In this document: one piece after another, positions 1 to 64,000 of the stretch
How the letters are laid out: each line of letters starts with the position of its first letter
How positions within the stretch are numbered: the first letter of the stretch is position 1
NCBI RefSeq assembly: GCF_017094485.1
Contig: NZ_CP064786.1
Location: 2,732,788-2,796,787, forward strand
Direction of reading: 5' to 3'
Length of the DNA: 64,000 nucleotides
Source: Natranaeroarchaeum sulfidigenes
Lineage (GTDB): Archaea > Halobacteriota > Halobacteria > Halobacteriales > Natronoarchaeaceae
The notes under the pieces: generated by a model
Told to the model about the DNA's origin: nothing
The model's input: only the letters and a program-made list of their open reading frames with translations
The model's database searches: none
Translations under genes and position numbers: made by a program

Positions 1-1338
1 CGAATTGAAGAGCTCCCAGATCATCTGAACAATCAAGAAACTATTGTCGGGGATGGAGAGTTTGAGCTCACCAGTGAGCATCCAGTTAGTGTGGTGGAGT
101 ACTTCATCTCTATCCATGTCGATGAGTGGCGTGAAGATACATTCAAAGACTACTCATACGATCTAACACGCTTCCTGGAGTACTGTGAATATGCCGACAT
201 CGACGATCTCTCTGATCTGTCATCACGTGACTTTGAGGGCTTCAAAAAGTGGCGGAAGAAAGATGGAAATATCGTTTTAGCAACGCTACACGGCCAGTTA
301 GCGAATGTCAGAGTGTTCACGCGGTGGTGTGAGACAGTCGAGATTGTTGAACAGGGGCTCGCTGACGAAATGGACATGCCGGATCTCGACAGATCAGATA
401 TCGTTTCGTATGTGCGGCTTGATACGGAGACAGCAGAGCAAATTATCGAGTATCACAGGCAGTTTGATTACGTCACCCGTGGATTCGCCGAATTCGCACT
501 GATGTGGGAAAGTCTCAATCGCTTGGGAGACGTTCGCGCGCTGGATCTCAAACACTACAATCGTGAGGAAGGGTACATCGTACTCGAAGCCAATGAAGAA
601 GAGGGAACTCCGTTAAAAAATGGTGAGAGCGAAGTCGAAGGCGAAGGTGGGGAGCGAGAGATTTCGCTTTCGGACTGGGTCTGCGAGGTCCTGAATACAT
701 ACATTGACGGTACTGGTGATCCAGCGCATCCGAAACGTATTGATGCGGAAGACGAACATGGGCGCAAACCCTTGTTTACCACGCGATACGGCCGAGCATC
801 GGTATCAACAGTCCGCCGAGACCTGTACAGGATTACGCAGCCTTGCCAGTATGGTGTCGAATGTCCTCACGATAGAAATCCAAACGAATGCGACGCTCGC
901 CAAAATAATAACCGTCTGAGCAGGTGTCCGTCAAACGTATCTCCACATCCAGTCCGACGAGGGGGAATCTGTCACCAACTCAAAGAGGGCGTCGCAAAAG
1001 ACGTGATCTGTGGTAAGGCCGATGTCTCTCGAAAGGTGCTAAATAAACATTACGACCTCAGAACAAAAGAGGAAGCGAGGGAGCAGCGGCGCAAAGAACT
1101 CAAAAAGCACCTTGAAGGATACGAGAACTCACCAACCTATAATCAAGAAACTTGGTTGACACAAGAATTGCCAGCGGTCGCTGATGGAATCAGATTTACA
1201 ACCGACTATCTTGAGTCACTCGGCGAGACACCTGATCGGACGAGGCTGGCGAAGGGGCTTGGGGGATACCTCCTGTTCGTCACAATGATAGCGATCAATT
1301 TCGAACTGCTAGGTATCGGATTCGATATGGTCATCTAA
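1..1338 (+). CDS. Tyrosine recombinase/integrase, 5' end outside the window
   Basis: Site-specific DNA recombinase of the XerC/D-phage integrase class. The frame is open from base 1 with no stop, and the first GTG codons are at 91 and 94, so the real start probably lies upstream. An N-terminal SAM-like core-binding domain (about bases 80-340) precedes the catalytic domain. Catalytic residues are visible as Arg in NRLGDVRAL, the HPVRR box and a final KHYD carrying the nucleophilic Tyr. Just before the HxxR box is a Cys-rich insert (PCQYGVECPHD...C...C), probably zinc-binding. The recombinase at 41718-42719 has the same insert and the same SRKVLxKHYD ending, so the two are relatives. After the usual C-terminal end the protein continues about 80 residues and ends in a hydrophobic segment (LLFVTMIAINFELLG), which is unusual. 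It abuts the trailer end of CRISPR array 1. Confidence 0.85.
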   Translation, partial: RIEELPDHLNNQETIVGDGEFELTSEHPVSVVEYFISIHVDEWREDTFKDYSYDLTRFLEYCEYADIDDLSDLSSRDFEGFKKWRKKDGNIVLATLHGQLANVRVFTRWCETVEIVEQGLADEMDMPDLDRSDIVSYVRLDTETAEQIIEYHRQFDYVTRGFAEFALMWESLNRLGDVRALDLKHYNREEGYIVLEANEEEGTPLKNGESEVEGEGGEREISLSDWVCEVLNTYIDGTGDPAHPKRIDAEDEHGRKPLFTTRYGRASVSTVRRDLYRITQPCQYGVECPHDRNPNECDARQNNNRLSRCPSNVSPHPVRRGGICHQLKEGVAKDVICGKADVSRKVLNKHYDLRTKEEAREQRRKELKKHLEGYENSPTYNQETWLTQELPAVADGIRFTTDYLESLGETPDRTRLAKGLGGYLLFVTMIAINFELLGIGFDMVI

Positions 1339-1396
1339 AAACTCATTTTAGCAGAGTTAGATAGTGTATGCGTAGTTTTGTCGCGGCGATGAAGTG

Positions 1397-4300
1397 ATAG
1401 TATATTTCCTCAAATATTTCTGCCTGTCTCGACGATCGCCCGGCTCTTCCTGGTCGCCGGGATCAGGATTTCAATTCCGTCGTGGATTTTCTGCCTGTCT
1501 CGACGATCGCCCGGCTCTTCTTGGTCGCCGGGATCAAGATTTCAATTCCGTCGTGGATTTTCTGCCTGTCTCGACGGTCCCTGCGGGGTCCGAAAGGCTC
1601 CAGTCGTTATTGTTTCAATCCCGTCGTGGATTTTCTGCCTGTCTCGACAGAGCCGGTAAACGCCGCCGCGCGGTCCCTCGACGTAGTTTCAATTCCGTCG
1701 TGGATTTTCTGCCTGTCTCGACAGAGCCGGTAAACGCCGCCGCGCGGTCCCTCGACGTAGTTTCAATTCCGTCGTGGATTTTCTGCCTGTCTCGACCAGA
1801 GCGAACTGATCTCGAACGGCTACGCGATCAAGTTTCAATTCCGTCGTGGATTTTCTGCCTGTCTCGACATGATGTCTTAGTTCCCTCCATTGGCGGGTGT
1901 CTCGCGTTTCAATTCCGTCGTGGATTTTCTGCCTGTCTCGACCCAGCGCTTTCGAGATGGGAAGGAGATCGCGAAAGCGTTTCAATTCCGTCGTGGATTT
2001 TCTGCCTGTCTCGACGACCGCAGGTCCGGCCTTTGCGTTCCTCGAACCGGGTTTCAATTCCGTCGTGGATTTTCTGCCTGTCTCGACGTTCTCGAAGTGC
2101 GAGCCGACGACCTCTTTCTCGTCGATGTTTCAATTCCGTCGTGGATTTTCTGCCTGTCTCGACTCGGGTGTGGCTTCCTTGCACGTCGGGCAAAGAACGT
2201 TTCAATTCCGTCGTGGATTTTCTGCCTGTCTCGACAATTCGTTCGGTCAGGCTGATACGTCGAGCAGATCGGTTTCAATTCCGTCGGGGATTTTCTGCCT
2301 GTCTCGACTCGCCCTCCTGCTCTTCGATATCGACGACTTCGGCGAAGTTTCAATTCCGTCGTGGATTTTCTGCCTGTCTCGACACCAAAATCAGGGGGGG
2401 TCTAGCAGCGACGATCTCGCGGTTTCAATTCTGTCGTGGATTTTCTGCCTGTCTCGACCCTCCTGTTTGTTGTTGCGATCGCTGTTGCCAAGGATGTTTC
2501 AATTCCGTCGTGGATTTTCTGCCTGTCTCGACCGATCGCCATTCCGTGCTCCTCGATCAGGCACCGGGTTTCAATTCCGTCGTGGATTTTCTGCCTGTCT
2601 CGACCCTGAGATCCCGCGCCCGGATCGAACGCGAGTCCCGGTTTCAATTCCGTCGTGGATTTTCTGCCTGTCTCGACGCGGGGCGCTTGCTGGCGTTCCC
2701 GACGACATTCTGTTTCAATTCCGTCGTGGATTTTCTGCCTGTCTCGACACCTTGGGCCGAAACGAATTACCGAAGCGTTCCCCAGCGTTTCAATTCCGTC
2801 GTGGATTTTCTGCCTGTCTCGACTTCTGTACGAGTGATTCTGACCCGTTGTTCTGTTGTTTCAATTCCGTCGTGGATTTTCTGCCTGTCTCGACCCTGAT
2901 AGGAAGGTCCCACCACTTACAGAGTCGATGCGTTTCAATTCCGTCGTGGATTTTCTGCCTGTCTCGACTGGACGACTCTGGGGAGTTCAGGAGGATCTAA
3001 GAATGGGTTTCAATTCCGTCGTGGATTTTCTGCCTGTCTCGACGGCCATGATCGGCAACGACTCCACAGCGTCGCTCAGTTTCAATTCCGTCGTGGATTT
3101 TCTGCCTGTCTCGACGTCAGGTTCTGGTGGGTGGGTTGGTTCAGTCATGCAATGTTTCAATTCCGTCGTGGATTTTCTGCCTGTCTCGACGATCGCTGAC
3201 GACAGCGAACCAAGAGAACCGAGCAGTTTCAATTCCGTCGTGGATTTTCTGCCTGTCTCGACGAGGCGGAACAGTCCGTCGGAATTGCAGAACCAGAGTT
3301 TCAATTCCGTCGTGGATTTTCTGCCTGTCTCGACGGCATGACGGCGATCTTCGAGAGCAGCACAGGGAGTGTTTCAATTCCGTCGTGGATTTTCTGCCTG
3401 TCTCGACGCATTATCCTGGTCCGATCCTATGTCGATTACAAACGGTTTCAATTCCGTCGTGGATTTTCTGCCTGTCTCGACCGATCCACTGGCGGAAGAA
3501 CCGGCGAATATCGGCGTTTCAATTCCGTCGTGGATTTTCTGCCTGTCTCGACGCCACGTCGTCTTGTTCGTCAAGGAACGGCTCAATGTTTCAATTCCGT
3601 CGTGGATTTTCTGCCTGTCTCGACATCGGGATCGCTGCGTGGCGGATCCGTGCGGTCGAGGTTTCAATTCCGTCGTGGATTTTCTGCCTGTCTCGACGAA
3701 GCCAGCGCGCGCGCTCGACTATCAGATGACATGTTTCAATTCCGTCGTGGATTTTCTGCCTGTCTCGACTTCCCGGTGTCTAAGCGTCCGGTTTGTAAGG
3801 AGTCGTTTCAATTCCGTCGTGGATTTTCTGCCTGTCTCGACGGTTTGGTTCGTGCTGGGACTCATGTTAGCTGGTACTGTTTCAATTCCGTCGTGGATTT
3901 TCTGCCTGTCTCGACCGGGTGTTCTGGTGGTTGTTGACAGTAGCATTGTCAGTTTCAATTCCGTCGTGGATTTTCTGCCTGTCTCGACAGTTGACCTTTA
4001 TGTTATTCGGGTCGGCCTCCGCGTGTTTCAATTCCGTCGTGGATTTTCTGCCTGTCTCGACCTCATCATGCCGGCGATCGTCGTTCACGAGCTGGCGCAC
4101 GTTTCAATTCCGTCGTGGATTTTCTGCCTGTCTCGACGCGGCAACGCCTAGCCGCGGGGGGTGGCTTGCGCGTTTCAATTCCGTCGTGGATTTTCTGCCT
4201 GTCTCGACTGTAATCGAGCGATTCGCGGGGGCGACCAGTGACAGGTTTCAATTCCGTCGTGGATTTTCTGCCTGTCTCGACAAACGGTGCGGAGATCAGG

Positions 4301-4572
4301 TGGCAACAACAGTAGACGTTTCAATTCCGTCGTGGATTTTCTGCCTGTCTCGACCAACCTTCTCATCGAACGAACCCGAGTAAACGTAATGTTTCAATTC
4401 CGTCGTGGATTTTCTGCCTGTCTCGACAGACGATTATCGAGTTTGGACAGGGGTATCCAAGCGTTTCAATTCCGTCGTGGATTTTCTGCCTGTCTCGACC
4501 GTCCTCGAACGTGATCTCGTAGTTCCACCAATCGTGTTTCAATTCCGTCGTGGATTTTCTGCCTGTCTCGAC
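1397..4572 (-). CRISPR. CRISPR array 1: 44 repeats, 43 spacers, transcribed leftward
   Basis: A 37-base repeat recurs every 71-76 bases. On the transcribed (minus) strand it begins GTCGAGACAGGCAGAAAATC and ends GACGGAATTGAAAC. The repeat nearest the leader is 4536-4572. The one furthest away, 1397-1433, keeps only its last 17-18 plus-strand bases and is the degenerate terminal repeat. Variants occur near the trailer: 1468-1504 and 1539-1575 have G to A at the first plus-strand base, and 1612-1648 reads CAATCCC. 2272-2308 and 2422-2458 each carry one substitution. Spacers are 34-39 bases. Spacer 1649-1685 is repeated exactly at 1723-1759, and 1434-1467 and 1505-1538 differ at only two of 34 positions. 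Orientation follows from the GAAAC repeat end and the leader on the right. The type I-D genes next door, with Cas6, are the expected processing machinery. Confidence 0.98.
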
Positions 4573-4671
4573 TGGGGGTGAAATTACGGCTATAGCTGGT
4601 ATAAACATTTCTCATAGCTTTATTTGGCTACTGCTTTTCGTCAACCCCTGCTGTACGCGTTATTTATAATG
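4573..4671 (-). promoter_or_regulatory. Leader of CRISPR array 1 with TATA box
   Basis: AT-rich non-coding segment between the first repeat of array 1 and the csa3-like gene. Read on the minus strand it has ATTATAAATA (4661-4670), then GTACAGC, and ends in CTATAGCCGTAATTTCACCC directly at the repeat. The same blocks in the same order and at the same 98-base distance precede array 2, so this is the array promoter and the spacer-integration leader. Confidence 0.85.
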
Positions 4672-4689
4672 GTCGACGTAAGTTCGCTC

Positions 4690-5343
4690 TTAGAAAGACC
4701 TAGTTCGCGCCAGACATAGCCGCCCAGCAAGCGTAATCGAGACGTGCTTGGTTCGGTTTACAGTTTGTGATGTTACAAATCCATCGTCTTCAAGATCATT
4801 TACGTGTCGTGTGATCGTGCTTTTGGCCGATTCACGGTGTGTGGTGAGTTCGGGGATCGAAACTTTGCCCTCAGCATCCTTGATCGCTGTAAGCGTCTTT
4901 CGTTGTCCATCCGAAGGCGTAGCAGTAATGTTCGGTAGGTGCCACTCACGAATTTGGCCGTCGATATCGCTGTAGCCGAGTGTTGATTCGACTGTTTCGT
5001 AATGGGCCATTGTCGCCACCGTCAACGGTAAGAGTACATCGCGTGCTCCCCCACTAAGACTTACAACCACCTCGCCTTCGGCCGTACGAATTGTCTCACT
5101 ACATCGCATCACTGCAGTATCGAACTCGTCGTGTGGGATGCGCGTGACGCTGACTGTAATCGTCGATGCAATTTCCTGCAATAGCTGTTCGACATCTGCA
5201 ACTGCTTCGGTCCCACGGTTATTATCTGTCTCTTCTGCTGGCCGAATCAGTACTACCGAGTCGCCACCGTCAATACCATGGTTTATTAATGCACGTGTTA
5301 CGCTCGTCGTATTAAATCCGATCGGCGAAATATATGTTTGCAT
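4690..5343 (-). CDS. csa3: Csa3-type CARF-wHTH CRISPR regulator
   Basis: Probable ligand-sensing transcription factor for the CRISPR-Cas locus, 217 residues. The N-terminal half fits a CARF (Rossmann-like) domain: SPIGFNTTSVTRAL near the start and SLSGGARDVLLPL around residue 95, the positions expected to contact a cyclic-oligoadenylate-like or nucleotide ligand. The C-terminal 70 residues form a winged helix (KDAEGKVSIPELTTHRESAKS, then TITRHVNDLEDDGFV). It lies between the array 1 leader and the cas operon and is transcribed away from the operon. The 124-base gap to cas6 contains a perfect inverted repeat that could be its operator. Family assignment is by motif; the ligand and whether it activates or represses are unknown. 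Confidence 0.8.
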   Translation of the reverse strand: MQTYISPIGFNTTSVTRALINHGIDGGDSVVLIRPAEETDNNRGTEAVADVEQLLQEIASTITVSVTRIPHDEFDTAVMRCSETIRTAEGEVVVSLSGGARDVLLPLTVATMAHYETVESTLGYSDIDGQIREWHLPNITATPSDGQRKTLTAIKDAEGKVSIPELTTHRESAKSTITRHVNDLEDDGFVTSQTVNRTKHVSITLAGRLCLARTRSF

Positions 5344-5374
5344 TATCGGCGGCTACACGCTTCCCATCCATAAG

Positions 5375-5392
5375 ATTGCACGATCCTGCAAT
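5375..5392. promoter_or_regulatory. Palindrome between csa3 and cas6, candidate operator
   Basis: ATTGCA-cgatcc-TGCAAT is a perfect 6-base inverted repeat with a 6-base spacer, in the divergent promoter region. It lies 31 bases upstream of the csa3 start and about 40 bases upstream of the cas6 TATA box. This is where a dimeric winged-helix regulator such as Csa3 would be expected to bind. The role is inferred. Confidence 0.5.
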
Positions 5393-5429
5393 TGACCATT
5401 AATTGTTTCTAAAACGATAGGTCGCTGGT

Positions 5430-5437
5430 TTTATATC
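5430..5437 (+). promoter_or_regulatory. TATA box of the cas operon
   Basis: TTTATATC lies 31-38 bases before the cas6 ATG at 5468. This predicts a transcript starting only a few bases upstream of the start codon, the nearly leaderless arrangement common in haloarchaea. All eight cas genes downstream overlap or nearly touch, so this is probably the main promoter of the operon. Confidence 0.6.
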
Positions 5438-5467
5438 GCCTGATTGTCCAGTTAGGATGACGACTGT

Positions 5468-6334
5468 ATGGATCTCCAACCGAAACCAGACTCCCGACTC
5501 CGGCAGATCGAGTTGTCCCTCCGAGCTGACGAGCAGTTCGCCGTGCCGCTGTCTGATGGCTACTCTGTTTACAGCGCATTATTAGCCCTCCTGCAGTCGG
5601 ACGACGAAGCTACGAGTGCTCGGGTCCACAACTCGAACATTGGTAGCCTTCACAGCAGTGGGTTGCGTGGTCCGTTCGGCAGTACTGACCGTTCACATCA
5701 CAAGCTCGTCATGCCGAATACCGAGTATTCGCTCTCCTTAGGGATCACTGACCCCGAAGATGAGGCGATTTTCCAGGCGTTGGTTTCTACGCTTGTCCTT
5801 GGAGACGAGACTCTCGAACTGACTCATGGATCTCTTCACCTCAATTCCTTCGAGAGCGAGAATACTGGACACAAGGAACTACTTTCGAGGGCGTCGAAAT
5901 TTGATGATCCCTCGGTCGAGATGGAGTTCCGTACGGCGACCTGTATCGAGGAAGCAGGCTCCGTGACGACGATGTTCCCGACCCGGACGGCCGTGTTTCC
6001 GAGCCTACTCGGTAAGTGGAACAACACAGCTCCCGACTCATTGGAACTGGACCTTGACCGCGAGACCCTGGCCGCGTCGGTAATTGAGAAACCCGACGCC
6101 AGAAATTATCAGACACATAGCGTGCTGGTGAATCGGGTCGAGGGCTCCAATGGGAACCCCCAACCGATTTTCAAACAGGGGTTCTCGGGACCTTGCACGT
6201 ACGAGTTCAAAGACGCCAGTGATAGCGTCCAGAACGCTGTGACCACGCTCGCGCTGTTTGCTGAGTATGCTGGTGTTGGGAGTGCCGTCGCGCGTGGGTG
6301 TGGTGATGTTTCTGTAGAGGTGGTTGATGAATGA
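5468..6334 (+). CDS. cas6: Cas6 CRISPR RNA endoribonuclease
   Basis: Endoribonuclease expected to cut the array transcripts within each repeat, leaving the 8-base 5' handle on mature crRNAs. It has 288 residues. The C-terminus carries the glycine-rich loop typical of Cas6 (AGVGSAVARGCGDVSVEV, about residues 264-281). Histidines near residues 53 and 61 (RVHNSNIGSLHSSGLRG) are candidates for the general base, but I cannot assign the catalytic residue. It is first gene of the operon and its stop overlaps the cas10d start in an ATGA. There is a single cas6 for two arrays with different repeats, so it must recognise both if both are processed. Confidence 0.82.
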   Translation: MDLQPKPDSRLRQIELSLRADEQFAVPLSDGYSVYSALLALLQSDDEATSARVHNSNIGSLHSSGLRGPFGSTDRSHHKLVMPNTEYSLSLGITDPEDEAIFQALVSTLVLGDETLELTHGSLHLNSFESENTGHKELLSRASKFDDPSVEMEFRTATCIEEAGSVTTMFPTRTAVFPSLLGKWNNTAPDSLELDLDRETLAASVIEKPDARNYQTHSVLVNRVEGSNGNPQPIFKQGFSGPCTYEFKDASDSVQNAVTTLALFAEYAGVGSAVARGCGDVSVEVVDE

Positions 6335-8772
6335 ATCCAGACGCAGCGCGCGATGCACATAGAGGAATCGTCGAGGAAATTTATCCAAATATAATCGAAG
6401 CTGCCGGACAGTACGACGCGAAAGTCGACTCCAGTGCGAACTGCTCGCTTGCGGCGCACATCCTCAATGCAGTCACGGTCGGTGTGAACGCCTTCGTGTA
6501 CGAAGCCGTGGGCGAAGACGAGGATCTGTACGAAGACTACGGCGAGGATGTGAAGGTGCTTGCAGCCGCACTCGCACTCCACGACACAAACAAGTTCGTG
6601 CGCGAGGCGTACGGAGTGGATGTCGACGGCAACACCAGCGACACGTTCGACTGGTATTTCGATCCCGAACCCGACGAAAATGACGAAGAACGAGACGGCG
6701 ACCCGTTTGGTATTGAGGAGTTCCTCGGCGAGGGCTACCGAGACGATCTCCAGTACCTCGTCCAGCGAACTGAGATCGGTGAAAACAGTGCCGAACTCCG
6801 GGGACTCGACACCGACTTTCGAGGCCTCGAACGCTACTGCCGAATCGGCGACAGCGCGGCCTCTGTCGCGCTGAAACGGGGTTCGGAGGGCGTTTACGAA
6901 CAGCTCTGTACCCTAATGGGCGAAGAAGATGTCCATCGAATCGAGTTCACCCAACTCGAACAGCCGATTCTGAACGATACACTGCTGGGGACTGCGAAAG
7001 AAGTCATTGCAGGAGAAACCGGCGGGGAGACATATGGTGTCGTCATCGGTAGCTCGCCGGATTCGATTGTCTATCTCGGCGAGTCGATTGATCGGTCGAC
7101 GTTGGAACAGGCGGTTGCCGAGCGGGTTCCGGACCGAATCAGTGCTGAGTTCCAATTTGAATGTAAACTCAACTGGAACGCTTTTGATTATGACATCCTT
7201 GGCGAAATTGCACTCCCTTCCGAGAGAAAAGAAGAAAAAATTCAGAAACAGGCAAAAGAACTGCTTATATCTGGTTCGGGTCGAGATGATTCCTTCGAAC
7301 GTGTTCCTGAAGAGTTCGCAAGGTACCTACCAGTTCTTATAAAAGCTGTCTATTTGGATGGTTGGAAAGAATATCCAACAGAGAAGCTTACGACTGCATT
7401 CAATGAAGTTTATGATTCAATTGAGGGTGGGAAAAGTGCCAAAGGGCAGAAGGTAAAAGTACGTTTCCTTGCACATCTTTGTGAAAATTATAAGAAGTTC
7501 GAAGCAGACTTAGAGGTTTTACGAGAAGAGGTACAGCCATCACTCCGCGACGATCTTGAACCGGAAACCGATGCTATCGGCACAGTCGTCAACCGATTTT
7601 TCGACGGTCGAATCTCCCCTGATCTCGGATCGAAAGACGAGATGTGCTTTTTGTGTGGTGCCGAGACGGACACCAAGTACCAGAAGGGTCTCAGTGGAAT
7701 CTATCGCACACAGGAGTACTCACGTCGTGTGCCCCCACATGCGAAGTACAAATCCATCTGTGAGGTGTGTAATCTCGAATACGCGCTCCTGTCGTCGGTG
7801 TGTGAACAACACGACGTAAGCACCAACAACAGCCTCGAAGTCGCCTACTTCTACTTCGATGAGTTCCTTGGCGATGTTCGTCTCCGGAGCGGTCGTGTCG
7901 GGAACATCGTCCAGGGCGATGGCGACGAGCTGGACGATCCGGAGGTAACAAGTAACCTCATCCAGCCACAGTACTTCCTCCAGCCACTCTACGTCCTGAA
8001 CGAAAATCACCGTATGGCGGTGGTCCGGCAGGTGATGCAAGCTGCCCAGGAATCCGGGATGAAGGTGGTCATTGGACGACCGTTTACGCGCTTCGACGGC
8101 GCTGACACGGTGTTCGCTGACGAGGAGACCACCCGACCACAAGAACTCCTCGGGCTGGATGAAGTCGAAAGGTTCGGACCGCTGCCGTCGTTCATTACTG
8201 ACGAACGGACGGACTCACACCTTCGACGCGCACTCCAGCTGTTCAAAATCATGAGCATGGTTGGACAGGATGCCAATATGAGCAATCCATACCTCCAGCT
8301 CGACCGCGATACGTTCCACAGTATCGCCAACTTCGCCGTCGTACATCACGATCACGCAGTCCGACTCGATGATCTCAGACAATACTTCGAGACTTACCAT
8401 GAAACAGAACTTATGGAAATGAAAACCGTCGCCGAGAGAGGCGTCGACCTCTTCGGCAAACAGTTCGACAGCAAGTATAAAAAGACTAAAATCTTCCGTG
8501 AGGCACTTGACGCATTCCTCAGCGGGAAAAACCAGCAGATGGACGATGACCGACTGATCGACTACGTCGAGAGTCAGGTGTACGCCGCCGCCGACCGCGA
8601 GGACTACGCGGGCCACGCGACGCCACAGGAGGCACAGGCGTTTGTCGAGGCGATCCGCACCTACCTCATCGAAAACGACCTGTATGAGTTGAAGAAGCTC
8701 TCCGACTGGGAGAACGCACTCGTCAACTCGTACTACTACGCATACGAACAACTTCTCTACTCCGACCAATGA
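6331..8772 (+). CDS. cas10d: Cas10d/Csc3, type I-D large subunit with HD nuclease motif
   Basis: Large subunit of the type I-D effector complex, 813 residues. The N-terminus has an HD-type arrangement: His43 in AAHILNAV and His84-Asp85 in LALHDTNKF. In type I-D the target-DNA nuclease activity belongs to this subunit rather than to Cas3. Four cysteines (439, 442, 477, 480; CFLCG and CEVC) form a zinc-binding site in the middle, as in Cas10 relatives. I see no GGDD-type polymerase motif, as expected for Cas10d. A lysine-rich, less acidic stretch around 7200-7500 stands out against the acidic remainder. Start and stop overlap both neighbours by ATGA, showing translational coupling. Assignment rests on size, the HD and Cys4 motifs, and the following csc2 and csc1. 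Confidence 0.85.
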   Translation: MNPDAARDAHRGIVEEIYPNIIEAAGQYDAKVDSSANCSLAAHILNAVTVGVNAFVYEAVGEDEDLYEDYGEDVKVLAAALALHDTNKFVREAYGVDVDGNTSDTFDWYFDPEPDENDEERDGDPFGIEEFLGEGYRDDLQYLVQRTEIGENSAELRGLDTDFRGLERYCRIGDSAASVALKRGSEGVYEQLCTLMGEEDVHRIEFTQLEQPILNDTLLGTAKEVIAGETGGETYGVVIGSSPDSIVYLGESIDRSTLEQAVAERVPDRISAEFQFECKLNWNAFDYDILGEIALPSERKEEKIQKQAKELLISGSGRDDSFERVPEEFARYLPVLIKAVYLDGWKEYPTEKLTTAFNEVYDSIEGGKSAKGQKVKVRFLAHLCENYKKFEADLEVLREEVQPSLRDDLEPETDAIGTVVNRFFDGRISPDLGSKDEMCFLCGAETDTKYQKGLSGIYRTQEYSRRVPPHAKYKSICEVCNLEYALLSSVCEQHDVSTNNSLEVAYFYFDEFLGDVRLRSGRVGNIVQGDGDELDDPEVTSNLIQPQYFLQPLYVLNENHRMAVVRQVMQAAQESGMKVVIGRPFTRFDGADTVFADEETTRPQELLGLDEVERFGPLPSFITDERTDSHLRRALQLFKIMSMVGQDANMSNPYLQLDRDTFHSIANFAVVHHDHAVRLDDLRQYFETYHETELMEMKTVAERGVDLFGKQFDSKYKKTKIFREALDAFLSGKNQQMDDDRLIDYVESQVYAAADREDYAGHATPQEAQAFVEAIRTYLIENDLYELKKLSDWENALVNSYYYAYEQLLYSDQ

Positions 8773-9710
8773 CACTCCAGTACCCAACCACCGGTCTCGA
8801 AGAATCGTTCGAAATCTACCGCAAACGTAAGCCCTCGGTCACACTCATCGTCAAGCGAAACGTGACCGAGCCCACGCTGTTCCGAAACTCCAGCCACGAC
8901 CGCGCCGAAACCCAGGAGTTCGGCGACAAACTGCATGCCCAGGTCAACGGCGAGAAGTTCACCAGCAAGGAACGGCTGACCGGGCTCTCGCTCCTCCGAC
9001 AGCTCGACGACGAGTTCGTCGACGAGGACTACGCATACAACGAACCTACAGATCTCGAAGGCTCACTGAACGTCGGGACACTGACCTACGGCCTAGCCGG
9101 AACTGGCGACCAAGACTTTGCGATCAAATCACGAGTCGTTGAGGGCTACACGTACACGACCGACGAGTACGACCTGATGAACAAAGAGACCCGGAACGCA
9201 GTCTACGAGTCCGGTACGATGCGAAATGAGGACGGCGATCAGTCCGAAGCCCTCTTCGATTTCGTCAAGGTCCAACCTGGCAACGATCTCGTTCACTTCA
9301 TCACCCTCGAAGCCGCAACCGGGCCGATGCTGCTCTACGCGCTCCACAACATCCTCAACACCGGCAAGTACGGAGCCCGCGAGACCCGAACCGGACGGAA
9401 CATCCGAAACGAAGTTCTCGGTGTCGTCCTCGGGGATCACGACACATCCCTGTCGACCGGCGAACTTCTGTTAGAGTATCACGACGAAGGTGACGATCTC
9501 GAAGCCAGTATCGGAGAATATATTGAAACCGTCCAGCGAACGGATTGGGAAGTCTACGGCGAGGTCGACGGAGCAGACCCATTCCCAGAGTGGTACGAAC
9601 GGTTGGAGGCAGTCGCCAGCCGGGAGGCAGATGATGCCGATGAGGTGCTCCGTGAAGAGTTTGCGGAACTGATGGACGCCGCCGAAGACGTGTTTATTGG
9701 TGATGATTGA
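8769..9710 (+). CDS. csc2: Csc2/Cas7d, type I-D backbone subunit
   Basis: Repeated crRNA-binding backbone protein of the type I-D Cascade, 313 residues. The order of the gene between cas10d and csc1, its length and its sequence (SLNVGTLTYGLAGTGDQDF; the GKYGARETRTGRNIRNEV segment around residue 200, probably a basic crRNA-contacting region) match the Csc2 family. It starts in the ATGA overlap with cas10d. Its end overlaps the csc1 start by 8-14 bases, depending on the start used. Confidence 0.85.
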   Translation: MTLQYPTTGLEESFEIYRKRKPSVTLIVKRNVTEPTLFRNSSHDRAETQEFGDKLHAQVNGEKFTSKERLTGLSLLRQLDDEFVDEDYAYNEPTDLEGSLNVGTLTYGLAGTGDQDFAIKSRVVEGYTYTTDEYDLMNKETRNAVYESGTMRNEDGDQSEALFDFVKVQPGNDLVHFITLEAATGPMLLYALHNILNTGKYGARETRTGRNIRNEVLGVVLGDHDTSLSTGELLLEYHDEGDDLEASIGEYIETVQRTDWEVYGEVDGADPFPEWYERLEAVASREADDADEVLREEFAELMDAAEDVFIGDD

Positions 9711-10407
9711 ACAGACCTTCGAGGCAACGTTGTACGCGCCGCTCTTCTACTCCAGTTCTGAGGGGCGAGCGATACGAACACAGCCGACGCTGTCGTCGAC
9801 AGCACTCATGCACGCCCTCGGATACCGGTATTTCGAACTCGAAAAGCGGTATGCCGAGTTCGGCGAGGACGCAACCACTGCGGACTACTCACACCTCAGA
9901 GAACAACCGTTCTTTGTCACCGATATGCGTCCCATCGCTGTCGAAACCGACGAACGCACGTTCCGGAGCACCGACTATCGCTCGGAACGACACTTCACGA
10001 CAAACGATACGGACATCGCAAATCAGGTCTCAGGATCGAAATCAGTTCCCGAAATCCTTGAAAAATCAGGGGCAGCATACCAGACGATTCGAAACTACCT
10101 CGGGATCACTCCAGGATCAACGTTCGAGTTCACCGTCTGGAGCGAAACGGAGCTTCCGGAACACCCCTTTTTCCGAATGGGGATCAAGCAGACCGGCGAG
10201 TTCCGCGCAAAACCGGCTGAACTGGACACGCTGGTACTCAACAAATACCTGCTCTCAGAAGTGTACGAGCTACCCGATGAGCTGCTGACCGATCTAGTCG
10301 AACACAGCCAGAGGTTCAACCGGGGCAACGATCCACGGTTACAGCATTTCGTTGGTGTCGAGCCCGAGTTCGTCCGTGACCAGATAGTTCCAGAGGTGCT
10401 CGGATGA
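9703..10407 (+). CDS. csc1: Csc1/Cas5d, type I-D crRNA 5'-handle subunit
   Basis: Small RAMP protein expected to cap the crRNA 5' handle in the effector complex, about 234 residues. The N-terminus (MIEQTFEATLYAPLFYSSSEG) is typical for Csc1. A GTG at 9697 is an alternative start; ATG 9703 fits family members better and leaves an 8-base overlap with csc2. The stop overlaps the cas3 start by 4 bases. Assignment is mainly by position and the RAMP-like beginning, because Csc1 proteins are poorly conserved. Confidence 0.8.
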   Translation: MIEQTFEATLYAPLFYSSSEGRAIRTQPTLSSTALMHALGYRYFELEKRYAEFGEDATTADYSHLREQPFFVTDMRPIAVETDERTFRSTDYRSERHFTTNDTDIANQVSGSKSVPEILEKSGAAYQTIRNYLGITPGSTFEFTVWSETELPEHPFFRMGIKQTGEFRAKPAELDTLVLNKYLLSEVYELPDELLTDLVEHSQRFNRGNDPRLQHFVGVEPEFVRDQIVPEVLG

Positions 10408-12302
10408 CCGAATTCGAGGTTGCTGGCGCGAGCCTTGCGACAGAGACACCGGAACCGGCACTCGAAGATCGTGGCTTCGAATACGCCCGTGCGTTCCAGA
10501 ACCGCGTTATCGAGTGGATTCACGATGGCACCGACCCCGTATCGGTTGTTCGTGCGCCCACTGGCGGGGGAAAGACCGCGACCTTCTACGAACTCATCGA
10601 CTCACGGGATATGACACTTCTCGTCTATCCCACGAACGCGCTTCTCCGGCAGCAACGAGAGCGATTTGAGGACGACGATGTCGACGTCGCTGTCCTCAAC
10701 GCAAACACGTTAGAAGGTCATGGACACGAACGGACGGAACAACTGATCGGCTTCGTCAACTCGTATGCAGCCGATTACGATGCAATTCTAACGAATCCTG
10801 ACATCCTGCAGGCAGCGATCCAGGATATGTACGTCGGGAGTGACCCGATGCGGTTTTTTAATTGGTTCGATGCGATTGTCTACGACGAGTTCCATTTTTA
10901 TGACGCTCTGTCAGCAAGCGGTCTGCTGTTGCAGATCAAGATTATTGCCGAACGACAATCCGATCCAAAGATACTGCTTGCGTCTGCAACGCCGAACGAT
11001 GAGTTCGTCGAGTTCCTTCGTGAACAAGTCGGCTTGACTGTCCGCGATATCGGTGCCGACTACGACCCGGATGGCGATCAGTTCCGACACCGAATGGTTG
11101 TCCGTCGACACGAAGACAGGAAGATATTCGACTATCGAGACGAGATTGCCGCAGAACTCGAAGCAAAAGTTGAGGCAGTCGACGACTACGACGATCCGGA
11201 GGTTGTCCTCGTATTTAATAGTGCGAAGGACAGCAACGACTTCCATGATTTCCTCTACCACGAGTATCCGACTGTTTTCGAACACACCGCCAAAGACAAC
11301 GGGTTCGATACGAACGACGAGGGTGCCGACCTCAACGATACGGAGTTCTACATCCTCAATACCACCAGCAAGGGAGAAGTTGGACTCGATTACGATGTGA
11401 CGACGTTGTATATGGAAAAACCCTTCACCGCGAGTGCGTTTCTTCAGCGATTTGGGCGAGCAGGTCGTCAGTCGGAAGCGACCGTCGACATATACGGCCT
11501 CGGACAGGGACCGTGGGGCGAGAATGTTGATTTCCCCTCCTTCGCCGAACAGATCTACGAAGGACTGGACTCGACGCAGATGAATCAAAAACGGTTAGCT
11601 GACCTCGTCGGGTTCCGAGCGGCCTACGCCATTATGAAACGTGAGGAAGACTCATACGGGTTTAATCAGGAGCTGCGTGAGGACTTCAAGTCAAACATCG
11701 ACAGATACGAAAAATGGTACAGGTTTATTCGGGCCGTTAACGCCGAATGTGGTGAAATAAAAGACGGATTCGGTCCGGGAAAGTACTCACAGAACGATCC
11801 CGAAGCGAAACTCTTGGAGTTCACCAGAGAATGCTTCAAAACGTTTCAGGGGCTTCGTGGTCGGTCGCTGTCGGCGTCGATCAAATATCCACGAGGAGAC
11901 CGACTCGGTGTTACGACCTACGATCTCTCGACAACACTCCGTAACTACGATATCGTTGACGTTGGTGACGACGATATTCTGGTTTTGGGGCCAGCGGACG
12001 ATACTATTCTATCGACCGTGACGGCACGTCTTCCAGCATATGAGACAGAGCCGACCCAGTACGATCAGACGAGAGGAGAGATAGAAGAACAGCTCCAGAC
12101 GAAGATACACCGACATATCGATCAAGCCGAATTAAACAACGAGTTTGAGGTGTCGACAGAGCTGTTACATCGGCTGTTCCGCATCATCGATATCGTTGAT
12201 GCAATCATTCCCTCTCGCATTACAACCTCCGAGTATGACATCGAAATCGATGACAACTCCGGTGGCCCGCCAGCAATCAATGTCCAGCCGCGTCAAATAT
12301 GA
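10404..12302 (+). CDS. cas3: Cas3' superfamily 2 helicase without HD domain
   Basis: ATP-dependent helicase recruited to unwind target DNA, 632 residues. Walker A is APTGGGKT (residues 51-58). The DExH motif appears as YDEFHFYD (about residue 160), motif III as SATPN and motif VI as QRFGRAGRQ (about residue 348). No HD nuclease domain is present at either end. This matches type I-D, where the HD motif is on Cas10d. Both ends overlap the neighbouring genes by 4 bases. Confidence 0.9.
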   Translation: MTEFEVAGASLATETPEPALEDRGFEYARAFQNRVIEWIHDGTDPVSVVRAPTGGGKTATFYELIDSRDMTLLVYPTNALLRQQRERFEDDDVDVAVLNANTLEGHGHERTEQLIGFVNSYAADYDAILTNPDILQAAIQDMYVGSDPMRFFNWFDAIVYDEFHFYDALSASGLLLQIKIIAERQSDPKILLASATPNDEFVEFLREQVGLTVRDIGADYDPDGDQFRHRMVVRRHEDRKIFDYRDEIAAELEAKVEAVDDYDDPEVVLVFNSAKDSNDFHDFLYHEYPTVFEHTAKDNGFDTNDEGADLNDTEFYILNTTSKGEVGLDYDVTTLYMEKPFTASAFLQRFGRAGRQSEATVDIYGLGQGPWGENVDFPSFAEQIYEGLDSTQMNQKRLADLVGFRAAYAIMKREEDSYGFNQELREDFKSNIDRYEKWYRFIRAVNAECGEIKDGFGPGKYSQNDPEAKLLEFTRECFKTFQGLRGRSLSASIKYPRGDRLGVTTYDLSTTLRNYDIVDVGDDDILVLGPADDTILSTVTARLPAYETEPTQYDQTRGEIEEQLQTKIHRHIDQAELNNEFEVSTELLHRLFRIIDIVDAIIPSRITTSEYDIEIDDNSGGPPAINVQPRQI

Positions 12303-12892
12303 CTGATAACTTGATCAATGTCGCTGATCTCAACCAGTTTTCATACTGTCCACGGCGGTACTGGTATCTCCATTTCTATGATACCCAGGGCAGAAACTAC
12401 GAGCGAATCGAGGGGAAAACAAAGCACGAAAACCAGGCAACCCGAGGCGATTGGGTCAACGAACTCTACCTCGAATCCGAAGAGCTTGGTCTCAAAGGAA
12501 AGATAGATATTCTCGATCTGGACGGTAATCAAGTCGTTCCGGTTGAACGAAAGCGAGCGGAGAGTGGAGACTACTACAAAAGTGATGAGATGCAGTTGGC
12601 GGGCTACTGTATGCTACTTGAAGATCATTTAGATCAGCCCGTTTGTCAAGGGGCGATCTACCTCTACGAAACTGACCAACGAATGCATATTCCGATAACG
12701 GAATCCCACCGGGAGGATGTCCACAAACAGATCGAAACAATGCAATCGATGTCCGTCGACTCCATCCCACCACTCACGGACAACCCAAAGAAGTGCGAAG
12801 CCTGCTCGGCGCGAGAGTACTGTATGCCGGAGGAAACTGCGATGCTCGAACCAGAGAAGGCACACGGAACAGGCTGGGAGGAGGAAATATGA
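12299..12892 (+). CDS. cas4: Cas4 RecB-like nuclease with iron-sulfur cysteines
   Basis: Nuclease that trims and orients new spacers before integration, 197 residues. The first Fe-S cysteine is in NQFSYCPRRYWYLHF, and the other three are near the C-terminus in CEACSAREYC. The RecB-type catalytic motifs are GKIDIL (Asp) and VPVERKR (Glu-x-Lys). The gene overlaps cas3 and cas1 by 4 bases each, giving the usual cas4-cas1-cas2 adaptation block. Confidence 0.92.
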   Translation: MTDNLINVADLNQFSYCPRRYWYLHFYDTQGRNYERIEGKTKHENQATRGDWVNELYLESEELGLKGKIDILDLDGNQVVPVERKRAESGDYYKSDEMQLAGYCMLLEDHLDQPVCQGAIYLYETDQRMHIPITESHREDVHKQIETMQSMSVDSIPPLTDNPKKCEACSAREYCMPEETAMLEPEKAHGTGWEEEI

Positions 12893-13884
12893 AAGCCACC
12901 GAAGGGATGTTCGATGAGTCAGTTGTCTACGTCACCCAACAGGGTACCCAAGTCGGAACCGAGGGCGGACGGATCACTGTCTGGGATGTCGATGGCGACG
13001 AGGGGGAACTCGCCTCTTTCCCGACTGAAAAGCTGGATACGATCAACGTCTTCGGCGGGGTGAACTTCTCGACGCCGTTTGTTGCCGAAGCCAATCGTCA
13101 CGGGATTATCCTGAACTATTTCACCCAAAACGGAAAGTACCGTGGGAGCTTCGTGCCCGAAAAGAACACCATCGCTGAGGTTCGCCGGGCCCAGTACGAT
13201 CTCGATACATCAGCCGAAGTCGATATCGCCGCATCGATGATCGCCGCCAAAATTCGCAATTCTCGGACACTCCTCTCCCGCAAGGGCGTTTACGGGACAG
13301 ATGTCCTCAAAGATCTCGGATTAAAGGCAACTACAGTAGCAACGAAAGACGATCTACGTGGCGTTGAAGGTGAAGCCAGCGAACGATACTTTAGCCGACT
13401 AGACGAGACGATCACCGATGGCTGGACATTCGAAAAGCGGACGAAACGACCACCGGAAGATCATATCAACTCGTTACTGTCACTGACCTACGTATTCATG
13501 AAAAACGAAGTTCTCAGCGCGTTGCGTCAGTTCAACCTCGATCCGTTTTTGGGTGTGTTGCACGCCGATCGACACGGTCGTCCCTCGCTTGCACTCGATT
13601 TACAGGAGGAGTTCAGGCCAATCTTCTGTGATGCGTTCGTTACTCGGCTTGTCAATCGGGGAGTCATCACCCACGACGAATTTACCAAAGACAACCATCT
13701 GGCGGACGAAGCATTCAAAACGTACTGCTCGAAGTTTGACGATTTCATGCAAGAGGAGTTCACCCATCCATACTTCGAATACACCGTCACGCGTCGGAAG
13801 GCCGTACGACAACAAGCGATCCTGTTGCGGAAAGCGATTACTGGTGAGCTAGACGAATATCACGCGCTGACGTTTTCAAAGTAA
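12889..13884 (+). CDS. cas1: Cas1 spacer-integration nuclease
   Basis: Integrase subunit that, with Cas2, inserts spacers at the leader end of the array. The start is the ATG at 12889 in the ATGA overlap with cas4, giving 331 residues, the usual size. An open frame continues further upstream but lies inside cas4. The C-terminal catalytic region is recognisable: LLSLTYVFMKNEVLSAL followed by GVLHADRHGRPSLALDL and EEFRP, supplying the conserved Glu, His and Asp metal ligands. It is followed after two bases by cas2. Confidence 0.93.
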   Translation: MKATEGMFDESVVYVTQQGTQVGTEGGRITVWDVDGDEGELASFPTEKLDTINVFGGVNFSTPFVAEANRHGIILNYFTQNGKYRGSFVPEKNTIAEVRRAQYDLDTSAEVDIAASMIAAKIRNSRTLLSRKGVYGTDVLKDLGLKATTVATKDDLRGVEGEASERYFSRLDETITDGWTFEKRTKRPPEDHINSLLSLTYVFMKNEVLSALRQFNLDPFLGVLHADRHGRPSLALDLQEEFRPIFCDAFVTRLVNRGVITHDEFTKDNHLADEAFKTYCSKFDDFMQEEFTHPYFEYTVTRRKAVRQQAILLRKAITGELDEYHALTFSK

Positions 13885-13886
13885 CC

Positions 13887-14159
13887 ATGCGTCTGGCAAT
13901 TGCCTATGATGTGAGTTCGGACTCGAACCGTAGGCGTGTGTACCGAACGCTCCAGCGGTACGGAGCTTGGCGGCAGTACAGCGTTTTCGAGGTCGATGTA
14001 AGCAAAACAGAGCGTGTCGAGCTGGAAGACGAGCTTGAATCACATATTGAGCCATCAGATGGAGATCGGATTCGCATCTACCGTCTATGTGAAGCTTGTC
14101 AAAACAACACGACCGACCTCGGGTCCGATCCGCCTGATGAGCAATCGAATGTGCTCTAA
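13887..14159 (+). CDS. cas2: Cas2
   Basis: Small dimeric partner of Cas1 in spacer integration, 90 residues. It opens with the ferredoxin-like strand RLAIAYDVSSDSNRRRVYRT containing the conserved Asp, continues LQRYGAWRQYSVFEVDVS, and ends DGDRIRIYRLCEAC, all typical. It is the last gene of the operon. The leader of array 2 follows directly. Confidence 0.95.
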   Translation: MRLAIAYDVSSDSNRRRVYRTLQRYGAWRQYSVFEVDVSKTERVELEDELESHIEPSDGDRIRIYRLCEACQNNTTDLGSDPPDEQSNVL

Positions 14160-14175
14160 CGGGGTTTACGTTGAC

Positions 14176-14274
14176 CTTTATAAAATCCTTGTACAGCCCC
14201 GGTCGATGTAAACGGTACTGAATTTCGAGCACTGAGAAAGGTTTTTGATCCCTATAGCCGTATTTTCACCCCCT
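14176..14274 (+). promoter_or_regulatory. Leader of CRISPR array 2 with TATA box
   Basis: The TATA box TTTATAAA (14177-14184) is 98 bases from the first repeat. Downstream come GTACAGC and, at the repeat junction, CTATAGCCGTATTTTCACCC. The same elements with the same spacing form the array 1 leader. This is the array promoter and the Cas1-Cas2 integration signal. Confidence 0.85.
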
Positions 14275-17200
14275 GTCGAGACATCCAGAAAACCCAGCGC
14301 GGGATTGAAACGTTTATCCGGCAGGCCTTCGAGGACTACGTTTCGAGGTCGAGACATCCAGAAAACCCAGCGCGGGATTGAAACTGCTCTCCATGAGCGA
14401 CATGGAGCGACCGGACCCAGGTCGAGACATCCAGAAAACCCAGCGCGGGATTGAAACTCGGATAGTCCTCGATCTCGATAACGTCCCCGCCCGTCGAGAC
14501 ATCCAGAAAACCCAGCGCGGGATTGAAACACGACGAGAGCCCCGAGGAACAGGACGCACAACCAGTCGAGACATCCAGAAAACCCAGCGCGGGATTGAAA
14601 CGACACGTCACGCCAGGCCGCAGCTCGAAGACAGTGTCGAGACATCCAGAAAACCCAGCGCGGGATTGAAACCCAGACGAGCTGCGAGAGCGTGCTCACT
14701 GGCTTACTGTCGAGACATCCAGAAAACCCAGCGCGGGATTGAAACACGATGAGGACGAAGACGCCGGGAACGGATCAAACAGTCGAGACATCCAGAAAAC
14801 CCAGCGCGGGATTGAAACTTCTCGATGGTGCGATCTTCTACGACGCTTCGGAGGTCGAGACATCCAGAAAACCCAGCGCGGGATTGAAACCTGTTGCTGT
14901 TCTTGGTCGGTGGGCTATTCAGCCAAGTCGAGACATCCAGAAAACCCAGCGCGGGATTGAAACTGCGGTCGGTCCTCGCTCATCGCATCGACTTCTCGGG
15001 TCGAGACATCCAGAAAACCCAGCGCGGGATTGAAACCGGGGATCGGTTATGCGGTGATTGATGCCTACGGTCGAGACATCCAGAAAACCCAGCGCGGGAT
15101 TGAAACGCGTCGAAAAAACTACCAGCGTCTCGAATCTCGCGGTCGAGACATCCAGAAAACCCAGCGCGGGATTGAAACCTCGCCTGATCGAGCCGAGGAG
15201 TATGTCGCGACGTGGTCGAGACATCCAGAAAACCCAGCGCGGGATTGAAACACGGTGAGACTGATTGTACCGTATCCGAGTGTATTGGTCGAGACATCCA
15301 GAAAACCCAGCGCGGGATTGAAACCCGTCGTCACTCATGCATGAACCTCCGGTTCGGTGGTCGAGACATCCAGAAAACCCAGCGCGGGATTGAAACAACA
15401 CCGCCCGATCGCCGCCGTTGCGGTTCACGTGTCGAGACATCCAGAAAACCCAGCGCGGGATTGAAACTACCGGGCCTATCACCGGAAGCTAGAGAAGAAC
15501 GGTCGAGACATCCAGAAAACCCAGCGCGGGATTGAAACGAGTATGCACCGATGCACATGCGAGGATAACCTACGGTCGAGACATCCAGAAAACCCAGCGC
15601 GGGATTGAAACACGACTGGGCCGACCGCGTCCAGAGACTCCGCACACAGTCGAGACATCCAGAAAACCCAGCGCGGGATTGAAACGTCATCAGTGTGGCG
15701 GCTATCGCCCCTGGTGCGATTGTCGAGACATCCAGAAAACCCAGCGCGGGATTGAAACCTGGTCTGGTTCCGGCTCGGGGACAAGCTCGACGAGTCGAGA
15801 CATCCAGAAAACCCAGCGCGGGATTGAAACCCGCCCATGTGGCGAGCGAGTCCGACCGATCCGCGGGTCGAGACATCCAGAAAACCCAGCGCGGGATTGA
15901 AACTCCCGTGCTCACAAGCACGATCGCGGCGAGTGCCGCGGTCGAGACATCCAGAAAACCCAGCGCGGGATTGAAACCTCGATCGCAGGACAGAGCCGAT
16001 CAGGGCCGGTTGTGTCGAGACATCCAGAAAACCCAGCGCGGGATTGAAACTGCATGGTGGCGGCAAGGGTCCGGGCCAGCCGCTTCGTCGAGACATCCAG
16101 AAAACCCAGCGCGGGATTGAAACCGTCATCGTTCTCGGCAGCACAAACGTAGCCGATACGTCGAGACATCCAGAAAACCCAGCGCGGGATTGAAACTTCT
16201 CCGGGCATGTTCTCGTCATGCTCGGTCGAGACGTCGAGACATCCAGAAAACCCAGCGCGGGATTGAAACTAAGGCGTCTACAACGTCGTCGTGCGAGCCT
16301 TCGGGGGTCGAGACATCCAGAAAACCCAGCGCGGGATTGAAACACGAACTGTTAGCGCACTTGTCTGAAGCTATGCAGTGTCGAGACATCCAGAAAACCC
16401 AGCGCGGGATTGAAACAGTTGAAAGGTGTCAAAATCGCTCGTGCAGATACAGGTCGAGACATCCAGAAAACCCAGCGCGGGATTGAAACAATATTTCGGT
16501 GAGGATTTCAGTCAGTATCCTCATTGTCGAGACATCCAGAAAACCCAGCGCGGGATTGAAACTAACTCATGCTCCTTTACCCCTCGCGTAAGCGTCAACG
16601 TCGAGACATCCAGAAAACCCAGCGCGGGATTGAAACACATTTCGACGAATCCCCCCGTGGCGGTCGATCTGTCGAGACATCCAGAAAACCCAGCGCGGGA
16701 TTGAAACGCGCGGTCTTGGCCGTCACAGTCGCTGTATCGGGTCGAGACATCCAGAAAACCCAGCGCGGGATTGAAACAGATCGTCACGCAGGGCGACAAC
16801 AACGCCTATCAGGGTCGAGACATCCAGAAAACCCAGCGCGGGATTGAAACAAGTCCAGTTATCAATCCTGATATCTCGCGCTTTTATGTCGAGACATCCA
16901 GAAAACCCAGCGCGGGATTGAAACCCGTCCTCGATGTCGGCTGCGTAGATACTCCCAGATTGGTCGAGACATCCAGAAAACCCAGCGCGGGATTGAAACG
17001 CCTGTATGCGCGTTTACGACGTGATAAGCATCATGTCGAGACATCCAGAAAACCCAGCGCGGGATTGAAACTCAATTACGACGGCAGTGAACCGGTGGGG
17101 TACGTCATGTCGAGACATCCAGAAAACCCAGCGCGGGATTGAAACACGGTGCCGGTTACTGGGTCGCCAGCATATAACGTCGAGACATCCAGAAAACCCA

Positions 17201-20200
17201 GCGCGGGATTGAAACGACAATCGTAGAGCCGCCAGACAGACGCTCATGCACGTCGAGACATCCAGAAAACCCAGCGCGGGATTGAAACACGAACTGTTAG
17301 CGCACTTGTCCGAAGCTATGCAGGTCGAGACATCCAGAAAACCCAGCGCGGGATTGAAACAGCGAGTGATGAAAGACCGAGCAGCCGATATCAACGGTCG
17401 AGACATCCAGAAAACCCAGCGCGGGATTGAAACAAGAATGAGTTACAACAGTTGGTACGACGACAGCGGTCGAGACATCCAGAAAACCCAGCGCGGGATT
17501 GAAACTAGGTCCTCCGGTAGCTCGTCTTCGATAATATCAGGTCGAGACATCCAGAAAACCCAGCGCGGGATTGAAACAGTCCGAGTTGACGGAAGTACAG
17601 CGCCATCTGGCCCGTCGAGACATCCAGAAAACCCAGCGCGGGATTGAAACTAGCTTCTGGTGCTCCGCGTCGGGAGTCGCCTGGTGCGTCGAGACATCCA
17701 GAAAACCCAGCGCGGGATTGAAACTCGTCGTCCGAGACGAGTAGGGGGTCGGCGGCCAGGTCGAGACATCCAGAAAACCCAGCGCGGGATTGAAACTCGG
17801 CCTGATCGTGATCGTTGGCGGCACGGTTTTCGGTCGAGACATCCAGAAAACCCAGCGCGGGATTGAAACCGTCACTTGCCATAGTTGTCAACTCCGAGCG
17901 GTTGTCGAGACATCCAGAAAACCCAGCGCGGGATTGAAACATGTCGACCACTGTTCCTCAAATGTGTCTGGATCGTCGAGACATCCAGAAAACCCAGCGC
18001 GGGATTGAAACTCGCTGACTTGGAAGAAGATGTCAACGACTCCGAGCGTCGAGACATCCAGAAAACCCAGCGCGGGATTGAAACCGGTATGGATCGTCTC
18101 CCGATAGCGTACTCTCGGGTTGTCGAGACATCCAGAAAACCCAGCGCGGGATTGAAACTAGCCGTATCCCGCTCGTCAAGGATCTGTTCGCCTAGTCGAG
18201 ACATCCAGAAAACCCAGCGCGGGATTGAAACAGCAATGAATCAGACGACGGTCTTTTGGTCGTCGGGTCGAGACATCCAGAAAACCCAGCGCGGGATTGA
18301 AACCCGGACGGCAGCAGTGCCTTGCGACATATCAGGGAAGTCGAGACATCCAGAAAACCCAGCGCGGGATTGAAACGACTCGGACCTCGCGGACGTTATC
18401 CGTGTGCAGGTCGGTCGAGACATCCAGAAAACCCAGCGCGGGATTGAAACTAGAAGTCAATGCCGTCTATCGGTTTTAGGTCACAGTCGAGACATCCAGA
18501 AAACCCAGCGCGGGATTGAAACGATTCCATCAGCCGATTCAAGAACGCCTGTTGCAGGGTCGAGACATCCAGAAAACCCAGCGCGGGATTGAAACCGCTC
18601 GGTCGGCGTCAGTTGCATCTACACTGATATAGTCGAGACATCCAGAAAACCCAGCGCGGGATTGAAACTGCTCTCCGGCGATATCGAGCAGCGGCGTCAC
18701 TGCCGGGTCGAGACATCCAGAAAACCCAGCGCGGGATTGAAACATTGCATCTGCGAAATTCGTCACGAAGTCCGTCCCGGTCGAGACATCCAGAAAACCC
18801 AGCGCGGGATTGAAACTCGGCGAGCCACAACCTACGTTTAGCTATACAGTCGAGACATCCAGAAAACCCAGCGCGGGATTGAAACCAGAACTTCCTTGGA
18901 CAGGACGGTTCAGATAGCGGTCTGTCGAGACATCCAGAAAACCCAGCGCGGGATTGAAACAGGGACAGAGAGATTCTGGTCCCGATTATTACGAGATAGT
19001 CGAGACATCCAGAAAACCCAGCGCGGGATTGAAACACTTTGCCTCATGGGTGGCTAACGACCTGCCGAGACGTCGAGACATCCAGAAAACCCAGCGCGGG
19101 ATTGAAACAGCATGTCTCGCTGGAAAGCGGTCAGATCTGTGAGGTCGAGACATCCAGAAAACCCAGCGCGGGATTGAAACATTCGGCGGCGGTATCACGA
19201 CCCACAGCGCTGGCAGTCGAGACATCCAGAAAACCCAGCGCGGGATTGAAACTACGTTCGGGACACGCGCGGGCGGATCGCGCAACTGGTCGAGACATCC
19301 AGAAAACCCAGCGCGGGATTGAAACGATGAGATGTTCACGCAGCTGGAAAGAGAGGCAGGTCGAGATATCCAGAAAACCCAGCGCGGGATTGAAACGCGA
19401 CGACGCGGCCGCTGCTGGGGCCCGATCGGGTCGAGACATCCAGAAAACCCAGCGCGGGATTGAAACTCGTAGACAGCGTACGAGTCGCCGTCCTCGTGTA
19501 GGTCGAGACATCCAGAAAACCCAGCGCGGGATTGAAACCGGGATTCGAGGTTGACGACGGTCCAATTGGCGTGTCGAGACATCCAGAAAACCCAGCGCGG
19601 GATTGAAACGCCGGTGAATCGCCACGACGTGAAAAGCGCCGCGGCGTCGAGACATCCAGAAAACCCAGCGCGGGATTGAAACTCACTGCTGGCGACCGAC
19701 GACGGCGGCTTTCGAGGTCGAGACATCCAGAAAACCCAGCGCGGGATTGAAACACCAGGCCGCTCGATTCGACCGACCAGTATTCCTCGGTCGAGACATC
19801 CAGAAAACCCAGCGCGGGATTGAAACAGGACATTGAGATCAAGGATTACGACGACCCTGTTGTCGAGACATCCAGAAAACCCAGCGCGGGATTGAAACTG
19901 ATCGCGTTGGTCGGGGTGTTGATCGTCGGCACTAGTCGAGACATCCAGAAAACCCAGCGCGGGATTGAAACCGCGAGGCCGTCCAGGAGGTCGATCGGGA
20001 TGAGTGGTCGAGACATCCAGAAAACCCAGCGCGGGATTGAAACATGGCCGAGCAGGCTGCGAAAGTTGGTTGGATATAGTCGAGACATCCAGAAAACCCA
20101 GCGCGGGATTGAAACATGGCCGAGCAGGCTGCGAAAGTTGGTTGGATATAGTCGAGACATCCAGAAAACCCAGCGCGGGATTGAAACGTGACGGCAGTGC

Positions 20201-20404
20201 CCTGTTCCCTGGCGCAGGCGGCTCGTCGAGACAACCAGAAAACCCAGAACGGAATTGAAACACGTCCTGGCCTTCCTGGTACTGTACCCCGGCGTGTCGA
20301 GACAACCAGAAAACCCAGAGCGGGATTGAAACCCGTAGCCCCAGGATCGAACGGGATCTATGCCGCCATCGAGACGACTAGAAGATCCGTCGCGGAATTG
20401 AAAC
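14275..20404 (+). CRISPR. CRISPR array 2: 85 repeats, 84 spacers, transcribed rightward
   Basis: I count 82 well-conserved copies of a 37-base repeat (14275-14311 to 20151-20187), starting GTCGAGACATCCAGAAAACC and ending GCGCGGGATTGAAAC. Three progressively degenerate copies follow at 20225-20261, 20296-20332 and 20368-20404. A single internal variant (GATATCC) is at 19360. Spacers are 33-37 bases. Spacer 20044-20078 is repeated exactly at 20116-20150. Spacers 16344-16379 and 17289-17323 are the same sequence apart from one base and end length. The repeat differs from that of array 1 at 7 of 37 positions. Orientation is given by the leader and by the degenerate repeats at the far right. Confidence 0.98.
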
Positions 20405-20665
20405 GAGACGACTGATACGGCGATAACAACGAGAGATAATCAGTATCTTCAACGGTTCAATCGACGGATTCTGCATAGTTTCGACCCGCAAGATGGTCGC
20501 GCCGTTAGTCGTCTAGGCGTGCTCTCGCCAGCGTCCGACTTCGAGCTAGTCTACGTTTGCGAGAAACTGAATGGTGTGCCACATCAGCTCGTTGTAGACC
20601 AAGACATCGCGCCGATATTTCGGCAACTCTCAGCAACCGGGTGTTTCACTCGAAGCCATATCTAA
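20405..20665 (+). pseudogene. Open frame without start codon after array 2, possible gene remnant
   Basis: From the end of the last CRISPR repeat to a TAA at 20663-20665 one frame is open for about 87 codons, but it has no ATG. The only candidate in-frame start is a GTG near 20519. The reading (YLQRFNRRILHSFDPQDG..., then SPASDFELVYVCEKLNGVPH) has the composition of a real protein C-terminus. I do not recognise the family. It may be the tail of a gene cut off when this end of the array moved or decayed. The rest of the gap to 20724 holds nothing I can identify. Confidence 0.35.
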
Positions 20666-20723
20666 AGAACAGAGTTTCAACAAACCCGATGTTTGGCCAA
20701 TCGTGGTTTTAATACAGAAATCT

Positions 20724-21686
20724 TCAGTCAGATTCTTCCGCAGCAGCCGCCGGTTGATCAGGTATTGAGGTATCCGGTGAACGCTCCACTCTCAGGTGAG
20801 TTATCAGGGTTTCGAGTTGGGAGATCATCTCAGAGAGTTCCGATTTACCAACAGTAACCTCACCGGCGTTTGTAGTCACTTCGTCCTCTCTCTGTTCTGA
20901 TTTCCCTTCCTGAGCGGTTTCAGAGTCTGTCAGAAACGATGTCAAGGTCTGAAATTTCGCACCGACTGATTGTTTGTCGAGGTCTTGGTCAGATGAATCA
21001 TCACCAAGTGGAAGTCTGTACGCGAGCGCGCGCTTCTGCATGTAGTGAGTGGTGCGTTCGTGGACACCCATGTCAGCCGCGATTTTCGAACGGTCAATCC
21101 CGTAGTTCAGGAGGCGACGGACGAGTTCATCTTCGAACCGTTTGATGAGTTTGCCCGTATCGTTCGGAAATTCACCGCGTGCTGTCCGATTGATTTGATG
21201 AGGTAGCCCCCACTCGCCGGTATCGGCACTTTGGTCCACCAAGGGATGAGTGAGTCGGTCGATTCGTCGATGGTGACCCATGAGATGCCAGAGTCGCTCC
21301 CGGGTCGCCATATTCGACTTATTGTCGTCGATATCTGCCATGATCTCCTGTACTGAGGCCGGACCGCGGCGTGAGAGAGTGCTGATGATCTCGAAATCGT
21401 ACGTGAAGAGTTTTAGCTCCTCTTGTACCGTGTCCGTCTGGAACGGAAGATCATCAGGCATCCGGGTCGTTATGTAATGATGACACACCTCACACAGAGT
21501 CGTCCCGTTGTCGGGATGGTGATACTCAATTCCATCAGGATCATCCTCGATATGGTGTGCTTCGAGTCGCGCGGTACCACCCTTCTCCACCCACTCTTCG
21601 CCACATATTCGGCAGCGGTAGCCGTCGCCGTCAAACACTTCTAACCGGACATTGGTTGGAAATGATTCGTTTGTATTCTTCATCAT
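20724..21686 (-). CDS. HNH endonuclease-domain protein with HTH-like C-terminal part
   Basis: Protein of 320 residues. The N-terminus (about residues 12-75) is an HNH nuclease with zinc-binding cysteines: YRCRICGEEW, then EAHHIEDD and TTLCEVCHHY. A middle winged-helix-like segment (LFTYDFEIISTLSRRGPAS) follows, then an arrangement resembling a helix-turn-helix (YGIDRSKIAADMGVHERTTH). The C-terminal 90 residues are polar and low-complexity. HNH proteins of this kind are common on haloarchaeal viruses and integrated elements, where they act in packaging, homing or restriction; which applies here is unknown. Transcribed toward array 2. Confidence 0.75.
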   Translation of the reverse strand: MMKNTNESFPTNVRLEVFDGDGYRCRICGEEWVEKGGTARLEAHHIEDDPDGIEYHHPDNGTTLCEVCHHYITTRMPDDLPFQTDTVQEELKLFTYDFEIISTLSRRGPASVQEIMADIDDNKSNMATRERLWHLMGHHRRIDRLTHPLVDQSADTGEWGLPHQINRTARGEFPNDTGKLIKRFEDELVRRLLNYGIDRSKIAADMGVHERTTHYMQKRALAYRLPLGDDSSDQDLDKQSVGAKFQTLTSFLTDSETAQEGKSEQREDEVTTNAGEVTVGKSELSEMISQLETLITHLRVERSPDTSIPDQPAAAAEESD

Positions 21687-21961
21687 GTTTTTTGCTTTTT
21701 GACTTGAGATCCGTTCCCTTGTTACTAGAGGGGAGCACGTGCCGGTTCAGCCTACCACCACCCCCACTTTCCATGGAGCGATTAGATAGGTCCCAATCCC
21801 TGCCACCACTCAGGGAGAAACCCATATCGAACCGGCCGTGCAAATCTACTTTCTATTTCCAAGTACAAATAACTTTGTAATTCATAGTGGAATAGAATAT
21901 TAGTGTATAGCTTAATTAAGAGCAGAACACATTTTTGCTCATGCTACGAGTCACAGATAGG

Positions 21962-22198
21962 ATGGTCAACGAGAGTTACGAACCCTCACCCGCCGAAGAG
22001 GAGATTATGGATCTCCTGCAAGAAGGCCGCAATGCTGGGGAACCCTGGGGATACACCACGCCAGCACACGTGCGAGAGCATATCGGAATCGAAGAGGGCA
22101 ACGAGAGTTTTCACCTACGACAACTCACCAGTGCGGGGTGGATTGAGAAGGTCTCCCGGGGATTTTATCGTTTCGTTGAGGATCCACGAGAAGTATAG
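21962..22198 (+). CDS. Small winged-helix protein, PhiH1-repressor-like
   Basis: DNA-binding protein of 78 residues. The sequence EEIMDLLQEGRNAGEPWG, then TPAHVREHIG, ESFHLRQLTSAGWIEKVSRG and FYRFVEDP is a single winged helix as found in repressors of haloarchaeal viruses such as PhiH1 and in many integrated elements. The frame is open to an upstream ATG at 21935. I prefer ATG 21962 because the family begins near this point and a TATA-like sequence lies around 21905-21918. It is divergent from the HNH gene and may control it. Confidence 0.65.
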   Translation: MVNESYEPSPAEEEIMDLLQEGRNAGEPWGYTTPAHVREHIGIEEGNESFHLRQLTSAGWIEKVSRGFYRFVEDPREV

Positions 22199-22303
22199 TT
22201 TGACGTTCCTCTAATGGGTTCGAGAATTGATCGTATTTGTGCCAGGCGAACTCACTGAATGCTGCTAGCGAAATGTGGATACTACTGAGCAACGCTCGTC
22301 GTT

Positions 22304-22571
22304 GAGACTGAGCGAACGATCCAAGCTGTCCCGATCCGAGTCGCACAATTATTTGAAAACCTGATCCAGAACGCAGTCGAACATACTGGCGAGGATGTGA
22401 CGATTACCGTTGGTGACATAGAGACTGGATTGCTATATCGAAGAGGACGAAGCAGGGATTCCTGCGGAGGAGCGAGAAGACTTGTTCAAAGCCGGGTACT
22501 CAACAACAGCAGAAGGAAGGGGGTTTGAGCTTACAGTTTTGTTTGTGAGGACGATGGGTCTGCGCCCGGTT
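22304..22571 (+). pseudogene. Decayed histidine kinase, ATP-binding domain remnant
   Basis: The N-box of a HATPase domain is readable (RVAQLFENLIQNAVEHTGED, VTITVGDIETG). The frame then shifts before IEEDEAGIPAEEREDLFKAG and YSTTAEGRGFE, which is the G1/F/G2 region with a mutated GFGL. The intact equivalent is seen in the kinase at 62350-63999 (FENLFRNSVEHGGD, then GPGIPEAKREEIFERGF). No sensor or HisKA part remains. A further open tail (ELRAAIEALEAADEAL) ends at about 22671. The rest of 22199-22902 shows no gene. Confidence 0.75.
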
Positions 22572-22902
22572 CGACCGAGAGTGAAGCCGTATCTCATACT
22601 GACGATTTACATCGAGAGTTGCGTGCAGCAATTGAGGCGCTTGAAGCGGCTGACGAAGCACTCTGACGGGTAGACCTGTGAGAGCGTGGTTCTGTGCTCA
22701 GCATGACTGAGTGAGGAGGTGCTGGCACGACTCCGCTCTTCTTGGTTCGGTTTGGGACACGAAAGTGCGCGCTGAAAGGCCAACCTGCCTAAAAGCGACC
22801 TGTTCTTTCAATGGGCCGAGCTGCGTTGAGACGGCCAGATCGTCTCCGAGCACCAACTTTACAGCGAAGGTTACATACAGTAGAGTTGTTATTTACTGAC
22901 TG

Positions 22903-23769
22903 ATGCAGGCTCGGTATTCGGAACGTTCGGTGTTGCTGTATATTGGGACCGAGATCGAGCGAATGGGTGAGGCGCTTGACGCTGCAGAGGACACAATGGT
23001 TGATGGGATCCGGTTGGGCGGTGATGTCCTCCGGTCTGGGTATGATTACGATTCGATTGATAGTGTCGCCGGTGCGTGCTTTCATCTCGCGTGTACTCGG
23101 CAGGACGAACCGATTTCGCTCCCGGATATCGCGGATCAGGCTCGGAAGTCACAGAAGAACATCCAACATCTGAGCGCGAAGTTGATGTCTGAATTGGAGA
23201 TTCAGCCGACACCGGTTGAAGCGGATACGTACCTCGATGACGGTATTGAGGAGTTCGGATTCACAGAGGATCAGGCGGCGGAATGTTTCGAGTTGCTTGA
23301 ACGTGGGAAAGACCGCAATCTCCACAGTGGTCTCGCACCGACGACTGTCGCCGGAGCGATCCTGTATGCCGTCGCCAAGAAACACGGGCTTGATGTCCGT
23401 CAACGTGAAATCTCCGAGTTCGTGAACAAGACCGATGTTTCGATCCGGAATAACTACAAATCGTTCCTGAAGTTGGCTGACGATGTCCCGGTGGACGTGC
23501 TTCCACCCCAGACGCTTGATGAGGCAATTGCGGCGCTTCAGACTACTTTTTCCGAGCACCCGGCCGTGTATGCTGACGATGCACGCGAGATATCGACCGG
23601 CGCGGATGTTGGAGACAGCGCCAGTGATGCAGGGATTGTCGGTGGCGCGTACCTCAGTGTCGCCCAAGCACACGGAGAAGAGTTGACCGCTGGCGACCTC
23701 AGTACCGAACTCGGTGTCGGGAGTCAAACAATCGCTAAATACAACGAGATGTTCACCGATGACGACTGA
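22903..23769 (+). CDS. TFB-like cyclin-repeat protein without zinc ribbon
   Basis: Relative of archaeal transcription factor B, 288 residues. Instead of the usual zinc ribbon plus two cyclin folds, it starts directly with a cyclin fold and appears to contain three. The repeat signature occurs as SVAGACFHLACTRQ (about 54-67), TTVAGAILYAVAKKHG (about 142-157) and GIVGGAYLSVAQAHG (about 242-256). Each is followed by a helix-turn-helix-like segment (LPDIADQARKSQKNI, QREISEFVNKTDVSI, AGDLSTELGVGSQTI). Without a ribbon it should not recruit RNA polymerase in the normal way; it could act as a DNA-binding regulator. The stop overlaps the start of the HNH gene downstream by 11 bases, so the two are probably translated together. 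Confidence 0.75.
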   Translation: MQARYSERSVLLYIGTEIERMGEALDAAEDTMVDGIRLGGDVLRSGYDYDSIDSVAGACFHLACTRQDEPISLPDIADQARKSQKNIQHLSAKLMSELEIQPTPVEADTYLDDGIEEFGFTEDQAAECFELLERGKDRNLHSGLAPTTVAGAILYAVAKKHGLDVRQREISEFVNKTDVSIRNNYKSFLKLADDVPVDVLPPQTLDEAIAALQTTFSEHPAVYADDAREISTGADVGDSASDAGIVGGAYLSVAQAHGEELTAGDLSTELGVGSQTIAKYNEMFTDDD

Positions 23770-25000
23770 AGAACAGCAGGTCCCGGGACAGCGGTGTCAA
23801 GAGTGGCGTGTGGCGTACCGCGACGGGAAAACCCCGTACGAACTCTCGGTCGAAGAAGAGCTGCCGCGTCGGAAGGTCCACGACCATCTGACTGGACAGT
23901 GTTCACACGATGGCGAGGAACCTCCGATATCACGTGGTCGAACCCACGGCGTAACTGCTCCCGAATGTCGTGGTATCAGAGACCGGTACGCCGCAGGAGA
24001 GGCTATCGAAGCGCTCCAAGCTTCGACTGGGCGTCGCTGGCAGACACTTGTCCGGCACCTTACTGGAGCGTGTTCCCACGAGACCGCTGTCGAAGCGCCG
24101 ACAGTCGCAAAGGAGGAGATTCTCAGGCGGGATCGAGTGACGGCTGAGGAGTGTGCGCAGCTCCGTCGTGGAGTTCGAGATGCTGATAGCGTTATGGCCT
24201 ACGCTGATACTGTCGAGCACGAGTATCAGGCTGTGCTCGCGCACGTCAACGGTGAGTGTACCCACGAGATCGATGCGCCGCCACGAGAACCGACTGATCG
24301 GAGTCAGGATATCTCAACGACGGAGTGTCAGACCATCCGGGAGACGTATCGCTCCAGTCCAGATACCGAAGTCACCGATATTGCTGAAGAGTACGGCTGC
24401 TCACCGACGACTATCGAGCGCCACGTCACGTTCCGATGTTCGCACCCGCCTGTGGACGCGTTGGTCACCGATGTCGAGGCAGTTCAGGATATTCTGGCAT
24501 CTGGCGTGGAAGTGGACGATGGATTGAGTACACTCAGTTCTGCGGAGATTGTCCGGCTAGAGAGTGCGAAGAACGCTGACCGACAGGAACCGGCCCGGGA
24601 CTTGGCGACGCCCGACCCGGAGCGCGTCGAAACGACACGGAGTCGGGTGGTCCGTAACACCGACCTCACGCACGATATGAAGCGGATGTACGACCACACC
24701 TGCCAAGTCTGCGGTGCCTCCCGGCAAGGTCCCGACGAGGATCCGTATGCCGAAGCGCACCATATCCGGCCGCTCGGCCGTCCGCATGATGGGCCTGACG
24801 AGCCCGAGAATATCCTCGTCCTCTGCCCCAATCATCACGCTGATTTCGATTACGGTCGGCTCACCGTTGATCCAGAGACGCACCGTGTGACGCACACCTA
24901 CGAAGACGCCGTTGACGGAACCCAGCTATATATCGCAGACCCCCACGAACTCAGCGACGACCATCTTACGTACCATAACAGAGTCATCGCTGGCGAGTAA
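23759..25000 (+). CDS. HNH endonuclease with four Cys/His HTH-like repeats
   Basis: Protein of 413 residues; ATG 23759 lies inside the end of the TFB-like gene. The N-terminal half has four repeats of about 60 residues, each with a Cys, about 30 residues of helix-turn-helix character, and an ending of the form H-x5-C-x-H: HDHLTGQCSH, VRHLTGACSH, LAHVNGECTH and ERHVTFRCSH. These look like four zinc-stabilised HTH modules. A polar linker leads to a C-terminal HNH nuclease (about residues 310-380): CQVCGAS, EAHHIRPLG and NILVLCPNHHADFD. The architecture suggests sequence-specific DNA binding followed by cutting. Coupling to the TFB-like gene suggests a joint function. Confidence 0.8.
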   Translation: MTTEEQQVPGQRCQEWRVAYRDGKTPYELSVEEELPRRKVHDHLTGQCSHDGEEPPISRGRTHGVTAPECRGIRDRYAAGEAIEALQASTGRRWQTLVRHLTGACSHETAVEAPTVAKEEILRRDRVTAEECAQLRRGVRDADSVMAYADTVEHEYQAVLAHVNGECTHEIDAPPREPTDRSQDISTTECQTIRETYRSSPDTEVTDIAEEYGCSPTTIERHVTFRCSHPPVDALVTDVEAVQDILASGVEVDDGLSTLSSAEIVRLESAKNADRQEPARDLATPDPERVETTRSRVVRNTDLTHDMKRMYDHTCQVCGASRQGPDEDPYAEAHHIRPLGRPHDGPDEPENILVLCPNHHADFDYGRLTVDPETHRVTHTYEDAVDGTQLYIADPHELSDDHLTYHNRVIAGE

Positions 25001-25234
25001 CTCCAGGTCCTCTGGGAGATAGCCTTCTGTAAAGATACAAACGGGATTACTCTCTAAGGTGGGCGACTCGACCAATTACTTGCGTGTCTGTTCTCGTGAC
25101 AAAAGAGTGATCGACGGACGGCGATGATGTAGTGGCAATGCGACTATAGTTGCGTTTCATCAGCGTGCGCTCGTGACTCGCTGAGGTCGTGAGCTGTCTT
25201 CGTTGCTGATGCAGGCAGGCCCCGTATCTGTCAC

Positions 25235-25852
25235 TCACACCTTTAGCAAGTGGTCGTAGACCCTCTCAGTCGTCTGAATACTTCGGTGACGAAGCCGATT
25301 GCGGACATCGTACAGCGTGTTTCCGTCTTCTTCGTTCATCATTCGATAAGCAACGCCGTGCCGTAGCGCGTGCGGTGTAACGTCGCTTGGATCGCCTCGA
25401 CTCCCATCGAGTTTGTAGGGTCGAATTCCTGCCTCCTCAGCGATCTTGTGAAGCATATTCCGCACGCCTTGTTCGCTGATGCGTTCTGAGGAGCGAGAGG
25501 GGAAGAGGGATGGCGTGTCTTTCCATCGGTTGGTGAGATACGCAGAAAGTAGCCGTGTCGTGTCGTCAGCGAGTTCGAGGGTCACTGGCGGTGGCGAGTT
25601 CTGATTCGGGTAATCCTTCTGAATGCCGGTGGGTAGGTAGAGCTCTGAGTTGTTGTTTCGAAGCAATTCAACATCGAGTTGGACGAGTTCGCCGACCCGG
25701 AGCCCAGTATCGTACATCGTCGTGACAATTGCTTCATTTCGTTGTTGGAGATAGTCGACACCAGTTGCGTAGCACGCTGACCGGAGTGCTTCGGCTTGGT
25801 CTGGTGTCACCCACACTTTCGCTCGAACTTGGGAATTTGCGTATTCGCTCAT
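25235..25852 (-). CDS. Tyrosine recombinase, catalytic domain only
   Basis: Recombinase of 205 residues consisting of the catalytic domain and a short N-terminal arm. The full set of active residues is visible: Arg in YDTGLRVGEL, the HALRH box, His in RNRLRHRS, and Tyr in TERVYDHLL. The SAM-like arm-binding domain found in the other two recombinases of this window is missing. It could be a truncated integrase or a naturally short recombinase such as those used for inversion or resolution. The 230 bases between it and the HNH gene show no gene. Confidence 0.85.
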   Translation of the reverse strand: MSEYANSQVRAKVWVTPDQAEALRSACYATGVDYLQQRNEAIVTTMYDTGLRVGELVQLDVELLRNNNSELYLPTGIQKDYPNQNSPPPVTLELADDTTRLLSAYLTNRWKDTPSLFPSRSSERISEQGVRNMLHKIAEEAGIRPYKLDGSRGDPSDVTPHALRHGVAYRMMNEEDGNTLYDVRNRLRHRSIQTTERVYDHLLKV

Positions 25853-25992
25853 CTTGACAAACTCTCCTTATAAACAAGAGTGGACTGTAGTTACTTGAAC
25901 TTTGGAGTCTGCACATAGTTTCACAAGTTCACCTGTGACATGCGGCTATCGGAGTGCAGTTTCGTAGGTCCGGGATCCAACGGCTGGTAGTG

Positions 25993-28086
25993 TTATTCTG
26001 ACCAAAACGCATCGTAATCCGTTGGCTCAAAAGCAACTTCCCGAATTGCTTGGAGGAGTTCGGTATGCGTAATATCAAGCCGAAGCCCGCGTGGTGAGAG
26101 ACACCGATTGATTAGCGTATGCCAATTATAAAACAGAATGGCGATATGCATACCGTACAAACGCTGTCGATCGTCTTTGCTTTTGATATGCGGCATGAAA
26201 TCATTCACGATCTGGTTGATAGTCGGCTCGATAGCCCATCGTTGAATATACTGATACCGTATTCCAGCTGCCGAGCGATTCCGTAGGGAGCGGTCCGTGA
26301 GATATGTCGCATGCGTGTGGTTTCTATTAATTCCTACCCCATCCTGTCCGGCCACGTCAGAAAACGCTTCGGTAAGCATCGGTATGGAGTTGTCAGGGTC
26401 CAGTGGGGCCTGAGCCGGGGCGTCCTCCTCATCTGGGATATCATATGGGACGGCAATTTTTTCGTCGTCGTCTTCATATTGTATCTCCTCTGTTAATACC
26501 TTGCCAGGATCGATTTCGATAATATCCGGATCATCGCTATCGTATGGGTACGTAACTACATTCGGCATGGGCTCTATGTTCCACTTCACGTCCTGAGCAA
26601 ATCCAATATAGTTGCGCGGTGTTAACCGTCTCAACCCTTTGATAATAGTATGGTCCGGCGCACTGATGACCCAATCGTCGCCCGCGAAACGTCGGACTGT
26701 CTTGATCAACTCTCCACTAACGGTTTCGCTGTCTATAAAGATCGAATCAATATCGACGGTGTCGAAGCTACTCGATAGAATCTCATCAAGAGCCGTCGGA
26801 TATTCATCTAGTGTCGGCAACAAACGGCCACCGAGGACAAATCGGCTCTCAGTCTCAATCCCACCCGCAACGAGAAAGGTCCACTGTGCAGTAACCGCCT
26901 CGTTATCAGCTTTCGGTGGGCGGCCGACCGTAGCTTCAATATCGTCTCCCGTCCAATCGACGCGAAACATATCAGCGCCAATCTTGAGCGGATCTGACCG
27001 TGACCAAAATCCAAACTCCTTCGCTAGAGCCAGCGTCTGGGTGTGTACCGCATCGAATTGTTCATCGATTAATGCCACTGGGGCGATGTCTGACTCGGAT
27101 GAAAAATCGGACAGATCATAGTCGGGCGAGACCCGATCAGGAATATAGTTGTGTAACCAGCCGCCCGATGGGATATTATCTCGGGGATAGTCCCAATCAC
27201 AGACATCCTTCATTGCTTCTAAGCCACAGTCGAATAATGCCGATGTGGCGAGGGCACCAATGAATGCCCGCATGTCATGATCCACCTTCTCGGTAGTGCG
27301 GTCGAAGGTTAGCGGATCGGTAGTGGAATCCAACAAAAGGCGCACCCAATTCCGCAGTTCTTCTTTTTTTGTCTCACGTGAGACGGACTTTTCATCTAGT
27401 GGTGGCGCAACAGCATCAAAACAGTAGGACTCCTTGATGGCGTCCGGTGGGACAACTCCCGCTCGATAGGCAGCATAGACCGCCCTCGTTACCGCATCCT
27501 GGAATGCATCCATATTTAGCTCGCTCTCTTCATCAAGATCGCGGAACTCACGCTGTAAGACGTTATATGAAGGGATGTCATCCGGTCCCTCATATCCGAG
27601 CAGTTTATGAACGATGGGATCAACAGAATCGGAACCAGATAAATACGTGTGCAGTTCTGTCCCTTTTTGTCCGCGCGCTAGTCGCAAGAAGAGCGTTTTA
27701 AGTCGTCGCTCGGGGATATCAAGTTCCGCTGGATAAATCTCTTCAAGTTCTAATTTCTCCTCGCAGAGACTCAGAATAACCTCATCATAGAGCTTCCCAC
27801 CATCATTCTCATACCAAGTGATATCCGTCCAGTAGTCACTATTCTCGGCGTGAAACTGAGCAGTGAGATGCGTCCGACGGAATAACGTCTCAACGTCATC
27901 AACGGGCGAAGAGACTTCGATTTCAATGCCACGGCGTTCTATCGGTCCGTACTTCCGGCCGTCTGAGTCAACGCCATCCTTCGCCGGAAACGGCGCATAG
28001 GAAGTCGGCGCTGTATACGTACCGTTATCTGGTGCCTGCTGAGGGGCTCCGTCATCGGTATGTTTGATCGGATGACCGTCGGGCAT
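25993..28086 (-). CDS. Large IS4-like DDE transposase-domain protein
   Basis: Protein of 697 residues. The C-terminal part carries the Y-x2-R-x3-E signature of IS4-type transposases (YIQRWAIEPTIN, about residue 633) followed by the typical helical tail (RQRLYGMHIAILFYNWHTLI). Candidate catalytic aspartates are in ALIDEQFD and SIFIDSETVS. The N-terminal 230 residues have no motif I recognise. At about 700 residues it is much longer than ordinary IS4 transposases (about 400). I found no convincing terminal inverted repeats, so it is either a lone domesticated gene or an element with unusual ends. An inverted repeat covers its start codon. Confidence 0.6.
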   Translation of the reverse strand: MPDGHPIKHTDDGAPQQAPDNGTYTAPTSYAPFPAKDGVDSDGRKYGPIERRGIEIEVSSPVDDVETLFRRTHLTAQFHAENSDYWTDITWYENDGGKLYDEVILSLCEEKLELEEIYPAELDIPERRLKTLFLRLARGQKGTELHTYLSGSDSVDPIVHKLLGYEGPDDIPSYNVLQREFRDLDEESELNMDAFQDAVTRAVYAAYRAGVVPPDAIKESYCFDAVAPPLDEKSVSRETKKEELRNWVRLLLDSTTDPLTFDRTTEKVDHDMRAFIGALATSALFDCGLEAMKDVCDWDYPRDNIPSGGWLHNYIPDRVSPDYDLSDFSSESDIAPVALIDEQFDAVHTQTLALAKEFGFWSRSDPLKIGADMFRVDWTGDDIEATVGRPPKADNEAVTAQWTFLVAGGIETESRFVLGGRLLPTLDEYPTALDEILSSSFDTVDIDSIFIDSETVSGELIKTVRRFAGDDWVISAPDHTIIKGLRRLTPRNYIGFAQDVKWNIEPMPNVVTYPYDSDDPDIIEIDPGKVLTEEIQYEDDDEKIAVPYDIPDEEDAPAQAPLDPDNSIPMLTEAFSDVAGQDGVGINRNHTHATYLTDRSLRNRSAAGIRYQYIQRWAIEPTINQIVNDFMPHIKSKDDRQRLYGMHIAILFYNWHTLINRCLSPRGLRLDITHTELLQAIREVAFEPTDYDAFWSE

Positions 28087-28113
28087 CAGGTATAGACTAC
28101 TATAATACCTGAT
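28085..28113. promoter_or_regulatory. Inverted repeat over the transposase-like gene start
   Basis: ATCAGGTAT (28085-28093) and ATACCTGAT (28105-28113) are perfect 9-base arms separated by 11 bases. One arm overlaps the start codon of the gene at 25993-28086. It could be an operator for autoregulation or a hairpin hiding the start of the mRNA. The rest of 28114-28392 is AT-rich and I see no gene in it. Confidence 0.5.
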
Positions 28114-28392
28114 GGATTATAAGTGATTGCCGCTTATTCAGTTGACGGCAACAGTAGATATTGGCAAAATAACTCGCCTCTTGGGTTCTATAATATAGCC
28201 CTCTAAAATGAGTGTATTGTCTTTTAATACAACCAATAAGCCGGTGAGAGACCCTTGCAGCTGATTGGAATCAATTTGTTTATGTACATGAATTAGATCT
28301 ATTCAACCAGACGTAGTACCATTGACTTCGATACCGTTTCTAAATCATAGCTGATCCATCAGGATCAAAATATAGCGTTACTTGAGATTTAT

Positions 28393-29234
28393 TTGAGTAC
28401 AGTTGTACAAAAGGTACTCTTCCGCTTCGTTAAGCAAGCCGTCTCGATAGCACGAAAACTTACTGATGCAGCGCTCATCCAGATCAGCCATCCTGCCGGC
28501 AACGGAGTTGCCGGCTGGAAGCATGCCGTCCTGCATTTTATCCGGCTTCACATGGAAGCGATGCTCCAAGAAGTGCTTGACTGGGCTGAAGAAATGGAGC
28601 GGATACGAGCCGCGCTCGTGTTAGAGCGCGGCGAGTTCCCCGGCCCATCCGCCCTCTGCAAGTCCTTCGACCGGGCACCGATGCGTATCTGGCGAGAGCT
28701 GCTCCGACTCTCCTCGGAGCTACTCGACCGGTCGGGTCACGTAGCCATCGACGCCATCTACTTCGACCGCCGACAGCCGTCGAATCACTATCTCAAACGC
28801 TGTGACCGCGATGTACGGACAATACAGGCGGCGTTCCTTGTCGATACCGCGCAGGGCGCGGTTATCGATGTTCACTGCAGCGCGAAGTGGCCAAGCGAAA
28901 CGGAGATCGGCCCGCAGGTCGTCCGACGGAACGCCGGCGACCTGCTCAGTCTCGCCGCTGACAAAGGCTACGACGATATGAGCTTCCGCGAAGAACTGCG
29001 TTCAGAAGGCGTAAGACCGCTGATTAAGTACCGAGTCTTCGCTCCCTATGATCACGCGCACAACGCGCGAATTGAAGACGAACTTACAACCAACGGTCAA
29101 TCTGTGAGGCTGTGAACTCGGTGATCAAGCGCTCGTACGGCTCCGCTGTCCGAGCGCGGGCATGGTACCGCCAGTTCCGTGAAATTACACTTGCCGCCGC
29201 CGTCTACAACGTTGAACAAGCCGTCAAACAATGA
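28393..29234 (+). pseudogene. IS5-family transposase, frameshifted
   Basis: The transposase begins near 28393 and stays in frame to about 29085, with the DDE residues in GHVAIDAIYFDRRQ and LAADKGYDDMSFREELR. After about 29085 the original reading continues in another frame (YNQRSICEAVNSVIKRSYGS, then FREITLAAAVYNVEQAVKQ) to a TGA at 29232-29234. In the starting frame the protein stops at 29115. The third catalytic residue (Glu in SICEAVNS) is therefore lost from the product. Family is judged from the DKGYDD box and length. I could not identify its terminal repeats, so the element boundaries are not given. Confidence 0.75.
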
Positions 29235-29563
29235 AACCCGACGCCTTCCGCGGATTCAATGAAGTCGTTCAACTGTCGATGCCCATAGCGCCTCAGCAGA
29301 AACGTATCCCTCGGGATGGTGACCAGAGAGTTGCTGTTGTAATTTGCTTGCCTCAAGCGGCCCTTGCTCATCTCACAGGAATTGCGGTTGGGGATAAAGA
29401 TCAGTCCCCGTATTTGGAAGAATTTTGTCCCTTGAGCTCAGAGGCCTGTTGCGTGAGTATTCCGATCCGCTCCGTCAGCTGGTCGATGGATTGATCCGTT
29501 TCTTCGGCTCGTTCGATCTTGGGTGTTGCTGGAGACCACTCTATGATCGCCAGTTGACTGAGG

Positions 29564-30421
29564 TCAGGCTGACTCTCCCAGATGCCACCAATTTTCTGCG
29601 AGTTCAGGCTGGTCAGCAGTTGGAACTTTTGCTTCGGTTTTTCTGTTTGATTGACGAATATCGATAACTTCCTGAGTATACGTATCGAGTATGAAGCGGA
29701 CAGATCCGTCTAATTCTCTCATAGGTAAATGAATCATTGCTCCAGTTGTCGAATCATAGCATGCAGCTAAAATTCCCCTGAGTAGCTCTTGTCCCCATGC
29801 CGTGGATAGATCGCTACGAGTAAACCGTCTGAAATCCACAATGGGCAGTTCTGGCTCACTCAATGCACCTATATACGTGGTGACATACTCACTGATCTCT
29901 GTAGGATCAGACTCACGGACTGTAGGCTTCACCCCAACGGTTACACTTCCGCCAGCCATCGTTTCTGAGTCATCCTCTATAGAGGATGTTGACGATTCAG
30001 CTGAATGGCTCTCCAGGATAATTGGCATTGCAACCGGCTCCCGGGAGAGATATGCGCTAAGCTCGGTTCCGACTAATTGCCTATACTCAAACGTTCCGCC
30101 TTGAATACAAACTACATCATTGTGATTGATCGATAGTCTTTGCAAGAATTCGCGTACATGTTCCTCCAAACTATTGTGAAGGATTATTGGCCAAAGATCA
30201 TCCGGATCGTCAAGGACATCTTCACCAATCTCAAAGACACTGTCCAGCATCACGTTTACCTTTGAATTCTGTTCGTTGACGACCACTGGATCCGGGGCCC
30301 AAGTGACGGAAGAACTATTACCAGAATCGGTTTGGATGGCTGCCCGCCACCGTGCATATTGGAATAGTCTATCGAGTTCTATCCTGTAGTTGTCTGTCAA
30401 CCTGTGAACTACGTTTCTCAT
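29564..30421 (-). CDS. Unknown acidic protein, probably with a frameshifted C-terminus
   Basis: Protein of 285 residues with no motif I recognise. It begins MRNVVHRLTDNYRIELDRLF and ends NWWHLGESA. In the next frame, starting exactly at the last codons, coding-like sequence continues to a stop at 29401: SQPDLSQLAIIEWSPATPKI, then ERAEETDQSIDQLTERIGIL, a likely coiled coil. One base gained or lost in GGGAGAGTC (about 29575) would join the two, so the gene may be a slightly damaged longer one. Its start overlaps the upstream gene by 4 bases, indicating an operon of two. The adjacent IS5 remnant fits an area under insertion. Confidence 0.6.
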   Translation of the reverse strand: MRNVVHRLTDNYRIELDRLFQYARWRAAIQTDSGNSSSVTWAPDPVVVNEQNSKVNVMLDSVFEIGEDVLDDPDDLWPIILHNSLEEHVREFLQRLSINHNDVVCIQGGTFEYRQLVGTELSAYLSREPVAMPIILESHSAESSTSSIEDDSETMAGGSVTVGVKPTVRESDPTEISEYVTTYIGALSEPELPIVDFRRFTRSDLSTAWGQELLRGILAACYDSTTGAMIHLPMRELDGSVRFILDTYTQEVIDIRQSNRKTEAKVPTADQPELAENWWHLGESA

Positions 30422-30702
30422 TGTTTGAGCATTGCTGGCGATTCCGAGTCTGTTGAGACTGAGCTGATGGCATCGACATGTCTGTCCGCATTAAGCACAA
30501 TTGTCACTTCCTCCCACTCGAACTGCAGATGCCCATGTTCTGGTGGATCTCGCAAAAAGTCATTGATAAGATCCGCATCGATGTAATATGATAATTCAGG
30601 TACGTCAATGGGATCGACATGTCGGTGTACAGCTACAAGACCGATGACAAAGTTGACCGGACAGCCATCAGTCGACGGATCATATCTTGAGCTGGTAATC
30701 AT
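30418..30702 (-). CDS. Unknown small protein, first gene of a two-gene operon
   Basis: About 94 residues from ATG 30702. The frame is open to an ATG at 30744, which would add a hydrophobic stretch (ILLCHVVYGF). The sequence (MITSSRYDPSTDGCPVNFVI, DVPELSYYIDADLINDFLRD) is not one I can place. It has a soluble alpha/beta character. The stop overlaps the start of the following gene by 4 bases, so the two are very likely co-expressed and may interact. Confidence 0.5.
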   Translation of the reverse strand: MITSSRYDPSTDGCPVNFVIGLVAVHRHVDPIDVPELSYYIDADLINDFLRDPPEHGHLQFEWEEVTIVLNADRHVDAISSVSTDSESPAMLKQ

Positions 30703-30768
30703 AAAACCATAGACAACATGGCACAATAAGATTTCAACCCACAATAGAGCAGGTGGCCTCAGATACAG

Positions 30769-30782
30769 CCAGATATATCCGG
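30769..30782. promoter_or_regulatory. Near-palindromic site, copy 1
   Basis: CCAGATATATCCGG is a near-perfect palindrome (two mismatched positions) upstream of both the small gene at 30887 and the leftward gene pair. The identical 14-mer is present in inverted orientation at 32057-32070. Two copies near divergent starts suggest a regulator-binding site or ends of a mobile segment. Confidence 0.4.
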
Positions 30783-30886
30783 TATGTTAGTTCCACCAGA
30801 AGAATGGTGGATGGCATCTGACAACATCATTAAGTTTCCCGCCCGTCGAGAGGTTCTTATCGAATCAGATAGTACTTAGAAATAAG

Positions 30887-31102
30887 ATGAATCAAGACGG
30901 ATCTTCAACCGGCGAACTTCGAGATGTCTTGGATCTGGTCGAAGAAAATATTCATGAGGTAGAAGAAGTTCTTTGGACAACCTCGGGTAATATCGAGATA
31001 AAAGAATACTCAGCTAGGATTGACCAGATGACACTGCTACTTTGGAAACTACAGCACGAAATCGACGACCTGAAGACAGATCTCGACTCACATGGACGCT
31101 GA
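30887..31102 (+). CDS. Small helical hypothetical protein
   Basis: Predicted protein of 71 residues (GELRDVLDLVEENIHEVEEV, then DQMTLLLWKLQHEIDDLKTD). It looks almost entirely alpha-helical and probably forms a coiled coil. It has no recognisable family. It lies between two convergent or divergent accessory genes and is preceded by the near-palindrome at 30769 and by TCCACC/GGTGGA inverted arms near 30790-30811. The gene call rests on its acidic haloarchaeal composition and a start 100 bases after these sites. Confidence 0.5.
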   Translation: MNQDGSSTGELRDVLDLVEENIHEVEEVLWTTSGNIEIKEYSARIDQMTLLLWKLQHEIDDLKTDLDSHGR

Positions 31103-31146
31103 ACAACCGCTGTCGATACGGCTACGTTAGGCTGTAGGAGCATATG

Positions 31147-31935
31147 TCATTCCGCGAATTCGAGCGCCTGCATCGCGGCCGCTGACACTGTCACACCACG
31201 GCTTCCATAACTCACTGACTCACTAGTAGACTTCATGATTAATTTGGCGATGGCCTCATGGAACGACTCTGGTTGTTCACCTTGTAATCGGCATGTCGCT
31301 TTGCTGTCGAACGTCACCGCGCGGTGACTTACGTAACTTTCTAGAAACATCTTGCGACCAGCATCGCCCAGCGTCACGATCAATTTCGGTGGTGACCGGA
31401 TGTCGTTTCTCCCACCAACCGGACAGCCCCATGCTGACAACGTTCGTCCCAAAACGGATGCGTGTTCAGCCGGATAAACCTCAGTTGCTCGGTTGTCGCT
31501 TTGTTCGTGTCGTCGTGTCGGCCGAACGCCAACCGCTTGGAATGCACGTTCAATCTCGATAGGGGAAACGCGGCGGCCTTCACATATACTCGGAACATAC
31601 GTACTCTGGGCTATTGATCCACCAGCAAGTAGGTGTCCGGCAAGAGCAGCCAACGGCAGGGCTCGATCATCATGTGGCTCTATCCACCCCATATTGTGGG
31701 CGATTTCGATCGCTCTGGCGGCATCCGGCATCGTGTCTGATTCCTCGTCGATCCATCCCCGAATCCGGCTACGCGGAAGGTCTAGTTTGTCAGCAAGCGC
31801 ATACGAACTCTTCTCCGGATTCGTCGCTGCGGCTTGCTGTACACGACGATAATCTCTCACCGCGTCGTATGGGTCCTCGTAACTTGGGTGATTGTAAGTC
31901 TGTGCGAGACTCTGTTGCAGTTTTCTGGATGCCAT
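31147..31935 (-). CDS. HTH protein with degenerate LAGLIDADG-like domain
   Basis: Protein of 262 residues. The N-terminal third has a helix-turn-helix-like segment (SSYALADKLDLPRSRIRGWI). It is followed by LAALAGHLLAGGSIAQS, which resembles the LAGLIDADG motif of homing endonucleases but has Gly in place of the acidic residue. A second, weaker motif may be FLESYVSHRAVTF. If related, it has probably lost nuclease activity and kept DNA binding. It may instead be an unrelated haloarchaeal regulator, and my assignment is weak. One copy of the 14-base near-palindrome lies 122 bases upstream of its start. Confidence 0.45.
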   Translation of the reverse strand: MASRKLQQSLAQTYNHPSYEDPYDAVRDYRRVQQAAATNPEKSSYALADKLDLPRSRIRGWIDEESDTMPDAARAIEIAHNMGWIEPHDDRALPLAALAGHLLAGGSIAQSTYVPSICEGRRVSPIEIERAFQAVGVRPTRRHEQSDNRATEVYPAEHASVLGRTLSAWGCPVGGRNDIRSPPKLIVTLGDAGRKMFLESYVSHRAVTFDSKATCRLQGEQPESFHEAIAKLIMKSTSESVSYGSRGVTVSAAAMQALEFAE

Positions 31936-32056
31936 ACTACGCTGCGTTTATTCTGGCACTGATCACTATCAGAGACAGTTCGCTACTCATGAACACTAAT
32001 TCACACTCTGGTGTCCAGATACCATGTCATGACCATTTGGGGTCATCCCGAGTACT

Positions 32057-32070
32057 CCGGATATATCTGG
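32057..32070. promoter_or_regulatory. Near-palindromic site, copy 2
   Basis: CCGGATATATCTGG is the exact reverse complement of the site at 30769-30782. It lies upstream of the leftward gene ending at 31147 and just past the 3' end of the large regulator gene. See copy 1. Confidence 0.4.
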
Positions 32071-32089
32071 TATTCTCAGAACGGTGTGT

Positions 32090-35000
32090 TTACCTCTCTT
32101 GGCTGGGAACGTCCCTTGGCAAAAAGGCTCTCAGAACCTTGCGCTCGGCGGCTTTGAGGTGTTCGTGGACCGTCGAATGTGAGATATCAAACAGCTCGGC
32201 AATCTCTTGGCCGTTGATGCCTTTCGGCTGGTCGTAATAGCCCTCGGAGTATGCGGTTTGAAGCACCTCTCGCTGTCGATTTGTAAGTATATGGGTAGGT
32301 GCGAAAGATTCTATATCGCTCTCTTCTCGGGTTCTTTTGGCGAGGAGCGAAGCGCCTTCGAAGCGAGCGGTGAGTGCGTCAGCGATGACGGAGGCGGTGG
32401 AACGATCAGCGACGGTGAACGTAATGAGTTCTTCCTCTGACCCGGAGAGAACGTTCGACACTCGGACCTCTCTGGATACAATTTCCTCGAACAACATCTC
32501 GGTGGGGGCGCGGCGAGACACGTCGAGTGATACTTCAGCTTTAAAAACTGTCTCAGCCTCATTGTGGTTGATAATTGTGTCGTAAAGACTGGGGATTTGT
32601 GAAAGATATGTCTCAAACTCAGGCTGGGAGGCCCCACTAACAACCATTTGCAGGCGTCTTGTCGAGCTGTCGACGGTGATAACATTCCGGACTTGTATCG
32701 AAGTATCACTCGGAAGAGATGGGAAAAAAGGCCGAGAGTCAGTAAACGCAAGATCAATTTCAACTGATTCCGCTGTCAGGCGTGCAACGTTGTCAATGTC
32801 CAGTTGTCTAAGCCGATGACCGATGATCCGGCAGAGGGAACGAATAGCCGTGGTGGTGCGCGTGTCGAACCCGTCAACGTCTGTAGATGCAACTTCAACA
32901 ACACCGTAAATTACTCCCTGATCAATGATCGGGATGGAGAGCACGGAGCGGTATCCATACGCAAGCATAGCCGTCGCCCACTTTCTGTCTCGTTCTGCTA
33001 GTGTTCGCTCGACATATACGGTAGATCGGGTTGTCGCGGCTTCGAGAGCGGGTCGCATTTCCACATCGGAACCAGTTTCGAGTTCACTTACCGGGCCAGT
33101 ATCATCGGTAGCCGCTCGAGGAATGACGGCATCCATTTGTGGCTTGAAATCACCGACCCAGCCGTATCGCCAGTTTGTGTCAATAAACTCAACGAGCAAT
33201 TGATCTAATTCGCTCCGGGTTTCTGCCTCAAGCGCCTGTTCAACCGTGTCGGCAAGAGTCTCTAGTTGGGTTTGCACGGAATTGAGGTCCGTTTTAACAC
33301 TGTCGAGAGTCGCACGGAGGTCTTCGACCGACTCCTGCTGTTTAGACCGCTCAATGGCAGTTGCGAGAACGTTCCCAACCGTAGTTAGAAAGTCAGGAAT
33401 TTGCTCGGAATCATCATCGATGTTGGACACGACGAGTAAGCCAGCGGATCCGATCGGTACCGCATACCCACGCTCGTCGGAGGTGTCGTCAAGTCGCTGG
33501 TCGTAACCAGTTGTAAACGCCCGCCAATAGGTCTGGTCATCGGTAGTCACTGTTTCTGGGAATTGATTGCCTTCGGTCGGTATTTTCGCCATTTGGTGAA
33601 GGACGCCATCAGCTTCGTCCCACGAGTATGTAGCGACGACAATGTCGTCAAGCCCCCTAAGGACGGTTTCAATGCCTGCTTCGTGAATTTCGGCTGATGT
33701 CCGGCAGTGGCGTAGCTCGCTTTCGAGCTCATTAATCGAGTTTAATCGCTGGAGGTGATCCAGAGCCTTCTGTGTTCGTTGGAGTTCGGTAATATCTGTT
33801 GACGATCCAAGCACTGCAGGCCCATCCACCCCAATCGGTTCAAATGGGACTTTTATTGTCTCGAGAATCCGCTCGTTGCCGTCGGCATCTGTGAGCGTCT
33901 CACCGTATCGATATACCGGTTCGCCAGTTTCAATGACTGTCCGGTCGTCTTGAGTGAACACTTCAACATCGGCATTGTTTGGTGCGAAATCCGCGTCGGT
34001 CTTCCCTTCGAGCTCTGAGGGAGTTGTACCGTAAGCCTTTGCGGTGGCTTCGTTCGCAAAAATAAACTCCCCTGCTTCATTTTTTGCGAAAATAAACTGT
34101 GGGACTGTATCGATAACCTGCCGGAGTTGTTCGCGTTCGGCCTCGACCTTCTTACGTGCTTGTTTCAATTCTCTTTGACGCTCGACAAGTGTGAGCGCGG
34201 TTCGGACATGAGAAACGGTGATCTCGAGCAGTTTGCGTTCGTTGGCGGAAATAGCATCGGTCTTCGTCGAGCCGATAATGAACACACCGCGGTTACCGAC
34301 CGGGATGTGTAGCTCGGAACCTATCGGTGTATCTTGATTATACACATCGTCGATATTCGTGAGGTCGGGATAGTATCGCACCTCGTTGGCCTCGAATGCC
34401 CGCCATACAAGTCCCTCTCCTCGCCTGAAGGATGGAAGATTATCCAGTAGTTCCCGAGACTGAGAGGACACAGAAGCGGGGAGTAGCTTGTCTTCCGATC
34501 CATTGTACCGGAGGTATCCGGCCAAGGGTCGATCAATCTTTTCAGCTATCAACTCGATAGTCTGATTGATTATAGTATCGCGGTTCTCTGCTAACATGAG
34601 GGAGTGAGCGGTCTCCCTGACCGATTTGAGGCGTCGCTCGAACTGTTTGCGATCACTGATATCTCGGTTGACACAGATGATCCCCCCATCGGCAAGTTGC
34701 GTTAACGAAATATAGTGCTCAACTGGTTCTCCATCTTGCCGAACTCCCATCAACTCACCCTCCCAAGCCCCAGTTTCTTCGAGTTCCTCGAATGGACCCG
34801 CCTCTATCTCTGCCTGTGTCTGTTCGTCGTACAGGGTCCGCCAGCTCTCACCAAGAAGCTCATCCGGGTCGTAGCCAAAGATTTCCGCGTGAGCGTCATT
34901 CATATAGGTGTATCTCTCATCCGGGTCGAGTATTGAAATCCCAGTTAGTGACGCCTCAATTGCTTTGGATCTACGGCGGAGTGCTGCTTGTTCGTTGACG

Positions 35001-35827
35001 CGATCGGATACATCGAGAAATGCCCCGACTACGTATACCTGGCCATTGATTTCGATAGTTGTATCGATAATATCTATGGGCACCTCCTCGCCGTTGTCGT
35101 CCTCGACATAGCGTGGGCCGTTGTACTGAACAAAAGAATCGATACCGGCGGCATCGACAGAGTGCTGGAAGCCCTCCTGGTAATCGATATCGGTATTATC
35201 TGGATGTAACTCCACTTGGTTTGCTCCAAGGAGTGCTTCTCGAGATCGACCTAGTAGCTCGCACGCACGGTCGTTGACAGCAACGATGGTTCCTGTCTCA
35301 CCCTCAGCAACCAACAGCGGGAGTGGGGCTTCATAGAACAACCGCTCGGAAAACGGTCCCGTCGCTACCGGCGTCAACTCCGTTGTAGCAGTATTGGTAG
35401 TGTCGGAAATAGTGTCAATAGCCCGTTGGGCCGTTGGGAGTGAAGCTTGGAGCGTTGCTATAATCTGTTTTTCCGGCGTCTCGGAATGGATGTATGTGAC
35501 ATTTGGGTGGGACTGAATCTCGTCCGGGTCATGCGTGTCGTCAATATCAACGACGAACAGATGCACATGAGGTGGTTTAGTCGGCATTTCGTCAGCATAT
35601 TTGGACCAGAACCGTGAACTCGCACAGACGACGGCAGCTACTGGTTTGATATCGAGTTGTTGATCTAGGAAAATCACTTCCTCGGCATCGGAGCCGTCTA
35701 CAGACTCGATAGAAACGGCTGAAAAGACCGTGTCAAACGCCGGGCGAAGTACCTCGACCGCATCCGCACTAGTAGAGCCAATAGCCAGTACTCGCTGGAT
35801 AGCAGAGTCCAATGTGTCATTACTCAT
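32090..35827 (-). CDS. Giant PAS/GAF sensor with Bat-type HTH output
   Basis: Transcriptional regulator of 1245 residues related to the bacterio-opsin activator (Bat) family. After an N-terminal receiver-like domain (about 1-140) come PAS domains (LPLLVAEGETGTIVAVNDRA, about 160; LTGISILDPDERYTYMNDAH, about 290; VPQFIFAKNEAGEFIFANEA, about 570). GAF-like domains occur around 410-545, 700-860 and 870-1020. A Bat-type domain and the C-terminal HTH (LTNRQREVLQTAYSEGYYD, then INGQEIAELFDISHSTVHEH) complete it. There is no kinase domain, so sensing and DNA binding are in one chain. The ligands (light, redox or oxygen are typical for the family) cannot be read from sequence. Its target genes are unknown; no neighbour is an obvious target. 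Confidence 0.88.
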   Translation of the reverse strand: MSNDTLDSAIQRVLAIGSTSADAVEVLRPAFDTVFSAVSIESVDGSDAEEVIFLDQQLDIKPVAAVVCASSRFWSKYADEMPTKPPHVHLFVVDIDDTHDPDEIQSHPNVTYIHSETPEKQIIATLQASLPTAQRAIDTISDTTNTATTELTPVATGPFSERLFYEAPLPLLVAEGETGTIVAVNDRACELLGRSREALLGANQVELHPDNTDIDYQEGFQHSVDAAGIDSFVQYNGPRYVEDDNGEEVPIDIIDTTIEINGQVYVVGAFLDVSDRVNEQAALRRRSKAIEASLTGISILDPDERYTYMNDAHAEIFGYDPDELLGESWRTLYDEQTQAEIEAGPFEELEETGAWEGELMGVRQDGEPVEHYISLTQLADGGIICVNRDISDRKQFERRLKSVRETAHSLMLAENRDTIINQTIELIAEKIDRPLAGYLRYNGSEDKLLPASVSSQSRELLDNLPSFRRGEGLVWRAFEANEVRYYPDLTNIDDVYNQDTPIGSELHIPVGNRGVFIIGSTKTDAISANERKLLEITVSHVRTALTLVERQRELKQARKKVEAEREQLRQVIDTVPQFIFAKNEAGEFIFANEATAKAYGTTPSELEGKTDADFAPNNADVEVFTQDDRTVIETGEPVYRYGETLTDADGNERILETIKVPFEPIGVDGPAVLGSSTDITELQRTQKALDHLQRLNSINELESELRHCRTSAEIHEAGIETVLRGLDDIVVATYSWDEADGVLHQMAKIPTEGNQFPETVTTDDQTYWRAFTTGYDQRLDDTSDERGYAVPIGSAGLLVVSNIDDDSEQIPDFLTTVGNVLATAIERSKQQESVEDLRATLDSVKTDLNSVQTQLETLADTVEQALEAETRSELDQLLVEFIDTNWRYGWVGDFKPQMDAVIPRAATDDTGPVSELETGSDVEMRPALEAATTRSTVYVERTLAERDRKWATAMLAYGYRSVLSIPIIDQGVIYGVVEVASTDVDGFDTRTTTAIRSLCRIIGHRLRQLDIDNVARLTAESVEIDLAFTDSRPFFPSLPSDTSIQVRNVITVDSSTRRLQMVVSGASQPEFETYLSQIPSLYDTIINHNEAETVFKAEVSLDVSRRAPTEMLFEEIVSREVRVSNVLSGSEEELITFTVADRSTASVIADALTARFEGASLLAKRTREESDIESFAPTHILTNRQREVLQTAYSEGYYDQPKGINGQEIAELFDISHSTVHEHLKAAERKVLRAFLPRDVPSQER

Positions 35828-35996
35828 TCTCGCTGAGACCGGACTGGAGTTGGTTACCGACTCTTAACCTATCGCCTCTCGAAATCACATTTTGAGTAGT
35901 GGACATTATTCAAAATAGTATGCGGTGTGGATATATCCTTGTCGTATCATGATCTGTGGTCGGACTTTGGCCTTCGTCTGAGGCTAAACGAGACGC

Positions 35997-37401
35997 GCAT
36001 TCGTCTTTAGCTAAGCGAAGAACCGCGTGACAGCAATGGCTTATCGAGGCTACTTTTTGAGAGGAATGAGGAGGCGGCAAGTGTGCACCAAGACGCCTCC
36101 TCATCAAGAATCATGCGTCGGCTTACTACACTGTTTCCCTCTGAGTTCCTCGAAGAGCACGCCGAGGAACTCGGCGTGGTCGAGCGTGAGGGCAAACTTC
36201 AGATCCCCGTCCTCGTGTGGGCGCTCGTGTTCGGCTTCGCCGCAGGCGAGAGCCGAACACTCGCTGGGTTCAGGCGTAGCTACAACTCCACAGCCGATGA
36301 GACCATCTCTCCTGGTGGCTTCTATCACCGGTTGACGCCGTCACTTGCAGAGTATCTCCGCGACCTCGTCGAGCGTGGTCTCGACGAGGTCGCTGTTCCC
36401 AACGCTGTTGACGCTGATATCGACCGATTCAGGGACGTGATGATCGCTGATGGAACGGTGTTGCGGTTGCACGAGTTCCTTTCCGACGAGTTCCAAGCTC
36501 GCCACGAGGAGCAGGCTGGAGCGAAGCTCCACCTGCTCCACAATGCCACCGATCAGACGATTGAACGGATTGACGTGACCGATGAAAAAGCGCACGACAG
36601 CACGTTGTTCAAGGCGGGATCGTGGCTGCATGGACGACTGGTTTTGTTCGACCTAGCGTACTTCAAGTACCGCCGCTTTGCGCTGATCGACGAGAACGAC
36701 GGCTACTTCGTGAGCCGGTTGAAGCAGAACGCGAATCCGGTGATAACAGAGGAGTTACGGGAATGGCGCGGGCGCGCCATTCCCTTAGAAGGGGAGAAGA
36801 TCCACGACGTGGTCGGTGATCTCTCGCGGGAGTACATTGACGTAGAGGTCGAAGCGGAGTTCAAGCGGGGTCAGTACGAGGGAACACGGTCGCTAGACAC
36901 GAAGCGGTTCCGCGTCGTCGGCGTCCGGGACGAGGACGCCGACGACTACCATCTGTACATCACAAATCTACCGAGAGAAGAGTTTCTCCCGGCAGATCTA
37001 GGGACGCTGTATCGGTGTCGATGGGAGGTAGAAACGCTGTTTCGTGAGTTGAAGACGCAATACGAACTAGATGAGTTCGACACGAGCAACCCTGTTGTGG
37101 TGGAGATTTTGCTGTATGCGGCGTTGCTGTCGCTGCTAGTGAGCCGTGAGTTGTTGGATCTGGTCTCTGAGCAGGCTGCCGACGAGATCGTGTTTCCACC
37201 GGAACGCTGGGCGGCGACCTTCCGGTCGCACGCCCAGCTCATTCTTCACGAACTTGGCGAATACCTCGGCTACTCGCCACCGCCGTTGCTGGAACGGCTG
37301 ATCGAAGAGGCACAGAAGATTCATCAGCAACGACCGATCTTACAAGAGACGCTCGCTACCGCTACGCAACCAAGGTGTGAGGCTTAGCTAAAGACGAATG
37401 C
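35997..37401 (+). mobile_element. ISH8-type insertion sequence (IS4 family), 1405 bases
   Basis: A 20-base perfect terminal inverted repeat bounds the element: GCATTCGTCTTTAGCTAAGC at 35997-36016 and its exact complement at 37382-37401. It encloses one full transposase gene. Length and organisation fit the ISH8 group. I could not find a target-site duplication in the flanks (AACGAGACGC on the left, AAAACCCGGT on the right). Confidence 0.88.
36113..37387 (+). CDS. ISH8-type IS4-family transposase
   Basis: DDE transposase of 424 residues from ATG 36113 (MRRLTTLFPSEFLEEHAEEL). The frame is open to 36083, but the family start fits 36113. The Y-x2-R-x3-E signature is YRCRWEVETLFRELKTQYEL. Aspartates are in VMIADGTVLRL and VLFDLAYFKYRRF. 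No frameshift or stop is visible, so the element may still be active. The stop codon lies only 5 bases before the right terminal repeat. Confidence 0.9.
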   Translation: MRRLTTLFPSEFLEEHAEELGVVEREGKLQIPVLVWALVFGFAAGESRTLAGFRRSYNSTADETISPGGFYHRLTPSLAEYLRDLVERGLDEVAVPNAVDADIDRFRDVMIADGTVLRLHEFLSDEFQARHEEQAGAKLHLLHNATDQTIERIDVTDEKAHDSTLFKAGSWLHGRLVLFDLAYFKYRRFALIDENDGYFVSRLKQNANPVITEELREWRGRAIPLEGEKIHDVVGDLSREYIDVEVEAEFKRGQYEGTRSLDTKRFRVVGVRDEDADDYHLYITNLPREEFLPADLGTLYRCRWEVETLFRELKTQYELDEFDTSNPVVVEILLYAALLSLLVSRELLDLVSEQAADEIVFPPERWAATFRSHAQLILHELGEYLGYSPPPLLERLIEEAQKIHQQRPILQETLATATQPRCEA

Positions 37402-37547
37402 AAAACCCGGTAAGGGTGGCAATGGACGGTAATCAGACCAACACGGTAGTCGTTTTTTGAACGCACGGAGAGTCGATAGTTGACGAGTGGTTTGAACGGT
37501 TCTATGCTGCTCACAGGGAACAGTGCGAGGTATTTGTCGGTGATTTA

Positions 37548-37763
37548 ATGGAACGATTGGAGGCAGCCGAAACTGAAGAGGAGAGAACTCAGGAACTATA
37601 TTTGCGGGTTGATGGGATAATACCCTCGGATAGTCCGACGGGCGATTTTCATCGACGTATTATCGAGCATTTTGATGAGGATCAGCGCATCGAACGAGTA
37701 CATGTTGTTAGTGATGAAGACGAAGCTGATGAGGTCGTCCAGATGGCTTCTCCCTGGATTTGA
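37548..37763 (+). CDS. Small acidic hypothetical protein, possibly 5'-truncated
   Basis: Acidic protein of 71 residues (RLEAAETEEERTQELYLRVD, HRRIIEHFDEDQRIERVHVV) from ATG 37548. The same frame is open upstream to 37461 and reads like coding sequence (VDEWFERFYAAHREQCEVFV), but without a start codon. A run of six T lies just before the upstream stop. The gene may therefore have lost its beginning to a frameshift or to the ISH8-type insertion 150 bases away. Not recognised. From 37764 to 37914 I see nothing. Confidence 0.45.
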   Translation: MERLEAAETEEERTQELYLRVDGIIPSDSPTGDFHRRIIEHFDEDQRIERVHVVSDEDEADEVVQMASPWI

Positions 37764-37914
37764 ATCAGATCGCTGTTCAAACTCGTCTAGTAAGTGGTGT
37801 CCAATTTGTGGACTCTATCAGCAAGTCCTAAAATCATCGTGTTTAGTTAAGCGAATTCCACCAAACGGCAAAGGTTGCAGCCACGTTTCCGCCGGCGAGC
37901 TGCGAACAAACCAC

Positions 37915-38301
37915 TCAGTGCAGATACTCAAAGGCAAACACGTATTCGTTTCCAACCTCGGGTTGGTGATCCCACCACTCCTCCAATTGTACTGCGATTG
38001 TCTGCCATTCGCCGTCCTGCGTGTTCATGTCTGTTATAAAACGAGAGATGATATCAGAAGGAGAGGCGTCAGCTATAGTAGGATCAACCACCAGAACGAC
38101 ATCAGAAAATTCCTCGCTGATATGTAGCCTCATTGCTTCACCTTCGCGGATTTTGTGATAAAGGTCGCGTGCAATCTTTCGGTCAGGATGGTCGTAAGAG
38201 AAATCTTCAACCGCATGGTGTAAGAGCCGCTGAATTACGTCGCGGTCGGTTGTATTGAACAGTGGAAGTGTTCGGGAAAATGTGATTTCTAAATCACTCA
38301 T
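37915..38301 (-). CDS. Unknown protein downstream of the pentapeptide-channel gene
   Basis: About 128 residues from ATG 38301 (MSDLEITFSRTLPLFNTTDR); an ATG at 38334 would add 11 residues. The sequence (DVIQRLLHHAVEDFSYDHPD, QTIAVQLEEWWDHQPEVGNE) is acidic and probably soluble, with no family I can name. It follows the pentapeptide-channel gene in the same direction with a gap of 5-38 bases, so the two are probably one transcript. Confidence 0.55.
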   Translation of the reverse strand: MSDLEITFSRTLPLFNTTDRDVIQRLLHHAVEDFSYDHPDRKIARDLYHKIREGEAMRLHISEEFSDVVLVVDPTIADASPSDIISRFITDMNTQDGEWQTIAVQLEEWWDHQPEVGNEYVFAFEYLH

Positions 38302-38339
38302 ATCGGTTATCTTGTCGCTACCATCAAAATACACACGGG

Positions 38340-40529
38340 TTAGCGGTGAATGCTTCGCGTCAGCGTAAAAACGAACAATCCAATCATGAACGCACCGACA
38401 AAACCTTGGCTGGCTGCAACAAAGCTTTGAACCTCAGAGAACGGATCTGTATCAACGCCGAGGATAATTGCATTAAATGACTGAAAGCTAAAGAGGAGAT
38501 AGCCAAACGTTGAATCGGTTGGCGAGTTATCTAACATCATCATATAGACGATCGCATACAGGCACACGATGACCAGCGAGAATGACAGCGTCCGATACGG
38601 CTTCTCTCCATAGCCACAACTGAGGGCCAACAGCCAGTTCAGCGTCGCGGCACCGAGAGAGCGAATACGTGAACCTAAACGCTCGGAACTGTTGAGCGCG
38701 CGCTTGATGTGTACGTTCCGTCTATATGTCATCTCAAGTACAAAGAACGCTGATGCGGCACGACTATCACCAACCTTATTTGCGCCGTTTTTGGCTTTGA
38801 GATAGGTCGTCTCTAGAGTCGGTGCGTGTCTAATGTCCGCCCACATACGGTCCAGGGCCCGTCGCGGGTAACTGAATCCTTTTTTCACCTTTGAAATCAA
38901 TGACACTTCCTGTTGTGGCTTCTTCCGTCGTGACTTTCCCGTCTCCTGTTCGTGATGGCTAGAAACCTCTTCGGTGCCTTCTCGCTCCCCCAATGCAAAC
39001 CGGCTTGCCTCCATATGGGACTCAAACTCTTTTTGCCCGGCAAAGGTGTGTAAATCCCACTCTGGGGCCAAAGCGTAATGGTATCTGGAAAAATCGAATC
39101 CTTCGAACGCAGTTTTTGAGATGAGCAACCGGTTGAACGGCGTTGTTGTTTCAAGATGTAGGTCAATATCGCCGAGTATGGCTTCCCGGAAATTGTAGTA
39201 GACCTTGTTTCCGTCACGTTGCCTAATGCGACCCTCACGGATTTCCGTTCCTTCACAATACAGTGTTAACTCGCCAGACTGCGGTTTAATATTTACAATT
39301 TCTGCAGTTTCGATTTCTGCTCGCCTGAAAAGCGGTGCTTGTGCGAACACTGTTTCTCGGAACCGAGTTAAGTGCTCAAATTTCCCGTCTCGGAAATCGG
39401 CGTTATCAAGGAACTGTGCGTGTTCGAAGTATGCTTCGGCGAAAAAAGACGCATCCATGAACCGTCCAAGGCCGTGAAACTCAGTCCAACGGAAATCTGC
39501 GATATCCGTGAACGTACACTCAAAAAACTCTGCGTAGTCATCAAACACGACGCGCTGGAAGTAGGCATTCTCTTCGAACTCTGCATACGAGATGGATGCC
39601 TCGCCTTGGAACTGTGATAACTGGAATTTAGCCTTCCCGGTGAAAGTCATCTCCGAAAATGATGTTTCGTTCTTGAAAGTCACATTCTGGAAGTAGGCAT
39701 GCGATCTGAACTCGCCCTTTTTAAATAGCGCTTCGGCCTCGAAGGTTGCACCAAGAAAGCTCACTTGCTCATCAAAGATGGACTTCGAAAAGCGGGCTGT
39801 ATCTCCGAAAGTCGCCCCCTGAAACGTTGCCCGCTGGTGAAAGGAACTGAAAAAGAAATCAACGTAGTCCCCAAAGTCCGCATGCTGGAACTGGCAGCCA
39901 CGATGCCACTTCGTTTGACGGAACGTAATGCCATCTGCAATCGCCGCCCCGTACCAGTCCGCTTCGCGCTCAAACGTTGCGTATCTGAATGATGACTCTC
40001 CCTCAACCGACACATCCTGAAAACTAACGCTATCTTTGAACGTTGCATTCTTGCCTATAAAGCCGTCCGCAACGCGTATTCGATCCCACCGCGTTGGTTG
40101 GGTAAACGTTGAATTAGAGCAGTCGACTGTCCCGTCAACAGTAGCCTCGTCGAACTGGAGAGGTTGTTTTACCGTAGCACCCTCAATTGTCACATCACCT
40201 GCCACCTCAACGTGCCGGAGGTCAACCATCGCGTTTGTCCCTTTGTCAATAATTGCCTCACAGAGATCAATGTTCGGCAGATGTGCGCCGATAACTGGAG
40301 TAACCTCCGAATCCCCCGCGCCCAGCTCGTCTCGCAACTGATCGCTCACGGCTTGGTCGCTCACGCCGTATTCGGCACGTTCCGCTGGGGAGAGATGGAA
40401 CGCACAGCAGTCCGCCCCCTTAACGGACTCTCGTGGACACGACCATTGCTCGGCCACTGCTGCTGGCCGACCATTATGTCGTTCCCACTCTGTGGGAATA
40501 AATTCATATCCACATAGGTCGTCTGACAT
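38340..40529 (-). CDS. Pentapeptide-repeat protein fused to a two-TM ion-channel-like domain
   Basis: Protein of about 729 residues (ATG 40529; an ATG at 40535 adds two). After a short Cys-containing N-terminus (residues about 1-50), residues about 80-420 are a long run of phenylalanine-based pentapeptide-like repeats with a period near 11 residues (ATFGDTARFSKSIFDEQVSF), predicting a right-handed beta-helix. The last 110 residues have two membrane segments (LSFSLVIVCLYAIVYMMML and GFVGAFMIGLFVFTLTRSIH) around a pore-like loop (SFQSFNAIILGV). This is the 2TM-P layout of potassium-channel-type proteins, but I do not see a TxGYG filter. It sits at the membrane with a large soluble helix. It is divergent from a metallophosphoesterase gene, sharing a 53-base promoter gap. 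Confidence 0.75.
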   Translation of the reverse strand: MSDDLCGYEFIPTEWERHNGRPAAVAEQWSCPRESVKGADCCAFHLSPAERAEYGVSDQAVSDQLRDELGAGDSEVTPVIGAHLPNIDLCEAIIDKGTNAMVDLRHVEVAGDVTIEGATVKQPLQFDEATVDGTVDCSNSTFTQPTRWDRIRVADGFIGKNATFKDSVSFQDVSVEGESSFRYATFEREADWYGAAIADGITFRQTKWHRGCQFQHADFGDYVDFFFSSFHQRATFQGATFGDTARFSKSIFDEQVSFLGATFEAEALFKKGEFRSHAYFQNVTFKNETSFSEMTFTGKAKFQLSQFQGEASISYAEFEENAYFQRVVFDDYAEFFECTFTDIADFRWTEFHGLGRFMDASFFAEAYFEHAQFLDNADFRDGKFEHLTRFRETVFAQAPLFRRAEIETAEIVNIKPQSGELTLYCEGTEIREGRIRQRDGNKVYYNFREAILGDIDLHLETTTPFNRLLISKTAFEGFDFSRYHYALAPEWDLHTFAGQKEFESHMEASRFALGEREGTEEVSSHHEQETGKSRRKKPQQEVSLISKVKKGFSYPRRALDRMWADIRHAPTLETTYLKAKNGANKVGDSRAASAFFVLEMTYRRNVHIKRALNSSERLGSRIRSLGAATLNWLLALSCGYGEKPYRTLSFSLVIVCLYAIVYMMMLDNSPTDSTFGYLLFSFQSFNAIILGVDTDPFSEVQSFVAASQGFVGAFMIGLFVFTLTRSIHR

Positions 40530-40588
40530 ACGCAACCAATCATTTGACGATTACAAAGCTTCTTTATTAACGCTTTCGTACCACGAGT

Positions 40589-41350
40589 ATGACAGTCGCT
40601 ATCCTCTCGGATATTCATATGCGAGACGGCTATGTCGAAGAAATCACACAGGAGCTGCGGGCTGTGCTGGCAGAACTTGAACGTCATAACCCGGAGCATG
40701 CATTCGTCCTCGGGGATCTTATCGAAGACGGGGACTCTGTCGCCATAGATCGCGAAAATGTCCGTCGCGTCCACACACTCCTTTCTGAATGGTCAGTTCC
40801 GGTGACCTATTTGCTCGGTAACCACGATGTCGAACACCTCGAAAAAAACAAACTTGGCCATATACTCGACCAACAACAGTTCTACGGCGTGGTTGAGAGT
40901 GGAGAGACGACCTTTGTCTATCTCGATACCGCATACGAGGAACTAGGCGGAGCTATGGGTCGCATCGGTGGGGAACAACTCCAGTGGCTCGAAACACAAC
41001 TTGAGTCATTGTCCGACGTGATCCTACTTACCCACCATCCTGTCGGTGATTTCGATCTTGCGGAGAACGAGTGGTTTGCGGATTATCCTGAACGTGCCTA
41101 TCTCTGGGAACGAAAGGAAGTACTCGAAATCCTCTCTCACTGCGATGGCGTTCACGGCACCATTAGCGGTCATATCCACCAGACCGAACACACCGAGTTC
41201 TGGGGGGTTTCTCACGTCTCGATCAATGCATTCAGCAAAGAACTTCCGGACAAACCACTGACCGGTACATACGGCCTACTCTCTACCGATAGAACGCACG
41301 AGATATCTATCCAGACGCGTGCTGACGATGGCGTTTCATATTTGTTATAA
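40589..41350 (+). CDS. Calcineurin-like metallophosphoesterase
   Basis: Dinuclear-metal phosphoesterase of 253 residues. All family motifs are present in order: SDIHMRD (Asp8, His10), LGDLIEDGD, LLGNHDVEH, LTHHPVGD and ISGHIHQTEH. The substrate cannot be told; relatives hydrolyse cyclic nucleotides, phosphodiesters or nucleic acids. No signal peptide is visible, so it is cytoplasmic. It is divergent from the pentapeptide-channel gene with about 53 bases between starts, which suggests shared control and perhaps a functional link. Confidence 0.88.
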   Translation: MTVAILSDIHMRDGYVEEITQELRAVLAELERHNPEHAFVLGDLIEDGDSVAIDRENVRRVHTLLSEWSVPVTYLLGNHDVEHLEKNKLGHILDQQQFYGVVESGETTFVYLDTAYEELGGAMGRIGGEQLQWLETQLESLSDVILLTHHPVGDFDLAENEWFADYPERAYLWERKEVLEILSHCDGVHGTISGHIHQTEHTEFWGVSHVSINAFSKELPDKPLTGTYGLLSTDRTHEISIQTRADDGVSYLL

Positions 41351-41476
41351 CTTCGCTGATAGAACGTGCGTGTTTGGTAACTGACTCGTATTAAATCGAA
41401 GATATTCATGAGATCGAAATTGCCAGCAATGTGACGCGAAGCTTCGGAGTAACCGACAAATGACTTACGACAGAGG

Positions 41477-41713
41477 AAAATCCCCGTCAATGCGCTGGAA
41501 GAGCTCATCGACAACACTGAGCGCAGCATTGATAAGGAAATCTACTCCATCTCGACGAAGACGCTTCCCGTCACCCAATCGAGAGACGTGAAGCTTGTCA
41601 TCGCCGACAAAAAGACTGACGAGGACGAGGAGAACCCAATCAAGTACCTCGTCACGAACAAGACCGACCACCTGTTTGTTCACTCAACAGCCGACGCTGA
41701 CGTGCAAAGCTGA
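41477..41713 (+). pseudogene. Transposase remnant
   Basis: A frame open from about 41477 to a TGA at 41711 reads NALEELIDNTERSIDKEIYS, then RDVKLVIADKKTDEDEENPI and KYLVTNKTDHLF. This resembles the part of haloarchaeal IS4/IS701-like transposases just before the YxxRWxIE box. Neither the start nor the catalytic end is present. It lies between the phosphoesterase and the second recombinase, marking a former insertion. Confidence 0.6.
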
Positions 41714-41717
41714 GTGA

Positions 41718-42719
41718 TTAGACGTTATCGAGGTAGGAACGTCGCTGTTCCAATTTCACCTCCTCGGATCGGCGGTCGTAGTGTTTCTCTAGAACTTTTC
41801 TACTCACATCCATCCGATCACCGACGACTTCGGTCGGCACGTCTTCGGTGAGGAAGTGAGTGATACTTCCTCGGCGAACTGCGTGAGGAGTCACCGCTTC
41901 GGGACACTTCTCATCCTTATTTTCTTTACAACCCGGACACTCCTTGTCGAGTAAGCAGGGAGCCGTGATGATGTAGATGTACCGGCGCATGCTGCTTCGA
42001 GAGAGTCGGCCCTGATTACTCGTCAATAACGGCTCCCGATTAGCATCATCAGTCCGGTCGGTGCGTACGGTATCGATATAGTCTTCGAGTAGGTCTGCGA
42101 GGTCGGCTGAGATGGCCACGAGGCGCTCACCACCAGATCCATTTTTTAGCGGAGTACCTGTCTCAGGTCGATGTTTCAGCCTCAGGAACTCCTCTTCAAG
42201 ATCGGCATCTCGCAGATCAATGGCTCTGGCAGCACCGATACGAAGTCCTGTCTCCCACAGTAGGGCGAGCAGGACATGTTTGTTCGACGCGTAGTGGAAA
42301 TTCGAGAGATGCAGCAGTATCTCCTCTGCTTCCTCGTGTTCTAACAACTCATCGCGTTGTTGCTCCTCCCGAGGCACCTGTGGCACGAGGACTTTGGTGT
42401 GGAGCTTCGAATCAACTGCCTCGATCGAACCGCACCAGCGGAGAAACACACGGATCGTGCACATCTGCGTCTGGAGCGAGACAGCGTTGAGATCGCCGTC
42501 TTCCTTTCGCCAGAGGCGATACTCGTGAATGTCACGCCCCGTGAGGTCGTTCATGTTGTCGATACCCTCCACGTCACACCAGCGAACGAAGTGGTTGGTT
42601 CGGTATCGGTGGCCTTGAACCGTCTTCTCCATCGCCTGGGACGCTTTGTGTTCAAGATACAGTTGCTGCGCAGTACTCGGATCGATCGGATCCAGCTCGT
42701 TATTTTCGTCTTCTACCAT
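41718..42719 (-). CDS. Tyrosine recombinase/integrase
   Basis: Integrase of 333 residues from ATG 42719 (an ATG at 42737 adds six). The N-terminal SAM-like domain (STAQQLYLEHKASQAMEKTV, then HRYRTNHFVRWCDVEGIDNM) precedes the catalytic domain with Arg in WETGLRIGAARAIDL, the HAVRRGSITH box and the final SRKVLEKHYDRRSEE carrying the Tyr. A Cys-rich insert (PCLLDKECPGCKENKDEKCP) lies before the HxxR box, as in the recombinase at the left edge. It stands at the boundary between the accessory DNA and the GC-rich chromosomal segment. No tRNA gene is next to it. Confidence 0.92.
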   Translation of the reverse strand: MVEDENNELDPIDPSTAQQLYLEHKASQAMEKTVQGHRYRTNHFVRWCDVEGIDNMNDLTGRDIHEYRLWRKEDGDLNAVSLQTQMCTIRVFLRWCGSIEAVDSKLHTKVLVPQVPREEQQRDELLEHEEAEEILLHLSNFHYASNKHVLLALLWETGLRIGAARAIDLRDADLEEEFLRLKHRPETGTPLKNGSGGERLVAISADLADLLEDYIDTVRTDRTDDANREPLLTSNQGRLSRSSMRRYIYIITAPCLLDKECPGCKENKDEKCPEAVTPHAVRRGSITHFLTEDVPTEVVGDRMDVSRKVLEKHYDRRSEEVKLEQRRSYLDNV

Positions 42720-42737
42720 GGGTAATCTTGGAATCAC

Positions 42738-43230
42738 AGATCAGAGGAAACCACCTGACTGCGGCCGATTCCAAGAAGCGTTCAGCACCTGAACGGACCT
42801 GTAATCCTGCTGATTCCTTTCCGCGTTGGCCCATCAATAATTTTACCCGTTTCAAGCCGGATAGAAATGGACCTTTCACTCGCTTAGACCGGCGAAAATC
42901 GGCAATACCTGTCTTTGAGAATCGGACTGCTAAGTTTGTTCGGGCATTATCTTTGACAGCACCCCGCGCCCTCTATCGATGGGGGTTAGCCGAAACCGGG
43001 AGGCGGTCTGGGTGTTGGAACTCGTCACCGAGAGAAACGAGTTTCCCTTCCTGCCGGTACTGTGGAGCTACCGTCTCAGAGGAGTCCAGCGGGTGTTCGA
43101 TGATGAGGATCACGTCGCCCCCGGTCCCGAGTGCGGGACCAGCCGTGAGTGGCCCGAGACGTATCGGGGGCCGGAGACCCCGCTCCACGAGAACGCAAGG
43201 GCTATCCTGTGTACTCCGTAACCAACGGCT
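42738..43230. other. Non-coding stretch with no recognisable gene
   Basis: About 490 bases between the integrase and the AEC transporter. Short frames exist on both strands but none reads like a haloarchaeal protein. I found no tRNA, no RNase P or SRP RNA motifs and no clear repeats. It may hold the attachment site of the neighbouring integrase, but I cannot locate one. Confidence 0.4.
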
Positions 43231-44148
43231 GTGGAACTGGTCGTCGCGTTGCTGTCGATGCTCGCCATCCTGGGAGTCGGGGCCAGTGCGCGATACGTAG
43301 GACTGTTCACACCGTCGCGCCGCGAAGTCGTGAACGCGATCGCGTACTACGTCGCGCTCCCCGCGCTGATCTTCTCGGCGACCACAGCACAACCCCTCTC
43401 GGACGTTGTCTCGACGCGGTTAGTCGTCGGCGTGTCCGTAGCAATGCTTGCGGCGATCGGTATCGCGTGGCTCGTCCATCGGCGTGAGTCGGACATGGAG
43501 GTCCGAAGCGTGGCGACCGTCCAGTCCTATCACAGCAACTTCGGGTATCTGGGGATTCCAGTCGTCGCGATTGCGTTTGGCGACCTGGCAACCGCGCGAG
43601 CAGGGCTGATACTCGGGATCGGCTCGTTGATTCAAATCGCCGCGACAGTAACCGTGTTGTCGACGTTGACCGGCGCAGCCGCATCGCTCCGGGAAGAGAT
43701 CCGAAACGTCCTACTGAACCCGGTCATCCTGACACTAATTCTCGGCTTGTCGGTCTCGGCTGCTGGGCTATCAGTACCGACAACACCGGCAACGGTGATC
43801 GAGCGCATCGGCGACACCGCCCTGCCACTGGCACTTCTCGTCGTCGGTGCCACCTTTACTGTCCAGGCCGGAACGCTTCGATACCGGACGCTCGCGACGG
43901 TGATCGCGGTCAAGGTTCTGGTGATGCCCGCCATCGCTCTGGCAGTCTTTGTGCTCGTCGGTGCTGACGCCGCCACGGTCCGCGCTGGCGTCGTAATGTT
44001 TGCGATGCCGACCGCCGTCTCGACGTACGTGTTCGCCGTCGAACTCGGCGGCAACCGCCACGTCGCGTCGCTGAACGTGGTCGCGACAACTGTCGTCTCA
44101 ATCGCTTCGCTTTTGCTTGTCATCGAGTTGCTCACTGCACTGACCTGA
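43231..44148 (+). CDS. AEC (auxin efflux carrier) family transporter
   Basis: Membrane carrier of 305 residues starting at GTG 43231, with about ten hydrophobic segments in two blocks of five (for example VVALLSMLAILGVGASARYV and ALPLALLVVGATFTV). The conserved crossing regions AYYVALPALIF and SYHSNFGYLGIPVV are typical of the AEC family. Bacterial and archaeal members export or import organic acids and similar anions; the substrate here is unknown. Confidence 0.85.
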   Translation: MELVVALLSMLAILGVGASARYVGLFTPSRREVVNAIAYYVALPALIFSATTAQPLSDVVSTRLVVGVSVAMLAAIGIAWLVHRRESDMEVRSVATVQSYHSNFGYLGIPVVAIAFGDLATARAGLILGIGSLIQIAATVTVLSTLTGAAASLREEIRNVLLNPVILTLILGLSVSAAGLSVPTTPATVIERIGDTALPLALLVVGATFTVQAGTLRYRTLATVIAVKVLVMPAIALAVFVLVGADAATVRAGVVMFAMPTAVSTYVFAVELGGNRHVASLNVVATTVVSIASLLLVIELLTALT

Positions 44149-44215
44149 CGGTGTTGTGTGACCGGTTGAGGATCAGTGAGTATCGCTGCCGATCCGGGGT
44201 TGTGTGACAGCGAGT

Positions 44216-44647
44216 TCACTCACAGATCTCCGTCTCGGCCTCGTAAAAATAGGTTACGTCGAGATCCCACTGACCCGACGTCACCGCGGCAGTGTTGTCG
44301 AGATAGATGTAGTACCGACCCTCCATCTCTGCGGTGATCCGTCGTTCGATCCGTTCGGCGACATCAGTCTCCAGCACGAGATCACCGCTGGGATCCTCGA
44401 CGCGCAATAGGGGTCGCGCACCGTCGTCCGTCCGGATAGCGAGGATATCCAATTCGTGACCGGCTTCCTCGATTTCGGCTCGGACGGTCCACGTCTGACC
44501 AGCGCCGACCGTCTCCCACTCATCGTATATTGTTTCTGAAAGTTCTTCTGTTTCGGTCCGACACTCGTCGTCGGATGACCCTGTACACCCCGCCAGTACT
44601 GCCCCACCCGAAACGGCGACTGCGGTGAGATAATTACGTCGATTCAC
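44216..44647 (-). CDS. Tat-exported lipoprotein of unknown function
   Basis: Protein of 143 residues. The start is GTG 44647, giving NRRNYLTAVAVSGGAVLAGC: a twin-arginine motif, a hydrophobic core and a lipobox (LAGC). It should be exported folded and lipid-anchored. The mature part (TVRAEIEEAGHELDILAIRT, RRITAEMEGRYYIYLDNTAA) has the pattern of a small beta-sandwich domain seen in secreted haloarchaeal proteins. The frame is open to 44854, but the upstream part is Tyr/Ile-rich and not protein-like. A TATA-rich stretch lies around 44755-44770. Confidence 0.75.
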   Translation of the reverse strand: MNRRNYLTAVAVSGGAVLAGCTGSSDDECRTETEELSETIYDEWETVGAGQTWTVRAEIEEAGHELDILAIRTDDGARPLLRVEDPSGDLVLETDVAERIERRITAEMEGRYYIYLDNTAAVTSGQWDLDVTYFYEAETEICE

Positions 44648-45007
44648 GGCCCCCAACTCCCAGTTAGCAGTGTATATGTCTTCTGTTGTCGTCGCTCTAG
44701 ATTTCGGTGTGAGGGTATCACAGGCCGTGTTTACTTGTTGTTTTATCACTATGACTATAATATAATATATGACATGAGTAGTGTAGTAATAGATGTTGTC
44801 CAAGTATCTACCGGGCGCACAGTTCATGACGGTTGTCAGTAGCCGGGTCCGCATCGCCGCTCCCGCGCGTCAAGGAGTTCCTTCATTTGCAACTCGAAAA
44901 CGGAACTGGTGAGACTTACAGCGGATCACCCCCCAATTCCCTGACTATGAAAATCACCCAACCCAAGTAAGTACTATGAATAATTATTTAGTATAGCACC
45001 ACTATCC

Positions 45008-45121
45008 GAGAGCGTCGTCGTAATCACTGGAGCAGGATCGGGGATGAGGCGATAGATGGCACACGAGTGAGCCGACGCAGGGGCAAACGTCGTTGCGGTC
45101 GACGTCGGTGGCGGCTGGCTA
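45008..45121 (+). pseudogene. Short-chain dehydrogenase N-terminal remnant
   Basis: In one frame the sequence reads SVVVITGAGSGMRR, stop, MAHE, stop, ADAGANVVAVDVG. This is the NAD(P)-binding start of a short-chain dehydrogenase (TGxxxGIG and the NVVxxDV strand) broken by two in-frame stop codons (at about 45053 and 45065). Nothing of the catalytic YxxxK part remains. The rest of 44648-45294 contains no gene that I can see. Confidence 0.65.
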
Positions 45122-45294
45122 GTCGACAGACCGTCCTCGTATGGCGGCGTGTCCCGTTTTCCGGCCGTGGGGGATTAAGTGTGATATCGTGGTAGGTGAA
45201 GTCGAGAACGTCCGGGAACGCTGGCACAGATCCGACCTCTCCCCCCTGCGCAGATGCACAGGCATACGACGAGATTGCGGACGAAGAGATCACC

Positions 45295-48126
45295 GTGTCA
45301 CGTACAAATGTCAATGCTATCCCCGAGCAGGACGCTTCCGAGCGCTGGCACTCCCAAGAGATCGGCGTAGTCTACGACGCCCTGAATACTGACGAGGACG
45401 GACTGGCGGGCGACGAGGCCCAGCGTCGGCTCGACGAGTACGGCCCCAACGAGATCGAGAGCGAAGAAGGGGTCTCACTGTTGCAGATCTTCATCAACCA
45501 GTACAAACCGGCACTAATCTGGGTGCTGATCGTCGCTGCAGCGGTGATGGCGATCGTGGGGCACACGATCGACGCTGGGGTTATCGCCGGTGTGATCGTG
45601 TTCATCACTGTCTTCGGCTTCCTACAGGATTACCGCGCCGAGCAGAGCATTCAGGCGCTTCAGGAGATGTCGACGACGTACGCGCTCGTCAGACGGGGGG
45701 GCGAGAAGACCGAGATCGACGCGACGAAGGTCGTCCCCGGCGACGTAATTTTCGTCGAGTCGGGCGACATCGTGCCCGCGGACGCTCGCATCGTCGAGGA
45801 GTCAAACCTGAGAGTCGACGAGGGGGCGCTGACAGGTGAAAGCGTCGGTGTCTCGAAGGAGGTCGGTCAGATCGACCAAGAGACTGCGCTCGCCGAGCGC
45901 AAGAACATGCTGTTCAAGGACACGGTCGTCCAGCGCGGGTCGGGAACCGCGGTGGTCGTCGAGACCGGGCCCGAATCCGAGATCGGCCAGATCGCGACGG
46001 CCCTCGAAGAGGCCGAGGAGCGCGACACGCCATTCGAGGCCGAGATGGACCGCCTGGGCAAGATCATCGCGGCGGGTGTGATCGGCGCGGTTGCGGTCAT
46101 CGCGATCAGCGAACTGGTGATCGGCGACACCCCGCCGCTGCAGGTCTTCCTGACGGCAGTCGGCATCGCCGTCTCCGCGGTTCCCGAAGGGTTGCCAGCA
46201 GTCGTCACACTCTCGCTCGCCCTTGGGGCAAGGCGGATGGCCGAGCAAAACGCGCTCGTCCGCCGGCTCCCTATCGTCGAGGCACTGGGATCGGTCGACG
46301 TCATCTGTACGGACAAGACCGGCACACTCACCGAGGAGGAGATGACCGTCCAGCGGATCGTCGCCAACCGTGAGACCTACGAGGTGACGGGAACCGGCTA
46401 CGACACCGACGGCGAGTTCCTCCACGAGGGCGACCCCATCGACGACGAGCGCGTGGCCGAGGTGTTGCGGTGTGGAATGTTGTGCAACAACGTCGACGTC
46501 GGGCTCCGGGAACGAGACTCGGACCGTACCGATGCCCTGGTCGAGGATGGTGCGGCGGGCGATGGCGAGAACGCTGACGTCGAACGGACCTACCTCGGCG
46601 ATCCGACGGAGATTTCGCTCTTCGTCGCCGCCCAGAAGGCCGGCTTCGACCACGAGACACTTGCCGAGGAGTACCCTCGTACCGGCGAGATCGACTTCAC
46701 GTCGGCGCGCAAGCGGATGACGACCGTGCACCGGACGGCGGACGGTGACGCCGTCGCCTACATGAAGGGTGCGCCAGAGACCGTAGTCGAGCGGTGTGAC
46801 CGGGAACTGGTCGACGGTGAACTCGTCGAGCTGACCGACGAGCGACGGGCCGAGATCGAAGCGAAGAATGAGTCGTTCGCCGAGGACGCCCTCCGCGTGA
46901 TGGGCTTTGCCTACCGGCCGGAGGTCCCCGACGAACAGATCCAGACGCCGAACGAGGAGCTCGAACAGTCCATGGTCTTTCTCGGCCTGCAGGGGATGCT
47001 CGACCCACCACGTCCGGAGGTTCCGGGCGCTATCACGGGCTGTCTCGACGCCGGCATCAACGTGGTGATGATCACCGGCGACAACGCAGTCACCGCCCGC
47101 GCCGTCGGCAAGGAGGTCGGGCTCCGGTCGACGCGGGTGATCACTGGACCCGAACTAGAGGAGATGAGCGACGAGAAGCTACGGGAGATGGTCGACGACG
47201 TCGACATTTTCGCCCGGACGTCGCCGGACCACAAGACGCGCATCCTCCAGACGTTGCAGGCGAAGGGCCACACCGTCGCGATGACGGGCGACGGCGTCAA
47301 CGACGCGCCCGCTGTCAAGAACGCCGACGTCGGCGTGGCGATGGGCATCCGGGGCACGGACGTCACCGAACAGGCCTCCGACATCGTCCTGCTCGACGAC
47401 AACTTTGCGACGATCCGCAACGCCGTCCGGGGCGGCCGGCGGATCTTCGACAACGTCCGCAAGTTCGTCAACTACCTCCTGTCGGGTAACGGCGGCGAGG
47501 TGACGATGATATTCACGGGGACGCTCGCGGGACTCGGACTGGTCATCACGCCGATTCAGGTCCTCTGGATCAACGTCGTCACCGACGGTATCCCCGCGCT
47601 CACGATGGGCGTCGATCCCGCGGCGGAGGACATCATGGAGCGTGACCCGCGACCGCCCCAGGAGGGCGTCATTACGAGCCGGATTATGGCCTCGATCGTG
47701 GGTATCGCGCTCTTCATGACGGTTTGCCTGCTCCCGCTGTTCACGCTCAACTTGTACGGTGAGTTGATCCCAGGATACGACGTCACGGACGCCGTATTCG
47801 GCTGGAGCCCAGGGTACGACGTGGGGCGGGATCTCGCCCAGACGATGGTGTTCACCGGCTTCGTCGTCATGGAGATCGTACGGATCCAGGCGATCCGGTT
47901 CCGGTACGACCTCGGGCTCTTCTCGAACCCCTGGCTCGTCCTCGCCGTCGTCGTCGCGGTCACGCTCCAGTTACTCGTACTCTACACGCCTACCGGCCAG
48001 CTGTTATTCGACGTCGAACCGCTCCAGCTCGTTCACTGGGCCCAGATTCTTGTCTCGGCAGCGGTGTTCGCGCTGTTGATGGCGCTCTTCGTGAAAGTCC
48101 AGGATCAATACTTCGACCGGTACTGA
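45295..48126 (+). CDS. P-type cation-transporting ATPase, Ca2+/Na+-pump-like
   Basis: Ion pump of 943 residues from GTG 45295; a GTG at 45196 is possible, but the extra residues do not look like the family. In order: actuator TGES ([11 protein letters not shown]), the ion-binding [12 protein letters not shown], phosphorylated Asp340 in CTDKTGTLT, nucleotide-binding [19 protein letters not shown], and the hinge [21 protein letters not shown] split as TGDGVNDAP and [10 protein letters not shown]. About ten membrane segments are present, four after the hinge. PEGL and the C-terminal cation-ATPase domain place it in group P2 (Ca2+ or Na+ efflux). The metal is not certain. Confidence 0.9.
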
Positions 48127-48208
48127 CGGCAAGCGATATTCGATTCCTGTCCCTGGGGAGTCACAGTCCCGGTATCAGGTTTTAGTTGGCTCCCGTGGTA
48201 TGCCACGA

Positions 48209-48226
48209 TGTCACAATAGTGTGACA
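48209..48226. promoter_or_regulatory. Perfect palindrome upstream of the DUF2267 gene
   Basis: TGTCACA-ATAG-TGTGACA has perfect 7-base arms and ends 5 bases before the ATG at 48232. In a nearly leaderless transcript this would cover the transcription start, fitting a repressor operator. A hairpin at the very 5' end of the mRNA is the alternative. Confidence 0.5.
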
Positions 48227-48231
48227 CAGCT

Positions 48232-48624
48232 ATGAACTACAAAGAATTCGTCGGACAGGTACAGCATCGGCTGGAGTATGCGCAGTTCGGACAGGCCGTC
48301 CGGGCGATCCGGGCGGTTCTGGTGACGCTTGGCGAGCGGATGCCAGAAGGGGAAGCGACGGACCTCGCAAGCCCGCTTCCGATGGAGATCGATCGGTATC
48401 TGATCGAGGCCGAACACGGCCAGCGCTTCGACTACGACGAGTTCCTCGACCGGGTCGCCGAACGGGAGGGTGTTGATCGGCCCGACGCCAACTACCATGC
48501 ACAGCAAGTGATTGCAGTCGTCGCGGAGGACGTCCCGGCGGGCAACATCGAGAAGGCTCGTGGGGGCCTTACCGAGGACTTCGACACGCTGTTTGAGTTA
48601 CTGGACGCTGACGTGGACAACTGA
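48232..48624 (+). CDS. DUF2267 family protein
   Basis: Small acidic helical protein of 130 residues matching the DUF2267 layout: NYKEFVGQVQHRLEYAQFGQ, then ALRAVLVTLGERM-like AIRAVLVTLGERMPEGEATD, LPMEIDRYLIEAEHGQRFDY and a second copy of the helical unit. The function of the family is not known. A palindrome directly precedes the start codon. Confidence 0.85.
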   Translation: MNYKEFVGQVQHRLEYAQFGQAVRAIRAVLVTLGERMPEGEATDLASPLPMEIDRYLIEAEHGQRFDYDEFLDRVAEREGVDRPDANYHAQQVIAVVAEDVPAGNIEKARGGLTEDFDTLFELLDADVDN

Positions 48625-48676
48625 TCATCGTCCGCTTTGCTCGCTGGGAAACCGTGACACGTGGACGGTGTTATCC

Positions 48677-48882
48677 TCAGGCGTACTCGATTTCGATGTG
48701 CCACCGATCCTCGTCGACCAGTTCTGTAGCGTGTGTCAACCACCGCTCTTCGAGGGCGCCGTACAGTGGCTCCGGCTTGAAGGAATTGATCGCGTGAGCG
48801 TCTGACCAGCCGCGAGTTCTGCGAACGTATCGTGGATCCGTTCGTGCCGTTCGGCGGGATCTCTGACATATAGTTGGGTCAT
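48677..48882 (-). pseudogene. DUF2249-like protein, frameshifted
   Basis: From ATG 48882 the frame reads MTQLYVRDPAERHERIHDTF, AELAAGQTLT and is then wrong. From about 48790 the neighbouring frame continues properly as NSFKPEPLYGALEERWLTHA, TELVDEDRWHIEIEYA to a stop at 48677. Together they form a complete DUF2249-type domain (ERHxxIxxxFxxLxxGxTL ... DPxPLY), so one base has been gained or lost around the sequence GACGCTCACGCGATC. A sequencing error is also possible. Confidence 0.7.
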
Positions 48883-48973
48883 TGCACGTCGTTGTTTTGC
48901 CCGGAACGACATTGTCGCGTTCTGAACATGTCCGCCCACAATCCGGATGCGTTCGTGTCTCTCCCGTCGGCGC

Positions 48974-49720
48974 TTACACCGTGAGATGGCGCTCAATTCG
49001 ATCTCTGGTATCTCTCAGTAGCGCGACGTCATCGGTGAACACCTCAACGGCGGCCGTCCCGTCGAAATCGGGCAGTTCCGCGGCCACGGTACCGTAGTCG
49101 ATCTCTCCGGCCCCGAGTGGCAAGTGGGTGTCCCCGCGGCTCCGCGCGTCGTGAACGTGCAGGTGCGAGATGAGGTCGTCGTATCCGGAGAGGAATCGGT
49201 CGATTCCATCCATACCGTCCTCCATGTATGCATGGCCAACATCGAAACAGACCGCCGTATCCGTCTCCCTGGCGAGGTCGCCGAGAACGCTCAGTGGGAG
49301 TCCACGCTTCTGGTGCCCGACGTTTTCGACGACGAGTTCCACATCGGCTTCTGCGGCAGCGTGTCCGATCGCGGCGAGCTGGTCGGCGAAGACGTCACGG
49401 AGATCAACGTCGTGTGGGTTTCGCGCTGTGCCGTGGAGGACAGCTTTGTTCGCTCCGTACCCACCCGCCCACTCCAGCAGTCGGCTCTGGTACGCGAGAA
49501 TCGCCTCGTTGATCTCCGGAACGGGCGTCACGACGACCTGCTGAAAGGGAAGGTGGACACAGAGCTCGGCCTCGCTCGCCGTGAGGACTCGTTCGAGACG
49601 TTTCCCGTCGATATCGGTGGAATCAGTCCCTTCCCCAATCGAGAACTCTGCAAAATCGAACCCCTCGATAGTCATCTCGGTGCGTCCGATCGAGTCGCCG
49701 ACGGTAAGCCCAATGTCCAT
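48974..49720 (-). CDS. Sugar-phosphate isomerase/AP endonuclease 2-like TIM-barrel protein
   Basis: Protein of 248 residues from ATG 49720; a GTG at 49732 is an alternative. Metal-binding motifs of the xylose isomerase-like TIM barrel are present in order: VLHGTARN, ELVVENVGHQ (Glu), VCFDVGHAYM (Asp, His), HLHVHDARSRGDTHLPLG and EVF near the C-terminus. Members act as sugar isomerases, epimerases or endonuclease IV-like enzymes. I cannot choose between these, but the metal site appears complete. Confidence 0.8.
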   Translation of the reverse strand: MDIGLTVGDSIGRTEMTIEGFDFAEFSIGEGTDSTDIDGKRLERVLTASEAELCVHLPFQQVVVTPVPEINEAILAYQSRLLEWAGGYGANKAVLHGTARNPHDVDLRDVFADQLAAIGHAAAEADVELVVENVGHQKRGLPLSVLGDLARETDTAVCFDVGHAYMEDGMDGIDRFLSGYDDLISHLHVHDARSRGDTHLPLGAGEIDYGTVAAELPDFDGTAAVEVFTDDVALLRDTRDRIERHLTV

Positions 49721-49753
49721 ACCTACTCTCACCGTCGACCGCCGGAAAAAGGT

Positions 49754-50176
49754 CTAGTACGGCGGTCGTTGCGCACGAACCACGGATGCGAGTTCACCGT
49801 GTTCGTCGGCGAGCAGTTCGTTCAGATCGTCGACCGTAATGATTCCGACCAGATCCCCATCCCGGTCACAGACTGGCAGGCGCCGAACGCCGTGCTGGGC
49901 CATCAGTTCGGTGGCTCGATAGAACCCGGCGGAACGCTCGACCATACACAAGTCGGTCGACATGAGATCATCAGCGCGGAGGGTGTTCGGGTCACGCTCC
50001 GCGGCCAATACGCGTACGGTCAGGTCCCGGTCGGTGACGATTCCGCGTGGCGTGTCCCCCTCCGTAATAACGACGCTGCCGACGTCCTCGGCGTCCATCG
50101 TTGCGGCGAGTTCAGCGACCGACGCGCTCGGCGGTGCTGTCACGACATCACTCCGTGCAAGGTCTTCAACTGGCAT
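49754..50176 (-). CDS. CBS-domain pair protein
   Basis: Protein of 140 residues from ATG 50176; the frame continues upstream but its sequence is not protein-like. Two CBS domains are clear: DVVTAPPSASVAELAATMDA with GSVVITEGDTPRGIVTDRDL, and SAGFYRATELMAQHGVRRLP with GDLVGIITVDDLNELLADEH. A CBS pair binds adenosine nucleotides and usually controls a partner enzyme or channel; here it stands alone in the cytoplasm. Confidence 0.88.
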   Translation of the reverse strand: MPVEDLARSDVVTAPPSASVAELAATMDAEDVGSVVITEGDTPRGIVTDRDLTVRVLAAERDPNTLRADDLMSTDLCMVERSAGFYRATELMAQHGVRRLPVCDRDGDLVGIITVDDLNELLADEHGELASVVRAQRPPY

Positions 50177-50252
50177 TGTATTTCCCCCACTAGAACCGGC
50201 ACCACTCAGCATAATAGTCGTTTGTGCCGGAGACGACACTGTACTGGGAGGA

Positions 50253-50720
50253 TCAACGCTCGAACCCTGGCGGAAGCCCAGTGTGTTTGATCCCAGTCCG
50301 GTCATCGATGATGAACTCATAGAAGCTAACGTTTTCCTCGGTCGATCCGGTAGTAAACAGTTCAGGACGCCAGCCACCATCCGTCGCATCGCCGAGCACC
50401 TCCCACTCCGACGTAGATAACGCTTCGAGCCTCCCCTCCAGCAGGACGCTCTCCCAGTTGAACGTCGAATCAGCCCGATAGACGAGAAAGCTCGCCGCGT
50501 CGGCCCTGTCGCTCAGCGAGTCCTTCTGACTCTCCGGCCCCACCAGATATGTGAAGTACAGGTGGTCGTCGCCGTCGAAGCCGTAGGACATCGGCAACAA
50601 GTACGGCACAGGCTCGTTCGGGAGCCCGAGCACGCCGACGCCCTGGATCGTGAGGAAGTTCCGGATCTCGTCGTCAGACATTCGCTCCAGACCGTACCCT
50701 TCGAGCGCGTCGATGGACAT
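50253..50720 (-). CDS. Pyridoxamine-5'-phosphate-oxidase-like flavin/nucleotide-binding protein
   Basis: Protein of 155 residues from ATG 50720 (MSIDALEGYGLERMSDDEIR). The fold is suggested by GVGVLGLPNEPVPYLLPMSY, GDDHLYFTYLVGP and SFLVYRADSTFNWESVLLEG, the split-barrel pattern of the PNPOx-like family common in haloarchaea. It likely binds FMN or a related flavin. The substrate is unknown. Confidence 0.8.
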   Translation of the reverse strand: MSIDALEGYGLERMSDDEIRNFLTIQGVGVLGLPNEPVPYLLPMSYGFDGDDHLYFTYLVGPESQKDSLSDRADAASFLVYRADSTFNWESVLLEGRLEALSTSEWEVLGDATDGGWRPELFTTGSTEENVSFYEFIIDDRTGIKHTGLPPGFER

Positions 50721-50939
50721 ACACGAGATAGTGGCGCAGGCCCGAGACAAAAACCCATACCGCCAGTTTTCCGTCCCTGCACTCGCATCTCCCCCATAGG
50801 TTTAACACGGAGTAGGCGGCGATCCAGTTCATGCACTGACACCTGCCCGGAGCGATTCGTGACGGCTCTCCGTCGTCGAAGATCATCTCAGAAGCGTGCG
50901 ACACGTCGCTCCGCGGTATCCGCCCGTCGCCAGTTCGCC

Positions 50940-51932
50940 CTACTTCACGACCACAGCCAGCCCTCGTGCAGTCATCTCCGTACACGGGTCGGGCCACTCC
51001 ACGTCGACCCGATTCCACGTTACGCCCGCATCGGTCGACTGGAACAGCCCCGTGTTCGAGAGCGCGTAGAACTCGCCGCGCCGCACCCCCGATGCCAGTA
51101 CATAGCGGTACACCCCCTCTCCGGTCGGAAGCCCACTTCCGACGTCCACCGCCTCTCCGAGTCGGGACCACTCACCGTCGCCACGACGACGATAGACGTA
51201 GGATTCGGGAGTTCTGTGTGCTGCTCTTGCCCCCGACGCCGCCGATACGAGGACCGTGTCCGGATCTCGCGGAGCAGCCGCGACGCTCCAGACGTAGCGG
51301 TGGGCAAGCCCGTCCTGTGGATGCGTCCAGTGTGTCCCCCAGTCGTCGGACTCCGCGTAGCCATCCCCCGCGGCCGAGTACACGCGTCCGGATGCACCGA
51401 CGTGGGTTGCAAGCTGGTGGTTGTCCAGTCGAGAGCCGTCAGGGCGATCGATCCAGCTCTCGCCACTGTCCGGACTGATGACCAGCGCTCCCGCCTCGAC
51501 CCCGACGTAGAGACGGCTCGCGTCGTTTGGGTCCTGCTCGATCCAGCGGACGTGATGGGTCTCCGGTCGTGGCGGGAACGACCAGTGTTCTGCCGACGGG
51601 AGCTCGGCCAGCCCGGTGAGCTGCTCCCAGCTCTCCCCCGCGTCAACGGAGTGAAATACACGGCTCGGCTCGGTCCCGACCCACAGTTCGTCGGGATTGT
51701 GGGAAGAGAGCTCGACGGCAGTAACGGAGTCCGGCAGCGTCTCTACCCCGACGCGGTCCCAGGATCCATCGCCGTCGCGACGAAACAGCCCCGACTCGAA
51801 CGTCCCACAGAACACTCGCTCGTCGTTTGCGGCGACACACTCGATCGCATGACCGAAAAGATGCGTCGTCGCTCGTGGCTCGTCAGTCCGAATAGAGAAC
51901 AGTCGGTCGCGCATCCCGGCATACACGCGCAT
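50940..51932 (-). CDS. BNR/sortilin-type beta-propeller protein
   Basis: Protein of 330 residues from ATG 51932 (MRVYAGMRDRLFSI). BNR/Asp-box repeats recur: FHSVDAGESWEQL, VISPDSGESWIDR, AESDDWGTHWTHP and FQSTDAGVTWNRV, giving a beta-propeller. There is no signal peptide, so it is probably cytoplasmic. Haloarchaeal genomes carry such propellers of unknown function, often labelled glycosyl hydrolase or photosystem-stability-like by repeat similarity alone; neither activity is supported here. Confidence 0.75.
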   Translation of the reverse strand: MRVYAGMRDRLFSIRTDEPRATTHLFGHAIECVAANDERVFCGTFESGLFRRDGDGSWDRVGVETLPDSVTAVELSSHNPDELWVGTEPSRVFHSVDAGESWEQLTGLAELPSAEHWSFPPRPETHHVRWIEQDPNDASRLYVGVEAGALVISPDSGESWIDRPDGSRLDNHQLATHVGASGRVYSAAGDGYAESDDWGTHWTHPQDGLAHRYVWSVAAAPRDPDTVLVSAASGARAAHRTPESYVYRRRGDGEWSRLGEAVDVGSGLPTGEGVYRYVLASGVRRGEFYALSNTGLFQSTDAGVTWNRVDVEWPDPCTEMTARGLAVVVK

Positions 51933-51992
51933 ACGATTACGATCGGGCTCGGGTAGTGTTAGTCGTTTGGTGCACACCGAACGCCGAGAACA

Positions 51993-52670
51993 CTATCTCG
52001 GCGAGGCTCCCTGCTCGCTGCCCGTTTCGGAGTCCGTCGAATCATCGGGAGATTCCCTGGACCTGCGAATTCGAGCCCACAACAGAGCGAGTGGAACCGT
52101 GAGTTTCTTCGCCCAGCCCAGCTTCACGAGGCCGTACTGGCTGAGCGTCCCGACGACGACGACCGCGAGAAAGGCTGGCGTCGGATCGAATAACACGGGC
52201 GACGGATCGAACGAAGAGGCTGCCTGAGAGAACGCCTCGATGGTCCAGGCCTGTGTCACCAGTGCTGCACCGACAAAAGCCATCAGTATCGGCAAGACCT
52301 TCTTGAACAGGAGCCCTGCGGCCGCCGCACCGAGGATTCCGCCGAACATCGTGATCCCGATTGGTTCGAGGCCGAGATTCGATCCCGACAGACCGACAGC
52401 CGTGGCAGCGACGTACGAGCCGAGCAGGAATCCCGGGATGGTTGCAACAGTGGTAATCAGTGTGAACGCAAGAAAAACACCGGCAAATCCGGCCACCAGT
52501 GCTGCACCTGCCAGCATCAGCGGGTCCAGTACGAGGTACGAAGCAATAGCGTAGCCACCTGCGGCACCTGACAGGAATCCGACCAGAGTCACCGTATATT
52601 TGAACAGCGCTGCGCCAGCGAACGCGAGGACGAACCCCGCCACGATCAACCCGATCTCGATCGGCGTCAT
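51993..52670 (-). CDS. Multi-pass membrane protein, TMEM198/DUF4203-like
   Basis: Protein of 225 residues from ATG 52670 with six or seven hydrophobic segments rich in Gly and Ala (EIGLIVAGFVLAFAGAALF, TVTLVGFLSGAAGGYAI, MFGGILGAAAAGLLF) and an acidic C-terminal tail after an RIRRSR positive patch. The pattern resembles DUF4203 (TMEM198) membrane proteins. Function is unknown. Confidence 0.65.
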   Translation of the reverse strand: MTPIEIGLIVAGFVLAFAGAALFKYTVTLVGFLSGAAGGYAIASYLVLDPLMLAGAALVAGFAGVFLAFTLITTVATIPGFLLGSYVAATAVGLSGSNLGLEPIGITMFGGILGAAAAGLLFKKVLPILMAFVGAALVTQAWTIEAFSQAASSFDPSPVLFDPTPAFLAVVVVGTLSQYGLVKLGWAKKLTVPLALLWARIRRSRESPDDSTDSETGSEQGASPR

Positions 52671-52790
52671 GGCCCGCAATAAGCAGAGAAGCCGCAAATA
52701 CCTTTGGCTAAAAAGAAGCTACTCGTAACAAAACGCGCGTATCGGGAATTACCGGGCGGTCCGCGGGGTGTCGATCGCCGCCCCGGCCGC

Positions 52791-55754
<2,964 letters not shown>

Positions 55755-55847
55755 TCTGGCCGCAGTATGGACCGGAATCGGGTATACCCGTCGGTTCCGG
55801 TTCCGCGAGAGATAGACATTTATTCGCATGTTCCTTTCGTTACTTCG

Positions 55848-57215
55848 ATGACAGACGCCGGGGATGCTCGACGCTTCACTCGCCGTCGACTGCTGTGGAC
55901 AGCCAGCGCGTTCACGACCGGCGTAGCGATCACTGGCCCCGGGAGCGGAGCCGATGACGACGACACAGGAGAGCACGGAGCGATCAGGTGGAGCGAGACG
56001 TATGATCGGCCGGGCCAGTACGTCGAGTGCAATGCGATTGCGACCGCTGAGGACGGTTACTACCTCGCTGGAGAGACAGGGTATCGAAGCGGTACGAGTC
56101 ACGGCTGGGTCCATCGTGTGGACGAGAGTGGAGGCGTAAACTGGGAGTTCATCGACAACCGCCCCGGTGACGAAGCACCGCTCCACGAGATCAGCGCAGC
56201 ACCCGGCGGTGGCTGTGTAGCGGTCGGTGACGTAACGACGCATCTGACCGACGAGTCGAACGTTACGGCAGTCTCTTTGGGACAGGAGGGGGAGTTCGGC
56301 TGGGCAGCGGAGTTCGGCCGGCACTGGCACGTCTCGATATCGACGCTGTCGTCGACCGAGGACGGCTACGTGATCGGGGCGTACGCCCGTTCGTACGCGA
56401 CGCAGGGAACACGGATACTGCTCCTCTCGATAGATAGCGAGGGGACACAGCGCTGGATACGAACGCTCGGCGAAGAGAACGCTATCAACGTCTGTCGAGC
56501 AGTGTTACCAGTGGATGACGGCTATCTCGTGGCTGGTTCGACCGATCGTGAGGACGATTCCCGTATCTTGCTTGTACGAACTGATGAACAGGGCAGACAC
56601 CAGTGGGATACCACGTACGACGTCGAGGGGGCGTACTCGCTTGCACATGCGATCATTCCCACCGAGGACGGCGGCTATTTGCTTGGCGGCCGAACGGGTA
56701 GCTCGACACATATTTTCCGAGCCGTCGTTATCAAGGTCGATGCCACAGGGGACGAGCAATGGCGATGGGTCAACACAGTCGAATCCGCGTGCCACGACCT
56801 CGTCACGCGGCCCTCGGGGGGCTGCGTCCTTGCGGGACGCCGACTCGAAGACGGCTGGCTGGCGGCACTCAACGGGAACGGCGAGCTAATCGGCTCCGAG
56901 TCGTACCGCGGCAACGGCGAGAGCACGCTCGAGTCGCTGGTCTCGACAGACGAGGGGTACGTCGCCGGAGGGAGAACCGCCGAATTCGACAGTAATGACA
57001 CTCGTGCGTGGCTGCTCTCGGTTAGCCCGATTGCCGAACCGGGCGCTGATCCGATCGAACCAGAGTACTCGGTTTCCGAGCAGGAGGACGATTCGTTGCC
57101 TGGGTTTTCCAGTGGTGCCGCCGTACTTGGGCTCTCCGCTGGCTACGTACTTTCACGTCGGTTCCGAGGCGGTCAAGCTGACCGCTCGCGGCGTAGTACC
57201 GGCAGAGAGGAGTAA
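55848..57215 (+). CDS. Tat-exported PGF-CTERM surface propeller protein
   Basis: Protein of 455 residues divergent from uvrA. ATG 55848 gives a twin-arginine signal (FTRRRLLWTASAFTTGVAIT). The mature chain is a repetitive beta-propeller-like region with units of about 50 residues built around EDGYxLAGxT (AEDGYYLAGETGY, TEDGYVIGAYARS, VDDGYLVAGSTDR, EDGGYLLGGRTGS, TDEGYVAGGRTAE). The C-terminus is LPGFSSGAAVLGLSAGYVL followed by SRRFRGG, a PGF-CTERM sorting signal processed by an archaeosortase. It is expected to be anchored to the cell surface. The last codons overlap the 3' end of the RNase P RNA gene on the other strand. Confidence 0.85.
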   Translation: MTDAGDARRFTRRRLLWTASAFTTGVAITGPGSGADDDDTGEHGAIRWSETYDRPGQYVECNAIATAEDGYYLAGETGYRSGTSHGWVHRVDESGGVNWEFIDNRPGDEAPLHEISAAPGGGCVAVGDVTTHLTDESNVTAVSLGQEGEFGWAAEFGRHWHVSISTLSSTEDGYVIGAYARSYATQGTRILLLSIDSEGTQRWIRTLGEENAINVCRAVLPVDDGYLVAGSTDREDDSRILLVRTDEQGRHQWDTTYDVEGAYSLAHAIIPTEDGGYLLGGRTGSSTHIFRAVVIKVDATGDEQWRWVNTVESACHDLVTRPSGGCVLAGRRLEDGWLAALNGNGELIGSESYRGNGESTLESLVSTDEGYVAGGRTAEFDSNDTRAWLLSVSPIAEPGADPIEPEYSVSEQEDDSLPGFSSGAAVLGLSAGYVLSRRFRGGQADRSRRSTGREE

Positions 57216-57537
57216 GCCCCCTTCTGTTCGACCCGGCATTCGGCTGAGCGTCGACGCCCCTGTCCTGGCTACCCTCGGCGCTCTCGCGCCGACGGCGTCG
57301 ACTTGCACCGGTGGGGATTCGCCGTTCCATCGATCCTCGACCGTCGTCTCTCGGTGGGTTAGCTCCTCCTCGCTTTCGATCGCGCGGAGTTCGCACACCT
57401 CATCGATCGGGTCGAGACGTGTCGTTTCTGTTCCAGAGCCGACGGTTTCCCGCCCGGGGCTTGCGCCCCGTCACCCACCAGGACGGTGGGGGGACTTTCC
57501 TCACGTCTGCACGCGGAGGCCGGGCTCTCTCTACCGA
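57200..57537 (-). ncRNA. rnpB: RNase P RNA
   Basis: Catalytic RNA that removes tRNA 5' leaders. On the minus strand the universal 5' core GAGGAAAGTCC (57495-57505) is followed by CCGGTGCAAGT (about 57300-57312) and the 3' core ACAGAAGGGGGCTTAC (57213-57228). The ends pair as helix P1: CGGTAGAGAG (57528-57537) with CTCTCTGCCG (57200-57209), one G-U pair. A TATA-like CTTAAAC around 57559-57566 lies about 26 bases before the 5' end, supporting the start. About 338 nucleotides, in the archaeal range. The first and last bases are estimates. Confidence 0.92.
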
Positions 57538-57620
57538 CTAGTCGTAGGGCAGTGTGCCGTTTAAGCCTGTCGTGGCGCAAAAAAGAACTGGCTTCGCGTT
57601 CGGTTCGCCGTCTGTCGAAT

Positions 57621-58973
57621 TCAGTACGTGTCGAGGTACCGGTCGAGCTCCCACTGGGAGACGTCGACGAGGTACTCCTCGAACTCCTGGCTTTTCGCTT
57701 CGACGAACTTCTCGCTGATGTGGGGGCCAAGCGCCGAGAGGATGGTTTCGTCCTCTTCGAGCGCGTCGACGGCCTCGCCGAGGTTCGTCGGCAGCGTCTC
57801 GATGCCGTACTCCTCGCGTTTCTCCTCGTCGAACTCGTAGATGTTCTCGCGGATCGGGTCCGGCGCGTCGAGATCGCGTTCGATCCCGTCGAGACCGGCC
57901 TCGATGAGCGCCGCGAATGCGAGGTACGGGTTACAGGACGGATCGGGGAAGCGTGCCTCGATACGGGAGGCCGCCGGGATCCGTGCTGCCGGCTTGCGGA
58001 TGAGTGCCGAGCGGTTACGGTCGGACCACGCGACGTAGACCGGGGCCTCGTAGCCGGGCACCAGTCGCTTGTAGCTGTTGACCGTCGGGTCGGTAACGGC
58101 ACAGATCGCGGGCGCGTGGTCGAGGACGCCAGCGAGGTAGGAGTGAGCGGTGTCACTCAGGTCGAACTCGTCGTCGCCGTCGTGGAACGCGTTCTCCCCG
58201 TCTTTCATCAGGGACATGTGAGTGTGCATTCCCGAGCCGTTGATCTTCGGCACCGGCTTGGGCATGAACGTCGCGTGCAGGTCGTGCTGTGCGGCGACCG
58301 CACGGACGACCGTCCGGAAAGTGGCGACGTTGTCCGCGGTCGTCAGCGCGTCGTCGTACTCGAAGTTGATCTCGTACTGGCCCTCGGCGACCTCGTGGTG
58401 ACTGGCCTCGATCTCGAAGCCCATATCCTCGAGTGCGTAGATGATGTCCCGGCGGACATCGCTGGCGAGGTCCTTCGGAGCGACGTCGAAGTAGCCACCC
58501 TTGTCGGCGAACTCGGTCGTCGCGTAGCCGTCCTCGTCCTGCTCGAACAGGAAGAACTCCGGCTCGGGCGCCATGTTGACCTCGTAGCCGAGCTCCTCGG
58601 CGTGGTCGAGTGCCTGCTTGAGAACGTACCGTGGATCACCCTCGAACGGCTCGCCGGTAGAGGTGTTGATGACGTCACAGATCATTCGGCCTGCGGCGGC
58701 CTGATCGTCCGTCCTCCACGGGAGCACGGCGAACGTCTCGGGATCGGGCTTGAGCCGCATGTCGGACTCCTGAATCCGGACGAACCCCTCGATCGAGGAG
58801 CCGTCGAAGTAAATGCCCTCGGTGAACGCCTTTTCGGCCTGACGTGCCGGCACCGCGACGTTCTTGACCGTTCCCAGAATGTCAGTAAACTGCAGTCGCA
58901 GGAAGTCGACTTCCTTCTCTTCGATCTCGTCGAGTACTGCCTGTTCCTCCGATGTGAGGCTTCCACTTGTCAT
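57621..58973 (-). CDS. glnA: Glutamine synthetase, type I
   Basis: Makes glutamine from glutamate, ammonia and ATP; 450 residues. Motifs: [15 protein letters not shown] and [18 protein letters not shown] near the start, [12 protein letters not shown] for metal binding, [19 protein letters not shown] for substrate and ATP, and [20 protein letters not shown] with RNRSALIR in the C-terminal half. Divergent from an Lrp/AsnC-type gene whose product may regulate it. A TATA-like element at about 59005-59016 implies a short leader. Confidence 0.96.
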
Positions 58974-59067
58974 GTTTTGTCGTCAGTGTATCTGTAGATA
59001 GCCAGTATTAAAGCCCTACTGTTCTGCGCAATTCTACCGCGTTCGCTGAGAAACTGCATATTCGTAA

Positions 59068-59075
59068 AATTATAA
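59068..59075 (+). promoter_or_regulatory. TATA box of the Lrp-type gene
   Basis: AAATTATA ends 26 bases before ATG 59101, predicting a leaderless transcript. The 127-base gap also holds the glnA promoter in the other direction, so Lrp binding here could control both genes. Confidence 0.55.
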
Positions 59076-59100
59076 TGCCTGGAGTGGATTGGGGAGTACA

Positions 59101-59562
59101 ATGACGTACGAAAATCTAGATGCAAAACTAGTGAATGCACTTCTGGGCGACGGCCGAGCCAGTCTCAGAAGCCTCGCCGAAGAGCTCGACGTCTCCGTCA
59201 CAACCGTCTCGAACCACCTCAGCGATCTGGAAGAAGACGGTGTCATCGAGGGATACACGCCGAAGGTCAACTACGGCAAGCTCGACTACGACGTCACCGC
59301 GATCCTGCAGCTCAAAGTCGAGGGGAACGCGCTCCCGGACATCACCGAACGGCTCGAACAGGAAAAGCAAATGATCAGCGTCTACGAGGTGACCGGCGGC
59401 TACGACATCATCGCCATCGGCAAGTTCGAGGACACTGACGGGATGAACGAACAGATCAAAACGCTGCTGACGGATCCCGATATCCGCGAATCGAACACGA
59501 GCGTCGTGCTCAACGCCACGAGCGAGAACGATCAGTTCGAGCTGGACGTCGACCGGGAGTAG
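59101..59562 (+). CDS. Lrp/AsnC family transcription regulator
   Basis: Regulator of 153 residues from ATG 59101, the start that fits the TATA box; another start lies at 59089. The N-terminal HTH is [40 protein letters not shown]. The C-terminal half is the ligand-binding RAM/Lrp domain ([20 protein letters not shown]). Haloarchaeal Lrp proteins beside glnA control it and related nitrogen genes; the divergent placement here supports this. Confidence 0.92.
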
Positions 59563-59565
59563 GCT

Positions 59566-60288
59566 TCAGTCGCTCGATCCCCGCTTTTCGAGTGCGATCC
59601 GATAGTGTGCGGTATCACCGTCCCCGTGGTCGACGTCGACGACGGTCCAGCCCGTCCCGGTCGTCGCTTCGCGAACCCGATCGGGACTGAACAGCCTGAA
59701 CAGCAGCGGCCGCCCGAGGACGCCGTCGTACTCGAACTGAAAGAGCCGATAGGCGAGTCCCGGGGTCGGATCGGAGCGATACCCAAGAAGTTCCTCGGTC
59801 GCCGCCTGCGTGGGATCGTAGCAGTCTAGCACCGCCGTCCCATCCCGCGTCGTGACGTATGCAAGGTCGGCGAGGAACGTCCGGAGGCCAGCCATCGACC
59901 GGGCGAGGCCGAGTTGGGTGCCGTACGCGAGCGCCGAACCGAACCGATCCGCCTCGAACGAGTCCCGAAGGGCGAACATATCGGCCAGCCGGGCATCCTT
60001 GACGCCCCGATCACGCATCGTCTCGACGAGCGGCTCGCTGTGCTCGATGCCGATGGTCTCGAAGCGCGTCTGGAAATGTCGAACGTGTCTCCCCGCCCCT
60101 GCACCCATGTCGAGCAGGGGACCGTCGAGCCACGTTTCGAGCCACGGATCATCGCCCGCCTCGTAGGGGTTGAAGTAAAACTCCTCGATCGGATGGTCGA
60201 GCGTTTGCTCGCCGTCTCGTTGCACGAGCGGCGCCGATCGTGTCCCGTGATAGTGATCGTAAATGGCGTGGCCAAACGGGTCCACCAT
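59566..60288 (-). CDS. SAM-dependent methyltransferase
   Basis: Class I methyltransferase of 240 residues. The SAM-binding motif I is PLLDMGAGAGRHVRHFQTRF (about residue 56). The following acidic strand end (TIGIEHSEPLVETMRDRGV) and LADMFALRD agree with the fold. The substrate is unknown. Its stop lies three bases after the end of the convergent Lrp gene. Confidence 0.88.
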   Translation of the reverse strand: MVDPFGHAIYDHYHGTRSAPLVQRDGEQTLDHPIEEFYFNPYEAGDDPWLETWLDGPLLDMGAGAGRHVRHFQTRFETIGIEHSEPLVETMRDRGVKDARLADMFALRDSFEADRFGSALAYGTQLGLARSMAGLRTFLADLAYVTTRDGTAVLDCYDPTQAATEELLGYRSDPTPGLAYRLFQFEYDGVLGRPLLFRLFSPDRVREATTGTGWTVVDVDHGDGDTAHYRIALEKRGSSD

Positions 60289-60405
60289 AGCTTTGCAGAC
60301 GGTGGCCAGCCGAATATATTTTGCCTGTATTAGGTGTGATCAAAACGGAAGAATGTATCAGCGATACGACGGCACCAGAAAACAGCGCAGCGGCGTGCGG
60401 TCGGC

Positions 60406-62073
60406 CTACATCATGCCGCCCATGCCGCCACCCATGCCGCCCATGCCGCCGGGCGCACCGCCGGGGCCGCCAGCCTCGTCGTCGCCCTTGTCGGTCGAGA
60501 GCTCGCCGGCGGAGATGATGTCGTCGATCTTGAGCACGAGGTTCGCCGCCTCGGTGGCGGAGGTCAGTGCCTGCTCTTTGGCGTGGGCCGGCTCGACGAC
60601 GCCCGCGTCGTGGGTGTCGACGACGTCGCCGGAGAAGACGTTCAGCCCGGCACGCTGGTCGCCGTCCTCGTGGGCTGCGCGCAGGTCGACCAGGGTGTCG
60701 ATAGAGTCGAGACCAGCGTTCTCGGCGAGCACACGGGGGACGAGTTCGAGCGCGTCGGCGTACGCCTCGACGGCCAGCTGTTCGCGGCCGGAGACGCCGT
60801 CGGCGTAGTCACGCAGGCGCCGGGCGACTTCGACCTCGATCGCCCCGCCGCCAGCGACCACCCGCCCGTCGGAGACGGTCTGTGCGACGACTTCCAGTGC
60901 GTCCTCGATACCACGCTTGAGCTCGTCGACGACGTGGTCGGTCGAGCCACGGAGCAGGAGCGTCACGCCGTGACCGTCGCCGGAGACGTAGAACAGGTCG
61001 TCTTCCTCGCCGCGGACGACGTCGCCGTGGCCGAGATCGGCAGGGTCGACCGAGGAGAGGTCGGAGACGACGTTCGCTTCGAGGACCTCGGTGAGGAACT
61101 CGATGTCGGACTTCTTCGCACGGCGAACCGCGAGAATACCCTCTTTAGCGAGGTAATGCTGGGCGAGGTCGTCGATACCCTTCTGACAGAAGACCACGTC
61201 GGCACCGGAGTCGACGATCGCCTCGACTTTCTCCTTGATCTCTTCTTCCTCACGGTCGAGGAACTGCTGAAGCTGGCTCGGATCGGTGACACTGACCTCC
61301 GTGTCGGTGTCTGCCTCGTCGACCTCGATCGGCGAGTCGAGCAGCATGATATCGGCGTCCTCGACCTCGCTTGGCATGTTGTCGTGGACGGGATCCTTGC
61401 TGACGACCGCTCCGGAGAGGAGATCGGACTCACCAGCGGCACGGCCTGTCTGCGTTTCGATGTTGAGGAATTCGAGGTCGACGACGTGGCCGCCCTCCTC
61501 ATCCTCGACGGTGACTTTCTGTACCGCATCGACGATCAACTGTGCGAGGTGTTCCTTATTCAGCTCTGCGCCCTTGCCGGTCATCGACGTCTCCGCGACC
61601 GATCGAAGCAAGTCCTCGTCGTCGGGATCGACGTCGTCGGAAATGTCGCCGACCTCTTTGCGGGCCTGCTCACTCGCGAGGTGGAAGCCCTTGATGATCG
61701 CCGTCGGGTGGATGTCCTGTTCGAGGAGATCCTCGGCGTTTTTCAGCAGTTCGCCCGCGACCGAGACGGCGGTCGTCGTCCCGTCGCCCGCCTCGTCCTC
61801 CTGAGTCTCTGCGACCTCGACGATCATCTCGGCCGTCGGGTTGTCGATATCCATCTCTTTGAGGATGGTCACACCGTCGTTTGTGATGGTCACGTTGCCC
61901 ATCGAATCGACGAGCATCTTGTCCATCCCCTTCGGTCCGAGCGTCGAGCGGACGGACTTCGCAACGGCGCGTGCGGCAGAAATGTTGTAGTCCTGCGCGT
62001 CACGGTCCTGCACGCGCTGTGCGTCCTCACCCATTACGATCATCGGCTGTCCTTGCTGCATTCGCTGGCTCAT
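60406..62073 (-). CDS. Thermosome subunit (group II chaperonin)
   Basis: ATP-dependent protein-folding chaperonin subunit, 555 residues from ATG 62073. The open frame continues upstream, but the family start [20 protein letters not shown] and the TATA-like TATATAAACC at 62101-62110 decide this start. ATP-binding motifs include [28 protein letters not shown]-like [16 protein letters not shown] and [37 protein letters not shown] lies in the C-terminal equatorial domain. The Gly/Met-rich tail ([14 protein letters not shown]) is typical. Several paralogues usually exist per haloarchaeal genome; which one this is cannot be said. Confidence 0.96.
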
Positions 62074-62349
62074 AGTCAAGAGTTGGGTTGATTGCGATTC
62101 TATATAAACCTGTCTTTTCCTAGCGTTGGCCGCCAGCATAGCAAAAGCACTGATTCGACACAAAACCAGATATATCGACATCGCAACCGGGCTACAATCT
62201 CGAAATGAGTTCCGTTCGATATCCGGGACGAACTGGCATGGATGGTATTTTATATACTCAACTATCCCCAAGTAGCGCGGAGTGCGAGCAAGTGCGATGA
62301 TGTCTGCCCAAAGACTGATAGGACGACCCGAGAAACCTACGCCGACGTG

Positions 62350-63999
62350 ATGGCCAACTCGACAGCATATGCGCTCCTGTATGCCCTCTCCGGCGGGGTC
62401 TCACTCGCCGTCGCTACCTGGGTCTGGTCGCGGCGCGACCAGCGTGGCGCACGCGCATTTATTGCACTCCTGTTTGCGATCGCCACGTGGGCGTTCGTCG
62501 ACGCGCTCGCGATTCTGACCGCGTCATCACCGGACTCGTGGCTCGTCTGGCAGAAGGTCCGCTGGAGCATCGCGGCGTTCGTCCCCGCGCTCTGGTTCAT
62601 ATTCACGCTCCGGTACACCGATCTATACTCACGGTACGTCCGGCCGATCACCGCGGTCGTGCTCACGGAAGCGGCGATCGTCGCGGGACTGACGCTGACG
62701 AACGCCAGCCATCAACTCGTCTGGGAAGCGGTCACGCTACAGGACGGCGTCGCACCGACTGTCGAAACGACGGCCGGTCCAGTGTACATCGCCCATCTCA
62801 CGATCGCCGCCGCGCTGGTTCTCGGTGGGATGGTGTTACTACTGCAGGTACTTGTCAACGCCCGGAATGCCCACCAGTCCCAGCCCGCGCTCCTGCTCGC
62901 TGGCGGCAGCCTCGCCGTCGTGCTGAGTGCTGGGTCGACGTTCGGCACCTTCCCGCTCGGCAGCGCCGACGTGACGGCGCTTGGATTCGGTCTCGGCAGT
63001 GGTCTCATCGGCTGGGCGCTCTACCGACACCAGCTGTTCGACATCTATCCCGTCGAAACCGACACCGTCATGACCGCGATGCGAGATGCAGTCATCGCGG
63101 TCAACGACGAGCGGCTGGTCACCGACACCAACCCGGCGGCCGACGGGCTACTCACCACCGCGGAACCACTGGGCACGCCGCTATCGGAGGTTCTGCCGAC
63201 AGAACCGGAGGATGCATGGTTCTGCGGCGAGCCGGGAACCCACGAACTAACGATCGACGAGGACGGCGAGCAGCGGTACTACGTGCTCGACGTCACGCCC
63301 CTGCACGACGATCCAGCCCAGCGCGGTCATCTCCTGATCTTCCGCGACGAGACGACGCGCCGAAAACAGCGCCGCGAACTCGAACGACAGAGCGAACACA
63401 TGGAGCAGTTCGCCAGTACGGTCTCGCACGACCTTCGCAACCCCCTCACCGTCGCCGAGAGCGGCATCGAGCTCGTCGGGCGCGAGGCCGACACCGATCG
63501 CGTCGAGATCGTCGCCGAGAGCCTCGATCGGATGCGCACGATCATCGACGAATCGCTCTCCTTTGCTCGCTCCGGCCAGCGTATGGACGAGGGGGACCTC
63601 TGGGAAGTCGAACTCGAACACGTCGCCACCGCCGCGTGGGAGCACGTCGACACCGCCGATGCGACCCTCGAAATCGAGTCCTCGTCGACAGTGCTGGCCA
63701 ACGAGGAACGGCTCACGCGGCTGTTCGAGAACCTGTTCAGGAACAGCGTCGAGCACGGTGGCGATACCGCGACGATCCGCGTCGGCACGCTCGACTCGGG
63801 CGGGTTCTACGTCGCCGACGATGGACCGGGAATCCCGGAGGCGAAGCGCGAGGAAATCTTCGAGCGAGGGTTCACGACCGAGGACGACGGCACCGGCTTC
63901 GGTCTCGCAATCGTCGACGCCATCGTCGGCGCACACGACTGGTCGATCACCGTCACCGACAGCGAGACTGGCGGTGCTCGGTTCGAGGTCGAGACCTAA
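62350..63999 (+). CDS. 7TM-sensor histidine kinase with PAS domain
   Basis: Membrane sensor kinase of 549 residues from ATG 62350. The frame is open to 62242, but a TATA-like TTTTATATA lies at about 62247-62255, favouring the later start. Residues 1-225 hold seven hydrophobic segments (7TM sensor region, ending ALYRHQLFDIYPVETD). A PAS-like domain follows (DAVIAVNDERLVTDTNPAAD), then HisKA with the phospho-His in ASTVSHDLRNPLTVAESGIE. The HATPase comprises LFENLFRNSVEHGGD, ADDGPGIPEAKREEIFERGF and DGTGFGLAIVDAI. No partner response regulator is adjacent within the window. Confidence 0.92.
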   Translation: MANSTAYALLYALSGGVSLAVATWVWSRRDQRGARAFIALLFAIATWAFVDALAILTASSPDSWLVWQKVRWSIAAFVPALWFIFTLRYTDLYSRYVRPITAVVLTEAAIVAGLTLTNASHQLVWEAVTLQDGVAPTVETTAGPVYIAHLTIAAALVLGGMVLLLQVLVNARNAHQSQPALLLAGGSLAVVLSAGSTFGTFPLGSADVTALGFGLGSGLIGWALYRHQLFDIYPVETDTVMTAMRDAVIAVNDERLVTDTNPAADGLLTTAEPLGTPLSEVLPTEPEDAWFCGEPGTHELTIDEDGEQRYYVLDVTPLHDDPAQRGHLLIFRDETTRRKQRRELERQSEHMEQFASTVSHDLRNPLTVAESGIELVGREADTDRVEIVAESLDRMRTIIDESLSFARSGQRMDEGDLWEVELEHVATAAWEHVDTADATLEIESSSTVLANEERLTRLFENLFRNSVEHGGDTATIRVGTLDSGGFYVADDGPGIPEAKREEIFERGFTTEDDGTGFGLAIVDAIVGAHDWSITVTDSETGGARFEVET

Positions 64000-64000
64000 T

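Follow-up and report, generated by a model that had tools for sequence, protein, structure and literature searches.

Introduction

Modification-dependent (type IV) restriction enzymes of the TagI/ScoA3IV type combine an N-terminal DNA-reading part, the SRA domain, with a C-terminal HNH nuclease domain. HNH domains of the TagI type are those of restriction enzymes directed against foreign DNA that carries modifications, and the catalytic and other key residues of TagI are His229, Asn245, His254 and Asp258 (PMC6212794). Further HNH enzymes with an HTH-type reader, namely HHPV4I (wH-HNH) and HtuIII (PUA-wH-HNH), have been described from haloarchaea and their viruses (PMC10101028, PMC11037411); these enzymes read N6-methyladenine in GATC through a winged helix. 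On the side of transcription, canonical TFB touches the BRE with its second cyclin fold and recruits RNA polymerase through its ribbon (PMC7289017).

Here we characterize a locus that brings together relatives of these two groups. It consists of two overlapping genes on a 3.04-Mb haloarchaeal chromosome and was analyzed within a window of 64,000 nt, which is the whole stretch of DNA considered in this study. A preliminary description had proposed that this pairing of a TFIIB-like protein with a nuclease matches no known system. Comparison with the PADLOC defence library agrees with this view: no defined system was matched by the pair, and the matches obtained were weak and concerned single proteins (mREase_IV, 6.6e-5, for the nuclease; mad1, 0.005). 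A description of such a TFB-like/nuclease pair was not found in the open-licence papers searched, which is weak evidence of novelty. The pair is best read as an undescribed restriction-type defence cassette.

Results

Two overlapping genes behind a putative core promoter

Both genes lie on the same (+) strand. The first, at positions 22903–23769, encodes a TFB-like protein of 288 aa; the second starts with an ATG at 23759, ends with its stop codon at 25000 and encodes a nuclease of 413 aa. The genes thus overlap by 11 bp, exactly as stated earlier, and the same nuclease ATG is used in close relatives. Strong purifying selection acts on both of them (dN/dS 0.04–0.15), which together with their conservation across families rules out chance ORFs. 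Upstream of the two genes lies a putative BRE/TATA-like core promoter (GCGAAGGTTACATA, 22864–22877, + strand); an alignment of six loci from the same clade gives the putative promoter consensus CAGCGAAAGGTAAATA. As any haloarchaeal gene should have a BRE/TATA promoter, finding one here is no proof of autoregulation.

A TFB paralogue with three repeats and without a zinc ribbon

The first protein bears three cyclin/TFIIB-type repeats and is devoid of zinc ribbon, B-reader and B-linker. Pfam assigns it to TFIIB (E = 6.8e-14), and the profile of its family aligns with the archaeal TFB core in 1d3u and 1ais over residues 10–197 (E 2e-30), while the NCBIfam TFB model aligns only from model position 131. 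An in-frame stop is located one codon 5′ of the ATG; an upstream zinc ribbon that had escaped notice is therefore excluded, and a canonical TFB with a miscalled start is ruled out. The third repeat (residues 199–288; 23497–23766, +) was recognized by hhalign in a comparison of repeat 2 with repeat 3 (82% probability, E 1e-5), and a structure model of the protein places five helices at residues 205–286 (overall pLDDT 86). In a distant relative, G709, Pfam itself gives three TFIIB stretches (E 2e-28). The ribbonless fold with three cyclin repeats that had been read from the letters is thus supported by Pfam, hhalign, the helices of the model and the upstream stop.

The two main clades of TFB-like proteins are only ∼25% identical to each other. 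Conservation between them peaks in two stretches, helix 1 of repeat 1 and, in repeat 2, the BRE-recognition helix (residues 178–189; 23434–23469, +), in which V179, I181, R182, Y185 and L189 are invariant. In human TFIIB the corresponding V283 and R286 read the BRE. In trees the TFB-like proteins branch in clades separate from the canonical haloarchaeal TFBs. The protein is a TFB paralogue and not a TFB: it has the two-repeat core and the BRE-recognition helix in common with archaeal TFB (1d3u, 1ais), but it carries no zinc ribbon, reader or linker, has gained a third repeat and comes with a dedicated nuclease partner. Judged by homology, it would bind the TBP–TATA–BRE assembly; since the BRE-contacting fold is retained and the polymerase-recruiting ribbon is gone, the complex that it would form with TBP on promoters is expected to be a dead end.

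The same ribbonless three-repeat layout is seen in a family of solitary TFBs on Natrinema plasmids (L012:4824–5660, L013:4821–5765 and L019:4851–5669, annotated as ‘transcription initiation factor IIB family protein’), whose alignment with the TFB-like family spans 259 columns and takes in the third repeat (E 1.7e-19); this architecture is therefore not unique to the protein studied here. In contrast to the latter, the Natrinema proteins have no adjoining nuclease and the BRE valine is replaced (TATLRNRR).

Four zinc-HTH units on a TagI-type HNH domain

The nuclease contains four C-x29/31-H-x4-C-x-H units that start at residues 13, 70, 132 and 190: unit 1 (C13 H43 C48 H50; 23795–23908), unit 2 (C70 H100 C105 H107; 23966–24079), unit 3 (C132 H162 C167 H169; 24152–24265) and unit 4 (C190 H222 C227 H229; 24326–24445), all on the + strand. 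In 20,000 composition shuffles of the protein never more than two C-H-C-H units arose, and all 16 zinc ligands are invariant in seven relatives. At the C-terminus follows an HNH domain (24659–24988, +; Pfam HNH_2, E = 4.4e-12); among solved structures, TagI comes closest to it (6ghs, E 2.2e-25 over ∼127 residues). Residues H335, N351, H360 and D364 are equivalent to His229, Asn245, His254 and Asp258 of TagI and were present in six of six full-length members aligned; TagI Asn259 is a tyrosine in this nuclease. Shuffles, invariant ligands and the HNH_2 match all uphold the initial view of a nuclease with four zinc-HTH-like repeats.

With the TagI/ScoA3IV enzymes the protein shares the HNH domain, including its catalytic and zinc residues, as well as the general plan of an N-terminal DNA-reading part followed by a C-terminal HNH. 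In contrast to these enzymes, four zinc-HTH units take the place of the SRA domain and an obligate partner gene is present. As Pfam detects no SRA domain and four zinc-HTH units are found instead, we do not file the nuclease as an SRA-HNH enzyme. This HNH domain also occurs in further haloarchaeal proteins, of which some carry an SRA domain (the Pfam matches are weak but consistent) and the N-terminal parts of the remaining ones look like EVE/PUA-type readers; in all proteins of these kinds that we examined, zinc repeats were absent. HHPV4I and HtuIII differ as well, since the HTH units here are zinc-bound, repeated four times and accompanied by a TFB-like gene. We regard the nuclease as a restriction-type HNH enzyme that uses a different DNA-reading array. 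The confidence of its structure model was too low for a structure search to be informative.

Single zinc-HTH finger matches in G021, G156, G159 and G683 turned out to be other proteins. One such unit also occurs in the haloarchaeal proteins L091:1096–1725, L104:8520–8996, L105:7653–8552 and L103:3561–3719; in the first of these, it appears by eye to be fused to an HNH-type nuclease. A protein of Halobacterium salinarum pKBTZ02_38 (L017:3840–5357) carries a TagI-type HNH after a long N-terminal region, which appears LAGLIDADG-like by eye and gave no Pfam match.

The pair recurs in haloarchaea and moves as one unit

We searched 394 haloarchaeal genomes with each protein separately and carried out further searches with the zinc-repeat alignment in single families and in a phylum sample. 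The multi-repeat nuclease was found at 11 loci (our own, G376, G770, G051, G348, G030, G671, G094, G049, G045 and G709), spread over six haloarchaeal families. At 11 of 11 a TFB-like gene lies directly upstream on the same strand, and these searches found no multi-repeat nuclease without this neighbour. We take G671 to be the Halarchaeum acidiphilum locus L085, as the same break is present in the nuclease. For G709 and G770 the search hit concerned only the nuclease, and the TFB-like neighbour was checked afterwards; both proteins of G770 are identical to those of G376, so that this locus does not count as independent evidence. G709 represents a third deep lineage (best identities ∼33% and ∼40%), in which the TFB-like gene, a 4-bp overlap and four zinc units are present. 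The overlap measures 11 bp in our locus, G376, G051 and Halarchaeum and 4 bp in G045; a gap of 6 bp separates the genes in G094 and G049.

The contig search with the zinc-repeat alignment gave a match only in Halarchaeum acidiphilum, and in the phylum-wide sample no member was detected beyond the host's order of haloarchaea. The pair was not found in the IMG/VR, phage or plasmid collections, and a virus block is ruled out by the lack of matches in IMG/VR and the phage collections. The preliminary description had suggested a gene-neighbourhood search across haloarchaea among its checks and had named two outcomes that would speak against its view, a pair that never recurs or one that lies within a characterised virus gene block; on both points the result is in its favour. 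In the trees of both genes the well-supported groups agree with each other and cut across host families, which indicates that the unit moves as one.

This pattern bears on the idea that the two genes are independent, one coding for a global regulator and the other for a restriction enzyme that works by itself, and share an operon merely by chance. Solitary ribbonless three-repeat TFBs do exist in Natrinema, and HNH enzymes of this type act alone in other species. However, the 11/11 pairing is kept over three lineages below ∼41% identity, the genes moved as one unit, and the multi-repeat nuclease was not found by itself; we therefore consider two independent genes improbable.

The overlapping genes and the consistent pairing would also suit a complex or a fixed stoichiometry, in which the TFB-like protein together with TBP binds promoter DNA and physically brings the nuclease, so that promoters of the invader are cut. 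The BRE helix is retained, and the third repeat could serve as contact surface. However, promoter signals are common to host and virus, so that self DNA would be cut too, and the nuclease already possesses four DNA-reading units of its own. We regard such guidance as rather unlikely; control of expression by the TFB paralogue fits the evidence at least as well.

Sharp borders and absence of shared flanks

In comparisons of the closer loci DNA similarity starts ∼40 bp before the TFB-like ATG, at the BRE/TATA-like core promoter, and in more distant ones near the ATG; it ends at the nuclease stop codon or within ∼20 bp of it. These sharp borders at both ends define the unit as a cassette without fixed neighbours. 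No gene besides the pair is common to all compared loci, and no recombinase, terminal or flanking repeat or insertion site common to the copies was found, which speaks against a homing or transposon module. A short tyrosine recombinase of 205 aa (25235–25852, − strand) adjoins the pair in the window; a 93% identical copy is present at only one other locus, G094, on the opposite side of a distantly related pair.

A selfish element, in which the nuclease spreads the cassette and the TFB-like protein times its expression, could account for the patchy distribution, the transfer between families and the very compact unit. Yet an insertion site, terminal repeats or a recombinase in common are missing, the HNH domain is nearest to restriction enzymes, and a type I-D CRISPR-Cas system as well as other defence genes lie nearby. 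Such an element appears most improbable. The preliminary description had left the choice between a mobile-element module and an anti-invader system: the former is not supported, as no recombinase or flanking repeat travels along, and the latter is the better proposal, since modification-dependent restriction enzymes have the same type of HNH domain.

Defence-rich surroundings and decayed loci

The accessory-DNA setting proposed for the pair was found again, and the locus is rich in defence genes as well. In the window, a type I-D-like CRISPR-Cas operon with matches to Csc2, Csc1, Cas3′, Cas4 and Cas1d (5468–13884) is followed by a long array of ∼66 repeats (∼15500–20405). In a plain tally of neighbours, defence genes were located near most pair loci: an AspBHI-type enzyme in G376, CoiA and HSDR_N in G051, KAP/PifA and HerA in G045, a PbeC-like ATPase in Halarchaeum and, directly upstream of the pair, a DrmC-like PLD protein in G709. 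Among the annotated neighbours of the other pair loci no cas genes were found, and the lack of a neighbour common to all compared loci rules out that the pair is a part of the adjacent type I-D system.

Some further features of the window were noted. The repeats at the end of the array (20225–20405) are degenerate and some spacers are duplicated, for example those at 16307 and 17252. A different HNH protein with HTH-like parts is encoded at 20724–21686 (−) and has relatives of 36–41% identity near the pair in G051, G094 and Halarchaeum; it may simply be a member of an abundant haloarchaeal family. A small winged-helix protein at 21935–22198 (+) matches AbiEi_4 (E 1.4e-5) and has no obvious toxin partner. 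At 32090–35827 (−) a 1245-aa multi-PAS sensor is encoded whose C-terminal end is HTH-like.

Three loci are decayed: in Halarchaeum the nuclease is interrupted by a stop codon, G348 has lost the HNH domain, and in G030 both genes are broken. The nuclease is thus lost in three of three cases, and no locus with an intact nuclease beside a broken TFB-like gene was found. With n = 3 this pattern only hints that the nuclease needs its TFB-like partner. It would fit a toxin–antitoxin or suicide device, in which the TFB-like protein inhibits the nuclease directly and host DNA is cut once this protein is lost or transcription is hijacked. The order of the genes, regulator first and dangerous gene second with an overlap, points in the same direction, as does the lack of a DNA methylase travelling with the pair. 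However, TagI-type HNH domains are those of restriction enzymes directed against foreign modified DNA (PMC6212794), and although addiction modules are frequent on plasmids, the pair was not found on those searched. We hold this explanation to be quite unlikely.

Discussion

The reading that we favour, tentatively and as somewhat short of probable, is a horizontally moving, self-contained restriction-type defence cassette in which control of the nuclease falls to the TFB paralogue, in the simplest case via the cassette's own promoter. The second protein would be the effector: its four zinc-HTH DNA-reading units, standing in place of the SRA or other sensing domain of related enzymes, would deliver the TagI-type HNH domain to DNA. 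The first protein would act as the controller, having kept the TBP/BRE-binding core and lost ribbon, reader and linker, the parts for polymerase recruitment and start. Most likely it would join TBP at BRE/TATA promoters, chiefly that of the cassette itself, in a dead-end complex and so keep nuclease levels low in the manner of controller proteins in restriction-modification systems. Once triggered, the nuclease would cut invader DNA and so protect the cell. The sequences themselves show the pairing, its recurrence, the borders and the anatomy of the two proteins; cutting, protection, autorepression and the trigger are inferred.

The comparison with controller (C) proteins concerns only the way the system may work. 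In both cases a small DNA-binding regulator gene is located directly upstream of a restriction-type nuclease. C proteins, however, are not homologous to the general-transcription-factor paralogue found here, this cassette has no methylase, and its regulation is a proposal. The lack of a methylase poses a difficulty for this reading, as the cell's own DNA would be safe only if the nuclease requires modified DNA or is tightly controlled.

A more far-reaching possibility is a new form of archaeal immunity, in which a polymerase-blind TFB duplicate senses promoter DNA, or whether it is occupied, and thereby licenses the zinc-HTH/HNH nuclease or directs it against invader genes. We consider this unlikely, though conceivable.

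None of the open-licence papers searched describes a general transcription factor that serves a restriction-type nuclease as its dedicated partner, and for a restriction HNH domain a zinc-HTH array is an unusual DNA reader. As some haloarchaea are genetically tractable, control of the nuclease gene and guidance of the nuclease to promoters could be separated by ordinary experiments. If guidance applies, these archaea would possess an immunity that reads the promoter machinery; if control applies, they would have recruited a basal transcription factor to keep a dangerous enzyme in check.
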